DNA from: a virus | Direction: 5' to 3' (one strand) | DNA: 43,645 nucleotides | IMG/VR virus record: IMGVR_UViG_3300001847_000418 | Location: 1-43,645 of that record | Part shown: positions 1-43,645 of the stretch, in pieces | How positions within the stretch are numbered: position 1 is the stretch's first letter | Layout of the letters: each line of letters opens with the position of its first letter | Program-made: the position numbers and the translations under genes | Notes under the pieces: model-generated | Told to the model about the DNA's origin: nothing | Databases searched by the model: none | Seen by the model: the letters and a program-made list of their open reading frames with translations, nothing else

Positions 1-801
1 ATGTTCAAGCAGTTGCTGCTTGGTGTGGACGTACCGACCGACCAACTGAAGGCCATACTCAATCCCGACAACGCTGATCAAACAGCTAAGTCCTGGGAGA
101 CGGCCACCAAACCGGTTACCACCTATGCGGATAAGGTGTCTCAGATCGGCAAGGATCTCATCAGTCTGTCAGGAGTAACCGGTACCACTGCTGATGCCAT
201 GAACAAGGCGTTTGACAGCATCGTGCAAGGGCCGCTCAAGACCTTGACCGCTCAGATACAGAGCCTGCTGGGTATCGACAAGATAATCGCCGGTGCATCT
301 ACACCAACCGGTTCATCGTCTGGTGGTTCATCGTCGTCGGGTGGCCCTGGCTGGAGCTACACAGCCATCCAAGGGGATAAATCACAGGGCGGCGTAGGCT
401 CACAGGACATCGAAGGTGGGTCGGTCAGCATCCAAGACGGACACTACGTCTACACAGACATCAACGGCAATGCAAAAGTGTTGCAGAACGGTGGTGTAAT
501 CGGTTACGCCGACGGCGGCATCGTTCGTAACCCGTTCATTGGTGGTCCGCCGAACTCTTATGACACCGTGCCTGCATGGCTCACCCCAGGTGAAGAAGTC
601 AAGACGTCGAGAGATCCGTTCCACATCGGTAACCTCGCCGCCACGACCATGCTCATGGCACAGCGGATTGGTTCTATGCTGACAAAGGAAAGCAAGTCGG
701 TTGCGATCACGGTGAGCGGTAACTACATCCACCCTGATATGGACATGAACCGGTTCGCCCAGCAGTTGGCCGATGAACTCACCTTCAAGGGGATTCTCTG
801 A
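1..801 (+). CDS. C-terminal part of tail tape-measure protein
   Basis: This is the end of a tape-measure-like protein, which sets tail length and is threaded through the tail tube. The visible 266 residues contain a Ser/Gly-rich linker (about 100-116). After it comes the segment GGIVRNPFIGGPPNSYDTVP followed by AWLTPGEEV (about 173-201), the Gly/Pro and 'LTPGEEV' signature that commonly closes tape-measure proteins of siphophages. The window starts exactly at an in-frame ATG, so this Met may be internal. Tape-measure proteins are usually much longer, so the gene is probably cut by the window edge. Its TGA overlaps the next ATG by one base (ATGA), indicating translational coupling to the tail-hub-like gene. 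Confidence 0.75.
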   Translation: MFKQLLLGVDVPTDQLKAILNPDNADQTAKSWETATKPVTTYADKVSQIGKDLISLSGVTGTTADAMNKAFDSIVQGPLKTLTAQIQSLLGIDKIIAGASTPTGSSSGGSSSSGGPGWSYTAIQGDKSQGGVGSQDIEGGSVSIQDGHYVYTDINGNAKVLQNGGVIGYADGGIVRNPFIGGPPNSYDTVPAWLTPGEEVKTSRDPFHIGNLAATTMLMAQRIGSMLTKESKSVAITVSGNYIHPDMDMNRFAQQLADELTFKGIL

Positions 802-2675
802 TGCTGCAAATCCTGGTTAACGGCTACGACTTCACGGCTTACTACCGACCGAAGTCCTGCTCCATCACGGATCTGCCCGGCGGTGAGATCGGTAAAGCCA
901 GCTTCGTGCTGGAGAACCCGATGTACCCCTCACCGCCGACCATGGCCCTCGTTCACAACCCGATGTTCCCCGTATCGGTTGCCCACGATATGCCTGACCC
1001 GGATGACTACACCAATCTGGTGCGGTACCGACCGGACAGCGGGCATATCGTGGCGATCCGTGATGACCAAGACCCGGCTGGTGTGAACATCTTCGTTGGT
1101 GCAATCATCCGAAAACCGGAAGAACCGATTGTTCGTACAGAGGACGGCAGTTACCACTTCGTCTACTCCGTGCAGGCAGCATCCGCCGGTTACACCCTAG
1201 ATGGTCATACCGTCACCGACATCTGGGAGGATAAGCAGACCGGTTTCATCTTCGCGGATGTTATCGAGTCGCACGCGCCTGACTTCGATAGCAGTAGCAT
1301 ACCGACCAGCGGCGATAAGGCTGGTCGTTACCGCCGACCACAGTATGTCGCTGAGCGTAAGCCGGTGCGTCAGGTGCTGGATGATCTCGCTGCGTCCGAA
1401 GGTTGGACGTGGTACATCGAGGAAACCGCACCGACTAGCCTCGCCAATACCAAGTCCATCCGCCTTGGGCCGCCGATCTACGTTCGGGAGTCGTTCAAGT
1501 TCACCGACGACAATGTCGATGAGATGTGTACCAAGCCACCGACCATTGATGTCGGTGACCTATCGCAGGTACGGAACGTCATCTGGTTCGATTACAACAG
1601 CGAGTATGCTACTGGGCTGAACGCCGGTGCCGTATCTGGATCGACCAACCCCTACGACTACGACAAGGGTCTGGCCCGTGTAGCTTTGAACAGCACCAAC
1701 ATTGCACCGCTCGGTAATGCCAACTGGGCAAGCTACGTCAAAGCCGGTGCGGTGTTCTATATCCCCGGTTCGAACTACCGGTATACCGTGGCCCAGGTGT
1801 TCGACACTGGCAACATCATCCTCAGCTCACCGATCCTTGAGTCCAGCGGCGACAAGCCGTATGTGTTCAGCAACATACCGTCGACCATCAAGCTCAAGGA
1901 CATGGACAGCATCAACACCCTGAAGGATCTGTTCAATAACGGCGACAACGGTGAGCGGGAGTTCTCGACTAAAGATGACCGGTTGATGCGGTTCGATCAG
2001 GCAATCCAGCAAGCTCGGGCACAACTGTCCGACCGTGCCAATCCCATGGTCCGCATGACGCTCGACACTAACAGCTACCTGCTGCGTAAGTTCACCGACT
2101 GGAACAGCAATGAGCTGGGGATCACCGGTACCAAGGTGTATCCGAAAGCTGGTAAGGCGGTTGAGTTCAGTCTGGTCAACCGCAACTTGCAGGGTCTGTT
2201 CGTCCAGAAGCAGGTTGTGTGGAAAGATACCGGTGCCCAGGATGTGGATTACCGGCAGCTATGGCAGATCACCCTGGACTTTAACGACCGTCTGTTCGCC
2301 CTGACCACGATCTTCCGTAAGTTGATCGACGGTCAGTTGAACTCTTTTGGCAACAACAGCAGTCAGGTCATCTTCGACGCCATCGACATCTATGAGCGGG
2401 ATGCCCGTCTTATCTCGGCGCTCAATCTCGGTGGTGAGTCGGTCACGATCTACGGGATGGACAATCCCTGGATGGCCGAGAGCATCGTCATGACCGACAC
2501 CATGTCCGTACAACTTGCCAAGATTGACATGCCAATGGCCGAAACCGTGCTGATCTCGGATGCCATGACATTCACCAACGTCAGTAACAACTCGACATTC
2601 CACTGGTCAGCGCCTGCCGTAAATGCGATCAATCGTGCAAAATGGGGGAGGGCACAGTGGAAGAACGTACCGTAG
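801..2675 (+). CDS. Baseplate hub / tail-associated structural protein
   Basis: A 624-residue virion protein that directly follows the tape measure, the usual place of distal-tail and baseplate-hub proteins. The N-terminus (about 1-60) is beta-rich and begins LQILVNGYDFTAYY. The segment around 185-210 (PVRQVLDDLAASEGWTWYIE) resembles the 'llddla...gw.w.i' element of phage hub or late-control-like domains. The C-terminal 100 residues look like a separate small domain. It probably forms the tail tip that links tube to fibres. The family call is inference from position and this motif; no enzymatic residues were recognised. Confidence 0.65.
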   Translation: MLQILVNGYDFTAYYRPKSCSITDLPGGEIGKASFVLENPMYPSPPTMALVHNPMFPVSVAHDMPDPDDYTNLVRYRPDSGHIVAIRDDQDPAGVNIFVGAIIRKPEEPIVRTEDGSYHFVYSVQAASAGYTLDGHTVTDIWEDKQTGFIFADVIESHAPDFDSSSIPTSGDKAGRYRRPQYVAERKPVRQVLDDLAASEGWTWYIEETAPTSLANTKSIRLGPPIYVRESFKFTDDNVDEMCTKPPTIDVGDLSQVRNVIWFDYNSEYATGLNAGAVSGSTNPYDYDKGLARVALNSTNIAPLGNANWASYVKAGAVFYIPGSNYRYTVAQVFDTGNIILSSPILESSGDKPYVFSNIPSTIKLKDMDSINTLKDLFNNGDNGEREFSTKDDRLMRFDQAIQQARAQLSDRANPMVRMTLDTNSYLLRKFTDWNSNELGITGTKVYPKAGKAVEFSLVNRNLQGLFVQKQVVWKDTGAQDVDYRQLWQITLDFNDRLFALTTIFRKLIDGQLNSFGNNSSQVIFDAIDIYERDARLISALNLGGESVTIYGMDNPWMAESIVMTDTMSVQLAKIDMPMAETVLISDAMTFTNVSNNSTFHWSAPAVNAINRAKWGRAQWKNVP

Positions 2676-2683
2676 AGGGACAC

Positions 2684-3577
2684 ATGCACATCATCGAACC
2701 CGTCACAATCAAAGGCGTGGTAACACTGACGCTGTTCGATGAGGACGGCAACGAAGTCTGTCAGCAGCGTAACAATCTGGTGACCGACGCACTGAAGCAG
2801 CGAATCCTTGGACCGCTGGCCGGTATTGCTCAGACCTACACGAGCAGTACGCTCGTTACCCGGTTCGGTTTCGGCACGTCGAACGCCGCACCGACCAGCG
2901 CGGACGTGATCCTTGGCCGTGAAGTTCTGCGGAAGCCAGTTACTTCCGGTATCTTGAGCGGCAACCACTTCATCGCTGATTGCAACATCGCTTTCAGTGA
3001 ACTCAACACGCTGGTCACCACCCTGACTGCTGCACCTACCAGTACGTCGATCACGGTAGCGAGTGTTACCGGGCTATCCGTCGGTGATGTGCTGGAGATC
3101 AATCCGGTCAACACTGTCGGTGTGACAACCAACGCCCAGTTCGTCGAGGTCAGTGCGATCAACCCGTCGACCAAGGTGGTTACACTGGTATCCCCAGGTT
3201 TGAACATGACCGCCGTACCAGCACCAGCGAGCGGTTGGTATGCGATGCAGGTTGTCCGTGAAGCGGGTACGTTCATGTCGGTTGGGGCAGCTATCGTGCA
3301 GTCACCAATCACCAGTACCAGCTTCGTGGTCAGCAACCCGTCGCTGTTTAGCGTCGGTCAGTACCTGAACATCCAGACCAGTGCTTCTACGTCTGCGATT
3401 GTCCAGGTCAACACGGTGGTCGGCAGTGTGATCACCGTCACAAACCCCATGACCGCTCTGCCTATCGAAGGATCGGTTGTCGAGTGCGGCATCCTGGCCA
3501 ACCACGCGACTGGCTTCACGTTTCGCAAGACCAACAAGCTCACCGCCATCGCCCGCGTCGACTTCTCGATGGACTAG
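2684..3577 (+). CDS. Virion/tail adhesin-like protein, paralogue of 6599-7639
   Basis: A 297-residue beta-rich, Thr/Ser/Val-rich protein. The ATG at 2684 has a close GAGGG sequence upstream; an in-frame ATG at 2642 would lie inside the previous gene and has no ribosome binding site. It starts with a strand pattern ending in DEDGNE and then NLVTD, and closes with TGFTFRKTNKLTAIARVDFS. The protein at 6599-7639 has the same opening (DDDGNQ...NLITD) and closing (VSGLRFVKSRQKNVLVETIF), so the two appear to be diverged copies. A tail-tip or adhesin role is inferred from the neighbourhood. Confidence 0.7.
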   Translation: MHIIEPVTIKGVVTLTLFDEDGNEVCQQRNNLVTDALKQRILGPLAGIAQTYTSSTLVTRFGFGTSNAAPTSADVILGREVLRKPVTSGILSGNHFIADCNIAFSELNTLVTTLTAAPTSTSITVASVTGLSVGDVLEINPVNTVGVTTNAQFVEVSAINPSTKVVTLVSPGLNMTAVPAPASGWYAMQVVREAGTFMSVGAAIVQSPITSTSFVVSNPSLFSVGQYLNIQTSASTSAIVQVNTVVGSVITVTNPMTALPIEGSVVECGILANHATGFTFRKTNKLTAIARVDFSMD

Positions 3578-3586
3578 GAGTACAGC

Positions 3587-4423
3587 ATGTTGAACATTGA
3601 CTCACTACTCAGTAGTCAGAAGCCGATTGCGGATCAGGACATATCCGTTCAATGGGGTCAGGCGGTTGAAGCCGACATTCGCCAGTTGGATTCCCGTACC
3701 ACGGGTGTGTCTGGCGTATCCGGTGGGTTCGGTGGTGCCGTACCCTACGGCTCGACCAGCGGGAACGACAGCGGTTGGTCAGGCACGAAAGTTAACTGTT
3801 CGGTCTACGCCTACGATGGTAAGCTGTACCCTAACAGTACGACGTTCCATGACGGCGCTCTCACCTACGACACCGGGTCGACCTACGATAACTGGGTCAC
3901 CTCGTTCAGTTACACCAGCCAGTCGTGCTCGTTCCCAACCACGCTACTCGTTGGTGGGACCATCAACGTCGTAGGGACTTTTCCTTACGGCACACCCCTC
4001 ATTACCGCTGAATACTCAGCCAACGGCGGCGCCACCTGGGCTCCTTTGACAGGGTCGCAGTCGGGTGCCACCTTCACCATCGCACCTGTTCAGATGAACC
4101 GCATTCGATTCACCGCGACGGTGCCGCAGGCGTCGACCGGTGCGCCTGCCAGTCTCACCAGTTATTCCATGTCGTTCAACGGCAAGAGCTACGGTGAGAC
4201 TTTGGTCATCGACGTGCCTCTCGCCGGCACCGACATCACCTACAGCTTGCCGTATCCGGTTGTTCCGGGTGCGGCGTTCTTTCCGTTCTTCCAAGCTGGT
4301 CAGCGGTTACGGGCAGACGTCAGTAACCTCACGACCACCGGTTGTCGGTTGCAGCTTGTGACGGATGACGGCGTGTATTCCCCGATGAACGGGCGGGGCC
4401 TGCTGATCGTGGCACTAGGCTAG
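3587..4423 (+). CDS. Putative virion structural protein
   Basis: A 278-residue protein with a good AGGAG ribosome binding site. After a short polar N-terminus (QWGQAVEADIRQLDS) comes a Gly/Ser-rich hinge (about 42-65), then a long beta-rich Ser/Thr/Tyr region. The sequence SANGGATWAPL resembles the strands of carbohydrate-binding or BNR-like beta domains. No family was recognised with confidence. The layout, a short anchoring N-terminus plus a beta body, and its place among other such genes, suggest a baseplate appendage or adhesin. Confidence 0.6.
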   Translation: MLNIDSLLSSQKPIADQDISVQWGQAVEADIRQLDSRTTGVSGVSGGFGGAVPYGSTSGNDSGWSGTKVNCSVYAYDGKLYPNSTTFHDGALTYDTGSTYDNWVTSFSYTSQSCSFPTTLLVGGTINVVGTFPYGTPLITAEYSANGGATWAPLTGSQSGATFTIAPVQMNRIRFTATVPQASTGAPASLTSYSMSFNGKSYGETLVIDVPLAGTDITYSLPYPVVPGAAFFPFFQAGQRLRADVSNLTTTGCRLQLVTDDGVYSPMNGRGLLIVALG

Positions 4424-4431
4424 GAGGGACA

Positions 4432-5271
4432 ATGGCAAAACAAGTACCAACATTCACAGATCCGGCGCAATCATCCGGCATCAACTCGCTGGTATTGCGG
4501 AACAACTTCAATACGCTGGGGTCGTACCTCAACGACCATGATGCCCAGCATTGGCCGATCAAGGTGAGTGCACCGAAGATCGGCACCGGTGGTGTGTCCG
4601 CTATCGTGGGGTCCACCGCTACAGGTGCGACCATGACGGCTAACCAAGCCAAGTACATGCGATTCACCTACGAGACACCAAACGGCGAAACCACACGCTC
4701 GTCGGAAGCCACGGTGACACTGACCACGTTACAGAACAGCGTGCAGGTTACCGTCGATCAAGTCGACAGCGGCTTCACTCCGTACATGTGGGTGTACGTT
4801 GCCCTGGCTGGTGCGAGTGCCGGTGCTGGTCCGTGGTACCGGTGCCGTCAAGCTGATCTGGCTGCGGTGAGTGGTTGCACTGTTGATGCCAATGGCCGGG
4901 TCACGCTGAACACCGCCGGTCAATCGCAGTTCAAGATCATCGTGCATCCGCCCAACACCCAACCGGCGGCGCCTGCCTCGAATAACTCGGGCAGTATCGA
5001 CCCGTTGCAGATGACGGTGACACCCATCCCGTTCAGCAGCACGGTGACGAACAACTCGCCGTCAACCGGACAAAAGACTGTGACCAAGACCTACCCGATG
5101 GCAGGCGGCACGGTTACCGAAACCGGTATCTACGACATGACACTGAACCGTATCACCAGCCACGAATTGTGGATGGGTGGCGTTGCCATTGCACGGTACA
5201 GTTACACCTATGGCACCGACTCTGCCAGTGGCAGTGTCATCTGCACAGCACGCACACAGTTGGAGGCTTAA
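4432..5271 (+). CDS. Putative virion structural protein
   Basis: A 279-residue protein with a strong AGGAGGGA site before ATG. Residues 1-45 are polar/helical (SGINSLVLRNNFNTLGSYLN), a plausible virion-attachment segment. The rest is Thr/Ser/Val-rich and beta-like; the stretch YETPNGETTRSSEATVT (about 82-98) looks like a fibronectin-type or Ig-like strand pattern. No specific family was recognised. It lies in the string of tail-tip genes and is probably co-translated with its neighbours (8-base gap before, 3-base gap after). Confidence 0.6.
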   Translation: MAKQVPTFTDPAQSSGINSLVLRNNFNTLGSYLNDHDAQHWPIKVSAPKIGTGGVSAIVGSTATGATMTANQAKYMRFTYETPNGETTRSSEATVTLTTLQNSVQVTVDQVDSGFTPYMWVYVALAGASAGAGPWYRCRQADLAAVSGCTVDANGRVTLNTAGQSQFKIIVHPPNTQPAAPASNNSGSIDPLQMTVTPIPFSSTVTNNSPSTGQKTVTKTYPMAGGTVTETGIYDMTLNRITSHELWMGGVAIARYSYTYGTDSASGSVICTARTQLEA

Positions 5272-5274
5272 CCG

Positions 5275-5742
5275 ATGATGGAAGTATTCTCTCCGTGGGA
5301 CGGTAAACCGAAAGCCGGTGATCCGATCTCAACAGTTTCGTTCGCAGCGACAGCCCGTGGTGGTTACTACAGCGAGTCGTCGATGTCAGTTAACGTCGTC
5401 GTACCAGCCGGTCGTATTCTTGTGTTGACGGGGTTGCACGTTAGAAACATAAACGGTTACACGACGTACCCGTATAACTACCCTAGCGGCAGCATCACCA
5501 TGATCCAAAACTCGACTGCATACGCCACGTTTAATGGTCACGCGGCTAAACATGAGACGACTCAAGGAATAGTTTCAGCGAGTGCTACTGGGTACCAAGC
5601 CGCACCGGCGACTATGAGCGATTCCTGGCAGGGTATGGACGTAATTAGTGGAGGCGCCAGTGGTGTCACGTTGACGTTGACTGTGTACGCTAACTCTTAT
5701 TACACAGGCGCGACAGCATCAATCGGTGGTTACCTGATCTAA
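5275..5742 (+). CDS. Small beta-rich virion protein
   Basis: A 155-residue protein, rich in Gly, Ser, Thr and Tyr. Two consecutive ATG codons (5275, 5278) follow GGAGG near the end of the previous gene. It starts with a short conserved-looking Trp motif (SPWDGKPKAGDP), followed by alternating polar/hydrophobic strands and a C-terminal TGATASIGGYL. The profile resembles small trimeric appendage proteins of phage tails, but no family was recognised. Function is inferred only from position. Confidence 0.55.
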   Translation: MMEVFSPWDGKPKAGDPISTVSFAATARGGYYSESSMSVNVVVPAGRILVLTGLHVRNINGYTTYPYNYPSGSITMIQNSTAYATFNGHAAKHETTQGIVSASATGYQAAPATMSDSWQGMDVISGGASGVTLTLTVYANSYYTGATASIGGYLI

Positions 5743-5754
5743 AGGAGACAGACT

Positions 5755-6051
5755 ATGTGGATTATCACCAAACCCAACGGTAACCAGACATACTGCGGTA
5801 ACCGCCGGGATCACGACATCGTTGCTGCCATCAACAACGAGTTTGGTGAGTGCAAGTTCCACTGGATTCCCGATGGGCAGTGGACGGATCTCACCACCGA
5901 GAACATCACCTATGACGAGGAGGGCAAAGCCGACCCAGCAACCTGCCGTAAATGGACCTTCGACGCCTCGACCGGTACGCTCACCGTTACTGACATGTCC
6001 GACAAACCGAAGGTGATTGCCACCTTCAAAGCTGAACACGTCACTGCGTAG
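5755..6051 (+). CDS. Small hypothetical protein in tail region
   Basis: A 98-residue protein after a strong AAAGGAGA site. It begins MWIITKPNGNQTYCGNRRDH and has a beta-strand/turn pattern with two Trp-Thr-Asp motifs. A single compact domain seems likely. There is no signal peptide or membrane segment. Family unknown. Its place between virion genes and the holin candidates makes it either a minor structural protein or a lysis-cassette accessory. Confidence 0.5.
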   Translation: MWIITKPNGNQTYCGNRRDHDIVAAINNEFGECKFHWIPDGQWTDLTTENITYDEEGKADPATCRKWTFDASTGTLTVTDMSDKPKVIATFKAEHVTA

Positions 6052-6062
6052 GAGCTACGGTT

Positions 6063-6350
6063 ATGTCTGATGATAACGCCCATCTTTGGGAGGTACTGCA
6101 AGAGGTCCGAGACAACGTCCAGGCAACACGCGCTTTCCTCGAAGGCGGCATCATGCCTGACGGCACCCACCGCGACGGTTTCATCCAAGACCACAACCGA
6201 TTGAAAACAACCGTTGCTGAACTCAAGGACGTTCACGGTCAAACCAAAGAGAAGCGGTGGGCGCTGATCGCTGCCATGCTCGCCGCCGTTATCACCAAGG
6301 GCATCGACGTTGTCGTCAGTTACATGAGCGGAAAGGGTGTGCACCAATGA
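6063..6350 (+). CDS. Membrane protein, haemolysin XhlA-like / holin-partner candidate
   Basis: A 95-residue protein with a polar, helical N-terminal two-thirds (LWEVLQEVRDNVQATRAFLE, about 8-27, with coiled-coil character). A single hydrophobic segment follows at about 67-88 (RWALIAAMLAAVITKGIDVV). This layout, a coiled coil followed by one C-terminal membrane helix, is that of XhlA-type lysis accessory proteins. The TGA overlaps the ATG of the next hydrophobic protein (ATGA), as in paired holin cassettes. The pairing and the endolysin 2 kb downstream support a lysis role; exact function is inferred. Confidence 0.5.
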   Translation: MSDDNAHLWEVLQEVRDNVQATRAFLEGGIMPDGTHRDGFIQDHNRLKTTVAELKDVHGQTKEKRWALIAAMLAAVITKGIDVVVSYMSGKGVHQ

Positions 6351-6589
6351 ATCACGATCTCGTTACACAGATGGTCACGTTACTCGGTCAGTTCCTTGTT
6401 GATAATGCTGATACTGTATCTGGCAAAGTCGTTGCTGCCGCACCTGTTGCTGGGGTGGTTGCCAGCGGGTTGGTCGAGAAAGCGTGGGTCAAAGTTGCGG
6501 TGACCGCTGTCGGTAGTCTGCTGACTGCGCTGTTCAATAACAAACCCAGTGACAAGCCGACTGTGTTCGACGATCAGCAGAAGGGTTGA
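6347..6589 (+). CDS. Small hydrophobic protein, holin candidate
   Basis: The ATG at 6347 overlaps the stop of the preceding gene, giving 80 residues. A longer frame opening at 6257 has an Arg/His-rich N-terminus typical of an out-of-frame read of its neighbour and was not used. Residues about 20-45 are a hydrophobic Ala/Val/Gly stretch and about 49-66 a second one (VKVAVTAVGSLLTALF), ending in a polar tail (DKPTVFDDQQKG). Small size, one or two membrane segments and a charged tail fit a holin that would let the endolysin cross the membrane. The family was not identified. Confidence 0.5.
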   Translation: MNHDLVTQMVTLLGQFLVDNADTVSGKVVAAAPVAGVVASGLVEKAWVKVAVTAVGSLLTALFNNKPSDKPTVFDDQQKG

Positions 6590-6598
6590 TGCACAGCC

Positions 6599-7639
6599 GT
6601 GACTCAGATAATCCTCAACGAAACCTCACCGATCCATGGGCGTGTTCGGTTGATCGAGGTGGACGACGACGGCAACCAAGAGGTGGTTGTCGATCATCGA
6701 AACCTCATCACCGATGTGTTCATCAACTCCATCATCTCGCGTATCCTTGGCACGGCGACTGCCCGAGACACCATGGCTATTACACAGCAGGCGCTGGGTA
6801 GTGGTGCAGTACCTCCGGTCAGCACCGGCACCAACCTTGCTGCCGAGTTTCACCGCAAGGTGATCGACAACAAGGCACGGTCAGCAAACCAGATCATCCT
6901 GTCCACCACGTTCTCCTCGCTTGAAGCGAATGTGCCACAGGGCAGGATCACCGACAGGTATGCCGGTACAGCCAACCAAAGCAAGAACACCTGGACCATC
7001 GCACCCTACCTATCCGGTCTGTCGCCGTTGGACACAGCCTACGTCTCTAGCTACTTCAAGCGGTTCCGTGAGGGCGACCTCGTTCGGATTGGCCTGGGCT
7101 CAGGGAACAAAACCTACGTCTACGCCAATCTAACGAGTGTCATCTACAATGCGGCGGCGACCAACTGCGTCATTACAATCAGCCCCGATCTCACCGAGTA
7201 CCCGCCCAACCTGGCAACCGTCGACGGTCTTATCAACGAGGCCGGTGTCTACGCTGACTCCCCCAACCTGCTCACCGTACAGGCATCACCAGCCCCTACT
7301 GCCGTGACATTCGCCGTCGATGATGCGTCCTTGTTGGCTCAAGGCGACCAGATCATTCATCGCAAAACAACCACCGACATCAACGGAGCAACATTCGAGA
7401 ACAGCCAAATCGGTACCATTCTGTCAATCACCGGTAATACTATCACTCTGACAAGCCCTGGACTGACGCCGTTATTCCCTGTCAACGGTTCGTCGCCAGC
7501 GCCAACCGTAACTGCACCAGTAGCAGGGGATAAAATCTGGGCCGGTCGCCTGTATAATTGGGTGAGCGGTCTGCGATTCGTTAAGTCCAGACAAAAGAAC
7601 GTGCTGGTTGAGACTATCTTCACGACAGGGAATGGCTAG
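6599..7639 (+). CDS. Virion/tail adhesin-like protein, paralogue of 2684-3577
   Basis: A 346-residue protein with a GTG start; AGAAGGG lies about 13 bases upstream, a long spacing. The opening (RVRLIEVDDDGNQEVVVDHR then NLITD) and the ending (NWVSGLRFVKSRQKNVLVET) match the same regions of the protein at 2684-3577. The middle is largely unrelated apart from a shared 'f.v.d.s.l..gd.i' repeat-like strand pattern. It is likely a second tail-tip or receptor-binding component that shares anchoring and C-terminal pieces. Function is inferred from the paralogy and the neighbours. Confidence 0.65.
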   Translation: MTQIILNETSPIHGRVRLIEVDDDGNQEVVVDHRNLITDVFINSIISRILGTATARDTMAITQQALGSGAVPPVSTGTNLAAEFHRKVIDNKARSANQIILSTTFSSLEANVPQGRITDRYAGTANQSKNTWTIAPYLSGLSPLDTAYVSSYFKRFREGDLVRIGLGSGNKTYVYANLTSVIYNAAATNCVITISPDLTEYPPNLATVDGLINEAGVYADSPNLLTVQASPAPTAVTFAVDDASLLAQGDQIIHRKTTTDINGATFENSQIGTILSITGNTITLTSPGLTPLFPVNGSSPAPTVTAPVAGDKIWAGRLYNWVSGLRFVKSRQKNVLVETIFTTGNG

Positions 7640-7912
7640 ATGAGCGAATCGACGACGATCCGTATTGGTCCGAACGACACTACCAACGACCTTGCAGCGT
7701 CAATCCACAACAGCTTTCTGGTCACCCGCAAGGTGACCATTCTTACTGATGACGCCAACCAATACAATCTCGCCGTCAAAGCCGCTGCCATTGTGCGGCG
7801 GGAGCTGATACCATTGGGCGTGGATCTCGTGTGCTGTACGTTCTTCCAATTCAACGACGGACGTTACCAGGACCGGGAACAACTCCAGTACGTTCTCACC
7901 GACAAACGCTGA
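7640..7912 (+). CDS. SpoVS-like protein (stage V sporulation protein S family)
   Basis: A 90-residue protein that starts immediately after the previous stop. It shows the SpoVS pattern: an N-terminal strand (TIRIGPNDTTNDLAASIHNS), then NLAVKAAAIVRRELIPLGVD and LVCCTFF, then a DGRY turn and a final strand. SpoVS itself has the equivalent NQAVKAxAIARxFVAPxGVD-type core. SpoVS is a small dimeric protein with an Alba/IF3-C-like nucleic-acid-binding-type fold, known from endospore formers and thermophiles. Its role in a phage tail block is unknown. A second, more divergent copy lies at 17315-17599. Confidence 0.7.
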   Translation: MSESTTIRIGPNDTTNDLAASIHNSFLVTRKVTILTDDANQYNLAVKAAAIVRRELIPLGVDLVCCTFFQFNDGRYQDREQLQYVLTDKR

Positions 7913-7950
7913 TCGACACTCCCACCTATTCCATGTAGGAGGTCGAGAGC

Positions 7951-8349
7951 ATGATCTGTCGCGTCAATGTCGCGGTAAAGATCCCTCACTGGACCCCTCG
8001 TGCACAGGTCACCTTGATTGGTGACCTGTCGTCATGTGGGCAGAACCTGACTGAGGGAACAGTTACATTCCACAAACCCGGTCGACTCACCGTCTCTGTC
8101 ATCAGCGGCGGTGATATGTGGCAGGGTGAAATCATTGCAGAGGGTGAGCCTGTTGCCGTTGAACAACCCGTCGAACCATCGGTCGAACAGCCAGTCGAGC
8201 AGTCGACCGAGCAACCAGCCGAACAGCCAACCGTCGTGGCTGAAGTCGTCGAAGAAAAAACGGAAGAAGCCCAAGAACCGGAACACTCTGAAGAAACCCC
8301 AACCGTTACCTCCCGTCGAGTGGGACGGTTCGACCGCTATGCGAGGTAA
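7951..8349 (+). CDS. Hypothetical protein with Glu-Gln-Pro repeats
   Basis: A 132-residue protein with an AGGAGG site. The first 60 residues form a compact beta-like domain (MICRVNVAVKIPHW to WQGEIIAEGE). It is followed by a low-complexity run of V/S/T-E-Q-P units at about 70-92, an acidic stretch (EVVEEKTEEAQEPEHSEE) and a basic end (RRVGRFDRYAR). The repeat region is probably an extended acidic linker. No family was recognised. It sits directly before the endolysin. Confidence 0.5.
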   Translation: MICRVNVAVKIPHWTPRAQVTLIGDLSSCGQNLTEGTVTFHKPGRLTVSVISGGDMWQGEIIAEGEPVAVEQPVEPSVEQPVEQSTEQPAEQPTVVAEVVEEKTEEAQEPEHSEETPTVTSRRVGRFDRYAR

Positions 8350-8351
8350 TC

Positions 8352-8798
8352 ATGCAGCTAAGTGAACACTTCACCTTAGCCGAGATGACCGTCAGCGAGA
8401 CGGCAGCTCGCCAAGGACTGAACAACACCCCGGATGCAGACAGCACTGCCAACTTGAAGCGTACCTGCGCCATGCTGGAGAAGGTGCGTGCCCTGGTCGG
8501 TGGTCCTATCGTGGTGACCTCGGGTTACCGTGGACCAGCGGTCAATGCTGCGGTGGGCGGGAGCAAGACCAGTGCTCATATGACTGGACGTGCTGCTGAT
8601 ACCAACCGTCCTGGGCTCACACCTCGGCAGTTTGCTGAGAAGGTCAAGCCCAAGATGAAAGAGTTCGGGATCGACCAGATGATTCTGGAGTTCGATAGCT
8701 GGGTGCATCTCGGCATTGCCCGTGTCGGTGAAACGCCCCGCTGTCAGATCCTGACCATCAACAACAGTACCGGCGGTTATGTCGAGGGGCTGTGCTAA
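8352..8798 (+). CDS. Endolysin, peptidase M15A-type D,D/L,D-carboxypeptidase
   Basis: A 148-residue single-domain enzyme expected to cut peptidoglycan peptide bridges for lysis or tail entry. Motifs of the zinc peptidase M15A family are visible: SGYRGPAVNAAVGGSKTSAH (about 57-76), then MTGRAAD, and SWVHLGIA. Likely Zn ligands are His76 and Asp83 (SxHxxGxAxD) and His119 (WVH). The length is typical of a catalytic domain without a cell-wall-binding domain. The stop overlaps the next small frame (TAATG). No export signal is seen, so it would need a holin such as the candidates at 6063-6589. Confidence 0.88.
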   Translation: MQLSEHFTLAEMTVSETAARQGLNNTPDADSTANLKRTCAMLEKVRALVGGPIVVTSGYRGPAVNAAVGGSKTSAHMTGRAADTNRPGLTPRQFAEKVKPKMKEFGIDQMILEFDSWVHLGIARVGETPRCQILTINNSTGGYVEGLC

Positions 8799-8923
8799 TG
8801 CTCTATACAAATCCGACACTTCGTGCGATAGTCGAATCGGGCACACCTTGCCCGACTGCTGACAGCCTCGATGACACCGCTCCGACGCTGAAGGTAGCTG
8901 TTGCGAACAGGCGGCCTGGATAA
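8798..8923 (+). CDS. Short coupled ORF between endolysin and 8923 gene
   Basis: An open frame of 41 codons starts inside the endolysin stop (TAATG) and ends inside the start of the next gene (TAATG). Such perfect chaining favours translation. The product begins MLYTNPTLRAIVESG and ends VAVANRRPG. It has no membrane segment or recognised motif. It could simply be a leader that keeps ribosomes moving to the next gene. Confidence 0.45.
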   Translation: MLYTNPTLRAIVESGTPCPTADSLDDTAPTLKVAVANRRPG

Positions 8924-9177
8924 TGGCCACCTTCGCCCCCGAACTCGTCATTGACCACGGCATTCAGCCTCAGATCGACGGTCATACAAACACCTTTCAG
9001 ACGCAGTACGACTACATCCCCGGAACATTAACCATGTACTGGAACGGCCAAGCTGCCGTCCACACCAAGGGGCTCTTGGAGTTGTCGCACAATACGTTCA
9101 TTCTCGAGCCCGATGTCCACGGCCAACTCCTCTACCCGACACCTGACGACAATGTATGGGTCACTTACATGGCCTAA
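8923..9177 (+). CDS. Small tail-fibre-associated protein
   Basis: An 84-residue beta-rich protein. The element 'Q.DYIPGTLTMYWNGQAAVH' followed by a strand and 'DNVWVTYM' resembles the phage tail-fibre module 'y.pGt..vylNG....' that ends many adhesins. The last 70 residues of the large fibre at 9198-12680 show the same layout (ANMMVWANGMMLTQGAGYDY). It probably forms a small capping or knob subunit of the fibre. Placement just before the fibre gene supports this; direct evidence of interaction is absent. Confidence 0.55.
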   Translation: MATFAPELVIDHGIQPQIDGHTNTFQTQYDYIPGTLTMYWNGQAAVHTKGLLELSHNTFILEPDVHGQLLYPTPDDNVWVTYMA

Positions 9178-9197
9178 CGTAGAGGAGATCGAACAGG

Positions 9198-12100
9198 ATG
9201 GCTTTCACCATTTTTGACTTGAAGAAACAAGTCAAAGCCCCCGCCACTTACCGTTCCGACATCGCTCGGGTAGACTTCCGCTCGCAGACGAACATGGAAG
9301 GTTTCTCCCATGTCCTGCTGAGCATGTTCGCAGACTTGCTGGGTGAGCAGGAGTTCGACACGGCTCCCGCTGACACCATCCACAGCCTGCATGGCCGGCT
9401 GAACACGGTTGAAGGCGATGATGCGACCTCTGGGTCTATCGCCAAGAGCCTGAAGGATGCCAAGGCTTACACGGACGGCGCCATCACCAGCTTGGTGAAC
9501 GGCGCTCCTGCCGTGCTCGACACTTTGAAAGAGATTGCTGATGCGTTGGGCAATGATCCCAACCTGAGCGGCACCCTTGCCACTCAGATCAGCGGTCTGG
9601 GTACTCGTCTCGACACCATCGAAGGTGACGCGCAAACTTCTGGCTCGATCCAGCACGCCCTGTCGCAGGCTGAAGCCTACACCGACAGCGAAGTGTCGAG
9701 CGAAGCGTCGGTTCGTGCCGCCGCTGATGCCAGCGTTCGTGCTGACCTGAGCGCCGAAGCCTCTCGGGCTGAGGATGCTGAAGCCAGCTTGGCCAATGCC
9801 GTGTCTGCGGAAGCCTCGGCCCGCGATGCTGCTGATGCCAGCGTTCAATCCAGCCTGTCCAGCGAAGTTAGCCGCGCCCAATCGGCGGAAGCCAGCTTGG
9901 CTGGTGAAATCTCGGCTGAAGCCTCGGCTCGGGATGCTGCTATCTCGGATGCGATGAACCAGGAAACCTCGGCGGCTGTCAGCCTTGCTGACGGTTTGGC
10001 TGCTGAGATCAGCCGGGCCACCTCGGCTGAAGAGTCGGTTGCTGTCAGCTTGGGTTGGGAAATCAGCCGTGCTCAAACGGCTGAAGTTGAACTGTATACC
10101 AGTTTGACTAATCACGAAAATGCCAACACTGATCCGCATGGTCAAACGCTGACTCAAACCAACATGCAAGTCAGCAACCAGCTCACGGTCGGTGACCCGA
10201 ACACGGGTGTCAACGCTCTGCGGATTGATCCGAATGGCCCAGATGGTATGGCGGTTGTCGTCGGTGACTACAACGCCTTTGCTGTTCAAGGGATGTCTGG
10301 TCTTGACGTTCGCCTGCCGGCCACGTTCCAGAAGTACGCTGCTTTTTACAACAATGTGAACTTTGTTGGGTACAATTCCAACGACCCAAGCCAAAGCGCG
10401 CTTGTTGACTTTGCGACTAATGCAAGATTTGAAGCCCCGGTTCAAATTGGTACTCTTGGGCAAAACAGCCCGATGGCTCCTGGGTTTGAAAGTTTCCTAG
10501 ATGCCGGTACTGCTACTTATGATAGTAACAGTGCGACGTTAACTGTAACCGGCACTACGAACGGCGGTAACGGTTGGGGTTACAAGGTTGGCACGATTGA
10601 TGCTAACCCCGCTAAAGGCACTTGGTCGGTGTCGGCGTCTATCTCTTCTAACGGCACTTTCTTAGGGTTTGTCAGCACGCCTACTCGTGCTAATCTTAAC
10701 AAAACCAGTCAAGATTTTGACCGGTTTGATTACGGGGTTACTGTTCAGTACGACCCGACTGTTCCTCAAACTGCGTCTTTGTCGTTGCAAACGCCCGGTG
10801 GCGAATACCAAGTCATTCAAGTGCCTAGTTGGCAACTTGGGGATGGAAACTGGTTTGACAATGAAAGTGGACGCCCGTATCCGCTAGAGTGCCGGTTTGA
10901 CCAGGGAAACAAACTCAAACTGCAAATGTCTCCTGCTGGGGTAGTTAGCGTTTGGGTCGGTCCTTATCAGTTGGCTGAGTTCACCACCGTTGCCGATGTT
11001 CGTTGGCTGAACGGCTCTAACGGCTGGTCGATTGTGGTGGGTGGCAATCAATACGGGTCTACTGATGATCACACCGTAAGCGGCTTGTCGGTTGTCACCG
11101 GCACCAATCAGACTGGTGATCCTGGTATTCTTGATGTTGAAACGGCTGCTAAGTTCGCTTATGATGTGTCGTTCAAAGGTCCGACGTTTACGGTTGGCGA
11201 CTTCAGCAGGCCGGATACCACCATCAACATCGGTGCCAGTGATACCCACCTTGTGAACTTGCACGGCTCTGTGCGGTTCAAAGGCTACAGCGTTGATGTT
11301 CAGAACTTCTTGTCTGCCAATCGCATGGGTTTTGATCGGATGTTTGGCCGAGAGGCTAATATCCGTGAAATCAACATTCGTGACAATGGTTGGATCTATG
11401 TTCCTGGGGGTGAAATCAACGTCGATGGCGGCGGTACGATTTACACTCAAAAGAACTTTGAAACCAACACGGGCGGCGACATCAAGGTTGGTAACGACCT
11501 TGTTTGGCGCAACTTTAACGGCAATCAAGGTAACGAAGTTCGTTTGATTGATTACCTCAATGGTATGAATCAAACGATCAACGACAATCAGAACAACGAC
11601 AACATGCGGATTGTTGATCTGAATGATCGTGTTACCACACTCGAAGGCTCGGCTGGAGTGTCTGGTTCGGTCGCCAACGCTCTGTCCGTGGCGGAAGCCT
11701 ATACCGATCAGAAGATCAGCGACCTCATCAATGGTGCGCCAGAAGCTCTGGACACCCTGAAGGAGCTGGCCGACGCCCTCGGTAACGACGCCAATCTGGC
11801 TGCGACGATCACGACGCAACTCGCCGGTGTCTCTAGCGACATCAGCGCCGAAGCGTCTGCTCGTACCTCGGCTGACGCCTCGCTGGAGTCCAGCCTGAGC
11901 ACCGAAGCCTCGGCCCGTACTGCTGCGGATGCCTCGCTGGCGTCTGACATCAGCTCCGAAGCGTCGGCTCGCGCTGCTGCGGTTTCCTTGGAAGCCTCCA
12001 GCCGTGTTGCTGGCGATGCTTCTCTGGAGAGCGCCCTCAGTGCTGAAGCGTCGGATCGGGCCGCCGCGGTTTCTTCCGAAGCCTCGGCTCGTATCGCTGC

Positions 12101-12680
12101 CGATACCTCGCTGGCGACCTCGGTTAACGCTGAGGCTTCGTCTCGGGCTGCCGCCGATGCCTCTCTGGCCTCGGATGTCAGCACGGAGGCTTCAGCCCGC
12201 GCTGCTGCTGTCTCGGCTGAAGCCTCTGCCCGCACTGCGGCTGATGCTTCCCTGGCCAGCGACCTGTCCAGCGAAACGTCTGCCCGTACTTCGGCTGACG
12301 CTTCTCTGACGGCGAGCATCAGCTCGGAGGCTTCGACCCGTACTGCTGCGGATGCGTCGCTCGCCAGCGATCTGTCTGCCGAAGTGTCGGCTCGTGCCAG
12401 CGAGATCACCCGCATCGAGGGTATGATTACCGACGTGTCGCCTGCCTTCGCTGTGACGGAGTTGACCTCCGATGCCGCAGTCGATGACACTATCACGGTT
12501 CCTGCCTACACCGTTGGTGCCGGCGCGAACATGATGGTGTGGGCGAACGGTATGATGCTCACCCAGGGTGCCGGTTACGACTACGTCGAAGTCGGTACTG
12601 TCGGGACCATCAGCACCACCATTCAGGTGAAGGTGCCGATGAACTCCGGTTGGGTCATCCGCACGCTGATCCTCAAGTAA
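9198..12680 (+). CDS. Large tail fibre with Ala/Ser-rich coiled-coil repeats
   Basis: A 1160-residue fibre with a GAGGAG site. Residues about 1-70 look like a virion-binding head. Two arms made of repeats such as EASARTAADASLASDL (about 160-300 and 880-1075) are expected to form a trimeric coiled-coil shaft. Each arm is preceded by a matching block (AYTD..I..L.NGAP..LDTLKE.ADALGND; nt about 9412-9612 and 11643-11843). The central part (about 300-810) is a beta-rich body with a lectin-like look. The C-terminal 75 residues contain the VWANGMMLTQG knob module. Codon choice in the central part is richer in T-ending codons than in the arms, suggesting module exchange. The likely role is receptor binding. 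Confidence 0.85.
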   Translation: MAFTIFDLKKQVKAPATYRSDIARVDFRSQTNMEGFSHVLLSMFADLLGEQEFDTAPADTIHSLHGRLNTVEGDDATSGSIAKSLKDAKAYTDGAITSLVNGAPAVLDTLKEIADALGNDPNLSGTLATQISGLGTRLDTIEGDAQTSGSIQHALSQAEAYTDSEVSSEASVRAAADASVRADLSAEASRAEDAEASLANAVSAEASARDAADASVQSSLSSEVSRAQSAEASLAGEISAEASARDAAISDAMNQETSAAVSLADGLAAEISRATSAEESVAVSLGWEISRAQTAEVELYTSLTNHENANTDPHGQTLTQTNMQVSNQLTVGDPNTGVNALRIDPNGPDGMAVVVGDYNAFAVQGMSGLDVRLPATFQKYAAFYNNVNFVGYNSNDPSQSALVDFATNARFEAPVQIGTLGQNSPMAPGFESFLDAGTATYDSNSATLTVTGTTNGGNGWGYKVGTIDANPAKGTWSVSASISSNGTFLGFVSTPTRANLNKTSQDFDRFDYGVTVQYDPTVPQTASLSLQTPGGEYQVIQVPSWQLGDGNWFDNESGRPYPLECRFDQGNKLKLQMSPAGVVSVWVGPYQLAEFTTVADVRWLNGSNGWSIVVGGNQYGSTDDHTVSGLSVVTGTNQTGDPGILDVETAAKFAYDVSFKGPTFTVGDFSRPDTTINIGASDTHLVNLHGSVRFKGYSVDVQNFLSANRMGFDRMFGREANIREINIRDNGWIYVPGGEINVDGGGTIYTQKNFETNTGGDIKVGNDLVWRNFNGNQGNEVRLIDYLNGMNQTINDNQNNDNMRIVDLNDRVTTLEGSAGVSGSVANALSVAEAYTDQKISDLINGAPEALDTLKELADALGNDANLAATITTQLAGVSSDISAEASARTSADASLESSLSTEASARTAADASLASDISSEASARAAAVSLEASSRVAGDASLESALSAEASDRAAAVSSEASARIAADTSLATSVNAEASSRAAADASLASDVSTEASARAAAVSAEASARTAADASLASDLSSETSARTSADASLTASISSEASTRTAADASLASDLSAEVSARASEITRIEGMITDVSPAFAVTELTSDAAVDDTITVPAYTVGAGANMMVWANGMMLTQGAGYDYVEVGTVGTISTTIQVKVPMNSGWVIRTLILK
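11844..12420 (+). repeat. Degenerate tandem repeat coding for fibre coiled coil
   Basis: About ten imperfect in-frame copies of a unit coding for EASAR-[TA]-AADASLAS-[DS]-[LIV] with insertions of a half unit (EASARAAAVS). A second, shorter array lies at about 9690-10080. The repeats differ mainly at third codon positions, so the protein repeat is more constant than the DNA, consistent with selection on the coiled coil. Confidence 0.75.
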
Positions 12681-12698
12681 GGGCTAGGTGCAAGACGG

Positions 12699-12728
12699 AG
12701 GGGGAGGCTTTTGGCCTCCCCCTCTTTC
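12699..12728 (+). terminator. Rho-independent terminator after tail fibre
   Basis: A perfect 10-bp stem (AGGGGGAGGC at 12699-12708, GCCTCCCCCT at 12714-12723) with a 5-base loop is followed by CTTTCC. It sits 18 bases past the fibre stop, before the gene on the opposite strand. On the other strand there is no T-run, so it acts mainly for rightward transcripts. Confidence 0.85.
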
Positions 12729-12743
12729 CTGCTGTAATTGGTG

Positions 12744-13088
12744 TTATTGATTCGCAGCTTCCGCAACGTCGGCGTCAACACCGCTCAGTTTGTTCTGTTC
12801 AGACGGTTTGAGCAGCATGGCCCAACCCTTCAGGTACTCCAGGGTTTTGTCGGACGGCGCGTTCACTGCGATGCTCTGACACACCGCTTCGGCAGCGACG
12901 GCGCGCAACGTGACATACCTCAGCAATTTGAGCATGCCAGCCCAACCGTCTTTCTTCTCATCGAAGCCGGTAATACCCATGGCGTCGATGACATCCTTCA
13001 AATGGCTGGACGGCTTGCGCTTCGGTGCGGGTTTCTTATCTGCGTCCTTGGTAACATCTCGCGTACTGCGATGCCGTGCGTCAGCCAT
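12744..13088 (-). CDS. Hypothetical basic protein, lone leftward gene
   Basis: A 114-residue protein. The ATG at 13088 is chosen because AAGGAGAT lies 6 bases upstream; the open frame extends further 5' without such a site. The N-terminus is basic (DKKPAPKRKPSSHLKDVIDA), followed by two helical stretches and an acidic end (DADVAEAANQ). It is the only leftward gene inside the rightward structural block and lies between the fibre terminator and an inverted repeat at 13190-13218, so it probably has its own promoter. A DNA-binding or regulatory role is possible but unproven; no family was recognised. Confidence 0.6.
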   Translation of the reverse strand: MADARHRSTRDVTKDADKKPAPKRKPSSHLKDVIDAMGITGFDEKKDGWAGMLKLLRYVTLRAVAAEAVCQSIAVNAPSDKTLEYLKGWAMLLKPSEQNKLSGVDADVAEAANQ

Positions 13089-13253
13089 ACCGATCTCCTT
13101 CATACTGAGCTGTTCAGTCACTAGGTTATCAGGCTTCCGGCAACAGTGCGATCGAACATGGCTTGAGTTATCATAGGTGGAGTCGGATTGGTGCAGCAGC
13201 TTCAGCAACTGCTGCACCGCCGACATCGCTGAACAGGACATAGGGGATGACCC
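13089..13253. promoter_or_regulatory. Divergent intergenic region with 10-bp inverted repeat
   Basis: This 165-base gap between divergent starts (13088 leftward, 13254 rightward) carries no credible gene. It contains a perfect inverted repeat (GGTGCAGCAG at 13190-13199, CTGCTGCACC at 13209-13218, 9-base spacer). On the - strand TATGAT lies near 13170-13175 and could be a -10 box, though no good -35 is visible. The layout suggests divergent promoters with an operator, or an RNA stem; both are inference. Confidence 0.4.
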
Positions 13254-13799
13254 GTGATTGCATATCCAGGCGGTGACGCTTACATATACCTAGACGTCAC
13301 GAGAAACGGCGAGCCGGTTGTCACCGAAACCCAACCGATGATTGTCGCTCTCATCCACGACGGTTTCAACATGCTCGCAAATCCCGTTGTTATGGGCAAT
13401 CTCGATGTCGGTCTTTATGTCGGTGCTATACCTATCCCGCCGAGTGCCCCGCAGGGTAACTATTTGGCGGTGATGCAGTTCCGGCGGTTGGGCAAGGACC
13501 GCCGTGAGACAGTCTACATCGATGTTGTGAAAGATGCGTCGTCGACACTCACCCCGATCATCAACTCCGTCAGGGATTTTGTCGAAGCACTCCTACCACA
13601 GAACACCCGTTACGAGTTTGTCCGCGCCGAGCAGAACGTACCTGCCAGGAACGTCGCCGCCGGTCGGTTGGACAAGATCAAGTTCATGCACAAGCACCCT
13701 GCCGATCAAGATTACACGACGCCGGTTGCTCAAGGTGAACGGTTGTTCGTCTACGAGACAGTCGGTGATGTCAACCCGATCATCGTGGAGGGCATGTAA
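13254..13799 (+). CDS. Putative baseplate / tail-tip protein
   Basis: A 181-residue protein with a GTG start preceded by AGGGGA at proper spacing. The N-terminal 90 residues read as an Ig-like beta sandwich (YIYLDVTRNGEPVVTETQP to RRETVYIDVV). The second half is more polar and ends in a compact beta segment. The downstream protein at 13924-14265 has a related-looking beta domain. The stop overlaps the next start (TAATG). A tail-tip or upper-baseplate role is inferred from fold impression and context. Confidence 0.55.
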   Translation: MIAYPGGDAYIYLDVTRNGEPVVTETQPMIVALIHDGFNMLANPVVMGNLDVGLYVGAIPIPPSAPQGNYLAVMQFRRLGKDRRETVYIDVVKDASSTLTPIINSVRDFVEALLPQNTRYEFVRAEQNVPARNVAAGRLDKIKFMHKHPADQDYTTPVAQGERLFVYETVGDVNPIIVEGM

Positions 13800-13924
13800 T
13801 GGACATCGGTGCATTCACCATCGCAACCGAAGGATTCATCAACTACACCAGTGCCGACTCACCGCCTGTTGAACTCGAGATCGCCGGTCACGACATCGAA
13901 CTGCTGTTTGTTGAGGATACCTGA
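13799..13924 (+). CDS. Short coupled ORF
   Basis: A 41-residue frame (MDIGAFTIATEGFINYTSAD... ending LLFVEDT) linked on both sides by overlaps: TAATG with the upstream gene and ATGA with the downstream gene. Codon composition looks like its neighbours. No motif was recognised. Perfect chaining of stops and starts is the main support. Confidence 0.5.
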   Translation: MDIGAFTIATEGFINYTSADSPPVELEIAGHDIELLFVEDT

Positions 13925-14265
13925 TGTCCTGTATCACACGAGTCTATTACAAGGGTGACCGTCGACCCAGTTTGAAACTGAAGTTGGTTACCCGTGATGT
14001 CACCGGTAACGTCATACCGGTTGACCTATCGACGGCAGCCTCGGTTACCTTCTCCATGTCGAAGTCTGGTAAGGATGGGGTGGCTCTGTTCACCAACAAC
14101 ATGACCATCCTCGAAGCGATCAACGGTATCGTTGTCTACCTGTGGCAAGACGGTGATCTCGGGACCGTCGGTAAGTACCGCGGTTGGATCACCGTCAACT
14201 GGACAGGCACGGAGAGGGAGACGAAGGGCGATCTTGAGATAACGGTCAAGCAACGCCCTGCCTAG
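13924..14265 (+). CDS. BppU-like baseplate protein, Ig-like domain
   Basis: A 113-residue protein, one beta domain. The pattern 'YKGDRRPSLKLKLVTRDVTG', then 'PVDLSTAASVTFSM', then 'NGIVVYLWQDGDL' and 'YRGWITVNW' matches the N-terminal domain of phage baseplate upper (BppU) proteins, in which a drive for 'd..p.l.~.l.d..G.pvdLt.a..v.f' is typical. It would contribute to the tail-tip scaffold that carries receptor-binding parts. It is the last gene of the rightward block; its stop lies 4 bases from the convergent thyX stop. Confidence 0.65.
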   Translation: MSCITRVYYKGDRRPSLKLKLVTRDVTGNVIPVDLSTAASVTFSMSKSGKDGVALFTNNMTILEAINGIVVYLWQDGDLGTVGKYRGWITVNWTGTERETKGDLEITVKQRPA

Positions 14266-14269
14266 TGTG

Positions 14270-15175
14270 CTACTCTAGGTTCGCTTCCTGCCACGGGACG
14301 CTCACACCCAGCCGTGCAGCCTTGGATTCAAACTCCATGCGCTCACGGCTGTGCTTCTTTAACCACCCAAATGAGTGTGCTTTGTCCATAGCTTCGCTCT
14401 GAGTACGGGATGCCAGGATCGCAACGTCCAACCGGGTGAGGGTCACCGCATCCAACCGGTAATCCACGAAGGCTTGCCATGTCTCGGGCATCCACTCGCT
14501 GACGATCTCGGCAATCGCCTCGGCATATACCCGGATCTCCTGCTGAGCATGGTCGTCCATCCGCAGTGACAGGAAGTGCAGCAGGTTGTGGACGTCAATC
14601 TTCCAGTAGAACTCGGTGTAGGTTGATAGAGGTAGGGCAATGCGGGCCTGCTCACGGGCGACACCCTTGTCGATTGCAATCGTGTAGGTGTCCTTGATCG
14701 ACGAGAACAGATCGGTGTATTCCGAGTCGATCATAAAGCCCAGCTGATGGGCACCGTCACTACCCTGCTTGTTCGTCGTCGACTGTGTGCGCCACCCTTC
14801 AGCACCGGGCAGGTAGAACTCGTCCTTGATCACGGAGTACCGACCGCTTACCTCGTTCAGCGAGGCTGTTCTGTGACGAATCCACTGACGTGCCACAAAG
14901 ATCGGCATCTTCAAATGGAGCTTGATTTCGCACTGTTCAAAGGGGCTGGTGTGCCGGTGCCGCATCAAGTAACGGATCAGGTTGCGGTTGTCACTTACCC
15001 GGCTGGTGCCTGGGCCGTAGCTGACACGGGCGGCATCGACTACAGCCGTGTCGTCACCCATCCAATCTACAAGTCGGACGAATCCATGGTCGAGAACCGG
15101 GATCGGTTCTTGGAAGGCTTTGTGCCAGGGGTTCGTTGCTTTGGTTGCCGTGATTTCTTCGGTGTCGGTAGGCAC
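14270..15175 (-). CDS. thyX: Flavin-dependent thymidylate synthase ThyX
   Basis: A 301-residue enzyme that makes dTMP from dUMP using methylene-tetrahydrofolate and FAD/NADPH. The ThyX signature RHRxxSxNExSxRY is complete: RHRTASLNEVSGRY at about 100-113. The N-terminal core (DDTAVVDAARVSYG, about 41-54) and RHTSPFEQ (about 74-81) also fit. The start is GTG at 15175 with a GAGG 10 bases upstream; it overlaps a possible small zinc-finger frame. It supplies thymidine for phage DNA synthesis and is the distal gene of the leftward replication block. Confidence 0.95.
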   Translation of the reverse strand: MPTDTEEITATKATNPWHKAFQEPIPVLDHGFVRLVDWMGDDTAVVDAARVSYGPGTSRVSDNRNLIRYLMRHRHTSPFEQCEIKLHLKMPIFVARQWIRHRTASLNEVSGRYSVIKDEFYLPGAEGWRTQSTTNKQGSDGAHQLGFMIDSEYTDLFSSIKDTYTIAIDKGVAREQARIALPLSTYTEFYWKIDVHNLLHFLSLRMDDHAQQEIRVYAEAIAEIVSEWMPETWQAFVDYRLDAVTLTRLDVAILASRTQSEAMDKAHSFGWLKKHSRERMEFESKAARLGVSVPWQEANLE

Positions 15176-15339
15176 GGTTGATCATCCTCACAGTCGTGAC
15201 GGTCATGTCGGTTGGGGTCGTAATCGAAATCGCTGGCATCCACCGTATTGACGGCAATGTAACCAGCGTCACTGTAAATCCAGGTTGCTTTCCTGCCGCA
15301 GATCGGGCAGTTTCCGGTCATCGGTGCTGGTCTGCTCAC
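15067..15339 (-). CDS. Possible small zinc-finger protein overlapping thyX start
   Basis: An open frame of 90 codons (GTG at 15339; ATG at 15321 is the alternative) coding for TGNCPICGRKATWIYSD and later RHDRHDCEDDQPC. The CxxC and the distal His/Cys cluster could hold one zinc ion. It overlaps thyX by 109 bases and the upstream frame by about 70, which is long for this compact genome, and no clear ribosome binding site is seen. The last 25 residues may be just a shadow of thyX. It fills an otherwise empty stretch 15176-15268. Confidence 0.4.
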   Translation of the reverse strand: MSRPAPMTGNCPICGRKATWIYSDAGYIAVNTVDASDFDYDPNRHDRHDCEDDQPCLPTPKKSRQPKQRTPGTKPSKNRSRFSTMDSSDL

Positions 15340-15565
15340 TTGTGCCGCCGTTCATTGCGAATCCTCGCTGAATGATACGACGGTAACGGTGCAGTTCAGA
15401 AGTCAGCCAGCACCAACTCCGGTAGATCGTGGACGAAACCCAGCCCATTCGCTTCAGGCTGGCTAGATGGTGCGGTTGGTCCACCCATCCACGGACTCGG
15501 TACAGGTTGCCGCTCAAGTTCACCACGTCTCCGACGACCTTGCTCGGTGGAATATAGGCGTCCAC
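15269..15565 (-). CDS. 3' part of a possibly frameshifted gene
   Basis: A frame of 98 codons from GTG 15565 (the frame itself is open up to ATG 15706). It reads like real protein: VDAYIPPSKVVGDVVNLSGN, then LYRVRGWVDQPHHLASLKRM and a Trp/Arg-rich helix (IYRSWCWLTSELHRYRR). There is no ribosome binding site at the GTG. The frame is offset by one base from the good N-terminal reading of 15396-15776, which loses protein character just where this one gains it. Together they look like one gene of about 165 codons interrupted by a +1 shift near 15560-15570. The 'YRVRGWV...L..MGW...' part might bind nucleic acid, but no family was recognised. Confidence 0.5.
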   Translation of the reverse strand: MDAYIPPSKVVGDVVNLSGNLYRVRGWVDQPHHLASLKRMGWVSSTIYRSWCWLTSELHRYRRIIQRGFAMNGGTSEQTSTDDRKLPDLRQESNLDLQ

Positions 15566-15776
15566 GGTACTTAACCGGATAGCCCGTCGTATGGTGAGCC
15601 TTCCGAAGGGCCATAAGTTTAAGACTAACTCCCTGCGATTGGGCATCGTTGATCTCCTCGGCGGTGAGCACCACCGGAAGCTGTCTGCCGCCGGTGATGC
15701 TCGCAAGAAACATCCGCTTATCTCGCCAGGGGTACAACGTCTCCCTTACAGCGTAGATGTGCGGCTCGTTATCCAT
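15396..15776 (-). CDS. Hypothetical protein, probable 5' part of a frameshifted gene
   Basis: A frame of 126 codons starting at ATG 15776, which overlaps the stop of the upstream gene by 8 bases. The first about 70 residues (MDNEPHIYAVRETLYPWRDK ... LPVVLTAEEINDAQSQG ... YPVKYR) look natural. After about residue 70 the sequence becomes Arg/Pro/Ser-rich (QGRRRRGELERQPVPSPWMG), typical of a wrong frame, while the neighbouring frame (15269-15565) looks coding. Real shift, sequencing error, programmed +1 frameshift or two overlapping genes cannot be separated here. Confidence 0.5.
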   Translation of the reverse strand: MDNEPHIYAVRETLYPWRDKRMFLASITGGRQLPVVLTAEEINDAQSQGVSLKLMALRKAHHTTGYPVKYRGRLYSTEQGRRRRGELERQPVPSPWMGGPTAPSSQPEANGLGFVHDLPELVLADF

Positions 15777-17301
15777 CCAAGAGTGCCCGTTTAGCTTCCT
15801 CGATGGCCTTCAGCCTCGCCCGGAGTGACGCTTCCTCCGCTTCCTCCGCTGCCAGATGCTGAGCGATCTGCTGTTTGACCAATGTCAGTTCGCTTTCCAG
15901 TTCCTTTCGCTTTTGTAACAGGGTCGACAGGGACAAGATAGGAGCGGATGTATTCGAAGGCGTCGTATGGGATGTAGTATCGCCAGCCGTCGATGTGCCG
16001 TTGACGGAGGATGTTGTAGAACCAATCGACGTCGTGAGAATGGCAGCTTGCACAGCCGCCTCTGCCGACAACGGAGCTGTAATCGAAGAAGGTGTGGTCA
16101 TCATGCTCTCCGGTAATTTCTCCGGGGACAGCAAGTCGAGTCTGTTGCTTTCGACCGTCGACGGAAGTTCGTGCAGCGACACGCTGTCCTCCGGTTGGGG
16201 CGCAATCGACACGGTAGGATTGGAAGCGGGAATAGAAGAGGAAACTGGACTCGTTTCGGCAGTCGTTACAGATAGGCATGCCGCCTCCTTTGGGAACTGG
16301 ATGTCGTGCGGCACTCTCATCAACCGCTCGTATAAATTGTACGGCGTGTCACGCTCAGCGTGAGCAGCAGCAACGAACCGCGGATGCTCCAGTAACCGTT
16401 CGAGGGTGATGCTCGGGATGTCCTGGGTGATGGAGTTCACGACGTTCTTGACGTCGGCTTTTAGTCTGGCGGTGAGCTTGGCCGGTTTGGTATCCGGCTG
16501 AACAGTATCAGGCTGTACCGTTTCCATGCTATCGGTGTACGACAGGGCAGACTGGACGGTGTTGATAACGACGGTGTCAGGGGTCAAGCGGTTCATCTCC
16601 ATCATCAGGCCAACATCACCCTGACTTACCAGGGCTTTCGCTTCGGCCAATAGGCTAGGATCGGCGGACTTCGGATTAAGCAGGGACTGGACCATCATCT
16701 TGCGGCGCTCGATGATGGCTTCACCGGCGGTCAGTTCTTTCTCTACCGGTTTGGGTTCCAGCATCAGCGGTTCGGTGTCATCCACAATCGGGTCAGCTTG
16801 GCTTAGCACTTCGACCGCTCGATTGCCAATCAGGTTCTTGAGGTAGACGTACTGATCCTCGGTGCTGACCGGCAAAGCGCGGATGTCATCCTTGGTAATG
16901 AGCGGTGACTGCTTCATCGTATGAATGTCGGCACGCATCTTGTCGAGTGCGGTGGGTTCCGCCATGTCATGGGGCGGTGCTTCCCAACCCTCGTCAGCCA
17001 GACCATCGTTGTAGTGCAGGCTGAGTAGGGTGGGATACTTGCCGTTCGTGAGTTCGGCAACAAACTGCTTCAGTGTCCGGTACAGGGACTGGAGCGGTTT
17101 GACCTGTGACAGGTCGCCGGCTTCACTGTGGTGAACGGCAACCTTGAATAACTGGGTGGTGATCTTCGGGTTTCGGGTGGCCAGCATCTTAATATCTTCA
17201 GCCAGCCACTCCGCTTCCTGGTTACGTTCGCTCTTGCTGACGTCGAGCATCTGTTGGATGCCTTGGGGAATACCTTGGTAGATGGTGTCGGTTGGGCTCA
17301 T
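15769..17301 (-). CDS. Large hypothetical protein with C-terminal coiled coil
   Basis: A 510-residue protein; ATG 17301 is chosen because GAGGAGGAG lies 6 bases upstream (an in-frame start further 5' has none). Residues 1-about 340 are helical and mostly acidic. About 345-450 is a Pro/Ser/Thr-rich linker, and about 455-508 is a strong coiled coil (KRKELESELTLVKQQIAQHL, then AAEEAEEASLRARLKAIEEA). The repeated VQPDTVQPDTKP lies near 270-281. No family was recognised; a scaffold or replication-accessory role is possible. The linker-coding DNA also holds a second open frame (15791-16279) with its own strong ribosome binding site. Confidence 0.65.
   Translation of the reverse strand: MSPTDTIYQGIPQGIQQMLDVSKSERNQEAEWLAEDIKMLATRNPKITTQLFKVAVHHSEAGDLSQVKPLQSLYRTLKQFVAELTNGKYPTLLSLHYNDGLADEGWEAPPHDMAEPTALDKMRADIHTMKQSPLITKDDIRALPVSTEDQYVYLKNLIGNRAVEVLSQADPIVDDTEPLMLEPKPVEKELTAGEAIIERRKMMVQSLLNPKSADPSLLAEAKALVSQGDVGLMMEMNRLTPDTVVINTVQSALSYTDSMETVQPDTVQPDTKPAKLTARLKADVKNVVNSITQDIPSITLERLLEHPRFVAAAHAERDTPYNLYERLMRVPHDIQFPKEAACLSVTTAETSPVSSSIPASNPTVSIAPQPEDSVSLHELPSTVESNRLDLLSPEKLPESMMTTPSSITAPLSAEAAVQAAILTTSIGSTTSSVNGTSTAGDTTSHTTPSNTSAPILSLSTLLQKRKELESELTLVKQQIAQHLAAEEAEEASLRARLKAIEEAKRALLDG
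15791..16279 (-). CDS. Possible gene nested in another frame of 15769-17301
   Basis: A frame of 162 codons opening with ATG 16279 behind AAAGGAGG at 4-base spacing, a near-ideal ribosome binding site. The product has MPICNDCRNESSF (CxxC), later GCASCHSHDVDWFYNILRQ (CxxCH) and GWRYYIPYDAFEYIRSYLV. This part has C-rich third positions. The last about 40 residues (SGSGGSGGS...) look like a shadow of the coiled-coil coding frame. The host gene is low-complexity over the same DNA, so either frame, or both, may be used. It could equally be chance. Confidence 0.3.
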   Translation of the reverse strand: MPICNDCRNESSFLFYSRFQSYRVDCAPTGGQRVAARTSVDGRKQQTRLAVPGEITGEHDDHTFFDYSSVVGRGGCASCHSHDVDWFYNILRQRHIDGWRYYIPYDAFEYIRSYLVPVDPVTKAKGTGKRTDIGQTADRSASGSGGSGGSVTPGEAEGHRGS

Positions 17302-17314
17302 CGGGTTCTCCTCC

Positions 17315-17599
17315 TCAATACATGGCGTATGGCTCAAGGCTGACGCACATCAGGTTACGATCTGCGCCGTCCACCTTGGTCAACTCAAAGAACGGACGTT
17401 CTCTCAGGGCAATCTTGCCGGATACCAGATACGCACGGGCGGCAGCCAGTGCTTTACCGGCGGTATGGATCGCCGCCGCACCGAGACAGCTAAGCATCAC
17501 ATCGTCCTGATCCCGAATGGATTTGGCGATGGCACCAGCCAACTTGGTGACGTCAGTGTGCCCACTGACCAGCAGCGTTTTCTTCTTACGGTCGCTCAT
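17315..17599 (-). CDS. SpoVS-like protein, second copy
   Basis: A 94-residue protein with a GGAGGG site. After a basic start (MSDRKKK) it follows the SpoVS layout: LLVSGHTDVTKLAGAIAKSI (compare SpoVS 'lkVsaks.p..vAgAiA..lr'), then CLGAAAIHTAGKALAAARAY ('aiGagAlnqAvKAvAiAR'), a central strand, DGADRNLMCVSLEP ('dGee.tai.l.vep'). It is clearly of the same family as 7640-7912 but better conserved in the first half. The place between primase and the large coiled-coil gene suggests a DNA- or RNA-related role; the family's biochemical function is not settled. Confidence 0.75.
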   Translation of the reverse strand: MSDRKKKTLLVSGHTDVTKLAGAIAKSIRDQDDVMLSCLGAAAIHTAGKALAAARAYLVSGKIALRERPFFELTKVDGADRNLMCVSLEPYAMY

Positions 17600-17608
17600 T
17601 GACCCTCC

Positions 17609-18445
17609 TCACATGACCTGTCGGAATAGCCAAGCATCTTTGTTGAATGACGCGAGAGACACATGGCCAACCTTCTGAAGCATTTCGGAAGGGTCTTTGT
17701 ATGGGAGCTGTGTGTATGCGACGTCGAATCCTAGTGTAGTCCACCGCTTGGTCTGTTTCAAAGACAGGTGGTCGTTATCGACGACGACGATCACCCTTGC
17801 TCCGGTTCGCCGCAGGGCACGGACCTGACTGTCACTCATGTTCCACCCCAACCGACCAACGGTTGGGTATCCTTCCTGGTTCATGACGAAGGTATCGATC
17901 AAACCCTCGGCTACATACAGCTCTCGGATCGGATAGCGGTTCATGTGGTAACCGACGAGGATCTCGGACTTCTGAATACCGGTGTCGTTCAGGTATAGCT
18001 TGGTATCGGTTCGACGTCGGACGTACCCGGCGAGGTTCCCGTCGTAATCATGGACCGGTGCGTACACACAATCCGTCTCGCTGTCATGCCCAAGCCCGTA
18101 CTTGTAGATGGTGGACAGCTTCAGCCCACGGCTCAGCCAGTACGGGTGGATGGTTGTCTTACGACGGCGAGCGGTGGACTTTGTCGTGGTGAAGTTGCGG
18201 CTGAATGCAATCCGATTGGCGGTGACCGCCGCACTGACCATGTCCATCTTCTCGATCAGACCGATAATCTCGATCCAACCGGCACGGAATCCACAGGAGA
18301 AGCACTGACCGTACCCGGTTTCCAGGTAGATACCGAAGGACGGTCGGGTGTCCACATGATCGGGGCTCAAGCACATGGTGTTGAACCAGCCTTTGGACGA
18401 CACCTTGCCTTCAAGTCGACCGACGAGATACTCCTCGATGTTCAT
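17609..18445 (-). CDS. DNA primase, CHC2 zinc finger plus TOPRIM
   Basis: A 278-residue DnaG-type primase that would lay RNA primers for lagging-strand synthesis. The N-terminus has a zinc-binding pattern Cys25, His30, Cys48, Cys51 (CLSPDHVDTRPSF ... GQCFSCGF). The TOPRIM catalytic residues are visible: Glu180 in LYVAEGLIDTF and Asp223/Asp225 in VIVVVDNDH. It is shorter than cellular DnaG (about 600 residues) and lacks the C-terminal helicase-binding part. The helicase gene lies just upstream (3-base gap), as expected for a primase-helicase pair acting together at the fork. Confidence 0.92.
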   Translation of the reverse strand: MNIEEYLVGRLEGKVSSKGWFNTMCLSPDHVDTRPSFGIYLETGYGQCFSCGFRAGWIEIIGLIEKMDMVSAAVTANRIAFSRNFTTTKSTARRRKTTIHPYWLSRGLKLSTIYKYGLGHDSETDCVYAPVHDYDGNLAGYVRRRTDTKLYLNDTGIQKSEILVGYHMNRYPIRELYVAEGLIDTFVMNQEGYPTVGRLGWNMSDSQVRALRRTGARVIVVVDNDHLSLKQTKRWTTLGFDVAYTQLPYKDPSEMLQKVGHVSLASFNKDAWLFRQVM

Positions 18446-18448
18446 CGG

Positions 18449-19672
18449 TTACCAGCCCTTCGGTCCAGTGATGTCAACGTCGTTGTCGCCGGTGTAACTC
18501 ATCGGCGGCGGTGCCTTGGCGATCTCTTCGACACGGCTGAGGGCCGGGTTGTAGTCCAGCGGGACTTCACCGTGCATCTCACCGGTACGGTTCTTCTCAA
18601 CGATCAGCATCTTCACGTCGGTGGGTGTCTTGGGATTGGGGGATACCCGGATCACCTTGGTCGCATCTTCGTAGATGGCCCGACCGTACTTGAGTTGTCC
18701 CTTGTCATCTTCCTGGCTGAGCATGATGACCGGTACACCCCGGATAGCGAACTGCCGTGCCTCGGTTGTGGCCGGCGCGATGTCCTTCCACTCACGGCTG
18801 GCAGCGAACAGGGTCAACTGGTCAATCACCACGATGTCGATGTTGTGCTTTGTCACCAGATTGGCGACGGTTGCCATGCTCTTGGGTTCGAGCCGGTCCT
18901 CGACGATACACTCACCGTAACCATCGGACATGATCAGTGACCGGAGTTGGTCCTGCATTTCCAACAGCTTGCCCGGTGGCAGTTCGTACCGCAGGTATTG
19001 CTTGGCGGCGACCCCTGCATCCATGGCGTGCATCTGCATCACCTCGATGTCCTTGGGGTTCTCGAGGGTGACCGACAGAACCCGCTTGCCCTGGCGCAGG
19101 AAACTGGAGATGAAGCGGCGCTTCACGGTGGATTTACCGGAGGATGACTTGCCGTACAGCACGATGTAATCACCCTGCTCCACCCCGTTGGTGATCTCGT
19201 CCAGGGTGGGCAGACCGAAGGTAGCAACCCTCGGTTTGTAGTCAGCGTTCAGCTTCTCGAAGATGCTGTGCATCGTCTGTTCGAAGTCCGCAGCGTAGGC
19301 GAATGCTCGCGCACCGGCGTTGGCAATATCTCGGATTTGATATAAACCACGCTCCAGAATATCGATGCCGTCGCTGGACTTACCGGATGTGGCAATAGCG
19401 TCGGACACCTTCTTGACCAGTGGACCGAGCGACCGCTTGTAGAAGTTCTCCAGCAGTTGATCGCTGATGTCGGGCCATGCCTGCAAGTCGGTCAGGTCCG
19501 CACCGAACATGCTGTCGAGATGCTCGTCACTCGGCATCTGGTTGTTGGATAGGCGGTAACCGCCGATCCACTTCAATGCGGTGAGGGCCTGCTCGTCCAA
19601 CAGAGCGACGGGAATGTCCTGCCCTCTGAGATAATGCCTCAATGCCTGGGAGGCAACCCAATCCAAAGCCAT
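18449..19672 (-). CDS. Replicative DNA helicase, DnaB-like
   Basis: A 407-residue RecA-fold helicase. Walker A is GKSSSGKST (about 174-182), within QGDYIVLYGKSSSGKST. Walker B is DIVVIDQLTLF; a downstream VPVIMLSQ matches the DnaB H3/Q motif. An N-terminal helical domain (about 1-150) corresponds to the DnaB primase-interaction region. It would form the hexamer that unwinds the fork and recruits the adjacent primase. Start ATG 19672 overlaps the stop of the next upstream gene, so the two are translationally coupled. Confidence 0.92.
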   Translation of the reverse strand: MALDWVASQALRHYLRGQDIPVALLDEQALTALKWIGGYRLSNNQMPSDEHLDSMFGADLTDLQAWPDISDQLLENFYKRSLGPLVKKVSDAIATSGKSSDGIDILERGLYQIRDIANAGARAFAYAADFEQTMHSIFEKLNADYKPRVATFGLPTLDEITNGVEQGDYIVLYGKSSSGKSTVKRRFISSFLRQGKRVLSVTLENPKDIEVMQMHAMDAGVAAKQYLRYELPPGKLLEMQDQLRSLIMSDGYGECIVEDRLEPKSMATVANLVTKHNIDIVVIDQLTLFAASREWKDIAPATTEARQFAIRGVPVIMLSQEDDKGQLKYGRAIYEDATKVIRVSPNPKTPTDVKMLIVEKNRTGEMHGEVPLDYNPALSRVEEIAKAPPPMSYTGDNDVDITGPKGW

Positions 19673-20373
19673 CAGAACCTCCCGAGTGTGAACACTTCCG
19701 TGTCAGCGACGACGTTGCGGACCATGTTCAGACTGTCTTTATCTTGATAAACACCTAGAATAGGAATGCCGGTTGTGTGTAGTGCCTTGACGGCGTACCG
19801 TGCCGTGCGTTGATCCGCATCGGAGAACTTGTGCATCGGATCGAAGTTGGCGACCACCGAGAAATAGTTGTGACGGTTCAACCTGCTGCTGAAGATACTG
19901 CCGGGTAACAACATGCCGCCACGACGAAGCTCGTGGTACTCAGCACTGTCGGTTTCTTTCAGCCACTCGACGGCGTCGTTCAGTGCGAGTAGTGGGAAGG
20001 GACACAGTGATCCAAGGCTGGACACCACTTCGAATGGCATGGTGTCCGACCCGGTGAATGTCTTGAACTTGGTAGCGATGTGCTCCAGTAGGACATGGAT
20101 GTTGCCGGCGCTACTCTCCAGTGCACCGATCAACGGCACACGGTGAGACTGTCCAATCCACATGGCGAACAGGAACAGGTCGAGGCTGTCATCTAGGTAG
20201 GGGCAACTCTCCAACAGGGCGTGCAGTTTGGTTGGGTTATTGCTCTTGTCGAAGGCTTGCCGAAGATACTCCTTCAGCTTTCCGGTTGATTCCTTTTCCC
20301 GTTTCGTTTGTTTCGGTTGTGGTTCTTCGGCACCTCTGCGGAGGACTCGGTCCTCCTCATCACGATGTTTCAT
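19672..20373 (-). CDS. Hypothetical protein of the replication operon
   Basis: A 233-residue protein. ATG 20373 overlaps the resolvase-like stop (ATGA) and has GGAG 11 bases upstream; a longer open frame 5' of it has an Arg/His-rich read typical of a shadow. The start is charged (KHRDEEDRVLRRGAEEPQPK), then a helical domain. Repeated features are few. It lies between resolvase and helicase, where phages often carry helicase loaders or accessory proteins. There is no Walker motif, so it is not an AAA+ loader of the DnaC type. The function is unknown. Confidence 0.65.
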   Translation of the reverse strand: MKHRDEEDRVLRRGAEEPQPKQTKREKESTGKLKEYLRQAFDKSNNPTKLHALLESCPYLDDSLDLFLFAMWIGQSHRVPLIGALESSAGNIHVLLEHIATKFKTFTGSDTMPFEVVSSLGSLCPFPLLALNDAVEWLKETDSAEYHELRRGGMLLPGSIFSSRLNRHNYFSVVANFDPMHKFSDADQRTARYAVKALHTTGIPILGVYQDKDSLNMVRNVVADTEVFTLGRF

Positions 20374-20678
20374 CGGTTGGTTAGCTCCATGTATCGGTCG
20401 AGAGTGATGACGATGAGATCGACAGGTTTGCGGTTGACATCTGCCAGACGCACAGCCATCACTGGCTCTCGTCCTACGGTGGTGGCTTCGTCGGTGATCT
20501 TGTTCCATCGGTCGACGCCGACAGAATAGCTCTTGGATCGAGTGGCTTTGCATTCCACCAGTTCGGTGTCGGTGATGACATCACCCTTGCTGTGCCACTG
20601 CGAACCGGAACCGCTGACCCGCTGACCCATCAAGGCCATGGCGATGGCCTTTTCATGGCGGTCAGCGATGTCATTCAT
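20370..20678 (-). CDS. Holliday-junction-resolvase-like PD-(D/E)XK nuclease
   Basis: A 102-residue nuclease candidate. The active-site pattern is visible: a basic Gly/Ser loop (RVSGSGSQWHSKGDVI), Asp in KGDV, then VECKATRSKSYSV in which E-x-K (ECK) completes the PD-(D/E)XK set. After it comes GREPVMAVRLAD, a typical third strand. Small archaeal-type and phage Hjc/endonuclease-like proteins have this length. It would resolve branched intermediates before packaging, and it sits next to recA. The start codon is inside the RecA coding end (ATG 20678 overlaps the RecA stop). Confidence 0.75.
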   Translation of the reverse strand: MNDIADRHEKAIAMALMGQRVSGSGSQWHSKGDVITDTELVECKATRSKSYSVGVDRWNKITDEATTVGREPVMAVRLADVNRKPVDLIVITLDRYMELTNR

Positions 20679-21756
20679 TATCGAGTTCCTCCGGTGCGAC
20701 CTCGATGGTGGCGGTACGCCGCTGCATGATCATTTCGTACAGCGCATCCTGCACATCGGGGTGGTTGCGGATCTCGGTAACGAACCGGTCGGTACCTTGT
20801 GCCCGCAATTCACGCCCATCGTGCGTGAAACTCAGCCATGCGCCGGCACGGGAAATGCACTGGTGCTTCAGTCCCAGCTTCGTTAGCTCATCGGCACGGT
20901 CGATACCCTGACCGAAGTAGTAGAGCATCTCGCCGGTCTTGCCGTTGGAGGCCAGCTTGTTCTTAATCATCCGAGTACGGATAGCAAGGCCCACCAATTC
21001 CTTCTTGTCACCGTCGCCGTCCCACAGCTTGATGCCCTTGACCTCGATCCGTACCTGACAGTTGTGCTTCCAGGCCCAACCGCCAGTTGTTTCGTACACC
21101 TGGGCACCCGGAGCGGAGTAACCCATGGCCGCACGGACCTGATTGATGCAGATCAGAGCGGCGCCCTGGGTGACCACGTTGAACTTGGAGGTGAACGGCT
21201 TCATCAGGTTGGCAATCGACTTCACCTTCTGCTCACCGATCTCGTCCTTCTCCACCACCCGTTCCAACTCCAGGGTGGCAATGCTGTCGATGACGATCAG
21301 ACCGACCCGTTCATCTTCAGCGCAGCGGCAAGCCAAGTTCATCGCCATCTCAGCGGTATCCCTGCCGTAGATCAGGTTGTCGACGTCCACCCCCTGCTTC
21401 GCCATCCAGGCAAGGGTGACCGTCTCGTCGACGGATCGTTCCGTGTCGAAGTAGACAACCAGTTTGCCGGTTTGCTGTACCTGCCGGATGATCTGGTAGA
21501 CCAGCAGGGACTTACCGGAGGATGGTGGTCCGTAGATTTCGTAGATTTTGTTGGGCATCAGGCCCCTCGTACCGAGTGCCCAGTCGAGGGTGACCGATCC
21601 GGTTGGTATCGGTTCACTGTGGTTCACAACCTGTGCCGCCACACCGAACACACGGGCGTCGGGGAACTGCTTCTTCATCGCTTCGATCAGCGACTTGGCT
21701 TCCGACTTGGTGCCGGTTGGGTAAGCGATTGTTTCTACTGTCTGCTTGCGTGCCAT
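20671..21756 (-). CDS. recA: RecA-family recombinase
   Basis: A 361-residue protein. ATG 21756 is chosen for its AAGGAGC site at 6-base spacing. Walker A is GPPSSGKS (about 76-83), preceded by IYEIYG. RecA features follow: the catalytic-type Glu in YFDTERSVDE, Walker B GLIVIDSIATL, and an L2-like segment after INQVRAAMGYSAPG. It would form filaments for recombination-dependent replication and repair. The C-terminal 50 residues are acidic (VAPEELDNE), as in many RecA proteins. It is coupled to the resolvase (8-base overlap) and follows DNA polymerase by 10 bases. Confidence 0.92.
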   Translation of the reverse strand: MARKQTVETIAYPTGTKSEAKSLIEAMKKQFPDARVFGVAAQVVNHSEPIPTGSVTLDWALGTRGLMPNKIYEIYGPPSSGKSLLVYQIIRQVQQTGKLVVYFDTERSVDETVTLAWMAKQGVDVDNLIYGRDTAEMAMNLACRCAEDERVGLIVIDSIATLELERVVEKDEIGEQKVKSIANLMKPFTSKFNVVTQGAALICINQVRAAMGYSAPGAQVYETTGGWAWKHNCQVRIEVKGIKLWDGDGDKKELVGLAIRTRMIKNKLASNGKTGEMLYYFGQGIDRADELTKLGLKHQCISRAGAWLSFTHDGRELRAQGTDRFVTEIRNHPDVQDALYEMIMQRRTATIEVAPEELDNE

Positions 21757-21766
21757 GGTTAGCTCC

Positions 21767-23743
21767 TTACTTCTCTGCCCATGAAGTGCCGACTTTCGTC
21801 TCGGCTTTGATAGGTACGTCCTTATCAATGGGGCACCGTGCCCGTTCAACGATCTTCATGGCACCTTGGACCATCAGATCCTGAACGAGACGGGCGTTCT
21901 CTTCCGCTTTGTCAGGGTCGGTGACTACCAGAACTTCATCGTGGATGGTCATCCGTAGGTCGAGTCGGTGCTTGTATATCTCGATCAGCCCCGCCTTGTT
22001 GATGTCAGCGCCGCTTCCCTGAATGGTTGTATTGTTCGCTTCCAGGCTGATAGCCTTCGCCTCGGCACGGGTGCGTGGTTTGTAGTAGTACCGGCGGCGA
22101 CCAATGATCGTCTCGGAGTAGCCGGCTTCGATTGCTTTGGCGGTGACCTGTTCGAAGTACGACACGATGGTTGGATGGTTGGTGTGCATCGCCTTGAGCA
22201 TCGTTTCGATCTGATCGTTCGGCATGTTGTGCCCCGCTTTACGGATGATCCGTGCCACGGTATCAACCCATGCCCCATACCAAGATGCGAAGTTGAAGTT
22301 CTTGGCGATGGACCGTGCCTTGTTCGCTTCAGACCACGGTGAGATCCCATCGAAGGTAGCACCATGCTCCCAATCCTTACGGCGGGCATCGCCTTTCTGG
22401 ATGAATGACACACCGAATAGGTTGGTTGCGGTGTGAGCGTGAAGGTCACCGCCCTTCTTGAACAAGTCACACATGACCGGATCACGGGACATCATCGCAA
22501 TCAGCACCAGTTCGATCTGGCTGTAGTCTGAGATGATGAGCAGCTTGCCGGGGTCAGGTACAAACATAGAGCGGAGGTCACTGTCACGGGGGATCTGTTG
22601 GAGCGGTGGCTTACTGGCGGAATACCGACCGCTGTCCTTGCACTGATCCAATGAGCAGTGGACGTTCTTTGTGATTGGGTTGCGGCAACCAAGTAGCGGT
22701 TCGACGTAGACGTTCAGCGCACGGTTTACCCTACGGTAGTTGACCAAGGCACGGGCGAACGGATGCTCCATCTGTTCCAGCGCATCGGCATCCACGGTTT
22801 CCTTGTAGACAATGTTGCCGTCGTCGTCCTTGGCCTTCTTCTTCGGGATGGCGATCCCATTGGAGCGCATCCACTCCATGATCTGTTTGCCGCTCTCCAG
22901 GTTCCACGGCTCCTCGATCACTTCGGTAACAGTGCGCCACTGTTCGACTTCCTTGCGGGCTACCCCACGGGAGATCGCCAGTGCATCCCGTTCATCAGCG
23001 GTCAGTCTCACCTTCCGTTCCTTGGTGACAGGGCGCATGCCGACCATCTCACGGACGGTTGCTTCCCGTTCCTCGATCAGTTGGGCGTACTCCACCTTCA
23101 GCCGCTCGATGACCGCCTCGTCGACGTGCAGCCCACGGAACTCCATCCAGGCGGTGACCGGCACGACGTTCATCTCCAAGGCGAGGGTCATGTCCAACCC
23201 TTCCTTGTTGGCCATGCTCTGCAAGACCTTGGCGATCTGGTACGGATACTGCACATCGAGTGCGGCGTACTCCAGTTGTTCGTCGGTCAGGTCACCGGCC
23301 CAGTTGGATTGCTGCTGTGCCTTGTCCAGTTCAATACCGATGGTGCGGTGAGCGACAGCGGCGAGGTTGTGCTTGCCAACCATGTGCTGCATGCCAGCCT
23401 CGACGATCTTGGCGCCGACCATGGTGTCCCATACCCGGCGGATACGGATGTTATTGGACAGCAACATCTTGCAATCGAAGGCAAGGTTGTGACCGACGAA
23501 CATCGGTGACTCGTCGGACTCCATGACGGCACGGAACACCGACGGCGGTACCTTGAAACAGTCCACCAGATAGCTGTGAACCGACCCGTTCTCTTCGATA
23601 CCGAACTGCATCAGCCGGATCTCGCTGGTATGAGGATCAAGGCCGGTGGTTTCGGTATCGAAGTTGACCCACTTGTGCTGCGATAGAGCAGCGGCGAGCC
23701 TTTGCGCCTCTTCGACAGAGTCGATGTAAGTGTAATCAGACAT
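21767..23743 (-). CDS. polA: DNA polymerase, family A, with 3'-5' exonuclease
   Basis: A 658-residue replicative polymerase. ATG 23743 is used (AAGGGG upstream), not the in-frame TTG 6 bases earlier. The exonuclease domain starts with FDTETTG (Asp29, Glu31). Polymerase motif A is DYSQIEL (Asp406). Motif B is RSIAKNFNFASWYG with Arg477, Lys481, Phe485 and Tyr489. Motif C is HDE (601-603). Phe485 occupies the position of E. coli Phe762, which disfavours dideoxynucleotides. There is no 5'-3' exonuclease domain. A terminator lies upstream of the gene (23767-23795), so pol is probably expressed from its own promoter or by read-through. Confidence 0.96.
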   Translation of the reverse strand: MSDYTYIDSVEEAQRLAAALSQHKWVNFDTETTGLDPHTSEIRLMQFGIEENGSVHSYLVDCFKVPPSVFRAVMESDESPMFVGHNLAFDCKMLLSNNIRIRRVWDTMVGAKIVEAGMQHMVGKHNLAAVAHRTIGIELDKAQQQSNWAGDLTDEQLEYAALDVQYPYQIAKVLQSMANKEGLDMTLALEMNVVPVTAWMEFRGLHVDEAVIERLKVEYAQLIEEREATVREMVGMRPVTKERKVRLTADERDALAISRGVARKEVEQWRTVTEVIEEPWNLESGKQIMEWMRSNGIAIPKKKAKDDDGNIVYKETVDADALEQMEHPFARALVNYRRVNRALNVYVEPLLGCRNPITKNVHCSLDQCKDSGRYSASKPPLQQIPRDSDLRSMFVPDPGKLLIISDYSQIELVLIAMMSRDPVMCDLFKKGGDLHAHTATNLFGVSFIQKGDARRKDWEHGATFDGISPWSEANKARSIAKNFNFASWYGAWVDTVARIIRKAGHNMPNDQIETMLKAMHTNHPTIVSYFEQVTAKAIEAGYSETIIGRRRYYYKPRTRAEAKAISLEANNTTIQGSGADINKAGLIEIYKHRLDLRMTIHDEVLVVTDPDKAEENARLVQDLMVQGAMKIVERARCPIDKDVPIKAETKVGTSWAEK

Positions 23744-23766
23744 AAGCAACCCCTTGCTTTGGGTAC

Positions 23767-23795
23767 AAAAAATCCCCCGCCCGATAGGACGGGGG
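23767..23795 (-). terminator. Rho-independent terminator between ssb-like gene and DNA polymerase
   Basis: On the - strand a 9-bp stem CCCCCGTCC / GGGCGGGGG with a TATC loop is followed by A and six Ts. It lies 20 bases after the stop of the upstream gene and 24 bases before the polymerase start, so it could set a lower level for polymerase than for the abundant ssDNA-binding protein. Confidence 0.85.
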
Positions 23796-23815
23796 ACTAA
23801 GCTAACGACGGTTGG

Positions 23816-24709
23816 TTACTCCAGACCGGGACCGTCATCCCAGGTACGGTCAGCACCGGGACGTGAAGCAGGGGCTTTCCGCTCGTCGCTGACGGCGGTC
23901 GGATCGGGGATGATCTTCGCCATGATCAGAGCGGCGAGGTGGTTCTTGGGGAAGTTGGCATCCTTCTCACCGAGCAAGCTGCCGTTCGCACCACGTTGAC
24001 CGGGGCAGTAGTTCTCGTTGCGGAGCACGGTGTCGAACAGGGTCATCACACCCTCGGGGTCATTCGACAGGGCTCGCGACACGGCCTTCATGACCTCGAT
24101 CACCTGTTCATCCTCGCCGTCGTAGATGAACGCCGACTTGGCTACCACCTCGACCACCTGTTCGGTGCCGTCCATCACTACACTCTTGCGAACCGTGGCA
24201 GGACGGAGAGCGTAAACGGTGGAGGTACCTTCACCGGTGCGCTCGATGTTGGTGTCTTGCTCAAGGATCGGTTGCTCCTTGGCGTAGGCGATGAACTGCG
24301 TGGTCTGAGTTGGGCTGCGGGGGAACCGGCGCAGTACCTTCTCAGGGTAGTTCTGTCCGTTCTTGGCGGTGACCATGATGCCTTCGCTGGTGTAGTCGTA
24401 CACCAGAGGGACCACGATCCACTGTCCCTTGACACCGGCTTCGCAACCAGCGCACTTCACACCGGGCATCTTCCAGTTACCGGTGCACTTACCGGACCAC
24501 TTGAGCATGTTGCCTTCCCGGTGGGTGTGGACGTAGATGCGGGGAGACAAGCGGTGATCGGTGAGGAACCGGACCTTCTTAGTTTCCCGATCCTGCACTT
24601 CCAGGCGGGGGATGAAGCCCTTGCCGGAACCGGCAGACTTGACTTTGGCGGCAGCCTTCTCGGTTTCCGCCAGCATGAACGCCTCGTAGGCATCAGCGAT
24701 GTTGACCAT
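23816..24709 (-). CDS. Probable single-stranded DNA-binding protein
   Basis: A 297-residue protein with a strong GGAGGAG site. A central zinc-type cluster is visible (HTHREGNMLKWSGKCTGNWK, then CAGC), of the His/Cys kind seen in phage gp32-like and related ssDNA-binding proteins. It is followed by a beta-rich core and an acidic, Gly-containing tail ending DRTWDDGPGLE, typical of SSBs that recruit partners. Residues KKVRFLTDHR (about 44-53) form a basic strand. Position upstream of polymerase with a terminator after the gene fits a high-copy ssDNA-binding protein. The family call is inferred, not proven. Confidence 0.65.
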   Translation of the reverse strand: MVNIADAYEAFMLAETEKAAAKVKSAGSGKGFIPRLEVQDRETKKVRFLTDHRLSPRIYVHTHREGNMLKWSGKCTGNWKMPGVKCAGCEAGVKGQWIVVPLVYDYTSEGIMVTAKNGQNYPEKVLRRFPRSPTQTTQFIAYAKEQPILEQDTNIERTGEGTSTVYALRPATVRKSVVMDGTEQVVEVVAKSAFIYDGEDEQVIEVMKAVSRALSNDPEGVMTLFDTVLRNENYCPGQRGANGSLLGEKDANFPKNHLAALIMAKIIPDPTAVSDERKAPASRPGADRTWDDGPGLE

Positions 24710-24765
24710 TTCACTCCTCCTTCAGAGGTACACATAGGTCGATTGCTACAGATCGTAGCAGAGTA

Positions 24766-25107
24766 TTAAGCCCAATCGTCGTTAAGGTTTTCAAATGGAT
24801 CTAGTTTCCGTTTGTTAAGCAGTTCCTCCATGTTGATCTCGGGGTAGAACTTGGCGGCTATCGACCCAACCGCCAGCAGGTTGTACATGACCGTGTCCTT
24901 CAGCTTGGCGTCGTAGTCGGACGGGTCATCGAGGACACCCAGGGATTGTACCGGGTAGTTGCAAGCCAGCTTGGTGCGCTCGGCTATCAGCCTAGCGGTT
25001 AGCGCCTCGTACTTGGCGATCAACCGGTTGATTTCGTGCAATCGCCTGGGTACCCAACCCGCACCACGCTTGGTGTCGTAGTAATTTTTCGTAGTCTCCT
25101 TCGTCAC
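24766..25107 (-). CDS. Hypothetical helical protein
   Basis: A 113-residue protein with a GTG start overlapping the stop of the SWIM-type gene (GTGA), preceded by GGGGGT. It starts with a basic segment (KNYYDTKRGAGWVPRRL) followed by a long helix (EINRLIAKYEALTARLIAER) and an acidic end (FENLNDDWA). No motif was recognised. Coupling to the SWIM protein and SNF2 helicase suggests a partner in the same process. The 56-base gap downstream contains a small hairpin (TGCTAC/GTAGCA). Confidence 0.6.
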   Translation of the reverse strand: MTKETTKNYYDTKRGAGWVPRRLHEINRLIAKYEALTARLIAERTKLACNYPVQSLGVLDDPSDYDAKLKDTVMYNLLAVGSIAAKFYPEINMEELLNKRKLDPFENLNDDWA

Positions 25108-25469
25108 GGATCACCCCCTATTTGACTGGCGACATAAAGGACATGCTTGCAGAACACACCGGACCCCTCGTCGGCGTAGGTGTAGAACTGGTCACGGCAG
25201 TTGCATGTCATCGCTGCCATGTCCACGTCGTATCGACCACGGATGACGTCGGTCAGGCTGATCGACTTGAAGTTCACCACCACATAGGTGGTGTCGGTGA
25301 GCTGCCAAGCCTGCATGTAATCGAAGTCGCGCATCAGTGTTTGACGGCGAGCCTCCTGCATCTGGTCAAGGTTGGCTTTGATGATGCCGACGTTCACCAG
25401 ATACGGTTTGGTTTCAGGCGCAGTCGAGTAACCGAGCCGGCGCCACGGCTCGTTCTCTATGTTCGGCAT
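25104..25469 (-). CDS. SWIM-type zinc finger protein
   Basis: A 121-residue protein. The C-terminal 40 residues carry a SWIM pattern CxC...CxH: CNCRDQFYTYADEGSGVFCK followed by H. SWIM domains bind DNA or protein partners and in bacteria are often encoded beside SNF2-type helicases. Here the SNF2 gene is the immediate upstream neighbour, 2 bases away. The N-terminal part (VNVGIIKANLDQMQEARRQ) is helical. A role as DNA-recruiting partner of the helicase is inferred. Confidence 0.75.
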   Translation of the reverse strand: MPNIENEPWRRLGYSTAPETKPYLVNVGIIKANLDQMQEARRQTLMRDFDYMQAWQLTDTTYVVVNFKSISLTDVIRGRYDVDMAAMTCNCRDQFYTYADEGSGVFCKHVLYVASQIGGDP

Positions 25470-25471
25470 GA

Positions 25472-27124
25472 CTACTGCGCCGCACGCTCAAGGTAGTAGC
25501 GCAAGTCCTCTGCTGATACGGTGATCTCCTGCTCCAATGTCTGGGACTGGGCGTACTGGTTCATTGCCGACTTACCCTTCAGTGCCTTTAGGGTAAGTTC
25601 GTCCAGCGTACCGGCGGTGACGATGTCGTACACCATGCACCGGTTGTCCTGGCCGATACGGTAGTTGCGGTCCTGGGATTGGAGACGGTCAACCGCATTG
25701 AACGAGCGGTTGAGGTAGATCATCGTGTCCGCAGCGGTGAGTGTAATACCCTCACGGCAGGCTGCCGGTGACCCCAGGAACACCCGGACTTTGCCGGCCT
25801 GGAAATCACGGATGGCAGCCTGCCGCTCGGCGGGTGACGTATCACCATGGTACAGGACCGAGCTAATATCCGCAGCATCGAGGATCTGTTTCATCCGGTG
25901 AAGGTCGTAGCGGTAGCAGGACCACACGATCACCTGACTGTCGGTATCCTCGATCAATGACAGTGCCTCGTCGTACTTGGTAGTCGACTCGGGGTACTCG
26001 TCGTTGATCATCTGCGGATTGCTGGCGGCTTGGGCCAACCGCAGGAACTTGGTCAGTGAGTTGGGTGATACGAGGTTGCCGTCGTCATCGAACTCACGGA
26101 TCAGGTCTTGCCGGATCTGTTCGTACACGGCGATCTGTTCGGCAGTCATGTGAACGTGTCGCACCTGGAACAGGCGGGTCGGTAGGTCTAGCACTTCGTC
26201 CTTGGTGCGGCGAAGCGAGACGGCGTTGATCTTATGCTTGAGTTGATCGAGGTTCTTGTAGCTCGACACGGCGTACTTGCTGAAGCGGTTACCGAGATTG
26301 GCGTACACCCGCAGCCATGTCCAGTAGTCGGGGAAGTAACCGGGTACCGCCCAGTTCACCTGGAACCAGACGTCCTCGACTTTGTTGGGCAGCACCGTAC
26401 CGGTCATGGCCAGTCGGAACTTCGGTTGCAGTGAGCTGATTGCTTTGGCGGTGACGCTCTGCCGGTTCTTTACCCGATGGCTCTCATCGAGGGTGATCAT
26501 GTCCGGTTCCCATACGGACAGATCATCAACGGAGCGACGTGCCCGTTCGTAGTGGGTGATGACAATCGTTGTGTCGTTAGGGATCTTGCGCTTCTTATCC
26601 AGTACGAAGCAGGTAGCCTCGGGGAAGCACAGCTTCAGTTCGTCAAGCCAGACATCGACGACCGCTTTCGGGCAGATGATGACGAACTTACGGGCAGCCC
26701 CGCTTTCATACCGCATCCGCATAGCGACGGCGGCCTGCATCGTTTTTCCCAAACCTTGATCGTCCAATAGCAGGGAGTTGGCGTTGCGGACAATCCAGTT
26801 GATGCCCACCTTCTGATGATCGGCATAGGTACGACCGTCTACCTCGGGCAGGTTCAGGTCCAGGGACTGGAGTGCTTCGACTTCGGCCAGCCACTTGCTC
26901 AGCATCGGACCATAGTCCGGTCGGTAACCGTTGAGTTCAGAGGTCAGGTCATCGAAGCTGACGAGCGGGAGTTCCCACAACTTGGTGTTGGGGTTGAACG
27001 CCCCACCGTGTTGACGTGAGACGTTGCGGACAAGACCGAGCGCCTCATTGAATTGTTCGTGGCCACTGGTCAGCTTGACCACGATCTTGTTGCCGTTCTT
27101 TTCGAGCAGCACAGGACTGTTCAT
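25472..27124 (-). CDS. SNF2-family helicase/translocase with HARP-like N-terminus
   Basis: A 550-residue superfamily 2 ATPase. Motif I is DDQGLGKT (about 121-128), motif II DESH, motif III MTGT and motif VI QDRNYRIGQ near the C-terminus. The first about 70 residues (GGAFNPNTKLWELPLVSFDD) resemble the HARP domain of SMARCAL1-type annealing helicases, with the 'f.p.tk.W..pl..y..l' pattern. SMARCAL1-like enzymes re-anneal DNA and reverse stalled forks. Together with SWIM, RecA and resolvase it forms a fork-repair set. It is preceded by a 50-base gap with a candidate promoter. Confidence 0.9.
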   Translation of the reverse strand: MNSPVLLEKNGNKIVVKLTSGHEQFNEALGLVRNVSRQHGGAFNPNTKLWELPLVSFDDLTSELNGYRPDYGPMLSKWLAEVEALQSLDLNLPEVDGRTYADHQKVGINWIVRNANSLLLDDQGLGKTMQAAVAMRMRYESGAARKFVIICPKAVVDVWLDELKLCFPEATCFVLDKKRKIPNDTTIVITHYERARRSVDDLSVWEPDMITLDESHRVKNRQSVTAKAISSLQPKFRLAMTGTVLPNKVEDVWFQVNWAVPGYFPDYWTWLRVYANLGNRFSKYAVSSYKNLDQLKHKINAVSLRRTKDEVLDLPTRLFQVRHVHMTAEQIAVYEQIRQDLIREFDDDGNLVSPNSLTKFLRLAQAASNPQMINDEYPESTTKYDEALSLIEDTDSQVIVWSCYRYDLHRMKQILDAADISSVLYHGDTSPAERQAAIRDFQAGKVRVFLGSPAACREGITLTAADTMIYLNRSFNAVDRLQSQDRNYRIGQDNRCMVYDIVTAGTLDELTLKALKGKSAMNQYAQSQTLEQEITVSAEDLRYYLERAAQ

Positions 27125-27143
27125 AGCGTGTCTCCTTATCGCT

Positions 27144-27179
27144 GGCGGTGAAACCCGCCCATGGGTGTGATTGATTATA
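27144..27179 (-). promoter_or_regulatory. Gap with candidate -10 box and short hairpin before SNF2 gene
   Basis: On the - strand TATAAT stands at 27174-27179, overlapping the stop of the upstream glycosyltransferase gene. No clear -35 lies 16-18 bases before it. A 5-bp stem (GGCGG 27144-27148, CCGCC 27155-27159) follows in the leader, ahead of the AAGGAGA site of the SNF2 gene. Promoter activity is a guess from the hexamer. Confidence 0.25.
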
Positions 27180-28356
27180 CCTGATACAGATTGGTTGCCG
27201 TGTTGTACGACAGGTTGTGGTTACCTCCGTTGAACAGACCGTCGATCAGGCGGTCATACGTCTCGATCAGATCCGGGTTGGTGGATTCGTAACGGTGAAG
27301 TACGGTGCGGTTCCGCTGGTTGTACTCCTCGATCCGGCTGTCGTGGTTGAGCAGGATGTCATCCAGTTGTCTGGCACCCTCTACGGTATCACCTCCTTCG
27401 TAGTAATAGGCAAGGTCACGGACCATCGGTGCGTTGTGCAGCAGTGGGTAACCCATGTATGCACAGTCGAGGTACAGGTAGTTCAACGGGTTGACCACCT
27501 GATGACTGATCAGGACGTCGGCGTACTGCGACATGAAGAAGGCGGTTTGGTACCGGCTCTCGGCGGTGATCTTCTTGTCGGCGTACAGGTCGAATGATTT
27601 GACGACGTCCATGAACTCTTTGTTGGTGCCCAGCTTCTCGGCGTTGGTCAGCATCACCTTGCGGATGTGCTGCTTACCGACAGGGCCACGGTAACTCTCC
27701 TCGGCAACCATCAAGGGGATCATGCAGAACTTGATTACGTTGAGGTTCGGCTCCATGATGCCGATCACCTTCTGATCGGACGGTTGGTAGCCGTAATCCT
27801 TGGCATACTTGCCGGCCTTGAAGCCCTGGTGGATGTCAACCAGCCCACCCAGGATGTACTTCTTGTCCCAGACAAAGGGTACGGTCAGGGTATTGACGCG
27901 GTGCATTGTGCGGTAGAAACCGGCGTTCGTCTCATGCTGCTGGGGGATGTACCAGCATTCATCGAGCACCTTCTCGTATCGATACGGTTTGCGATCACCA
28001 CTACCGAGCAGCACCGACTCAGCAAACAGCATGTAATCGTTGCCGCAGCGGTAGCTTACGATCCGTTTGTCCGGTTGGCTGCGGAACTCAGCGAGTACCT
28101 TGTCCTCTACCTGCGCCCCCATCAGGAACACCAGATCCATCTCGTGGATCTTCTCGTTGCACGGGTAGACCGGGATGTCCCGCAGGTAATCCGGCTTGGT
28201 GGTCAGGTCAGCACCCAGGGTGTTGAGCAGGTAGACTTCATAGCCACGGCTCGACTGCTTCAACAGCTTGTAAAAGATCAGGACGTTCAGCTTGATGCCG
28301 TTCGTCCAGATGCTGTCGGTGTTGGTCTTAAGACCAATGGTGATCCCGATCTTCAT
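27175..28356 (-). CDS. DUF2827-type putative glycosyltransferase
   Basis: A 393-residue protein. The start MKIGITIGLKTNTDSIWTNG followed by IKLNVLIFYKLLK matches the DUF2827 family opening ('igiti......siwsnGi.qN...l..lL'). The length also fits that family. DUF2827 proteins have a GT-B-like two-domain layout and are generally taken as glycosyltransferases. The C-terminal half (VLISHQVVNPLNYLYLDCAY, then MGYPLLHN) resembles the sugar-nucleotide half of GT-B enzymes. Within a phage replication block it might modify DNA bases, host surface sugars or a phage protein; none of these can be shown here. The start overlaps the ferritin-like stop (ATGA). Confidence 0.7.
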   Translation of the reverse strand: MKIGITIGLKTNTDSIWTNGIKLNVLIFYKLLKQSSRGYEVYLLNTLGADLTTKPDYLRDIPVYPCNEKIHEMDLVFLMGAQVEDKVLAEFRSQPDKRIVSYRCGNDYMLFAESVLLGSGDRKPYRYEKVLDECWYIPQQHETNAGFYRTMHRVNTLTVPFVWDKKYILGGLVDIHQGFKAGKYAKDYGYQPSDQKVIGIMEPNLNVIKFCMIPLMVAEESYRGPVGKQHIRKVMLTNAEKLGTNKEFMDVVKSFDLYADKKITAESRYQTAFFMSQYADVLISHQVVNPLNYLYLDCAYMGYPLLHNAPMVRDLAYYYEGGDTVEGARQLDDILLNHDSRIEEYNQRNRTVLHRYESTNPDLIETYDRLIDGLFNGGNHNLSYNTATNLYQV

Positions 28357-28868
28357 GCGTCATCTTGGCTGTCGTCACAGAAGCACTCGGTTGGACCCAG
28401 CAGGTTACGCAGATCGTGACGGTGCTCGTACTCGTCGGCAAGGATCGCACTGACCACGGTGAAGGTGAGCGGCCAAGTGTCCTTCACCGCCAACGCAATC
28501 TCGGTGTACGCATCGATGGCGGTTTGCTCGCTGGTCAGGTCCAGGTTCAGCATCTCGCTGGTGACGTCCGACGATTGGACATCCATCCTGCCGTCGGTAG
28601 TCGGGTTGTTCATCACCATGCGGGTCAGTTGGTTGTCGAGCACACCACCCATCACCATGATGTGGTCCTTCAGCATGCCGGCATGCTTGCGCTCATCGTC
28701 GGCGTGCTCGAAGAACATGTCCTGCAACTGCAAGGAGTAGATGCCTTGGACGGCAACACCGTGGTTGTAGTATTGCTCGGCGGCAATGATCTCACTGGCG
28801 TACATCCGGTTGAGCACGATGACCAGTTGCGTCTGATCGGTCATGTCGTAGTTGCCGAAGAAAGCCAT
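28353..28868 (-). CDS. Ferritin-like diiron protein
   Basis: A 171-residue four-helix protein. ATG 28868 has GAGAGGA upstream. Residues expected for a diiron site of the bacterioferritin type are present: Glu in YASEIIAAEQYY (about 26), E-x-x-H in EHADDERKHA (about 59-62), a second Glu in LTSEQTAIDAY, and E-x-x-H in ADEYEHRHDL. The tail (TECFCDDSQDDA) has two Cys. The family stores or oxidises iron or protects DNA. It is coupled to the glycosyltransferase (4-base overlap). Its role in infection, such as iron handling or a redox step in a modification pathway, is unknown. Confidence 0.8.
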   Translation of the reverse strand: MAFFGNYDMTDQTQLVIVLNRMYASEIIAAEQYYNHGVAVQGIYSLQLQDMFFEHADDERKHAGMLKDHIMVMGGVLDNQLTRMVMNNPTTDGRMDVQSSDVTSEMLNLDLTSEQTAIDAYTEIALAVKDTWPLTFTVVSAILADEYEHRHDLRNLLGPTECFCDDSQDDA

Positions 28869-28870
28869 GG

Positions 28871-29452
28871 TCAATCCTCTCGTCCGTACTTCAACCGCAG
28901 TATCTCGCCGTGGGTGAAGTGTGGCAAGCGTTCGCCTAATGCCACCCGGATCAGCTCATCCCGCAGGGGCTTCGGTTCGACGTAGGTAAGGATCATCTGC
29001 AAACCGATGTCGATGTCGGTTGACAGCCTCGATGGCATCTCACGGGCAGCAGCGGCGATCTCACCGATCTCAAGCGGTCGTTTGTTAGGGCCGGCATTGA
29101 GGGACCACATCCGCAGGGTCTGGAAGATCCGACGGGCCAGCGGTTTGTCCTTGACCGAGACGTCGAACACATCGTCGACGACACGCTCTTGGATCAGATC
29201 ACGGACGGACTGACGTAACCGGGATCGAGCGGCACGGGTCAGCTTGATGGCGTAGTGCTTGGTCATGGGTAGCTCACCTTCCTGCCGGATAGGAACCGGT
29301 GCATGGTCCCACTCCAGGGTGTACAGGATGACACCGATGTCTTTCTCCTCCGGTACGGATACGAACAGCGAACCATCGAGTACCTCTGGGAGGCCACCGT
29401 AGGCCCTAGAGTGGGTCGATTTACGGACGGAGGTATCAGAGGTCGTTCGCAT
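28871..29452 (-). CDS. Hypothetical protein
   Basis: A 193-residue frame starting at ATG 29452, overlapping the end of the upstream gene by 17 bases. An internal ATG at 29266 with AGGTGAG nearby would give 131 residues; the longer form is preferred because it covers an otherwise empty 170 bases and its N-terminal part (SLFVSVPEEKDIGVILYTLE) reads like a beta segment. The C-terminal part is helical and basic (KLTRAARSRLRQSVRDLIQE). No family was recognised. It is followed directly by the ferritin-like gene. Confidence 0.6.
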   Translation of the reverse strand: MRTTSDTSVRKSTHSRAYGGLPEVLDGSLFVSVPEEKDIGVILYTLEWDHAPVPIRQEGELPMTKHYAIKLTRAARSRLRQSVRDLIQERVVDDVFDVSVKDKPLARRIFQTLRMWSLNAGPNKRPLEIGEIAAAAREMPSRLSTDIDIGLQMILTYVEPKPLRDELIRVALGERLPHFTHGEILRLKYGRED

Positions 29453-30449
29453 TGGCTTGCTTCGGAATTAGGCCATCCACGACGATCCTATCGTTAACGA
29501 CACCCCACGGCATACCGACGGGTACAGCGTAGATCATGGAGTAGGCACCGATACTCGGCTTCTCGAAGCGGATCTTATGGGCCAACAGACCAGCTTCATT
29601 CTTCCGGTAATTGTCGTTTGCATAATCGAGCAGGTTGTTCCGCAGGTAGAACGGTGAGTACGATAGCAGAGCTACGACAGCCAGACGAGGATCGTAGTTC
29701 TTGGCAAGCATGCTGTCGTAAATCTTACGGACAGTTCCACTGCATAGCGACGGTTCGAAACTGTCTACGGCAGATAGGCAAGCGTCGAACATATCGTTCG
29801 GCATACGGTGAGGTTTGCCATGACGGTGGACCTCAGTCTTTTCAGACAGCACGACTGGGATATTCGACGGTGAGACATACATCTCTTCTCCATCGAGTTC
29901 ACCCACAAAGAAACCTTCGTTCTCGATCCGTTCCCGAAGGGCAGCAGCATCAGCAGCTTGCTGCTGCTTTTTATTCTTACCCTTATTACTAGAGGGTTTA
30001 CGCGCGGGCGCGCCCGCATGTGAGGGAATGTCGTCAAACATAAGTGCCACCTCCATTAGAGCCTTCTTAAAATCTGTGCATGGCAGCCATGTCAACTTGT
30101 CAACATCATGTCGGGTTTTTGTAAACATCGTGTCGGGTTTGTCGGGTTTGGTGACCTCGATGTACCAGTGCTGACAGGTGTGGTACTCGCCACAGTTAGG
30201 CACCGGAGTCGGGTGTTCGTTGACCACTGCTGTGCGACGCTGACCCCGGATGATTCCGATCCGCCTCAGCTTGGCAATCCGTCGCTCGATGGTTCTCGTC
30301 GTCGTACCTGCATCGGTAGCGATGGCCACCGTAGTTTTACCGCCGAGTATCTGTTGAAGTAACTCGGCATACTCGTGACCCAACCGTGGGTCGTGGATGA
30401 TCTGCAACAGCAGGATGGGTAGACGGACGTTAGGTGAGATGGTTATCAT
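29436..30449 (-). CDS. Winged-helix protein, replication initiator or regulator candidate
   Basis: A 337-residue protein. The N-terminus (about 36-72) has a helix-turn-helix pattern (TTVAIATDAGTTTRTIERRI, then AKLRRIGIIRGQRR), as in winged-helix replication or regulatory proteins. It continues with a Cys/His pair segment (NCGEYHTCQHW) and a basic linker (KPSSNKGKNKKQQQ, about 152-165). The C-terminal part is a helical domain. It stands first in the leftward replication block after an intergenic hairpin, which fits an initiator or an early regulator. The exact family was not identified. Confidence 0.65.
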   Translation of the reverse strand: MITISPNVRLPILLLQIIHDPRLGHEYAELLQQILGGKTTVAIATDAGTTTRTIERRIAKLRRIGIIRGQRRTAVVNEHPTPVPNCGEYHTCQHWYIEVTKPDKPDTMFTKTRHDVDKLTWLPCTDFKKALMEVALMFDDIPSHAGAPARKPSSNKGKNKKQQQAADAAALRERIENEGFFVGELDGEEMYVSPSNIPVVLSEKTEVHRHGKPHRMPNDMFDACLSAVDSFEPSLCSGTVRKIYDSMLAKNYDPRLAVVALLSYSPFYLRNNLLDYANDNYRKNEAGLLAHKIRFEKPSIGAYSMIYAVPVGMPWGVVNDRIVVDGLIPKQANANDL

Positions 30450-30500
30450 ATCGGAAGCTCTTTCCCAAGCGGAGCTAGACCATGCGCTGGTCGACTATCA

Positions 30501-30532
30501 ACCGGGGCGGTTGGTCACGTAGCCGCCCCGGT
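30501..30532 (-). terminator. GC-rich hairpin after HIRAN-like gene
   Basis: A perfect 10-bp inverted repeat (ACCGGGGCGG 30501-30510, CCGCCCCGGT 30523-30532) with a 12-base loop stands 8 bases past the stop at 30541. There is no T-run after it on the - strand, so it is either a weak terminator or an RNA-stabilising stem. The same kind of stem recurs in the right arm. Confidence 0.5.
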
Positions 30533-30540
30533 TAACCATC

Positions 30541-30882
30541 TTACTCCAGTTGCAGATCGACGGTAACCAGCTTCGACCCCTTCTGCAACGTACCCGGTTG
30601 GATGTCGGCAACCGTACAGCCAGACACTTTGCGACCGGCCTTGAACTCGGCGTCCAACACCTTCGCCGTAGCGTGCGGCACATACCCGATGAACGTCGCA
30701 CTCTCGGTGTGAACCAGAGCCAACGCATAGGGATCGTTGTGCGGGTTCATCATCGCCGTACCCTTGGGATCGGGGATCACCTGTATCGCATCGCCGTCAC
30801 CGATCTTCTCCCACGGGAAAGCCTTGCCGTCTTTGTCCCACGCGATCTCCCGGTACTTGATACCCGCCACTTCGATAAGCAT
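30541..30882 (-). CDS. HIRAN-like domain protein
   Basis: A 113-residue protein. The pattern VAGIKYRE at the start, then HNDPYALALVHTESATFIGY and VPHATAKVLDAEFKAG resembles the HIRAN domain ('vvGi.yy.......l.rep.NpyD.nAi.V....iGyip...a..la.ll..g'). HIRAN binds 3' DNA ends in HLTF/Rad5-type enzymes; stand-alone HIRAN proteins occur in bacteria and phages. Together with the SNF2 and SWIM genes it suggests a DNA-end or fork-recognition set. A GC-rich hairpin follows the gene. Confidence 0.65.
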   Translation of the reverse strand: MLIEVAGIKYREIAWDKDGKAFPWEKIGDGDAIQVIPDPKGTAMMNPHNDPYALALVHTESATFIGYVPHATAKVLDAEFKAGRKVSGCTVADIQPGTLQKGSKLVTVDLQLE

Positions 30883-30884
30883 GG

Positions 30885-31274
30885 TTAAACCTCCTTGGGC
30901 GACAGCCCAAACTCACGGCGGCGTTGTTCCGCCCACTCTAATCTGCGCTGTGCCGACCGTGCCTTGCGTATCTGCTTGGCCTGCACAAACAACTCTTCCA
31001 ACCGAGACAGCCACCGTGGGCTGTCGGCAAACGCGGTGACCGGTGATCTACCCACAGTTGTCGTGTGGGTATAAGCGAACAGCGGTCGGTCCATCTCGTC
31101 AACAACCGAGCACGAACCGTCGATGCAAGTGTGGTACTCGTCGCCGCACTCATCCTCGAACCGCCACACACACTCGGTGATCTGCTCACCGAACTCCTCG
31201 GTGACCAGATGCACCTTGTCCTTCAGCTTCAGCTCAATGGCCAACGCTTGCCTTCGCTTGACTGCTGATGACAT
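30885..31274 (-). CDS. Hypothetical protein with Cys/His cluster
   Basis: A 129-residue protein with a GAGGAGG site. The middle has Cys and His residues (ECVWRFEDECGDEYHTCIDG, then SC) that could bind metal. The C-terminal half is a long basic helix (AKQIRKARSAQRRLEWAEQR). The start lies within the end of the next upstream gene (41-base overlap). No family was recognised. Confidence 0.6.
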   Translation of the reverse strand: MSSAVKRRQALAIELKLKDKVHLVTEEFGEQITECVWRFEDECGDEYHTCIDGSCSVVDEMDRPLFAYTHTTTVGRSPVTAFADSPRWLSRLEELFVQAKQIRKARSAQRRLEWAEQRRREFGLSPKEV

Positions 31275-31806
31275 CGATAGCCTCCTCTACAAACTTAGGT
31301 GCCACACTGCCGTTGCTAACGTGCCGAAGCACCAGCCACTTGCCGTTCAGATCATCGGCTGACCGACGCAGCTTGGTCATGCGGGAATTGACGATGTCCG
31401 CCGCAGCCTTGGCGAACTCTTCCGCCGACACATAGTCGAACAATTCAACCGGCGTCAGGACTTCGAACGACGCCTTGCGCTGGTAGATATGAGCGGTGGA
31501 TTTGTCCACGATCTCGTCGTAGTGGAATACCACCAGTCCACCGACCCGTCCCCTTTCAACGCCGATGCAGTAGCCGCTTCGTCGCATGGCGGGCGTGGGG
31601 CCATCATCACTGTCGACCATCACCGTCTCTTCGAACGATGGTCGGTCAATGATGATCGCCGTCTGCCTGTCGAACGTATCGAAGTCGGGATTACCCGGCT
31701 CGATTGTCAGGATGTAGTGCTTGTCCATGCCACGGGTGACCGTCTTGATCACGTCCATGGTCTGGAGCACCATGCCCACCTGTAACAGAGTGTCTGTGTT
31801 GTCCAT
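31234..31806 (-). CDS. Hypothetical protein
   Basis: A 190-residue protein. The start MDNTDTLLQVGMVLQTMDVI is helical; the middle is beta-like (DRQTAIIIDRPSFEETVMVD), and the end helical and slightly basic. No motif or family was recognised. The long 3' overlap with the downstream gene (41 bases) and the AGGAGG site 5' of the start support the call. Confidence 0.6.
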   Translation of the reverse strand: MDNTDTLLQVGMVLQTMDVIKTVTRGMDKHYILTIEPGNPDFDTFDRQTAIIIDRPSFEETVMVDSDDGPTPAMRRSGYCIGVERGRVGGLVVFHYDEIVDKSTAHIYQRKASFEVLTPVELFDYVSAEEFAKAAADIVNSRMTKLRRSADDLNGKWLVLRHVSNGSVAPKFVEEAIDVISSQAKASVGH

Positions 31807-31816
31807 GTCTTACCTC

Positions 31817-32524
31817 CTAGTGCTTTCGCACACCGATATGAAAGTGTTTCTTGTCCACGCAGGCACTGCATTGGCTGCAATCCTCGATGCATTGCAGCGT
31901 GGCGTTGGGATTATCGATGGCAAACACACCATCGAACCGGTCGTACTGATCCGCCCAGATACCCTTGTCGTCCGACAGCAGGACGACGAAGTTATCTGGG
32001 CGATGTGAGAAGTCCAACTCGATGGACTTGGTGTACGCATAGAACTTGATGGTTCGGCCAATCGACCGGCGCATCTTGCGGATACGGTCAGCAACCCGCA
32101 ACCAGATGTCGAGGTAACGCTGGTTGTAGAAGTCACCGGCCTCATGCACCCGGATCTTGGTGACCTTGACCTTACGAAACCGCACAACCTGCATGACGAG
32201 GTTGAACAACCGCTCCTCAAAGTCATCCTCAAGGCTGGCATGAAGGTTGCGGGTGCGGCTCTCGATCACACCGGGGTACATACGCTCTGCTTTGAGGGCG
32301 TAGCACCAACCGATCTTGCCACCGTTCTGATTGAACGTGGCACAACCCTGGAGCTTGGCACCAGGGCAGGTAACGAGCGCCGGGATATTCCAGATCGCCG
32401 TCTCGTACGGCAACTTCATGTTGCCGAGTGAGAAACCGATCTCACCGTCCGTGATCGTGATGGTACGGTGCTTGTTCGGAGAGGTCAGGGGTTTCTTGTA
32501 GATGCGTTCAACGGTTGCAGTCAT
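31817..32524 (-). CDS. GP88-family protein
   Basis: A 235-residue protein of the phage 'gene product 88' type. It shows the family pattern: SLGNMKLPYETAIWNIPALV, then TCPGAKLQGCATFNQNGGK and WCYALKAER, with the Cys spacing of this family, then KVTKIRVHEAGDFYNQRYLD and IKFYAYTKS. The end has CSQCSACVDKKHFH, another metal-type cluster. Biochemistry is unknown; the several Cys residues could hold an iron-sulfur or zinc centre. AGGAG lies 7 bases before the ATG. Confidence 0.75.
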   Translation of the reverse strand: MTATVERIYKKPLTSPNKHRTITITDGEIGFSLGNMKLPYETAIWNIPALVTCPGAKLQGCATFNQNGGKIGWCYALKAERMYPGVIESRTRNLHASLEDDFEERLFNLVMQVVRFRKVKVTKIRVHEAGDFYNQRYLDIWLRVADRIRKMRRSIGRTIKFYAYTKSIELDFSHRPDNFVVLLSDDKGIWADQYDRFDGVFAIDNPNATLQCIEDCSQCSACVDKKHFHIGVRKH

Positions 32525-32561
32525 ATACTCCTCCGACTGTGTCTAACAGTCCACTGACTTA

Positions 32562-32592
32562 GGGTGCGGGCCGCTCATAACGACCCGCACCC
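32562..32592 (-). terminator. GC-rich hairpin after zinc-ribbon gene
   Basis: A perfect 9-bp inverted repeat (GGGTGCGGG 32562-32570, CCCGCACCC 32584-32592) with a 13-base loop stands 6 bases past the stop at 32598. There is no clear T-run. It probably ends or stabilises the upstream transcript and resembles the long stems in the right arm. Confidence 0.5.
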
Positions 32593-32597
32593 ATATG

Positions 32598-32789
32598 CTA
32601 CTTGCGCTTCTTGTACGATGGCAAGCGGTAGCACCGCTCCAAATGCTCGCGGTCCTCATCCACCGTGTCACATAGGACAGCGGGCATGGGACTTAGCTTG
32701 CTTGGAGCGGTGACCCAGCCGACATCGCAGTGTTTACAGTAGAACACTGCGAGTTCGACACAGGTTGCGCCACATCGTGGGCAGTTCAT
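32598..32789 (-). CDS. Zinc-ribbon protein
   Basis: A 63-residue protein; ATG 32789 has AAAGGAGA 4 bases upstream. It carries two CxxC pairs (MNCPRCGATC and YCKHCDVGW), the layout of a one-zinc ribbon that binds nucleic acid or protein. The end is basic (YRLPSYKKRK). The start overlaps the stop of the next upstream gene (ATGA). Confidence 0.7.
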   Translation of the reverse strand: MNCPRCGATCVELAVFYCKHCDVGWVTAPSKLSPMPAVLCDTVDEDREHLERCYRLPSYKKRK

Positions 32790-32995
32790 AAGTCTCCTTT
32801 CAATGACCGATCCGTCCAGTCCGTCTGGACCCAATTATTCTCAGGCTCGTACTGTTCAATCACAGCCGTCACCGTGAACCCGTGGTCGCTCAAGTTGCAC
32901 GCCTCAAGCGCCGCCTCAAGCATGTCGTCGATACCCGTCTGGTCATCAGCGGCCAGCACCTCGACCATGAACACCTGTTTAACGAGCGTTGGCAT
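32786..32995 (-). CDS. Small hypothetical protein
   Basis: A 69-residue protein; ATG 32995 has GAGGAGG upstream. One beta-alpha-beta-like acidic domain (VFMVEVLAADDQTGIDDMLE, then a helix and GFTVTAVIEQYEPE), resembling a ferredoxin-like small fold. No family was recognised. It overlaps neighbouring genes at both ends. Confidence 0.6.
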   Translation of the reverse strand: MPTLVKQVFMVEVLAADDQTGIDDMLEAALEACNLSDHGFTVTAVIEQYEPENNWVQTDWTDRSLKGDL

Positions 32996-33155
32996 TGCGT
33001 ACCTCCTCAAACAACCGAGAAAACGTCTCAATAATCTCTTTCGCTACGGTGTCGATGTCATCATCGCTGAAGCCGATAGGCTCGTTGTTATCGTAGAAGT
33101 CCTGCTTAGCAGCAATAATGTGGTACACCAGCTTTTCTAACCGAGTTAGACGCAT
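32979..33155 (-). CDS. Small helical hypothetical protein
   Basis: A 58-residue protein from ATG 33155 with GAGGAGG upstream. It is nearly all helical (MRLTRLEKLVYHIIAAKQDF and DIDTVAKEIIETFSRLFEEV). A longer open frame 5' of this ATG overlaps the next gene and has no ribosome binding site. The function is unknown. Confidence 0.6.
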   Translation of the reverse strand: MRLTRLEKLVYHIIAAKQDFYDNNEPIGFSDDDIDTVAKEIIETFSRLFEEVRNANAR

Positions 33156-33165
33156 GCTGTCCTCC

Positions 33166-33372
33166 TCACCACCGTAGATCACGGGGCATACTTTCATAGA
33201 TACGGTCGCACTCACCTTCCATAACCATGGCAAGTGGGATCTGTCCTTCCAACCGGGCACGCACCGCCAACAGTTTCCTGCTGGCATACACCCGGTATGC
33301 GTCCGGTTGATCAGGGTCAACCGTCACCGATTGCAACTCCGTCTGGTCCATACAATCAAGGTTCTTCTTCAT
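33166..33372 (-). CDS. Small hypothetical protein
   Basis: A 68-residue protein with AAGGAGG before its ATG. It has a polar start (MKKNLDCMDQTELQ) and a helical second half (AYRVYASRKLLAVRARLEGQ). No motif was recognised. It stands alone between short neighbours with 10-base gaps. Confidence 0.6.
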   Translation of the reverse strand: MKKNLDCMDQTELQSVTVDPDQPDAYRVYASRKLLAVRARLEGQIPLAMVMEGECDRIYESMPRDLRW

Positions 33373-33383
33373 CGTCGTCCTCC

Positions 33384-33773
33384 TTAGATCGGGCAGTTAC
33401 CCTGCCAGAACTCACGAACATCGTCCTCGGTTTCGTCCTCTTCCAAGTCACCGTACTCAACGAACTTGGCCTCACCGGTTTCGATCAGCCGCTCAATGTC
33501 ACGGGCGTTGTAATAGTCACCGTCGCCCGTGTACCCGCACAGGTCACTGTGAATACTGTCCTGCTCGTACTCGTCAACACCGTCAACGAAGTCGATGTTG
33601 ATGTACAGCGGTGTCAGGAAGTACATCTTCTCCTGCGAGCAGATGTAAGTGACGAGATTACGGTCGAACATGTAGACCGTATATAACCGAGCGACCTGCG
33701 GCACGTTGTTCAGGTACTCCGTCTCGTCCAGCTCGATGGCCGTCCACTTCTGCTTGATCAGTTCTTTATTCAT
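33384..33773 (-). CDS. Acidic hypothetical protein
   Basis: A 129-residue protein from ATG 33773 (an in-frame GTG lies 9 bases earlier), overlapping the upstream gene's stop. Strongly acidic, especially at the end (GDLEEDETEDDVREFW). There are aromatic strands in the middle (MYFLTPLYINIDFVDGVDEY). A DNA-mimic role is conceivable given the charge, but nothing specific supports it. The family was not recognised. Confidence 0.6.
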   Translation of the reverse strand: MNKELIKQKWTAIELDETEYLNNVPQVARLYTVYMFDRNLVTYICSQEKMYFLTPLYINIDFVDGVDEYEQDSIHSDLCGYTGDGDYYNARDIERLIETGEAKFVEYGDLEEDETEDDVREFWQGNCPI

Positions 33774-34041
33774 ACGTCTCACCTCTCACGTTTAACTCGT
33801 CGATCACATCTTGCAGCTCCCGCCGCAGAAACAAATCGACCGACGTGTCATCGATCACGTCGGTCAGAAACCGCTTAGCATCTGGGTATAGGTCAATGAG
33901 TGGTTCTGTTTCCTCCTCCTTCACGATGGTGAAGAACTCTTTGGCTATAGCCTTGCACCGGGACAAGTCCCATGTGCTGTACTTGTTCGCCGCATACTCC
34001 AGTAACAGAGCAAGCTGGTGCTCCTGTTGTGATCGCAGCAT
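33766..34041 (-). CDS. Hypothetical acidic helical protein
   Basis: A 91-residue protein with GGAGGAG before the ATG. Helical throughout, with acidic stretches (FFTIVKEEETEPLIDLYPDA). No Cys, no membrane segment, no recognised motif. Coupled to the next gene by an 8-base overlap. Confidence 0.6.
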   Translation of the reverse strand: MLRSQQEHQLALLLEYAANKYSTWDLSRCKAIAKEFFTIVKEEETEPLIDLYPDAKRFLTDVIDDTSVDLFLRRELQDVIDELNVRGETYE

Positions 34042-34069
34042 GTGTCACTCCTCCATATAACTGCGGTAA

Positions 34070-34252
34070 TTACGACTTTGCGTTGACGAACTCGACGGCC
34101 ATACGGGCCGCAGCATCGTCGGTGAGCCGGTGGAATTGGCGGCAGTTGTCGCACGCCTCAATGGCGTTGATGCCATCGTCCCGCTCGCTGATGATCCAGC
34201 ACCGACCCCGACACACGGGGCAGGCATCGGAACTCGTCAATTTGTTGGGCAT
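34070..34252 (-). CDS. Zinc-ribbon protein
   Basis: A 60-residue protein with AAGGAGGG before ATG. Two CxxC pairs (DACPVCRGRC and EACDNCRQFH) form a likely zinc ribbon. The rest is a short helix (DDAAARMAVEFVNAKS). It resembles the other small zinc proteins of this arm, such as 32598-32789. The partner is unknown. Confidence 0.7.
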   Translation of the reverse strand: MPNKLTSSDACPVCRGRCWIISERDDGINAIEACDNCRQFHRLTDDAAARMAVEFVNAKS

Positions 34253-34282
34253 ATTGCCCTCCTTTCTGTATAATGGTTGTTA

Positions 34283-34462
34283 TTACGTGGTAGGGGCCAA
34301 GCCGCCTGGTGTGATGGTCCAGCTTTCGATCTCGTCGTCCACGTCGGTGAACCCCTCGCCCATGACACGGGTTTCGATGGCGTAACAGAGTGCCGCTACT
34401 ACCCGGTTAAGCGTTTCCTGGTTCTCCGTTTTGACTTCGATTAGCACGGTTCCTTTGAGCAT
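34283..34462 (-). CDS. Small hypothetical protein (59 residues)
   Basis: A frame from ATG 34462 behind AGGAGGAG at 4-base spacing, ending at TAA 34283-34285. The product starts MLKGTVLIEVKTENQETLNR, continues VVAALCYAIETRVM and ends with an acidic segment and GGLAPTT. The strand-helix pattern and strong ribosome binding site support a real gene. It fills the gap between 34252 and 34487. No family was recognised. Confidence 0.65.
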   Translation of the reverse strand: MLKGTVLIEVKTENQETLNRVVAALCYAIETRVMGEGFTDVDDEIESWTITPGGLAPTT

Positions 34463-34486
34463 CTGCTCCTCCTATCGTGATAACGG

Positions 34487-34696
34487 CTATTTGTCCGATG
34501 GGTACAGCACATCCAGCGGGTCAGCCGGTGCGGTATAGAAGTACCCATCGTCACCCGACCGGATCGCCGGTCGAGCGGGGAACACGGACTTGATTGAACC
34601 GTCGGCAAGCACCGTCTCCCCGATCTTCCGGGGCCAACCGTCACGGTCCTTACCTACCTTGGCGTACACCTTCTCAAGCTGCTCCTCTGTTGCCAT
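34487..34696 (-). CDS. Small hypothetical protein
   Basis: A 69-residue protein from ATG 34696 with AGAGGAG upstream. It has a helical start (ATEEQLEKVYAKVGK) followed by a turn-rich part (GSIKSVFPARPAIRSGDDGY). No family was recognised. It overlaps the end of the next upstream gene by 23 bases. Confidence 0.6.
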   Translation of the reverse strand: MATEEQLEKVYAKVGKDRDGWPRKIGETVLADGSIKSVFPARPAIRSGDDGYFYTAPADPLDVLYPSDK

Positions 34697-34862
34697 CCGT
34701 AATCTCCTCTGCTTCGATGCCGAACTCTCGGCCATCTAATTTGTCCACGCACTCACCTTCGCCTTGACGAGCGAGTTCGATTGCATCATCCTCGCCGTCA
34801 GCATCTTCGACAAGATAAACATCGGTGCGCTCATAGGTGTGATACACATAGTAGCTAGGCAT
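34674..34862 (-). CDS. Small hypothetical protein
   Basis: A 62-residue protein; ATG 34862 is preferred over 34871 because AGGA stands about 9 bases before it. Tyr-rich strand at the start (MPSYYVYHTYERTDVYLVED), then an acidic helix (GEDDAIELARQGEGE). This beta-alpha layout is common among small phage accessory proteins. No family was recognised. Confidence 0.55.
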   Translation of the reverse strand: MPSYYVYHTYERTDVYLVEDADGEDDAIELARQGEGECVDKLDGREFGIEAEEITDGNRGAA

Positions 34863-35088
34863 TGTCGTCATCCTCACTCTCTTCAATGAGACTGGTATCA
34901 CCATGCACGCTGAGGATTACAAGCTGCTCAAGCCGATCAACATCGACAATCTCGTAACTGATGTCCATCAGCAGCTTAGTGTCGGTGGCCAGCACCGATA
35001 AGAGATCCAGAAACTCTTCGTGGCTGTTGTTAACCATTTCTTCTAAGGACACCTTGACCTCGTATATCTGATAGTTAGCGTTAACCAT
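34855..35088 (-). CDS. Small hypothetical protein
   Basis: A 77-residue protein from ATG 35088 with AAGGAGG upstream. It starts with a strand (VNANYQIYEVKVSLEEMVNN), followed by a helix and a strand (RLEQLVILSVHG), and ends very acidic (LIEESEDDDNA). The start overlaps the preceding gene's stop. The function is unknown. Confidence 0.6.
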   Translation of the reverse strand: MVNANYQIYEVKVSLEEMVNNSHEEFLDLLSVLATDTKLLMDISYEIVDVDRLEQLVILSVHGDTSLIEESEDDDNA

Positions 35089-35440
35089 TGGTAACCTCCT
35101 TGGTATTGTCAATGAACCGTAGCTTGAACAACTCTTCGATCGCGTCGATGTCGATCTGATCGACGCTCTGCGACTCACCGTCGAAGTTAGTCGACGTGAT
35201 GAAGCAGTTGCCCACGATCACGTCGTAACCGACGTTGATGTTGGGCTCGAGCCCGATGAGCTTACCGTTCTCATTGAGAACGTAGCTCAGACCGGGGATG
35301 TAGTTGAACCGGTCATCCGCTACGGCGGCGTACTCGATAGGTCCGTCGACGAACTGCTGCATCGACTCCAGATCGGAGCCGATGTACTCGATGGTCGGTG
35401 CCATACCAACCCGAAATGCCATGATCTTGATCTTGTTCAT
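35081..35440 (-). CDS. DUF3846-like protein
   Basis: A 119-residue protein. The layout 'EYIGSDLESMQQFVDGPIEY', then 'YVLNENGKLIGLEPNINVGY' and 'DVIVGNCFITST' follows DUF3846 ('...e.l..lq.~VgG.ie.v.l......~NEeGk..glp.N........d.ivG...i'). Stand-alone proteins of this type are common in phages and plasmids, function unknown. A GAGGTG site lies before the ATG. Confidence 0.65.
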   Translation of the reverse strand: MNKIKIMAFRVGMAPTIEYIGSDLESMQQFVDGPIEYAAVADDRFNYIPGLSYVLNENGKLIGLEPNINVGYDVIVGNCFITSTNFDGESQSVDQIDIDAIEELFKLRFIDNTKEVTNG

Positions 35441-35443
35441 GTA

Positions 35444-35662
35444 TCACCTCACGTCTTGAAATAAACCGGCGGTGCCGTTGCAGGTATCGCACCCACTGCA
35501 TCCCGCATATCTGGGGCACGCCGACATCATGTCGGCGTAATACTCTTGTTCGCAGTCCTCGCACGCACCTTCTTCCCCGTTATTCTCGCAGTCTGTGCAA
35601 CCGTCGGTCTTAGGTACAACCGTCGGTTCGTAATCCGGTTCGTAATCATCCGGGTCTGCCAT
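35444..35662 (-). CDS. Cys-rich acidic protein
   Basis: A 72-residue protein with AAGGAGG before the ATG. Ten Cys: GCTDCENNG, ACEDCEQEY, and ACPRYAGCSGCDTCNG. They fit two zinc sites or a small iron-sulfur-like site. The N-terminus is acidic and Pro-rich (MADPDDYEPDYEPTVVPKTD). No family was recognised. Confidence 0.65.
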   Translation of the reverse strand: MADPDDYEPDYEPTVVPKTDGCTDCENNGEEGACEDCEQEYYADMMSACPRYAGCSGCDTCNGTAGLFQDVR

Positions 35663-35673
35663 GATCCACCTCC

Positions 35674-36294
35674 TTACAGGGCAACCGTATCAACGACGTC
35701 GACCCAATTCTTACCGACTTTGACCGCTTGGACTTTGTCCCGAACGGTGACAGACCAGCCACGCCGACCGTTCTTGACTTTGACAATCCAGAACTGGTGC
35801 GTGTGAGGGACCGAGCGGATGAACCCCTCGTTATAGAAGCCGATACGCACCCGCAGACCGGACTTCCATGCAGCGATGATGGACGGGTCGTATTCCTGCA
35901 TCCACTCCTGCTCGGTGCGATCCTTGCGCTGAGCGTGGTATTCCCTACATTTTTCACGCCACCGTCGAGCGTATTCATTGACATGCTCACCGTCTGTGAG
36001 CAAATCAAGGATTTGCTCAGGGCAACGGTTATTGCAAGGACCACAGGACTCGTCCATGTCCTTGTATCCCATCTCCATAACGCCGTCCGACTTGGCGAAC
36101 TTGACCATGAACACAGCGGCGAACACATACCGCTCGCCGTCTGGCCTTGTCAGCTCAACCGCTGCATAGTATTCCGACATTGAAACAAGTGCTGACTTGA
36201 GCACACGACCCTTACTTTCGGGTCGATCCCATGTACACGCTTGATCCAACCGCGCCTTGACGTTATCTGGTTTCGCAAACCACAACCAACCCAT
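35674..36294 (-). CDS. Hypothetical protein with GYKDMDES motif
   Basis: A 206-residue protein starting MGWLWF with AAGGAGG before the ATG. The central segment MGYKDMDESCGPCNNRCPEQ, then ILDLLT and YARRWREKCREY resembles a small family of phage and bacterial hypothetical proteins with 'mgyKdMdEs.gP....cP..iLdlLt' (possibly DUF6927). Its Cys pair and the following basic helix could bind metal or nucleic acid. The C-terminal part is a beta domain (RIGFYNEGFIRSVPHTHQFW). The biochemical role is unknown. Confidence 0.6.
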   Translation of the reverse strand: MGWLWFAKPDNVKARLDQACTWDRPESKGRVLKSALVSMSEYYAAVELTRPDGERYVFAAVFMVKFAKSDGVMEMGYKDMDESCGPCNNRCPEQILDLLTDGEHVNEYARRWREKCREYHAQRKDRTEQEWMQEYDPSIIAAWKSGLRVRIGFYNEGFIRSVPHTHQFWIVKVKNGRRGWSVTVRDKVQAVKVGKNWVDVVDTVAL

Positions 36295-36305
36295 GATGTG
36301 CCTCC

Positions 36306-36566
36306 TTACACGCTATAGCCCAACGCTTTGTCGTATGCCATTGCTTCGTAATCGGACTGGACCATCTTGGTCCAATCTTCCTTCGTGGTCGTTTCGTATT
36401 TAACGAACTCCTCGAACCGTTCGACACGGTAAAGCTGACCGTCCATCTCTACCAGCCAGTATTTGTCTCCGTATAAATAGTGCTCTGCGACGAACTCACC
36501 CTCAGCAATGAGGATGTACAACCGCATAGCTGTGCGCTCATCAGCGCAGTCCGTGAAGTTCACCAT
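36306..36566 (-). CDS. Small hypothetical protein
   Basis: An 86-residue protein with AGGAGGTG before its ATG, and a TGCCGT/ACGGCA stem just before that site. Aromatic-rich beta start (LYILIAEGEFVAEHYLYGDK), then a helical part (TKEDWTKMVQSDYEAMAYDK). No family was recognised. It is the first gene, reading right to left, that still shows the intergenic cassette. Confidence 0.6.
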   Translation of the reverse strand: MVNFTDCADERTAMRLYILIAEGEFVAEHYLYGDKYWLVEMDGQLYRVERFEEFVKYETTTKEDWTKMVQSDYEAMAYDKALGYSV

Positions 36567-36577
36567 GTGTCACCTCC

Positions 36578-36648
36578 TGCCGTGTTAACGGCACAGTAAT
36601 AACCGAGAGCATTAGCCCTCTGTCCAACCCACCGCACGGGTGGGCTGG
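36578..36648 (-). promoter_or_regulatory. Intergenic cassette a: long stem plus short stem at ribosome binding site
   Basis: The long stem (36624-36648, about 9 pairs with one mismatch, GCACG loop) lies 8 bases past the stop of the upstream gene. The short stem (TGCCGT/ACGGCA, 36578-36593) abuts GGAGG of the next gene. The GTCATGGG motif is absent here; TTGGACA and TTATTA stand between the stems and could be promoter-like. Confidence 0.5.
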
Positions 36649-36656
36649 CCGGAACG

Positions 36657-37163
36657 CTACATCTCGCTGCAACCTTCGATGTCTGTCTCGTAGTGCTCAG
36701 TACCTTCGTCGCTGATGTCGGCTATCTCACCGTCCTCGATACCGATGTTGCTGTAACTGACCGATTCGTCGGCGCTGATATTATCGAGCTGATCCTTGAT
36801 GGATTCCGCGACGTCATCCTCCTGACCCGGCTTGCATGTGAACTCAACCGTCACCCGGCGGGTGTATGTCACGGTGAACTCTGCCGTGTACGCCTTGGTC
36901 GCATGGTTACTGAACCACCAGTCCACTGCATGGGTGGCAATGGCTTTGCTGATCTCGTAATCGTCAGCATCCAACTCGTCGGCGTGCTCCACCACCCGCT
37001 CCAGTTCACGCCAGCGCAGACGCAAACCGAGCATACCCTCTTCGATCACCTTGTCGATGAGGTCGATGTCGCTGGGCGTCAGGTCATCGAGGTCGTTCGA
37101 CCCCGTGTACAGCCGCTTGATTGCGACGAGGGCGGCGGCTGTGTCCTTGGTGGTGTCGTTCAT
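36657..37163 (-). CDS. Hypothetical acidic protein
   Basis: A 168-residue protein; ATG 37163 has GAAGGAGA upstream, behind a CCGG stem. An in-frame ATG at 37241 also has an ideal site (AAGGAGGAAGT) and would add MPQCACTACVSTDILIVPVA and 6 more residues, so a longer or dual form is possible. The protein starts with helices (DTAAALVAIKRLY) and ends in a beta part (AEFTVTYTRRVTVEFTCKPG) and an acidic tail (EDGEIADISDEGTEHYETDI). No family was recognised. Confidence 0.6.
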   Translation of the reverse strand: MNDTTKDTAAALVAIKRLYTGSNDLDDLTPSDIDLIDKVIEEGMLGLRLRWRELERVVEHADELDADDYEISKAIATHAVDWWFSNHATKAYTAEFTVTYTRRVTVEFTCKPGQEDDVAESIKDQLDNISADESVSYSNIGIEDGEIADISDEGTEHYETDIEGCSEM

Positions 37164-37175
37164 GGTGTTCTCCTT

Positions 37176-37192
37176 CGCCGGTGCTACCGGCA
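37176..37192 (-). promoter_or_regulatory. Cassette b short stem
   Basis: GCCGG/CCGGC stem with a 5-base loop, directly before the GAAGGAG site of the 37163 start. It is the same type of element as the short stems of the other right-arm cassettes. Confidence 0.45.
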
Positions 37193-37263
37193 CAATAAGA
37201 ATGTCTGTACTAACGCACGCTGTGCATGCACATTGTGGCATACTTCCTCCTTGACAACGGCCA

Positions 37264-37294
37264 ATCAAAACGGGTACGCTTGATAGCGTACCCG
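37264..37294 (-). terminator. Terminator after gene 37308-37757
   Basis: A perfect 9-bp stem CGGGTACGC (37271-37279) / GCGTACCCG (37286-37294) with a 6-base loop. On the - strand it is followed by TTTTGATT. It lies 14 bases past the stop at 37308. This is the most terminator-like stem among the right-arm intergenic elements left of 42000. Confidence 0.7.
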
Positions 37295-37307
37295 CAACTG
37301 CTTGCCT

Positions 37308-37757
37308 TTAGAACGACTGGACTTCACCGACGCTGTCGGTATCGACCCCACTAAAGAAGCTCTTCAACCGAGCAACCGTAACCGGATCGAACGTCACCGA
37401 CTTACCTGCGATCTCACCGGTAACAGTCCAGATCCAAGCGTAGTCCACCGTGCTATAGGCGTACCCGTCTGTGCGGCTTACCGGCTCAACCGGGACAGCC
37501 ATCAGCTTAATCCCAGCCGTCTCGATCACCCTGACCGGCTCAACCTTGACAGGCAGGATGCTGGACGGCTCACCGTTGGTGAACATGACCTCGTGATACT
37601 TACCGTTGCTGTCGGTGACGACCGCAACGGCGCTGTTGTGATAGTCACCGTCCTTGTAATAACGAACGGTCGACCGTGCGAATATGGTGTACTCCACGCC
37701 GTCGAACGTGACGACGTTAGCCTTGACCGTCTTGCCATTGATCTTCGTAACTCCCAT
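37308..37757 (-). CDS. Hypothetical beta-rich protein
   Basis: A 149-residue protein with a GGAGG site directly after a TGCCGG/CCGGCA stem. Beta-rich throughout (ANVVTFDGVEYTIFARSTVR; NSAVAVVTDSNGKYHEVMFT), with a second half around DYAWIWTVTGEIAGKSVTFD. No recognised family, no membrane segment. Confidence 0.6.
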   Translation of the reverse strand: MGVTKINGKTVKANVVTFDGVEYTIFARSTVRYYKDGDYHNSAVAVVTDSNGKYHEVMFTNGEPSSILPVKVEPVRVIETAGIKLMAVPVEPVSRTDGYAYSTVDYAWIWTVTGEIAGKSVTFDPVTVARLKSFFSGVDTDSVGEVQSF

Positions 37758-37770
37758 GATGTTTGCCTCC

Positions 37771-37847
37771 TGCCGGTATCAACCGGCAACTTGCATATGC
37801 AGGGCACGGTTGCCCATGACAACGGCCCACCTTTGAGGGGTGGGCCG
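37771..37847 (-). promoter_or_regulatory. Intergenic cassette c
   Basis: Reading leftward: a perfect 9-bp stem CGGCCCACC/GGTGGGCCG (37823-37847), the motif TTGTCATGGG, a small GGGCA/TGCCC stem (37802-37815), then TGCCGG/CCGGCA (37771-37788) abutting AGGAGG. It has all parts of the recurring right-arm cassette. Confidence 0.6.
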
Positions 37848-37870
37848 CTGGCTGGATGACCGTTAGTTAG

Positions 37871-39004
37871 TTAGACCGTCAGGATTTTCTTGGCCAGTGC
37901 AAGCGCCTGGTCTTTCTTATCCTGAGAGTAGCCGTTGATGTTGGATGCCAGCCGCGCATCGAACACAGCTTCCGGCGTTTTGTCACCACGGATCGTCGGC
38001 ACATGCTCGTGGTCGAGGTAATAGGTGATGGCGTTGACCGCCGACCACAAGGTGCCGGCGCTCATGTCGGCACCGGGCTGCGTTTCGAGCAGCGTATCGA
38101 GGCGCTCGCTTGCCTCGCTGCGACCGTCACCATACTTTTCCATAGCCATGCGGAACAACTCCTGTTCCTCACGGAACCGGAGTTGCAACTTGAAGTCTGT
38201 GCTGTCGTCACCGGTCATGGCCGGGGCAGTCGGCTCGACAGGGCGTCCACGCTTGGGGAACACCTCATCGAAGATGTACTGCATCTGGCGCTGATTCAGT
38301 TCCTTGCTGGCCATGGCATTGCAGAACTCGCGGAACTCTGCTGCCTCCTTCTGAATGAGTCCCAGCTCCTGCATGATGCCAGCCGTGGCGACGTGGATAC
38401 CTTTGGTGTGGCGCAGCTTGATAACTTTGGTGGCCTGCGCCTTACCGAAGTTGATCGTGTTAGCGCATACCGCACGGATGGCGGTGATGAAAGCCCACAA
38501 CGCTGTACCGTCGTGGCCGGAATGGATGGTCAGCACCAGAATCATACCGTCGTCGGTCTTGCCGATGACAAAGCTCTCACCGATCTGCAAGGACGCACCG
38601 AACTGTGCGCCCGACTTCATGATGAACGCCGTGTCGATGATGCGCTCCTTGCCGACGATGGCGCGCAGGGCGTCGGCAAAGTTCAACACGGTATAGCTCG
38701 CCGGCTGTACCCCGACGCACACCGGCTTCATCCAACCGGACTTAGTGTGATGCTTCTGCATCAGGGACTTGTAACCGGTGTCGACGTAGATCTTCTCGCC
38801 GTCAGGCCCGGTCGAGGCAACACGCACCGGGATCTCAACGGTGGGCGCGAAGATCGTGGGGCACGACTCGATCAGCTCATCCGGGGTGGCCAGCTCGGGC
38901 CGGGGGACGAAACCGCCGTGCCAAGTGTCCCCGAAAAGGGAGCAGAAAGTGCCGTGTGCGGTAACAAGATCGACCTTTTCCAGGTTGTCGATGAGATGTG
39001 CCAT
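37871..39004 (-). CDS. DUF932 phage/plasmid-related protein
   Basis: A 377-residue protein; ATG 39004 has AGGAGG upstream. It follows the DUF932 (phage/plasmid-like TIGR03299) layout: DTGYKSLMQKHHTKSG, then FVIGKTDDGMILVLTIHSGH, IRAVCANTINFGKAQATKVI and LRHTKG. The conserved 'R.vCaNt...a......i.HT' element is present. This family is widespread on phages and plasmids; its function is not established, though some members have been linked to defence or recombination systems. It is the largest protein of the accessory arm. Confidence 0.8.
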   Translation of the reverse strand: MAHLIDNLEKVDLVTAHGTFCSLFGDTWHGGFVPRPELATPDELIESCPTIFAPTVEIPVRVASTGPDGEKIYVDTGYKSLMQKHHTKSGWMKPVCVGVQPASYTVLNFADALRAIVGKERIIDTAFIMKSGAQFGASLQIGESFVIGKTDDGMILVLTIHSGHDGTALWAFITAIRAVCANTINFGKAQATKVIKLRHTKGIHVATAGIMQELGLIQKEAAEFREFCNAMASKELNQRQMQYIFDEVFPKRGRPVEPTAPAMTGDDSTDFKLQLRFREEQELFRMAMEKYGDGRSEASERLDTLLETQPGADMSAGTLWSAVNAITYYLDHEHVPTIRGDKTPEAVFDARLASNINGYSQDKKDQALALAKKILTV

Positions 39005-39025
39005 GTCTGGCGTCCTCCTACTATC

Positions 39026-39101
39026 CCCGGCATACATACCGGGTCAGCTATACGTCAGGCTGGTGAGCCTGCAACGCCCCACCTCTGTCACAGGTGGGGC
39101 G
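39026..39101 (-). promoter_or_regulatory. Intergenic cassette d
   Basis: The long stem is CGCCCCACCT/AGGTGGGGCG (39075-39101, loop CTGTCAC on the + strand), then a small AGGCT/AGCCT stem, then CCCGG/CCGGG (39026-39043) five bases before the AGGAGG of the DUF932 gene. The loop is the same as in cassette h although the stems differ. Confidence 0.6.
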
Positions 39102-39108
39102 GTACGGA

Positions 39109-39330
39109 TCACCCCCAATCCGAGAAAACATAGCCGTTGCGGGACACGAACAGCCGGGTCGGCAACCCGGCTGACAGGCCAAAGCCTGATTGAAACGCCT
39201 CTCCGCAACGGAGCAGACGATCCCGCACCAGGGCGGGATAGCCCGTGAGGGCCTTCGCTGCGATGTTCACGTCCGCAGGGAGAAGCCCCCGCTGGACGAG
39301 GTTGCGAACGATAATGGTCTGGTTTTTCAT
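39109..39330 (-). CDS. Small hypothetical protein
   Basis: A 73-residue protein from ATG 39330 with GAGGAGG upstream, directly behind a TGCCGG/CCGGCA stem. Helical first half (NQTIIVRNLVQRGLLPADVN), then PALVRDRLLRCGEAF and a C-terminal strand (TRLFVSRNGYVFSDWG). No family was recognised. Confidence 0.6.
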   Translation of the reverse strand: MKNQTIIVRNLVQRGLLPADVNIAAKALTGYPALVRDRLLRCGEAFQSGFGLSAGLPTRLFVSRNGYVFSDWG

Positions 39331-39341
39331 GATTCCTCCTC

Positions 39342-39397
39342 TGCCGGTATTCCGGCAACTTGTGATGAACCCATGACGGCCCACCTCGAAAGATGGG
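39342..39397 (-). promoter_or_regulatory. Intergenic cassette e
   Basis: The long stem is CCCACCT/AGATGGG (39380-39397, one mismatch) 11 bases past the upstream stop, then GTCATGGG, then TGCCGG/CCGGCA (39342-39357) abutting GAGGAGG. Confidence 0.55.
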
Positions 39398-39407
39398 ATG
39401 GTTGTTA

Positions 39408-39701
39408 TTACGATCGAGGCAGCTTGGTGATGATCCGCTCGGCGGCGCCCTGTCCAGCGTCACGGTCGTACATAGCGACCCGCATCGTGTCCTTGCTGAT
39501 GTCGGACTTCAGCGGGTGGCCGAACAGGTAGTCGAAGTAGAGGTCGCCTCCGCACTTCATGCGGTGGTCGATGACTTCTTGAGCTTGTTCCTTGGTGATG
39601 GCTCCACGATCTTGCAGCATACCCATACCGATTGCGGGTGTGCCGTTGTGGAGAGCAGCCAGAAGTTCAGCCTTGTCGATGCCTTTGATGTCGATTTCCA
39701 T
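39408..39701 (-). CDS. Hypothetical phage protein with C-terminal YDRD motif
   Basis: A 97-residue protein with GAAGGAGA before ATG and no cassette in front. It starts MEIDIKGIDKAELLAALHNG, continues IGMGMLQDRGAITKEQAQEV and has DYLFGHPLKSDISKDTMRVA, then MYDRDAGQGAA. The pattern 'm.i.i.gi....ll..l......G.G.l......i...ea...i......fDYl.Gr..k.di........yDrd.G' is shared by a common family of small phage and bacterial hypothetical proteins. The function is unknown. Confidence 0.65.
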   Translation of the reverse strand: MEIDIKGIDKAELLAALHNGTPAIGMGMLQDRGAITKEQAQEVIDHRMKCGGDLYFDYLFGHPLKSDISKDTMRVAMYDRDAGQGAAERIITKLPRS

Positions 39702-39728
39702 GGGTTTTCTCCTTCACTAGTGATGGGG

Positions 39729-39890
39729 TCACCGGATCAAGAATGGGGGCAACTCCACCCCCGTCGAGGTCACGACGGTGACCTCATACCCGCGAGACTG
39801 AAGCTCGCGGGTAACAACCGCGGCCCCACGCGGGGACCACGAACCGACGAACTGAGGGATGCCATCGTAAAAAGCATAGACGTGGATCAT
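39729..39890 (-). CDS. Small hypothetical protein (53 residues)
   Basis: A frame from ATG 39890 behind AGGAGG at 5-base spacing, ending at TGA 39729-39731. The product is MIHVYAFYDGIPQFVGSWSP followed by a helix-strand part (AAVVTRELQSRGYEVTVVTS) and FLIR. The beta-alpha-beta pattern and an upstream GCCCG/CGGGC stem like its neighbours support a real gene. No family was recognised. Confidence 0.65.
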   Translation of the reverse strand: MIHVYAFYDGIPQFVGSWSPRGAAVVTRELQSRGYEVTVVTSTGVELPPFLIR

Positions 39891-39904
39891 GTCTGCCTCC
39901 TATC

Positions 39905-39981
39905 GCCCGCATGTACCGGGCCACTTGATTGTACTACCGGTTGGTCTGGAGTCATCCGTCGTACTTGACGGATGACTCCAG
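39905..39981 (-). promoter_or_regulatory. Cassette f with 15-bp perfect stem over a stop codon
   Basis: A perfect 15-bp inverted repeat (39946-39960 and 39967-39981, loop of 6) spans the last codons and the TGA (39952-39954) of the upstream gene. Further on, GCCCG/CGGGC (39905-39921) stands just before the AGGAGG of the 53-residue gene. The long stem thus doubles as coding sequence on one arm. Confidence 0.55.
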
Positions 39982-40260
39982 CCATCGCCATTCCGCCCGC
40001 TCGCGGGCGACGGTTGTGAGGATCGCTGCCGCCTCTGAGGCGTCGGCGGTATCGTGGGATATAACCCCACGATTAGCGGCGAACCGCTGCCGCTTAGCGA
40101 GATCCCATGCGCGCGCCTCCTCGTCGCGGGCCTGCTCGAGGAGGAGTCGCAGATCGTCGATCACCTTGTCCGACTCGGTGGTCGGGCGGGTGTTTTCACA
40201 CACCCACCGACCCCCGCGGACGATGCGGACGGAATTGTCCGCATTGTAAATAACTTCCAT
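39952..40260 (-). CDS. Hypothetical helical protein, N-terminus MEVIYNA
   Basis: A 102-residue protein from ATG 40260 with GAGGAGG upstream. It starts MEVIYNADNSVRIVRGGRWV and continues as a long helix (KVIDDLRLLLEQARDEEARA; RQRFAANRGVISHDTADASE), ending WRWLESSVKYDG. The first seven residues and the DNA around the start equal those of the next gene to the right (40387-40797), although the proteins differ otherwise. Confidence 0.6.
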   Translation of the reverse strand: MEVIYNADNSVRIVRGGRWVCENTRPTTESDKVIDDLRLLLEQARDEEARAWDLAKRQRFAANRGVISHDTADASEAAAILTTVARERAEWRWLESSVKYDG

Positions 40261-40271
40261 GACTCCTCCTC

Positions 40272-40378
40272 CCGGCTGATACCGGATCATACTGAGGGTC
40301 GCCGTTCAAAGGCACCCATGACAAAGCCCCGGCCTTTGTACGGTCGGGGTTCTGACGTGGATGCCCCCTTGCGGGGGC
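40272..40378 (-). promoter_or_regulatory. Intergenic cassette g, copy of cassette i
   Basis: Stems in order leftward: GCCCCC/GGGGGC (40363-40378), a 10-pair stem with GU pairs (40325-40351), then the TTTGTCATGGG motif, then CCGG/CCGG (40272-40285) before GAGGAGG. The part 40295-40378 is almost the same as 41127-41205 apart from the inner stem-loop. Confidence 0.65.
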
Positions 40379-40386
40379 TGGTTGGG

Positions 40387-40797
40387 CTAGTATTTCGTAC
40401 CGTAGCGGTACGCAATACTAGCCCCATGAAAGGTCAGGTACTCGGCCTTCCAGCTTTGTCCCTGGCGCATCGAGCCGAAGTGCTTCAGCTCGATTCCGAA
40501 GTGACTTACCAATTCGGCATTCGCCGGGTTGGCGAGGTGGGGCAGGGGCCGCCCCGACAAGGACGTGTAATGCGTCCCATCTTCGTATTCATCGAAGAGA
40601 AGGGCGGCCCCATTGACCGCAGCGATCCCCCCTTCGGGGGAGGGCACGCCGTGGCCCTCGACAAACGCGGCGATTGCCGCCCGGATATTCTCGACCGATG
40701 CTCCCGCCTCGGCGGCCATGACAACCCCATCCAGGCAGACCCCTTCCGGGGCCTTTCCCGTGATGGCATCGATAACCGCATTGTAAATAACTTCCAT
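40387..40797 (-). CDS. Hypothetical protein, N-terminus MEVIYNA
   Basis: A 136-residue protein from ATG 40797 with GGAGGGGAAG upstream. The first residues MEVIYNA equal those of 39952-40260. The continuation VIDAITGKAPEGVCLDGVVM, AAEAGASVENIRAAIAAFVE is helical; later DEYEDGTHYTSLSGRPLPHL and an end AYRYGTKY are beta-like. No family was recognised. The product differs from its neighbour after the shared opening. Confidence 0.6.
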   Translation of the reverse strand: MEVIYNAVIDAITGKAPEGVCLDGVVMAAEAGASVENIRAAIAAFVEGHGVPSPEGGIAAVNGAALLFDEYEDGTHYTSLSGRPLPHLANPANAELVSHFGIELKHFGSMRQGQSWKAEYLTFHGASIAYRYGTKY

Positions 40798-40811
40798 GAC
40801 TTCCCCTCCTC

Positions 40812-40893
40812 CCGGTCAACCGGAACAGTCGGCAGGCTCATCAGTACGGACATGCCAAGTCCGCAGACCCGCGCCTCTGTCACAGGCGCGGGT
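40812..40893 (-). promoter_or_regulatory. Intergenic cassette h
   Basis: The long stem ACCCGCGCCT/AGGCGCGGGT (40867-40893, loop CTGTCAC on the + strand) lies 7 bases past the upstream stop. The short CCGG/CCGG stem (40812-40823) stands just before GAGGAGGGG. The GTCATGGG motif is missing. Confidence 0.6.
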
Positions 40894-40900
40894 TTCGCCC

Positions 40901-41089
40901 CTATTCGAAGATCACATAGGCCGGTCGGCCCACGATCCGCTCAGCCTCGGCGTTGATCGCCGCGACGGCTTGTTTCCGACTCGGAAACAAGCCGAGATAA
41001 AAGCCGTTAGCCGGCCCGGGGTCCGCCGGATCGTCGGCCCATACATGACCAACTACACCGTCGTCGATTTGATAAGCGGCATGATACAC
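40901..41089 (-). CDS. Small hypothetical protein (GTG start)
   Basis: A 62-residue protein; the GTG at 41089 has GAGGAGG 6 bases upstream, directly after a GCCGG/CCGGC stem. It starts VYHAAYQIDDGVVGHVWADD (Met in vivo), continues NGFYLGLFPSRKQAVAAINA and ends in a strand (RPAYVIFE). The pattern of strand, helix, strand is compact. The open frame extends further 5' through the cassette but has no ribosome binding site there. Confidence 0.65.
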   Translation of the reverse strand: MYHAAYQIDDGVVGHVWADDPADPGPANGFYLGLFPSRKQAVAAINAEAERIVGRPAYVIFE

Positions 41090-41102
41090 GGGTAACCTCC
41101 TC

Positions 41103-41205
41103 GCCGGATTCCGGCACAACAATAACAGGGTCGCCGTCCAAAGGCACCCATGACAAAACCCCGACCGTAGCCGGGGTTCTGACGTGGATGCCCCCTTGCG
41201 GGGGC
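41103..41205 (-). promoter_or_regulatory. Intergenic cassette i, copy of cassette g
   Basis: GCCCCC/GGGGGC (41190-41205), AACCCCG/CGGGGTT (41157-41178), TTTGTCATGGG, then GCCGG/CCGGC (41103-41115) abutting GAGGAGG. The region 41127-41205 repeats 40295-40378; the inner stem has changed on both arms while still pairing. Confidence 0.65.
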
Positions 41206-41213
41206 GTGGATGA

Positions 41214-41579
41214 TTAGTCGTCGTTAGGCGACTGAAAACCCGCCCACTCGGTGAGCACCGGGTACTTTGTGGGGTCCAGTTGGACCACCACAAGGCGGCT
41301 GTACCACTCACTCCCGTAGCTGTCACACCCACGGGGTTCGATCACGAAACTCACCGTGCCCCACACGTCCCCGTGCGGGGCGATGTAGAGTCCGGTGTCC
41401 AGCCGGACCCGATCAAGTTCCGCGAACACCTCGTCCGTCAATGGGCGGGTGCAGTGAGCACCGTGCCCGTGCTGGACGTGGCTAAACCTCACTCCCGAAA
41501 AATCCGGCACGAAGCCGGGGAGGTAGAACTCGTCGCACCGACGAAACATGTTCATGTTGACGCTGATCGTCTCTTCCAT
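41214..41579 (-). CDS. Hypothetical protein
   Basis: A 121-residue protein from ATG 41579 with GAGGAGG upstream, behind a GCCGG/CCGGC stem. The start is EETISVNMNMFRRCDEFYLP, followed by a His-rich turn (RFSHVQHGHGAHC) and beta strands (GTVSFVIEPRGCDSYGSEWY; SRLVVVQLD). Three Cys and several His could bind metal. No family was recognised. Confidence 0.6.
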   Translation of the reverse strand: MEETISVNMNMFRRCDEFYLPGFVPDFSGVRFSHVQHGHGAHCTRPLTDEVFAELDRVRLDTGLYIAPHGDVWGTVSFVIEPRGCDSYGSEWYSRLVVVQLDPTKYPVLTEWAGFQSPNDD

Positions 41580-41586
41580 GGTAAAT

Positions 41587-41665
41587 CCTCCTCTGCCGGA
41601 TTTAACCGGCTCATCTGATGTCAGGGCATGAGCCCATGACAGCCCACCCCTCTCACGGGTGGGCT
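41587..41665 (-). promoter_or_regulatory. Intergenic cassette j
   Basis: The long stem AGCCCACCC/GGGTGGGCT (41641-41665) follows the upstream stop by 8 bases. Then GTCATGGG, a small GGGC/GCCC stem (41624-41635), and GCCGG/CCGGC (41595-41610) next to GAGGAGG. The 27 bases 41587-41613 recur exactly at 41973-41999. Confidence 0.6.
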
Positions 41666-41673
41666 GGCTGGGA

Positions 41674-41967
41674 TCACGCGAACAGGTGAACCGGGTCAAC
41701 TGACGCTGACGTCGGGCACCCCGGCATATACTCTGCGGCCTCCTGCCGCAGCAGATCGATGGCTCGGCGGGCGGCATCAACCGTGCGGCACGTCTTACTG
41801 TACTCGACGTAGCCGTTGTCGGCCCCGTCATCGAACACTGTTAAGGAAGACAGCCAGACAATGTCAGGCCGATTGTCTAGGAGCGTCGTGCTGACTTTCT
41901 CGAAACTCTCCGAGCTGGGGTCCGTGTAGCACTCGAAAACGCCATATGTGTCACTCTTGTACCGCAT
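41674..41967 (-). CDS. Small hypothetical protein
   Basis: A 97-residue protein from ATG 41967 with GAGGAGG upstream. Aromatic strand start (MRYKSDTYGVFECYTDPSSE), then a middle (LDNRPDIVWLSSLTVFDDGA) and a helix (CRTVDAARRAIDLLRQEAAE). The layout resembles small phage proteins that copy a beta-alpha fold. The function is unknown. Confidence 0.6.
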   Translation of the reverse strand: MRYKSDTYGVFECYTDPSSESFEKVSTTLLDNRPDIVWLSSLTVFDDGADNGYVEYSKTCRTVDAARRAIDLLRQEAAEYMPGCPTSASVDPVHLFA

Positions 41968-41972
41968 AGGAA

Positions 41973-41999
41973 CCTCCTCTGCCGGATTTAACCGGCTCA
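41973..41999 (-). repeat. Exact 27-base copy of the cassette j ribosome-binding module
   Basis: Bases 41973-41999 equal 41587-41613. They hold GAGGAGG plus the GCCGG/CCGGC stem (41981-41996). Here no long stem or GTCATGGG stands directly upstream; a frame ending at 41997 overlaps instead. Confidence 0.75.
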
Positions 42000-42176
42000 A
42001 TAGATTATCGGACGCTCACCGCCCGTGTGAACGGTCACCACCCCCGTATGCCAGGGTAGCTTCTGCCTGACGACAGCGACGTCTTTAGCGCCGGTTGGGA
42101 TAAGCGTATAGGCTAAGTGCCGTAACCTGTATCCCCGGTAACCGGGCGTCACCGTCACCCTCGTGACCGCTCGCAC
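41997..42176 (-). CDS. Possible small basic protein
   Basis: A frame of 59 codons from GTG 42176 reads VRAVTRVTVTPGYRGYRLRH, LAYTLIPTGAKDVAVVRQKL and ends TGGERPIIY. The residues look like a natural beta-rich basic domain, but no clear ribosome binding site exists. The open frame continues upstream through terminators, which is not credible as coding. Evidence rests on composition only. Confidence 0.35.
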   Translation of the reverse strand: MRAVTRVTVTPGYRGYRLRHLAYTLIPTGAKDVAVVRQKLPWHTGVVTVHTGGERPIIY

Positions 42177-42181
42177 GGACG

Positions 42182-42213
42182 GGCGGATTGTACCATTCTT
42201 GGGACAATCCGCC
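42182..42213. promoter_or_regulatory. 10-bp inverted repeat
   Basis: GGCGGATTGT (42182-42191) and ACAATCCGCC (42204-42213) form a perfect inverted repeat with a 12-base spacer. On the - strand TACAAT, a possible -10 box, falls in one arm and TTGACG lies 20 bases before it, a long spacing. It could be an operator over a promoter for the leftward genes. Confidence 0.4.
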
Positions 42214-42220
42214 GTCAATG

Positions 42221-42259
42221 GAAAAGCCCGTCCGTACCCTATGCAGGATACGAACGGGC
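42221..42259 (-). terminator. Second leftward terminator-like stem
   Basis: On the - strand GCCCGT (and inner CGTA pairs) ... ACGGGC (42226-42259) is followed by TTTTCC. It directly follows the stem at 42269-42287, so the two form a tandem terminator. Confidence 0.6.
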
Positions 42260-42287
42260 GAAAAGAAAGCCCCGTACCTAACGGGGC
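42259..42287 (-). terminator. Strong leftward terminator
   Basis: A perfect 7-bp stem GCCCCGT/ACGGGGC (42269-42275, 42281-42287) with a 5-base loop, followed on the - strand by TTTCTTTTCG. It would end transcripts coming from the gene at 42497-43579 or from a promoter in the gap. Confidence 0.8.
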
Positions 42288-42440
42288 AAAAGAGCACCTT
42301 TCCATGCCGCTCAACGGGTTACACTTGTGAACAAGCCGCCGCCTGTGAGCGGCGCAAGTGTAGAAGCAAAGCATTCCGCCGTCTAAACGGTGAGCGTCAC
42401 AGTCTCACCGTCACAGGGTTAAACCCCGGCGGTATATAAC
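42259..42440 (-). ncRNA. Candidate structured RNA or long structured 3' region
   Basis: Between the stop of the 42497 gene and the strong terminator the - strand has no credible coding frame. It forms several stems: ACGGTGAG/CTCACCGT (42387-42411) and a two-part stem ACACTTG/CAAGTGT enclosing CGCCGC/GCGGCG (42321-42361), then the terminator stem. GTTATATA near 42432-42439 might act as a promoter element. This could be a small RNA or just a structured 3' untranslated region; the sequence alone does not decide. Confidence 0.3.
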
Positions 42441-42496
42441 CGGCCTACGTGATGCCGGGACTAATGCCCCGTCAGCACTCAAGCGGTGAGCGTTTC

Positions 42497-43579
42497 TTAG
42501 GCGAGACTGATAGCGCCCACGATACCAAGGCCTGACCGGACCACGAGCCCGATAGCAGACTTGGTACGGGGTATCCCATAGGTGATGTGGCCGCTGTCAT
42601 CCATCCCCCATGATGGGGTGACGTAGGCTGCCAAATCCCGATCGGGACGGGCGATCAGATCGCTAAAGAAACGGCGCACCGCGCCGGTATGCTTTGCTAC
42701 CCCGTCTAACACGGGCGCCACATCCCCCGCCATTGTGCGACGCACGGCGGGTTTAGCAGCGGCATGGAAACCCCGCCGCATGGGACGGCGGGAAACTTTC
42801 AAGGAACGGCGGACGACAATAGCACCGCCTATGCTTTCCATAACGGCGCACAATAGCTGAGCCGTATAGCGGATGCGCCCATGGGCGCTAAATTGGCGGA
42901 TGCCATCGGCCAGAACGTATAGGCTGACACGGCCATTGTCCCGGTACGCTTCCGCCGTTGAGCGGTACTCGTCACCGTTCAATCCGGTATCAGATGCAGC
43001 GGCGCCGCACAATGCGGACCATAACACCGCCTCTTCACCCTGCAGGCCCATAGCTGCAGCGTCGATAGGCTGTACCGTCTCACCTGCAGCGGTGAGAAGC
43101 TGACGCAAATAGCGCCGTGTTTCGGCACTGGCCAGTCCACGCCGGGACAAGTCAAGGCCAGTGAGGCGGGACAATTCGACGGTCAGCTTGTGGCGCATAT
43201 CCACGGCGGCTGAATACTGCCGTTGGTTGTTTGCCAGTGTCACCACGTCTAACCGGGCGATACGTCTGGCGAGATACTGTAACCGGGACCGTCCAGTGTT
43301 ATCGGTACCGATCGCACCGTCAGCGTCAGCACGGCGGGAAACATGCCGCACCTTGCCTAAAGATATCGGACTATCGGCACGACGTACCCTGTCAACGGTA
43401 GGCACATCATGGACTAGTGTAGTCCAGTCGGTGATGGTTCGACCGATAAACTGCCGGTCATACCGGACAATCCCCCGCACATACTGACGAGGGACGGCAT
43501 ACCGGGATACGGCGCCGCAAACGGACACGACGGGGCGAGCGGTGTTAACCGCCGTTCCGATCGTGCCGTGTGCTAACAT
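42497..43579 (-). CDS. Hypothetical Arg-rich protein
   Basis: A 360-residue protein. ATG 43579 is used (GGGGGA upstream); an in-frame GTG at 43600 is the alternative. Basic and Arg-rich (SRLQYLARRIARLDVVTLAN; VRRSLKVSRRPMRRGFHAAA), with helices in the middle (TAETRRYLRQLLTAAG-like at about 150-165) and a hydrophobic Gly-rich end (IGLVVRSGLGIVGAISLA). No family was recognised. The charge suggests nucleic-acid or membrane-surface contact. Its codon use, with many CGG/CGC/GCA codons, differs from the neighbours, so it may be a later arrival. Confidence 0.55.
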   Translation of the reverse strand: MLAHGTIGTAVNTARPVVSVCGAVSRYAVPRQYVRGIVRYDRQFIGRTITDWTTLVHDVPTVDRVRRADSPISLGKVRHVSRRADADGAIGTDNTGRSRLQYLARRIARLDVVTLANNQRQYSAAVDMRHKLTVELSRLTGLDLSRRGLASAETRRYLRQLLTAAGETVQPIDAAAMGLQGEEAVLWSALCGAAASDTGLNGDEYRSTAEAYRDNGRVSLYVLADGIRQFSAHGRIRYTAQLLCAVMESIGGAIVVRRSLKVSRRPMRRGFHAAAKPAVRRTMAGDVAPVLDGVAKHTGAVRRFFSDLIARPDRDLAAYVTPSWGMDDSGHITYGIPRTKSAIGLVVRSGLGIVGAISLA

Positions 43580-43623
43580 CTCACCGTCCCCCGTCTTCAC
43601 TTATGCCTTAATCCGTTCATGAC

Positions 43624-43645
43624 GGCGCACCGTATACGGTGCGCC
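43624..43645. promoter_or_regulatory. Perfect 22-bp palindrome at window edge (cassette m, truncated)
   Basis: The half-site GGCGCACCGTA is followed at once by its reverse complement, with no spacer. On the - strand GTCATG follows it, as after the long stems of the other cassettes, so this is most likely the long stem of another intergenic cassette in front of the 42497-43579 gene. Whatever lies to its right is outside the window. Confidence 0.6.

What the first reader, a model, noticed from the sequence alone, without database searches (positions are those of the whole stretch)
36567..43645. Recurring intergenic cassette with two stem-loops in front of most right-arm genes
Seen: leftward from 43645 to 36567 most genes are preceded by the same arrangement. 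A long GC-rich stem (7-15 bp) follows the upstream stop, then often GTCATGGG, then a short GCCGG/CCGGC-type stem lying directly against GAGGAGG. Examples are 37771-37847, 39026-39101, 39342-39397, 40272-40378, 40812-40893, 41103-41205 and 41587-41665. The genes between are unrelated. Known: mobile promoter/stem-loop cassettes (PeSL type) flank accessory genes in T4-like phages. Inference: here a different phage uses a modular terminator-plus-leader unit that lets small genes be swapped. The short stem next to the ribosome binding site could also be the target of an RNA-binding protein or ribonuclease.
Basis: partly seen in the sequence, partly recalled or inferred. Interest (0 to 1): 0.8.

Follow-up and report, generated by a model that had tools for sequence, protein, structure and literature searches.

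The report
Repeated stem-loop gene-start cassette in phage
A little-known virus, probably of actinobacteria, puts the same kind of folded control cassette in front of a dozen small unrelated genes, probably a start signal whose message begins with a hairpin touching the ribosome-binding site; Gordonia and Mycobacterium phages carry looser versions of the same design.

Summary
The recurring cassette is real. Of the 12 leftward genes starting between 36566 and 41967, 11 have a 5-7 bp GC hairpin (S) lying 0-4 nt from the Shine-Dalgarno (SD) sequence; one more copy lies outside the reported range, before the gene starting at 32524. Arm sequences and loop lengths differ between copies while pairing is kept, so S and T look selected as hairpins, not as fixed DNA sites. 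A SigA-like -35/-10 signal peaks directly upstream of S, with the predicted start at or near the base of S. Best reading: terminator-like stem, promoter, 5'-terminal leader hairpin and SD; a largely one-gene expression cassette. It has spread by copying: copies C, D and E recombine upstream unit, SD and first seven codons in front of unrelated proteins. No sequence relative was found, but the same architecture with other sequences recurs in Gordonia cluster DR and some Mycobacterium phages; CaiB's 'repeated intergenic regions' were published without interpretation. New variant of a known kind; promoter and leader functions are inferred, not shown.

The parts
41973..42031 (-). Cassette A: SigA-like promoter TTCACA-16-GATAAT (42031-42004) and S hairpin GCCGG-TTAAAT-CCGGC (41996-41981) beside GAGGAGG; gene A starts 41967
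   Evidence: promoter scan; CM E=4e-5
41580..41673 (-). Cassette B: T stem 41666-41640, M stem 41635-41624, S hairpin 41610-41595; gene B starts 41579
41090..41213 (-). Cassette C: stem 41205-41190, T stem 41178-41157 (TACG loop, TTTT), bulged M stem, TATTGT, S hairpin 41116-41102; gene C starts 41089 (GTG)
40798..40900 (-). Cassette D: T stem 40893-40867 (loop GTGACAG), M stem GCGGAC/GTCCGT, S hairpin around 40825-40810; gene D starts 40797
40261..40386 (-). Cassette E: upstream unit nearly identical to C, SD and first 7 codons nearly identical to D, S hairpin near 40286; gene E starts 40260
39891..39980 (-). Cassette F: 14-bp T stem 39980-39947 overlapping the stop codon of gene E, promoter ATGACT-16-TACAAT (39955-39928), S hairpin GCCCG/CGGGC 39921-39905; gene F starts 39890
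39331..39407 (-). Cassette H: T stem 39397-39380, GTCATGGG, no M stem, S hairpin 39358-39341; gene H starts 39330
39005..39108 (-). Cassette I: T stem 39101-39075 (loop GTGACAG), M stem 39071-39056, TATAGC, S hairpin CCCGG..CCGGG 39043-39026; gene I (DUF932) starts 39004
37758..37870 (-). Cassette J: T stem 37848-37822, GTCATGGG, M stem 37815-37802, S hairpin 37788-37771; gene J starts 37757
37164..37307 (-). Cassette K: 11-bp T stem 37295-37270 with TTTGATT tail (best terminator of the set), S hairpin 37192-37176; gene K starts 37163
36567..36656 (-). Cassette L: T stem 36648-36624, M stem 36620-36605, TATTAC, S hairpin GCCGT/ACGGC 36593-36578; gene L starts 36566
32525..32597 (-). 12th copy, outside the reported range: T stem 32592-32562, S hairpin GACTGT/ACAGTC 32551-32535 beside GGAGGAG; gene (Pfam GP88) starts 32524. 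Not used to build the model
   Evidence: (E 0.28)

Best explanation
Each cassette is a compact expression unit for one gene, or at most a few. A GC stem (T, sometimes followed by M) closes the upstream message or protects its 3' end. A SigA-like promoter follows, with its -10 in the AT-rich linker. The new message begins at or near the base of hairpin S, which lies against the SD. A 5'-terminal hairpin would shield the mRNA from 5'-end-dependent decay. It would also keep the SD free of pairing with upstream sequence, so any coding sequence placed behind it is expressed predictably. Copies have duplicated and recombined, bringing unrelated small genes under the same control. Shown: recurrence, pairing kept while sequence changes, position of the promoter-like signal, mosaic junctions. 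Inferred: promoter activity, transcript start, mRNA protection, termination.
For: Recurrence and non-chance. Structure rather than sequence: the S structure pairs 84.8% of cells against 77.2 +/- 2.5 in shuffles (4/500 as high), and sliding by 1-3 columns drops it to 29-52%. Loop length varies from 3 to 8 nt. With 3' arms taken from other copies, mean pairing falls to 60% for S and 53% for T. T stems of D and I share the loop GTGACAG but differ at four compensated pairs. The 12th copy has an S stem of different sequence. Promoter: -35/-10 score in position is 95.5 against 73 expected at random positions (0 of 5000) and 0 of 1000 shuffles. The score peaks at 8.68 directly upstream of S, falling to about 6-7.9 when slid, and exceeds 35 control starts (P=1.4e-4). 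The only two strong leftward promoters beside genes in the arm, A and F, predict a start at the first base of S. Parallel: 28 units of SigA-like promoter, hairpin and SD in the right arms of Nigel, Ligma, NHagos, Rinkes and Mariokart, against about 0 in shuffles. 5' hairpins stabilise bacterial mRNA (PMC3997798). Mosaic copying.
Against: Promoter matches are weak in B, D, H and copy Z (Z scores 6.0, below the random mean). In E and K the best -10 lies so close to S that a normal start would fall inside the 5' arm. The scoring rule was chosen after seeing the sequences, and the linkers are AT-rich anyway: the -10 alone gives P=0.018 against shuffled linkers. Arms were picked by eye, so the 'own' pairing there is high by construction. 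Most T stems lack a U-tract. No related genome was found, so conservation between species could not be tested.
Confidence: 0.55

Rival explanations
1. Processing cassette: one long leftward transcript is cut in the AU-rich linker between the GC hairpins. T and M then protect the new 3' end and S the new 5' end, giving separate stable messages without local promoters.
For: Linker is 60% A+T against 43% in the genome. M and T are covarying hairpins, which suits transcribed RNA. Most T stems lack U-tracts. Several copies have poor promoters.
Against: The SigA-like signal peaks exactly at the expected place. A and F have good promoters. The parallel Gordonia and Mycobacterium units carry clear promoters.
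Confidence: 0.2
2. S (and perhaps the T loop GTGACAG) is the binding site of a phage RNA-binding protein or ribonuclease that switches the right-arm genes together.
For: S has a conserved core (CCGG/CCGG) and sits where a bound protein would block ribosomes. T loops are alike in D, I and B.
Against: Loop sequence and length vary freely, and F and copy Z change the stem sequence. No candidate binding protein was identified among the proteins searched.
Confidence: 0.12
3. S and M are DNA operators for a dimeric repressor or activator, like the 17-bp dyads of cluster O or the ESAS repeats of cluster K.
For: They are inverted repeats beside promoter-like sequences. Gordonia and Nigel units do carry extra dyads around the -10.
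Confidence: 0.06
4. Recent duplication debris: copies resemble each other only because they were copied lately, with no function.
For: C/E and A/B contain near-identical stretches.
Against: Other copies have diverged yet keep pairing and position beside the SD. Hairpins are confined to gene starts.
Confidence: 0.04

Closest known systems
Repeated intergenic regions of Gordonia cluster DR (Sourvirus) phages, e.g. CaiB genes 42, 71, 77, 80, 81, 85 (PMC9302106)
   Same: Repeated before small right-arm genes; GCGGGA/ACCCGC arms form a hairpin, in CaiB genes 81, 71 and 85 within a few nt of the SD; SigA-like -35/-10 upstream; a DUF932 gene at the same right-end place.
   Different: Different sequences; hairpin starts 10-14 nt after the -10 and is often 8-20 nt from the SD; a dyad overlaps the promoter; no regular long T stem. 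The publication reports only the conserved blocks, with no hairpin or promoter reading.
Unannotated promoter-hairpin units in Mycobacterium phages Nigel and Rinkes (found here)
   Same: TTGACT-TTACTGT or TAATGT promoter, GGCGGG/CCCGCC leader hairpin, SD, before right-arm genes.
   Different: Different sequences; hairpin 10 or more nt from the SD.
Cluster K mycobacteriophage SAS/ESAS (PMC3203893; PMC11373665)
   Same: Repeat at start codons of right-half genes of different families; inverted repeat; ESAS contains SigA-like promoters; one case has a terminator-like stem upstream.
   Different: SAS is an almost invariant 13-mer; the ESAS inverted repeat is not supported as an RNA hairpin. Here sequence varies and pairing is kept.
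Microbacterium cluster EF and EG repeats (PMC7302621)
   Same: Start-associated repeats in right-arm gaps.
   Different: Fixed sequence motifs; no reported covarying hairpin.
PeSL mobile cassettes of T4-type phages (Arbiol et al. 2010, doi 10.1093/gbe/evq006; the text could not be read here, PeSL details are from general knowledge)
   Same: Promoter plus stem-loop units associated with gene shuffling.
   Different: Host group, sequences and the leader hairpin against the SD.

Membership tests
Cluster K SAS/ESAS | 13-bp SAS GGGATAGGAGCCC at starts (up to 2 deviations) | tested here: not met
   The window's S/SD consensus is GCCGG..CCGGC-AGAGGAGG. Read directly, no SAS stands at any of the 12 starts.
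Cluster K SAS/ESAS | Fixed-sequence 17-bp inverted repeats without RNA covariation | tested here: not met
   Arms differ between copies and pairing is kept.
Cluster K SAS/ESAS | SigA-like promoter inside the unit | tested here: met
   Positional signal; strong only in A and F.
Gordonia DR promoter-hairpin repeats | Same sequence unit | tested here: not met
   CM R1 finds no significant match in Ligma, Nigel, Anaya or 60 further loci. blastn of the Ligma unit hits only Gordonia phages.
Gordonia DR promoter-hairpin repeats | Architecture: promoter, leader hairpin, SD, small gene, repeated in the right arm | tested here: met
   the promoter part is weaker in the window.
T4 PeSL cassettes | Early promoter plus stem-loop flanking swapped genes | tested here: inconclusive
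   Stem and promoter-like signal present and copies recombined; gene swapping between related phages not testable because no relatives were found.
Intrinsic terminator (T stem) | GC stem followed by a U-tract | tested here: not met
   Met in K, partly in C and E; 0-3 T in the first 8 nt in the other copies.
Known Rfam RNA families | Match at gathering score | tested here: not met
   No match in the window.

The most novel reading that the evidence does not exclude
A self-copying, structure-defined expression module: natural selection keeps a hairpin locked against the SD while its sequence drifts, making a general insulated landing pad into which new small genes are placed. This would be a shared design principle of actinophage right arms that arose with unrelated sequences in several phage groups.
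Probability: 0.3. Interest if true: 0.6.

Novelty: new variant of a known kind. Interest (0 to 1): 0.42.

Why it matters
Right arms of actinophages are full of small genes of unknown function. A common promoter plus 5'-hairpin leader would explain how freshly acquired genes are expressed at once and why such arms are so plastic. It also gives a readable signal for finding true gene starts, and a natural counterpart of the insulated leaders used in synthetic biology. It connects published but uninterpreted repeats (CaiB, cluster K, cluster EF) to a testable mechanism.

Tried and rejected
Relatives: blastn of the arm against 50,697 phage records gave nothing. IMG/VR scans with DUF932, PolA, helicase and a 510-aa protein found no relative; ThyX hits shared little or nothing else. 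Genome scans with an S pattern and a 624-aa protein found nothing.

A loose S pattern in IMG/VR gave 120 single matches in mostly GC-rich contigs, judged chance. An exact C/E upstream string gave none.

Upstream ORFs starting at GTCATGGG: short frames end just before or in S in B, E and J but run on in C and H, and the peptides are unlike; dropped as a leader-peptide idea (read from the sequence).

DNA-operator reading of S and M: rejected as main explanation because half-site spacing and sequence vary. Rfam: no match.
Full report
What the window is. The window is a complete IMG/VR record of 43,645 bases, 56.5% GC. It carries PolA, a UvsX-like recombinase, DnaB-like and SNF2-type helicases, a primase-like protein and ThyX. 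It has no nucleotide relative of its right arm among 50,697 phage records, and the structural proteins tested are mostly unlike known families. Its DUF932 protein matches mainly Streptomyces, Mycobacterium, Microbacterium and Gordonia phages at about 24% identity, and the protein starting at 32524 is Pfam GP88. An actinobacterial host is therefore likely, but this is an inference.

The observation. Reading leftwards from 41967 to 36566 there are 12 starts with an SD. Eleven have a GC hairpin (S) 0-4 nt from the SD. A sequence-blind scan finds SD-adjacent hairpins at 8 of 19 testable starts against 0.5 expected, z 7.9, the most extreme of 141 loci. A covariance model of S recovers all 11 copies (E 4e-5 to 0.045). 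Its next hit is a copy not used in building, at 32528-32555, which sits exactly at the SD of the gene starting at 32524 behind its own 14-bp T stem. That hit has E 0.28, so its position, not its score, is the argument. No significant match occurs in 63 loci of other phages.

Anatomy. The order is stop codon, T stem (7-14 bp), in most copies a second stem M, an AT-rich linker of about 10-14 nt (22 in D), S (5-7 bp, loop 3-8), SD, start. In F the T stem spans the stop codon of gene E.

Structure or sequence. Loop lengths vary and arms differ while pairing is kept: GCCGG/CCGGC, CCCGG/CCGGG, TCCGG/CCGGG, GCCCG/CGGGC, GCCGT/ACGGC and, in the 12th copy, GACTGT/ACAGTC. On the alignment 84.8% of cells pair, against 77.2% in shuffles and 29-52% in slid controls; MAFFT misplaces C and F by a column, so this is an underestimate. 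Swapping arms between copies lowers pairing to 60% (S), 65% (M) and 53% (T). T of D and I share the loop GTGACAG with four compensated pair changes. This favours a nucleic-acid hairpin over a protein-bound DNA dyad. With 11 related copies it is good but not overwhelming evidence.

Promoter. Two copies have clear promoters, A (TTCACA-16-GATAAT) and F (ATGACT-16-TACAAT), and both predict the transcript to begin at the first base of S. Over all copies the -35/-10 score is 95.5 against 73 at random positions and is not reached in 1000 shuffles. It peaks when the window ends at S and declines when slid either way, and is higher than at 35 other starts (P=1.4e-4). B, D, H and the 12th copy have poor matches, and the -10 candidates of E and K are too close to S. 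I therefore regard a promoter as likely for most copies but not proven for each.

Termination. K has a proper terminator and C and E partial U-tracts. The remaining T stems have 0-3 T in the next 8 nt, whereas the phage's other terminators have U-runs. 'Terminator' is thus only partly supported; 3'-end protection or processing is as plausible.

Modularity. C and E share a 40-nt block at 93% and a 34-nt block at 100% upstream. D and E share 34 nt (94%) from SD to codon 7. A and B share 27 nt at S. The proteins behind are unrelated (D and E share only MEVIYNA). E is thus a mosaic of a C-like upstream unit and a D-like start, direct evidence that the unit is recombined in front of different genes.

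Parallels. Phages with a DUF932 gene at the same right-end place carry a repeated unit of SigA-like promoter, leader hairpin and SD: Ligma 6, Mariokart 9, NHagos 5, Nigel 5, Rinkes 3, against about 0 in shuffled sequence. Their sequences are unrelated to the window's unit. For CaiB the conserved blocks were published as 'repeated intergenic regions' that may regulate (PMC9302106); reading the sequence shows that they form a hairpin close to the SD. Cluster K ESAS contain SigA-like promoters and inverted repeats (PMC11373665), but their inverted repeats are not supported as RNA hairpins (PMC3203893). Hairpins at or near the 5' end stabilise bacterial mRNAs (PMC3997798).

Verdict. A real, non-chance, structure-conserved and recombining cassette. 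The most likely mechanism is promoter plus 5'-terminal leader hairpin next to the SD, behind a 3' hairpin of the previous message. It is a new variant of a known but poorly understood kind of actinophage start-associated repeat. Function is inferred throughout; no expression data exist.

Noticed in passing
41968-42496: 529-nt gap at the right end, extremely structured (folds at about -262 kcal/mol), with two U-tract terminators (42287-42226) and a long stem GGCGGATTGT..ACAATCCGCC; possibly a non-coding RNA or an origin.
   Followed up: no
43624-43645: The record ends in a perfect 22-bp palindrome GGCGCACCGTATACGGTGCGCC.
   Followed up: no
L153, L154, L156, L157, L158, L239: Unannotated repeated units of SigA promoter, hairpin leader and SD in Gordonia cluster DR and Mycobacterium phages; in Nigel the -35/-10 spacer is itself a palindrome (ACCCGCCTTAGTCGGGT), in Gordonia a dyad ACAACACC..GGTGTTGT overlaps the -10.
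   Followed up: partly
L196 (IMGVR_UViG_3300038443_002312): Another phage with a recurring intergenic unit: a GCCGGCCGGCGG-type hairpin, then TTCCTTCCTCGCGAGGT, where the SD lies inside a CCTCGCGAGG dyad.
   Followed up: no
40385-40425: Gene D ends in a long inverted repeat (GGGCTAGTATT..AATACTAGCCC) that spans its stop codon, as gene E does at 39947-39980.
   Followed up: no
30450-30540: A 14-bp T-like stem (AACCGGGGCGG..CCGCCCCGGTT) before the gene annotated from 30449, without an S hairpin; the real start may be further downstream.
   Followed up: no
1-14265: The rightward structural block has almost no recognisable PHROG or Pfam family (no terminase, portal or capsid found); the phage seems to represent an unsampled group.
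   Followed up: partly

Follow-up and report, generated by a model that had tools for sequence, protein, structure and literature searches.

Near-identical intercistronic hairpin modules in an uncharacterised tailed phage, with a probable template-switch difference between the two copies

Two near-identical intergenic modules lie on the minus strand of the window, by which we mean the whole 43,645-base virus fragment analysed here, from an uncharacterised tailed phage. On balance, we favour the reading that they are duplicated or converted copies of one intercistronic element, that their inner hairpins came to differ through a template switch, and that their role is the punctuation of mRNA. 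What the sequence itself shows is the two copies, their modular layout and a closer match for a reverse-complement copy; we infer replication as the cause, the direction of the change and the function in mRNA.

The left part of the window carries, on the plus strand, genes for tail and other structural proteins. The right part carries, on the minus strand, small genes without assigned function and a replication set (DNA polymerase, DnaB-like helicase, primase, UvsX-like recombinase and thymidylate synthase). A search with the structural protein at 801–2675 found a contig, L014, that is 99.99% identical to window positions 1–12088 and runs leftwards past the window; the intergenic module is absent from it. 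The leftward extension (L014 1–9200) brings with it a tape measure protein of >3300 aa with a transglycosylase SLT domain. This very long reading frame to the left of the window had been suspected to encode a virion RNA polymerase, which was rejected once it was recognized as the tape measure protein. The near-identity of L014, with its long tape measure gene, marks the window as one piece of a siphovirus-like phage genome. No near relative was found in the phage collection, from which very near records may be omitted, and searches with neighbour proteins and with the DNA polymerase likewise yielded no close relative. Elsewhere on the minus strand, 27175–28356 encodes a full-length DUF2827 protein (E 1e-91), to which tblastn matched nothing among 50,697 phage records.

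Copy A (84 nt, 40295–40378) lies between the genes at 40797–40387 and 40260–39952, and copy B (79 nt, 41127–41205) between those at 41579–41214 and 41089–40901. BLAST aligns them in the same orientation with 89% identity (E 2.3e-26), in agreement with an earlier note on this DNA, which had reported two near-identical copies of about 80 bases at these positions. Outside the core of the inner hairpin, the 79–84 nt contain just two single-base differences; this supports the recent duplication also put forward there, or a conversion. The strings common to A and B have no further occurrence in the window. Homologues of the module were not found among phages (blastn), plasmids, viral contigs (three patterns) or genome contigs; 10 pattern matches in viral contigs proved to be unrelated sequence. 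Each copy begins 8 nt past a minus-strand stop codon, and the ribosome-binding site of the next gene lies downstream. A coding origin was considered and set aside, since the 5-nt length difference between the copies speaks against conservation of a reading frame.

On the transcribed (minus) strand, each module consists of three hairpins, and the sharp ends of the repeated unit coincide with hairpin ends. The order is a 5' hairpin, GCCCCC-GCAA-GGGGGC (40363–40378 in A, 41190–41205 in B), an inner hairpin closed by CCCCG..CGGGG, and a 3' hairpin, GGGTGCC..GGCGACCC (40296–40317 in A, 41128–41149 in B). The GCCCCC pairing described previously as an outer stem does exist, but as a separate local hairpin upstream of the inner one. 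The core of the inner hairpin is CCCCGACCGTACAAAGGCCGGGG in A (40327–40349), a quasi-palindrome that leaves an A-C mismatch on the minus strand, and CCCCGGCTACGGTCGGGG in B (41159–41176), where the minus-strand loop is C(UACG)G. It also forms the tip of a longer quasi-palindrome with 21-nt arms, GGCATCCACGTCAGAACCCCG and CGGGG(C/T)TTTGTCATGGGTGCC, which provides an alternative fold (40311–40365 in A, 41143–41192 in B). In predicted folding stability of the minus strand, both copies surpass 200 of 200 dinucleotide shuffles (z of -3.4 for A and -4.8 for B). Together with the array of hairpins in which they sit, this makes a role of the modules as structured RNA plausible.

The earlier note had held that the inner stem changed on both arms and yet remained paired, and had taken this as a sign of selection for RNA structure. 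A pair-by-pair comparison of the minus strand does not bear out either statement. Pairs 1–15 and 17–21 of the long stem are the same in A and B, and the CCCCG/CGGGG pairs are unchanged. Copy A has A-C mismatches at pairs 16 and 22, where B has A-U and G-U, respectively, and it has C-G at pair 24, where B has U-G; loop positions differ too. Thus, of the three pairs that changed, two are mismatches in A, the stem of B is better paired than that of A, and no Watson–Crick pair has been replaced by another. Given this lack of a compensatory pair, and the better fit of a single event described below, the difference between A and B is not by itself evidence of selection on RNA structure.

The cores on the plus strand, CCCCGGCCTTTGTACGGTCGGGG in A and CCCCGACCGTAGCCGGGG in B, are more alike when one of them is inverted. 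Aligned to the reverse complement of the A core, the B core is free of mismatches and requires a single 5-nt gap (score 14), whereas direct alignment requires two gaps as well as mismatches (score 8.5). Four-point template switches starting from A were scanned, with the best plain 5-nt deletion as the benchmark. The best switch product, A[:31]+rc(A[44:56])+A[48:], is exactly 79 nt long and has 2 mismatches to B, one of them in the flank, while the best plain deletion leaves 6; the switch also covers the G/A difference beside the stem. When random octamers replaced the inner octamer of B, with the pairing pattern kept or not, one switch came within 2 mismatches in 0.4–0.9% of cases, a null p of about 0.004–0.009 that is modest and was calculated after the pattern had been noticed.

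The proposed mechanism is that, during DNA replication of an A-like copy, the template would be switched at the quasi-palindrome. With the right arm as its template, the polymerase would synthesize the left arm and some of the loop anew; the hairpin would thereby lose 5 nt and its arms would become complementary, and one transition would follow. The best switch product places the putative template, comprising the right arm with some of the loop, at 40339–40350 of A (plus strand), and the switch scan places the putatively re-copied left arm and loop (ACCCCGACCGTA) at 41158–41169 of B (plus strand). Template switching at quasipalindromes is known to homogenize the arms of inverted repeats and to invert the spacer (PMC8604942), and can yield paired change without selection, so mimicking compensatory mutation in RNA hairpins (PMC8794818). 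Here, as in described quasipalindrome mutations (PMC8794818, PMC8604942, PMC7202029), an imperfect inverted repeat has one arm that matches the reverse complement of the other, mismatched arm positions have become paired (A-C to A-U and A-C to G-U), and a multi-base change with an inverted or shortened loop can be had in one step. The present case differs in that the event would lie between paralogous copies in one phage contig, with no outgroup to polarize it. The change from A-like to B-like is the most economical direction: the reverse switch fits worse, with a best score of 74 (maximum 84) as against 75 (maximum 79). Both this direction and the number of events rest on parsimony, since just two copies exist.

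Two other accounts of the difference were weighed. An inter-strand template switch, or recombination at the CCCCG/CGGGG arms, may have inverted the whole loop, and 5 nt would have been lost in an independent deletion. Spacer inversion of this kind is documented (PMC8604942), the inverted core matches B without mismatch apart from the single gap, and of 8192 pairing-compatible octamers just 5 are accessible in that way. This fits as well as the single switch, but it costs the deletion as one more event and needs asymmetric boundaries or a further change for the G/A beside the stem, and we regard it as possible but not probable. The account given in the earlier note, separate substitutions with pairing kept by selection on the RNA, appears decidedly unlikely. 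A stable minus-strand hairpin is indeed kept in both copies, and the C(UACG)G loop of B belongs to a very stable class of RNA tetraloops. Against this, the conserved helix is invariant, the changed pairs include no exchange between Watson–Crick pairs and are mostly mismatched in A, and clustered change of this sort is better explained by a single event. If the template switch is accepted, A and B provide a worked case of paralogous hairpins that seem 'compensated' after one replication slip, and a caution for covariation arguments built on two copies.

As to role, the modules most likely act as mRNA punctuation, that is, as structured intercistronic spacers; they sit between co-directional genes within an array of hairpins. 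Their hairpins would protect or separate the neighbouring messages and would hold upstream structure off the next ribosome-binding site. Like intrinsic (Rho-independent) terminators, A and B have a GC-rich hairpin past the stop codon followed by a few U, but the U run is just 3–4 long, and neither was among the 13 sites flagged by a strict terminator scan (criterion: a GC-rich stem, then 5 or more T in 8). Two strong terminator-like hairpins are present in tandem at 42226–42287 (minus strand).

The long arms could instead constitute an RNase III-type processing site that separates messages, a function that would fit either origin of the A/B difference. When the full spacer is folded, one long stem is favoured in both copies (17 pairs in A, 21 in B). 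However, for the module alone the three-hairpin fold is better by about 2 kcal/mol, and the long arms, being identical, offer no covariation; we consider such a site unlikely. A role in RNA would be dispensed with altogether if the copies were boundary repeats of a mobile or shuffled cassette containing the genes at 41089–40901 and 40797–40387. The repeats are in the same orientation, 832 nt apart, enclose two genes and a ribozyme candidate, and stop sharply at hairpin ends. In addition, nearly the same 34 nt, comprising a ribosome-binding site and the residues MEVIYNA, open two genes that are otherwise dissimilar (40239–40272 and 40776–40809). No recombinase site, empty site or relative was found, though, and neighbouring spacers have the same layout yet are unduplicated, so that this explanation too seems improbable. 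In kind, A and B are ordinary structured elements of phage intergenic regions, set in an unusually regular array.

In this array (36500–42400, minus strand), a short GC hairpin, mostly CCGG-loop-CCGG, touches the Shine–Dalgarno sequence at most gene starts. By a stem criterion that was picked after the pattern had been noticed, a hairpin lies just upstream of the Shine–Dalgarno sequence at 12 of 14 starts led by one, compared with 1.2 expected by shuffling; in the rest of the window, 8 of 41 such starts qualify, compared with 3.4 expected. CCGG is present on both arms in nine of the 12 qualifying starts, while those at 39890 and 36566 have other GC stems. The qualifying start at 38149, internal to the gene at 39004–37871, is probably not a real gene start. 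In five spacers, A and B included, GTCATGGG stands directly 3' of a strong hairpin. The spacer at 41580–41673 (minus strand) has the same layout of hairpin, GTCATGGG, hairpin and a CCGG hairpin at the Shine–Dalgarno sequence, and those at 39331–39407 and 37758–37870 (both minus strand) have a hairpin, GTCATGGG and a CCGG hairpin at the Shine–Dalgarno sequence. The octamer occurs elsewhere too, and a looser form of the motif is mildly enriched across the window.

The array resembles the SAS/ESAS elements of cluster K mycobacteriophages (PMC3203893), which are likewise repeated spacer elements confined to the non-structural half of the genome and carry an inverted repeat immediately 5' of the ribosome-binding site. 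It differs in the short GC stem that touches the Shine–Dalgarno sequence. Membership of that family was rejected: the 13-bp GGGATAGGAGCCC, which precedes start codons in those phages, had no match here with up to 2 mismatches allowed.

A probable type II hammerhead ribozyme is encoded in the spacer between copies B and A (40827–40900, minus strand), directly past a stop codon. It matches the full Rfam Hammerhead_II model (positions 1–66) with 35.3 bits (E 0.0013 for the window), which is 1.7 bits short of the gathering score of 37; at the gathering score, Rfam gave no match in the window. The core is intact, with GAAAC, a GUC cleavage triplet and CUGAUGA. Six base pairs can form between the loop of stem I and the tail (UUGGCA/UGCCGA; shuffled p 0.03), and a pseudoknot of loop I with the tail has been described for type II hammerheads (PMC3088659). 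A purpose-built hammerhead descriptor missed this covariance-model match, gave one spurious match elsewhere and was dropped. For hammerheads that flank prophage genes, the role proposed is to cleave long transcripts of phages, so that mRNAs of gene length result (PMC3088659). Modules A and B share with these intergenic type II hammerheads the arrangement of tandem hairpins in a spacer between small phage genes, but lack the GAAA and CUGANGA core; they were rejected as hammerheads themselves, there being no Rfam match over either at E up to 5. It is very improbable that the spacers with a hairpin-GUC-A-hairpin layout (A, B and the three others with GTCATGGG) derive from the hammerhead layout in a decayed or protein-assisted form, making up a cistron-separating cleavage array in which one copy only has kept the full core. 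The array as a whole, with its hairpin spacers, hairpins abutting Shine–Dalgarno sequences and probable hammerhead, would lend itself well to tests of how phages cleave and insulate multi-gene messages.

Stem III of the hammerhead candidate is one of a pair of related hairpins, at 40858–40891 and 39066–39099, the latter in the spacer 39005–39108. The loop region, CCTGTGACAGAGG, is identical in the two, and the stems differ by four paired changes. As an illustration of paired change, this pair is better than A versus B, although here too the difference could have other causes.
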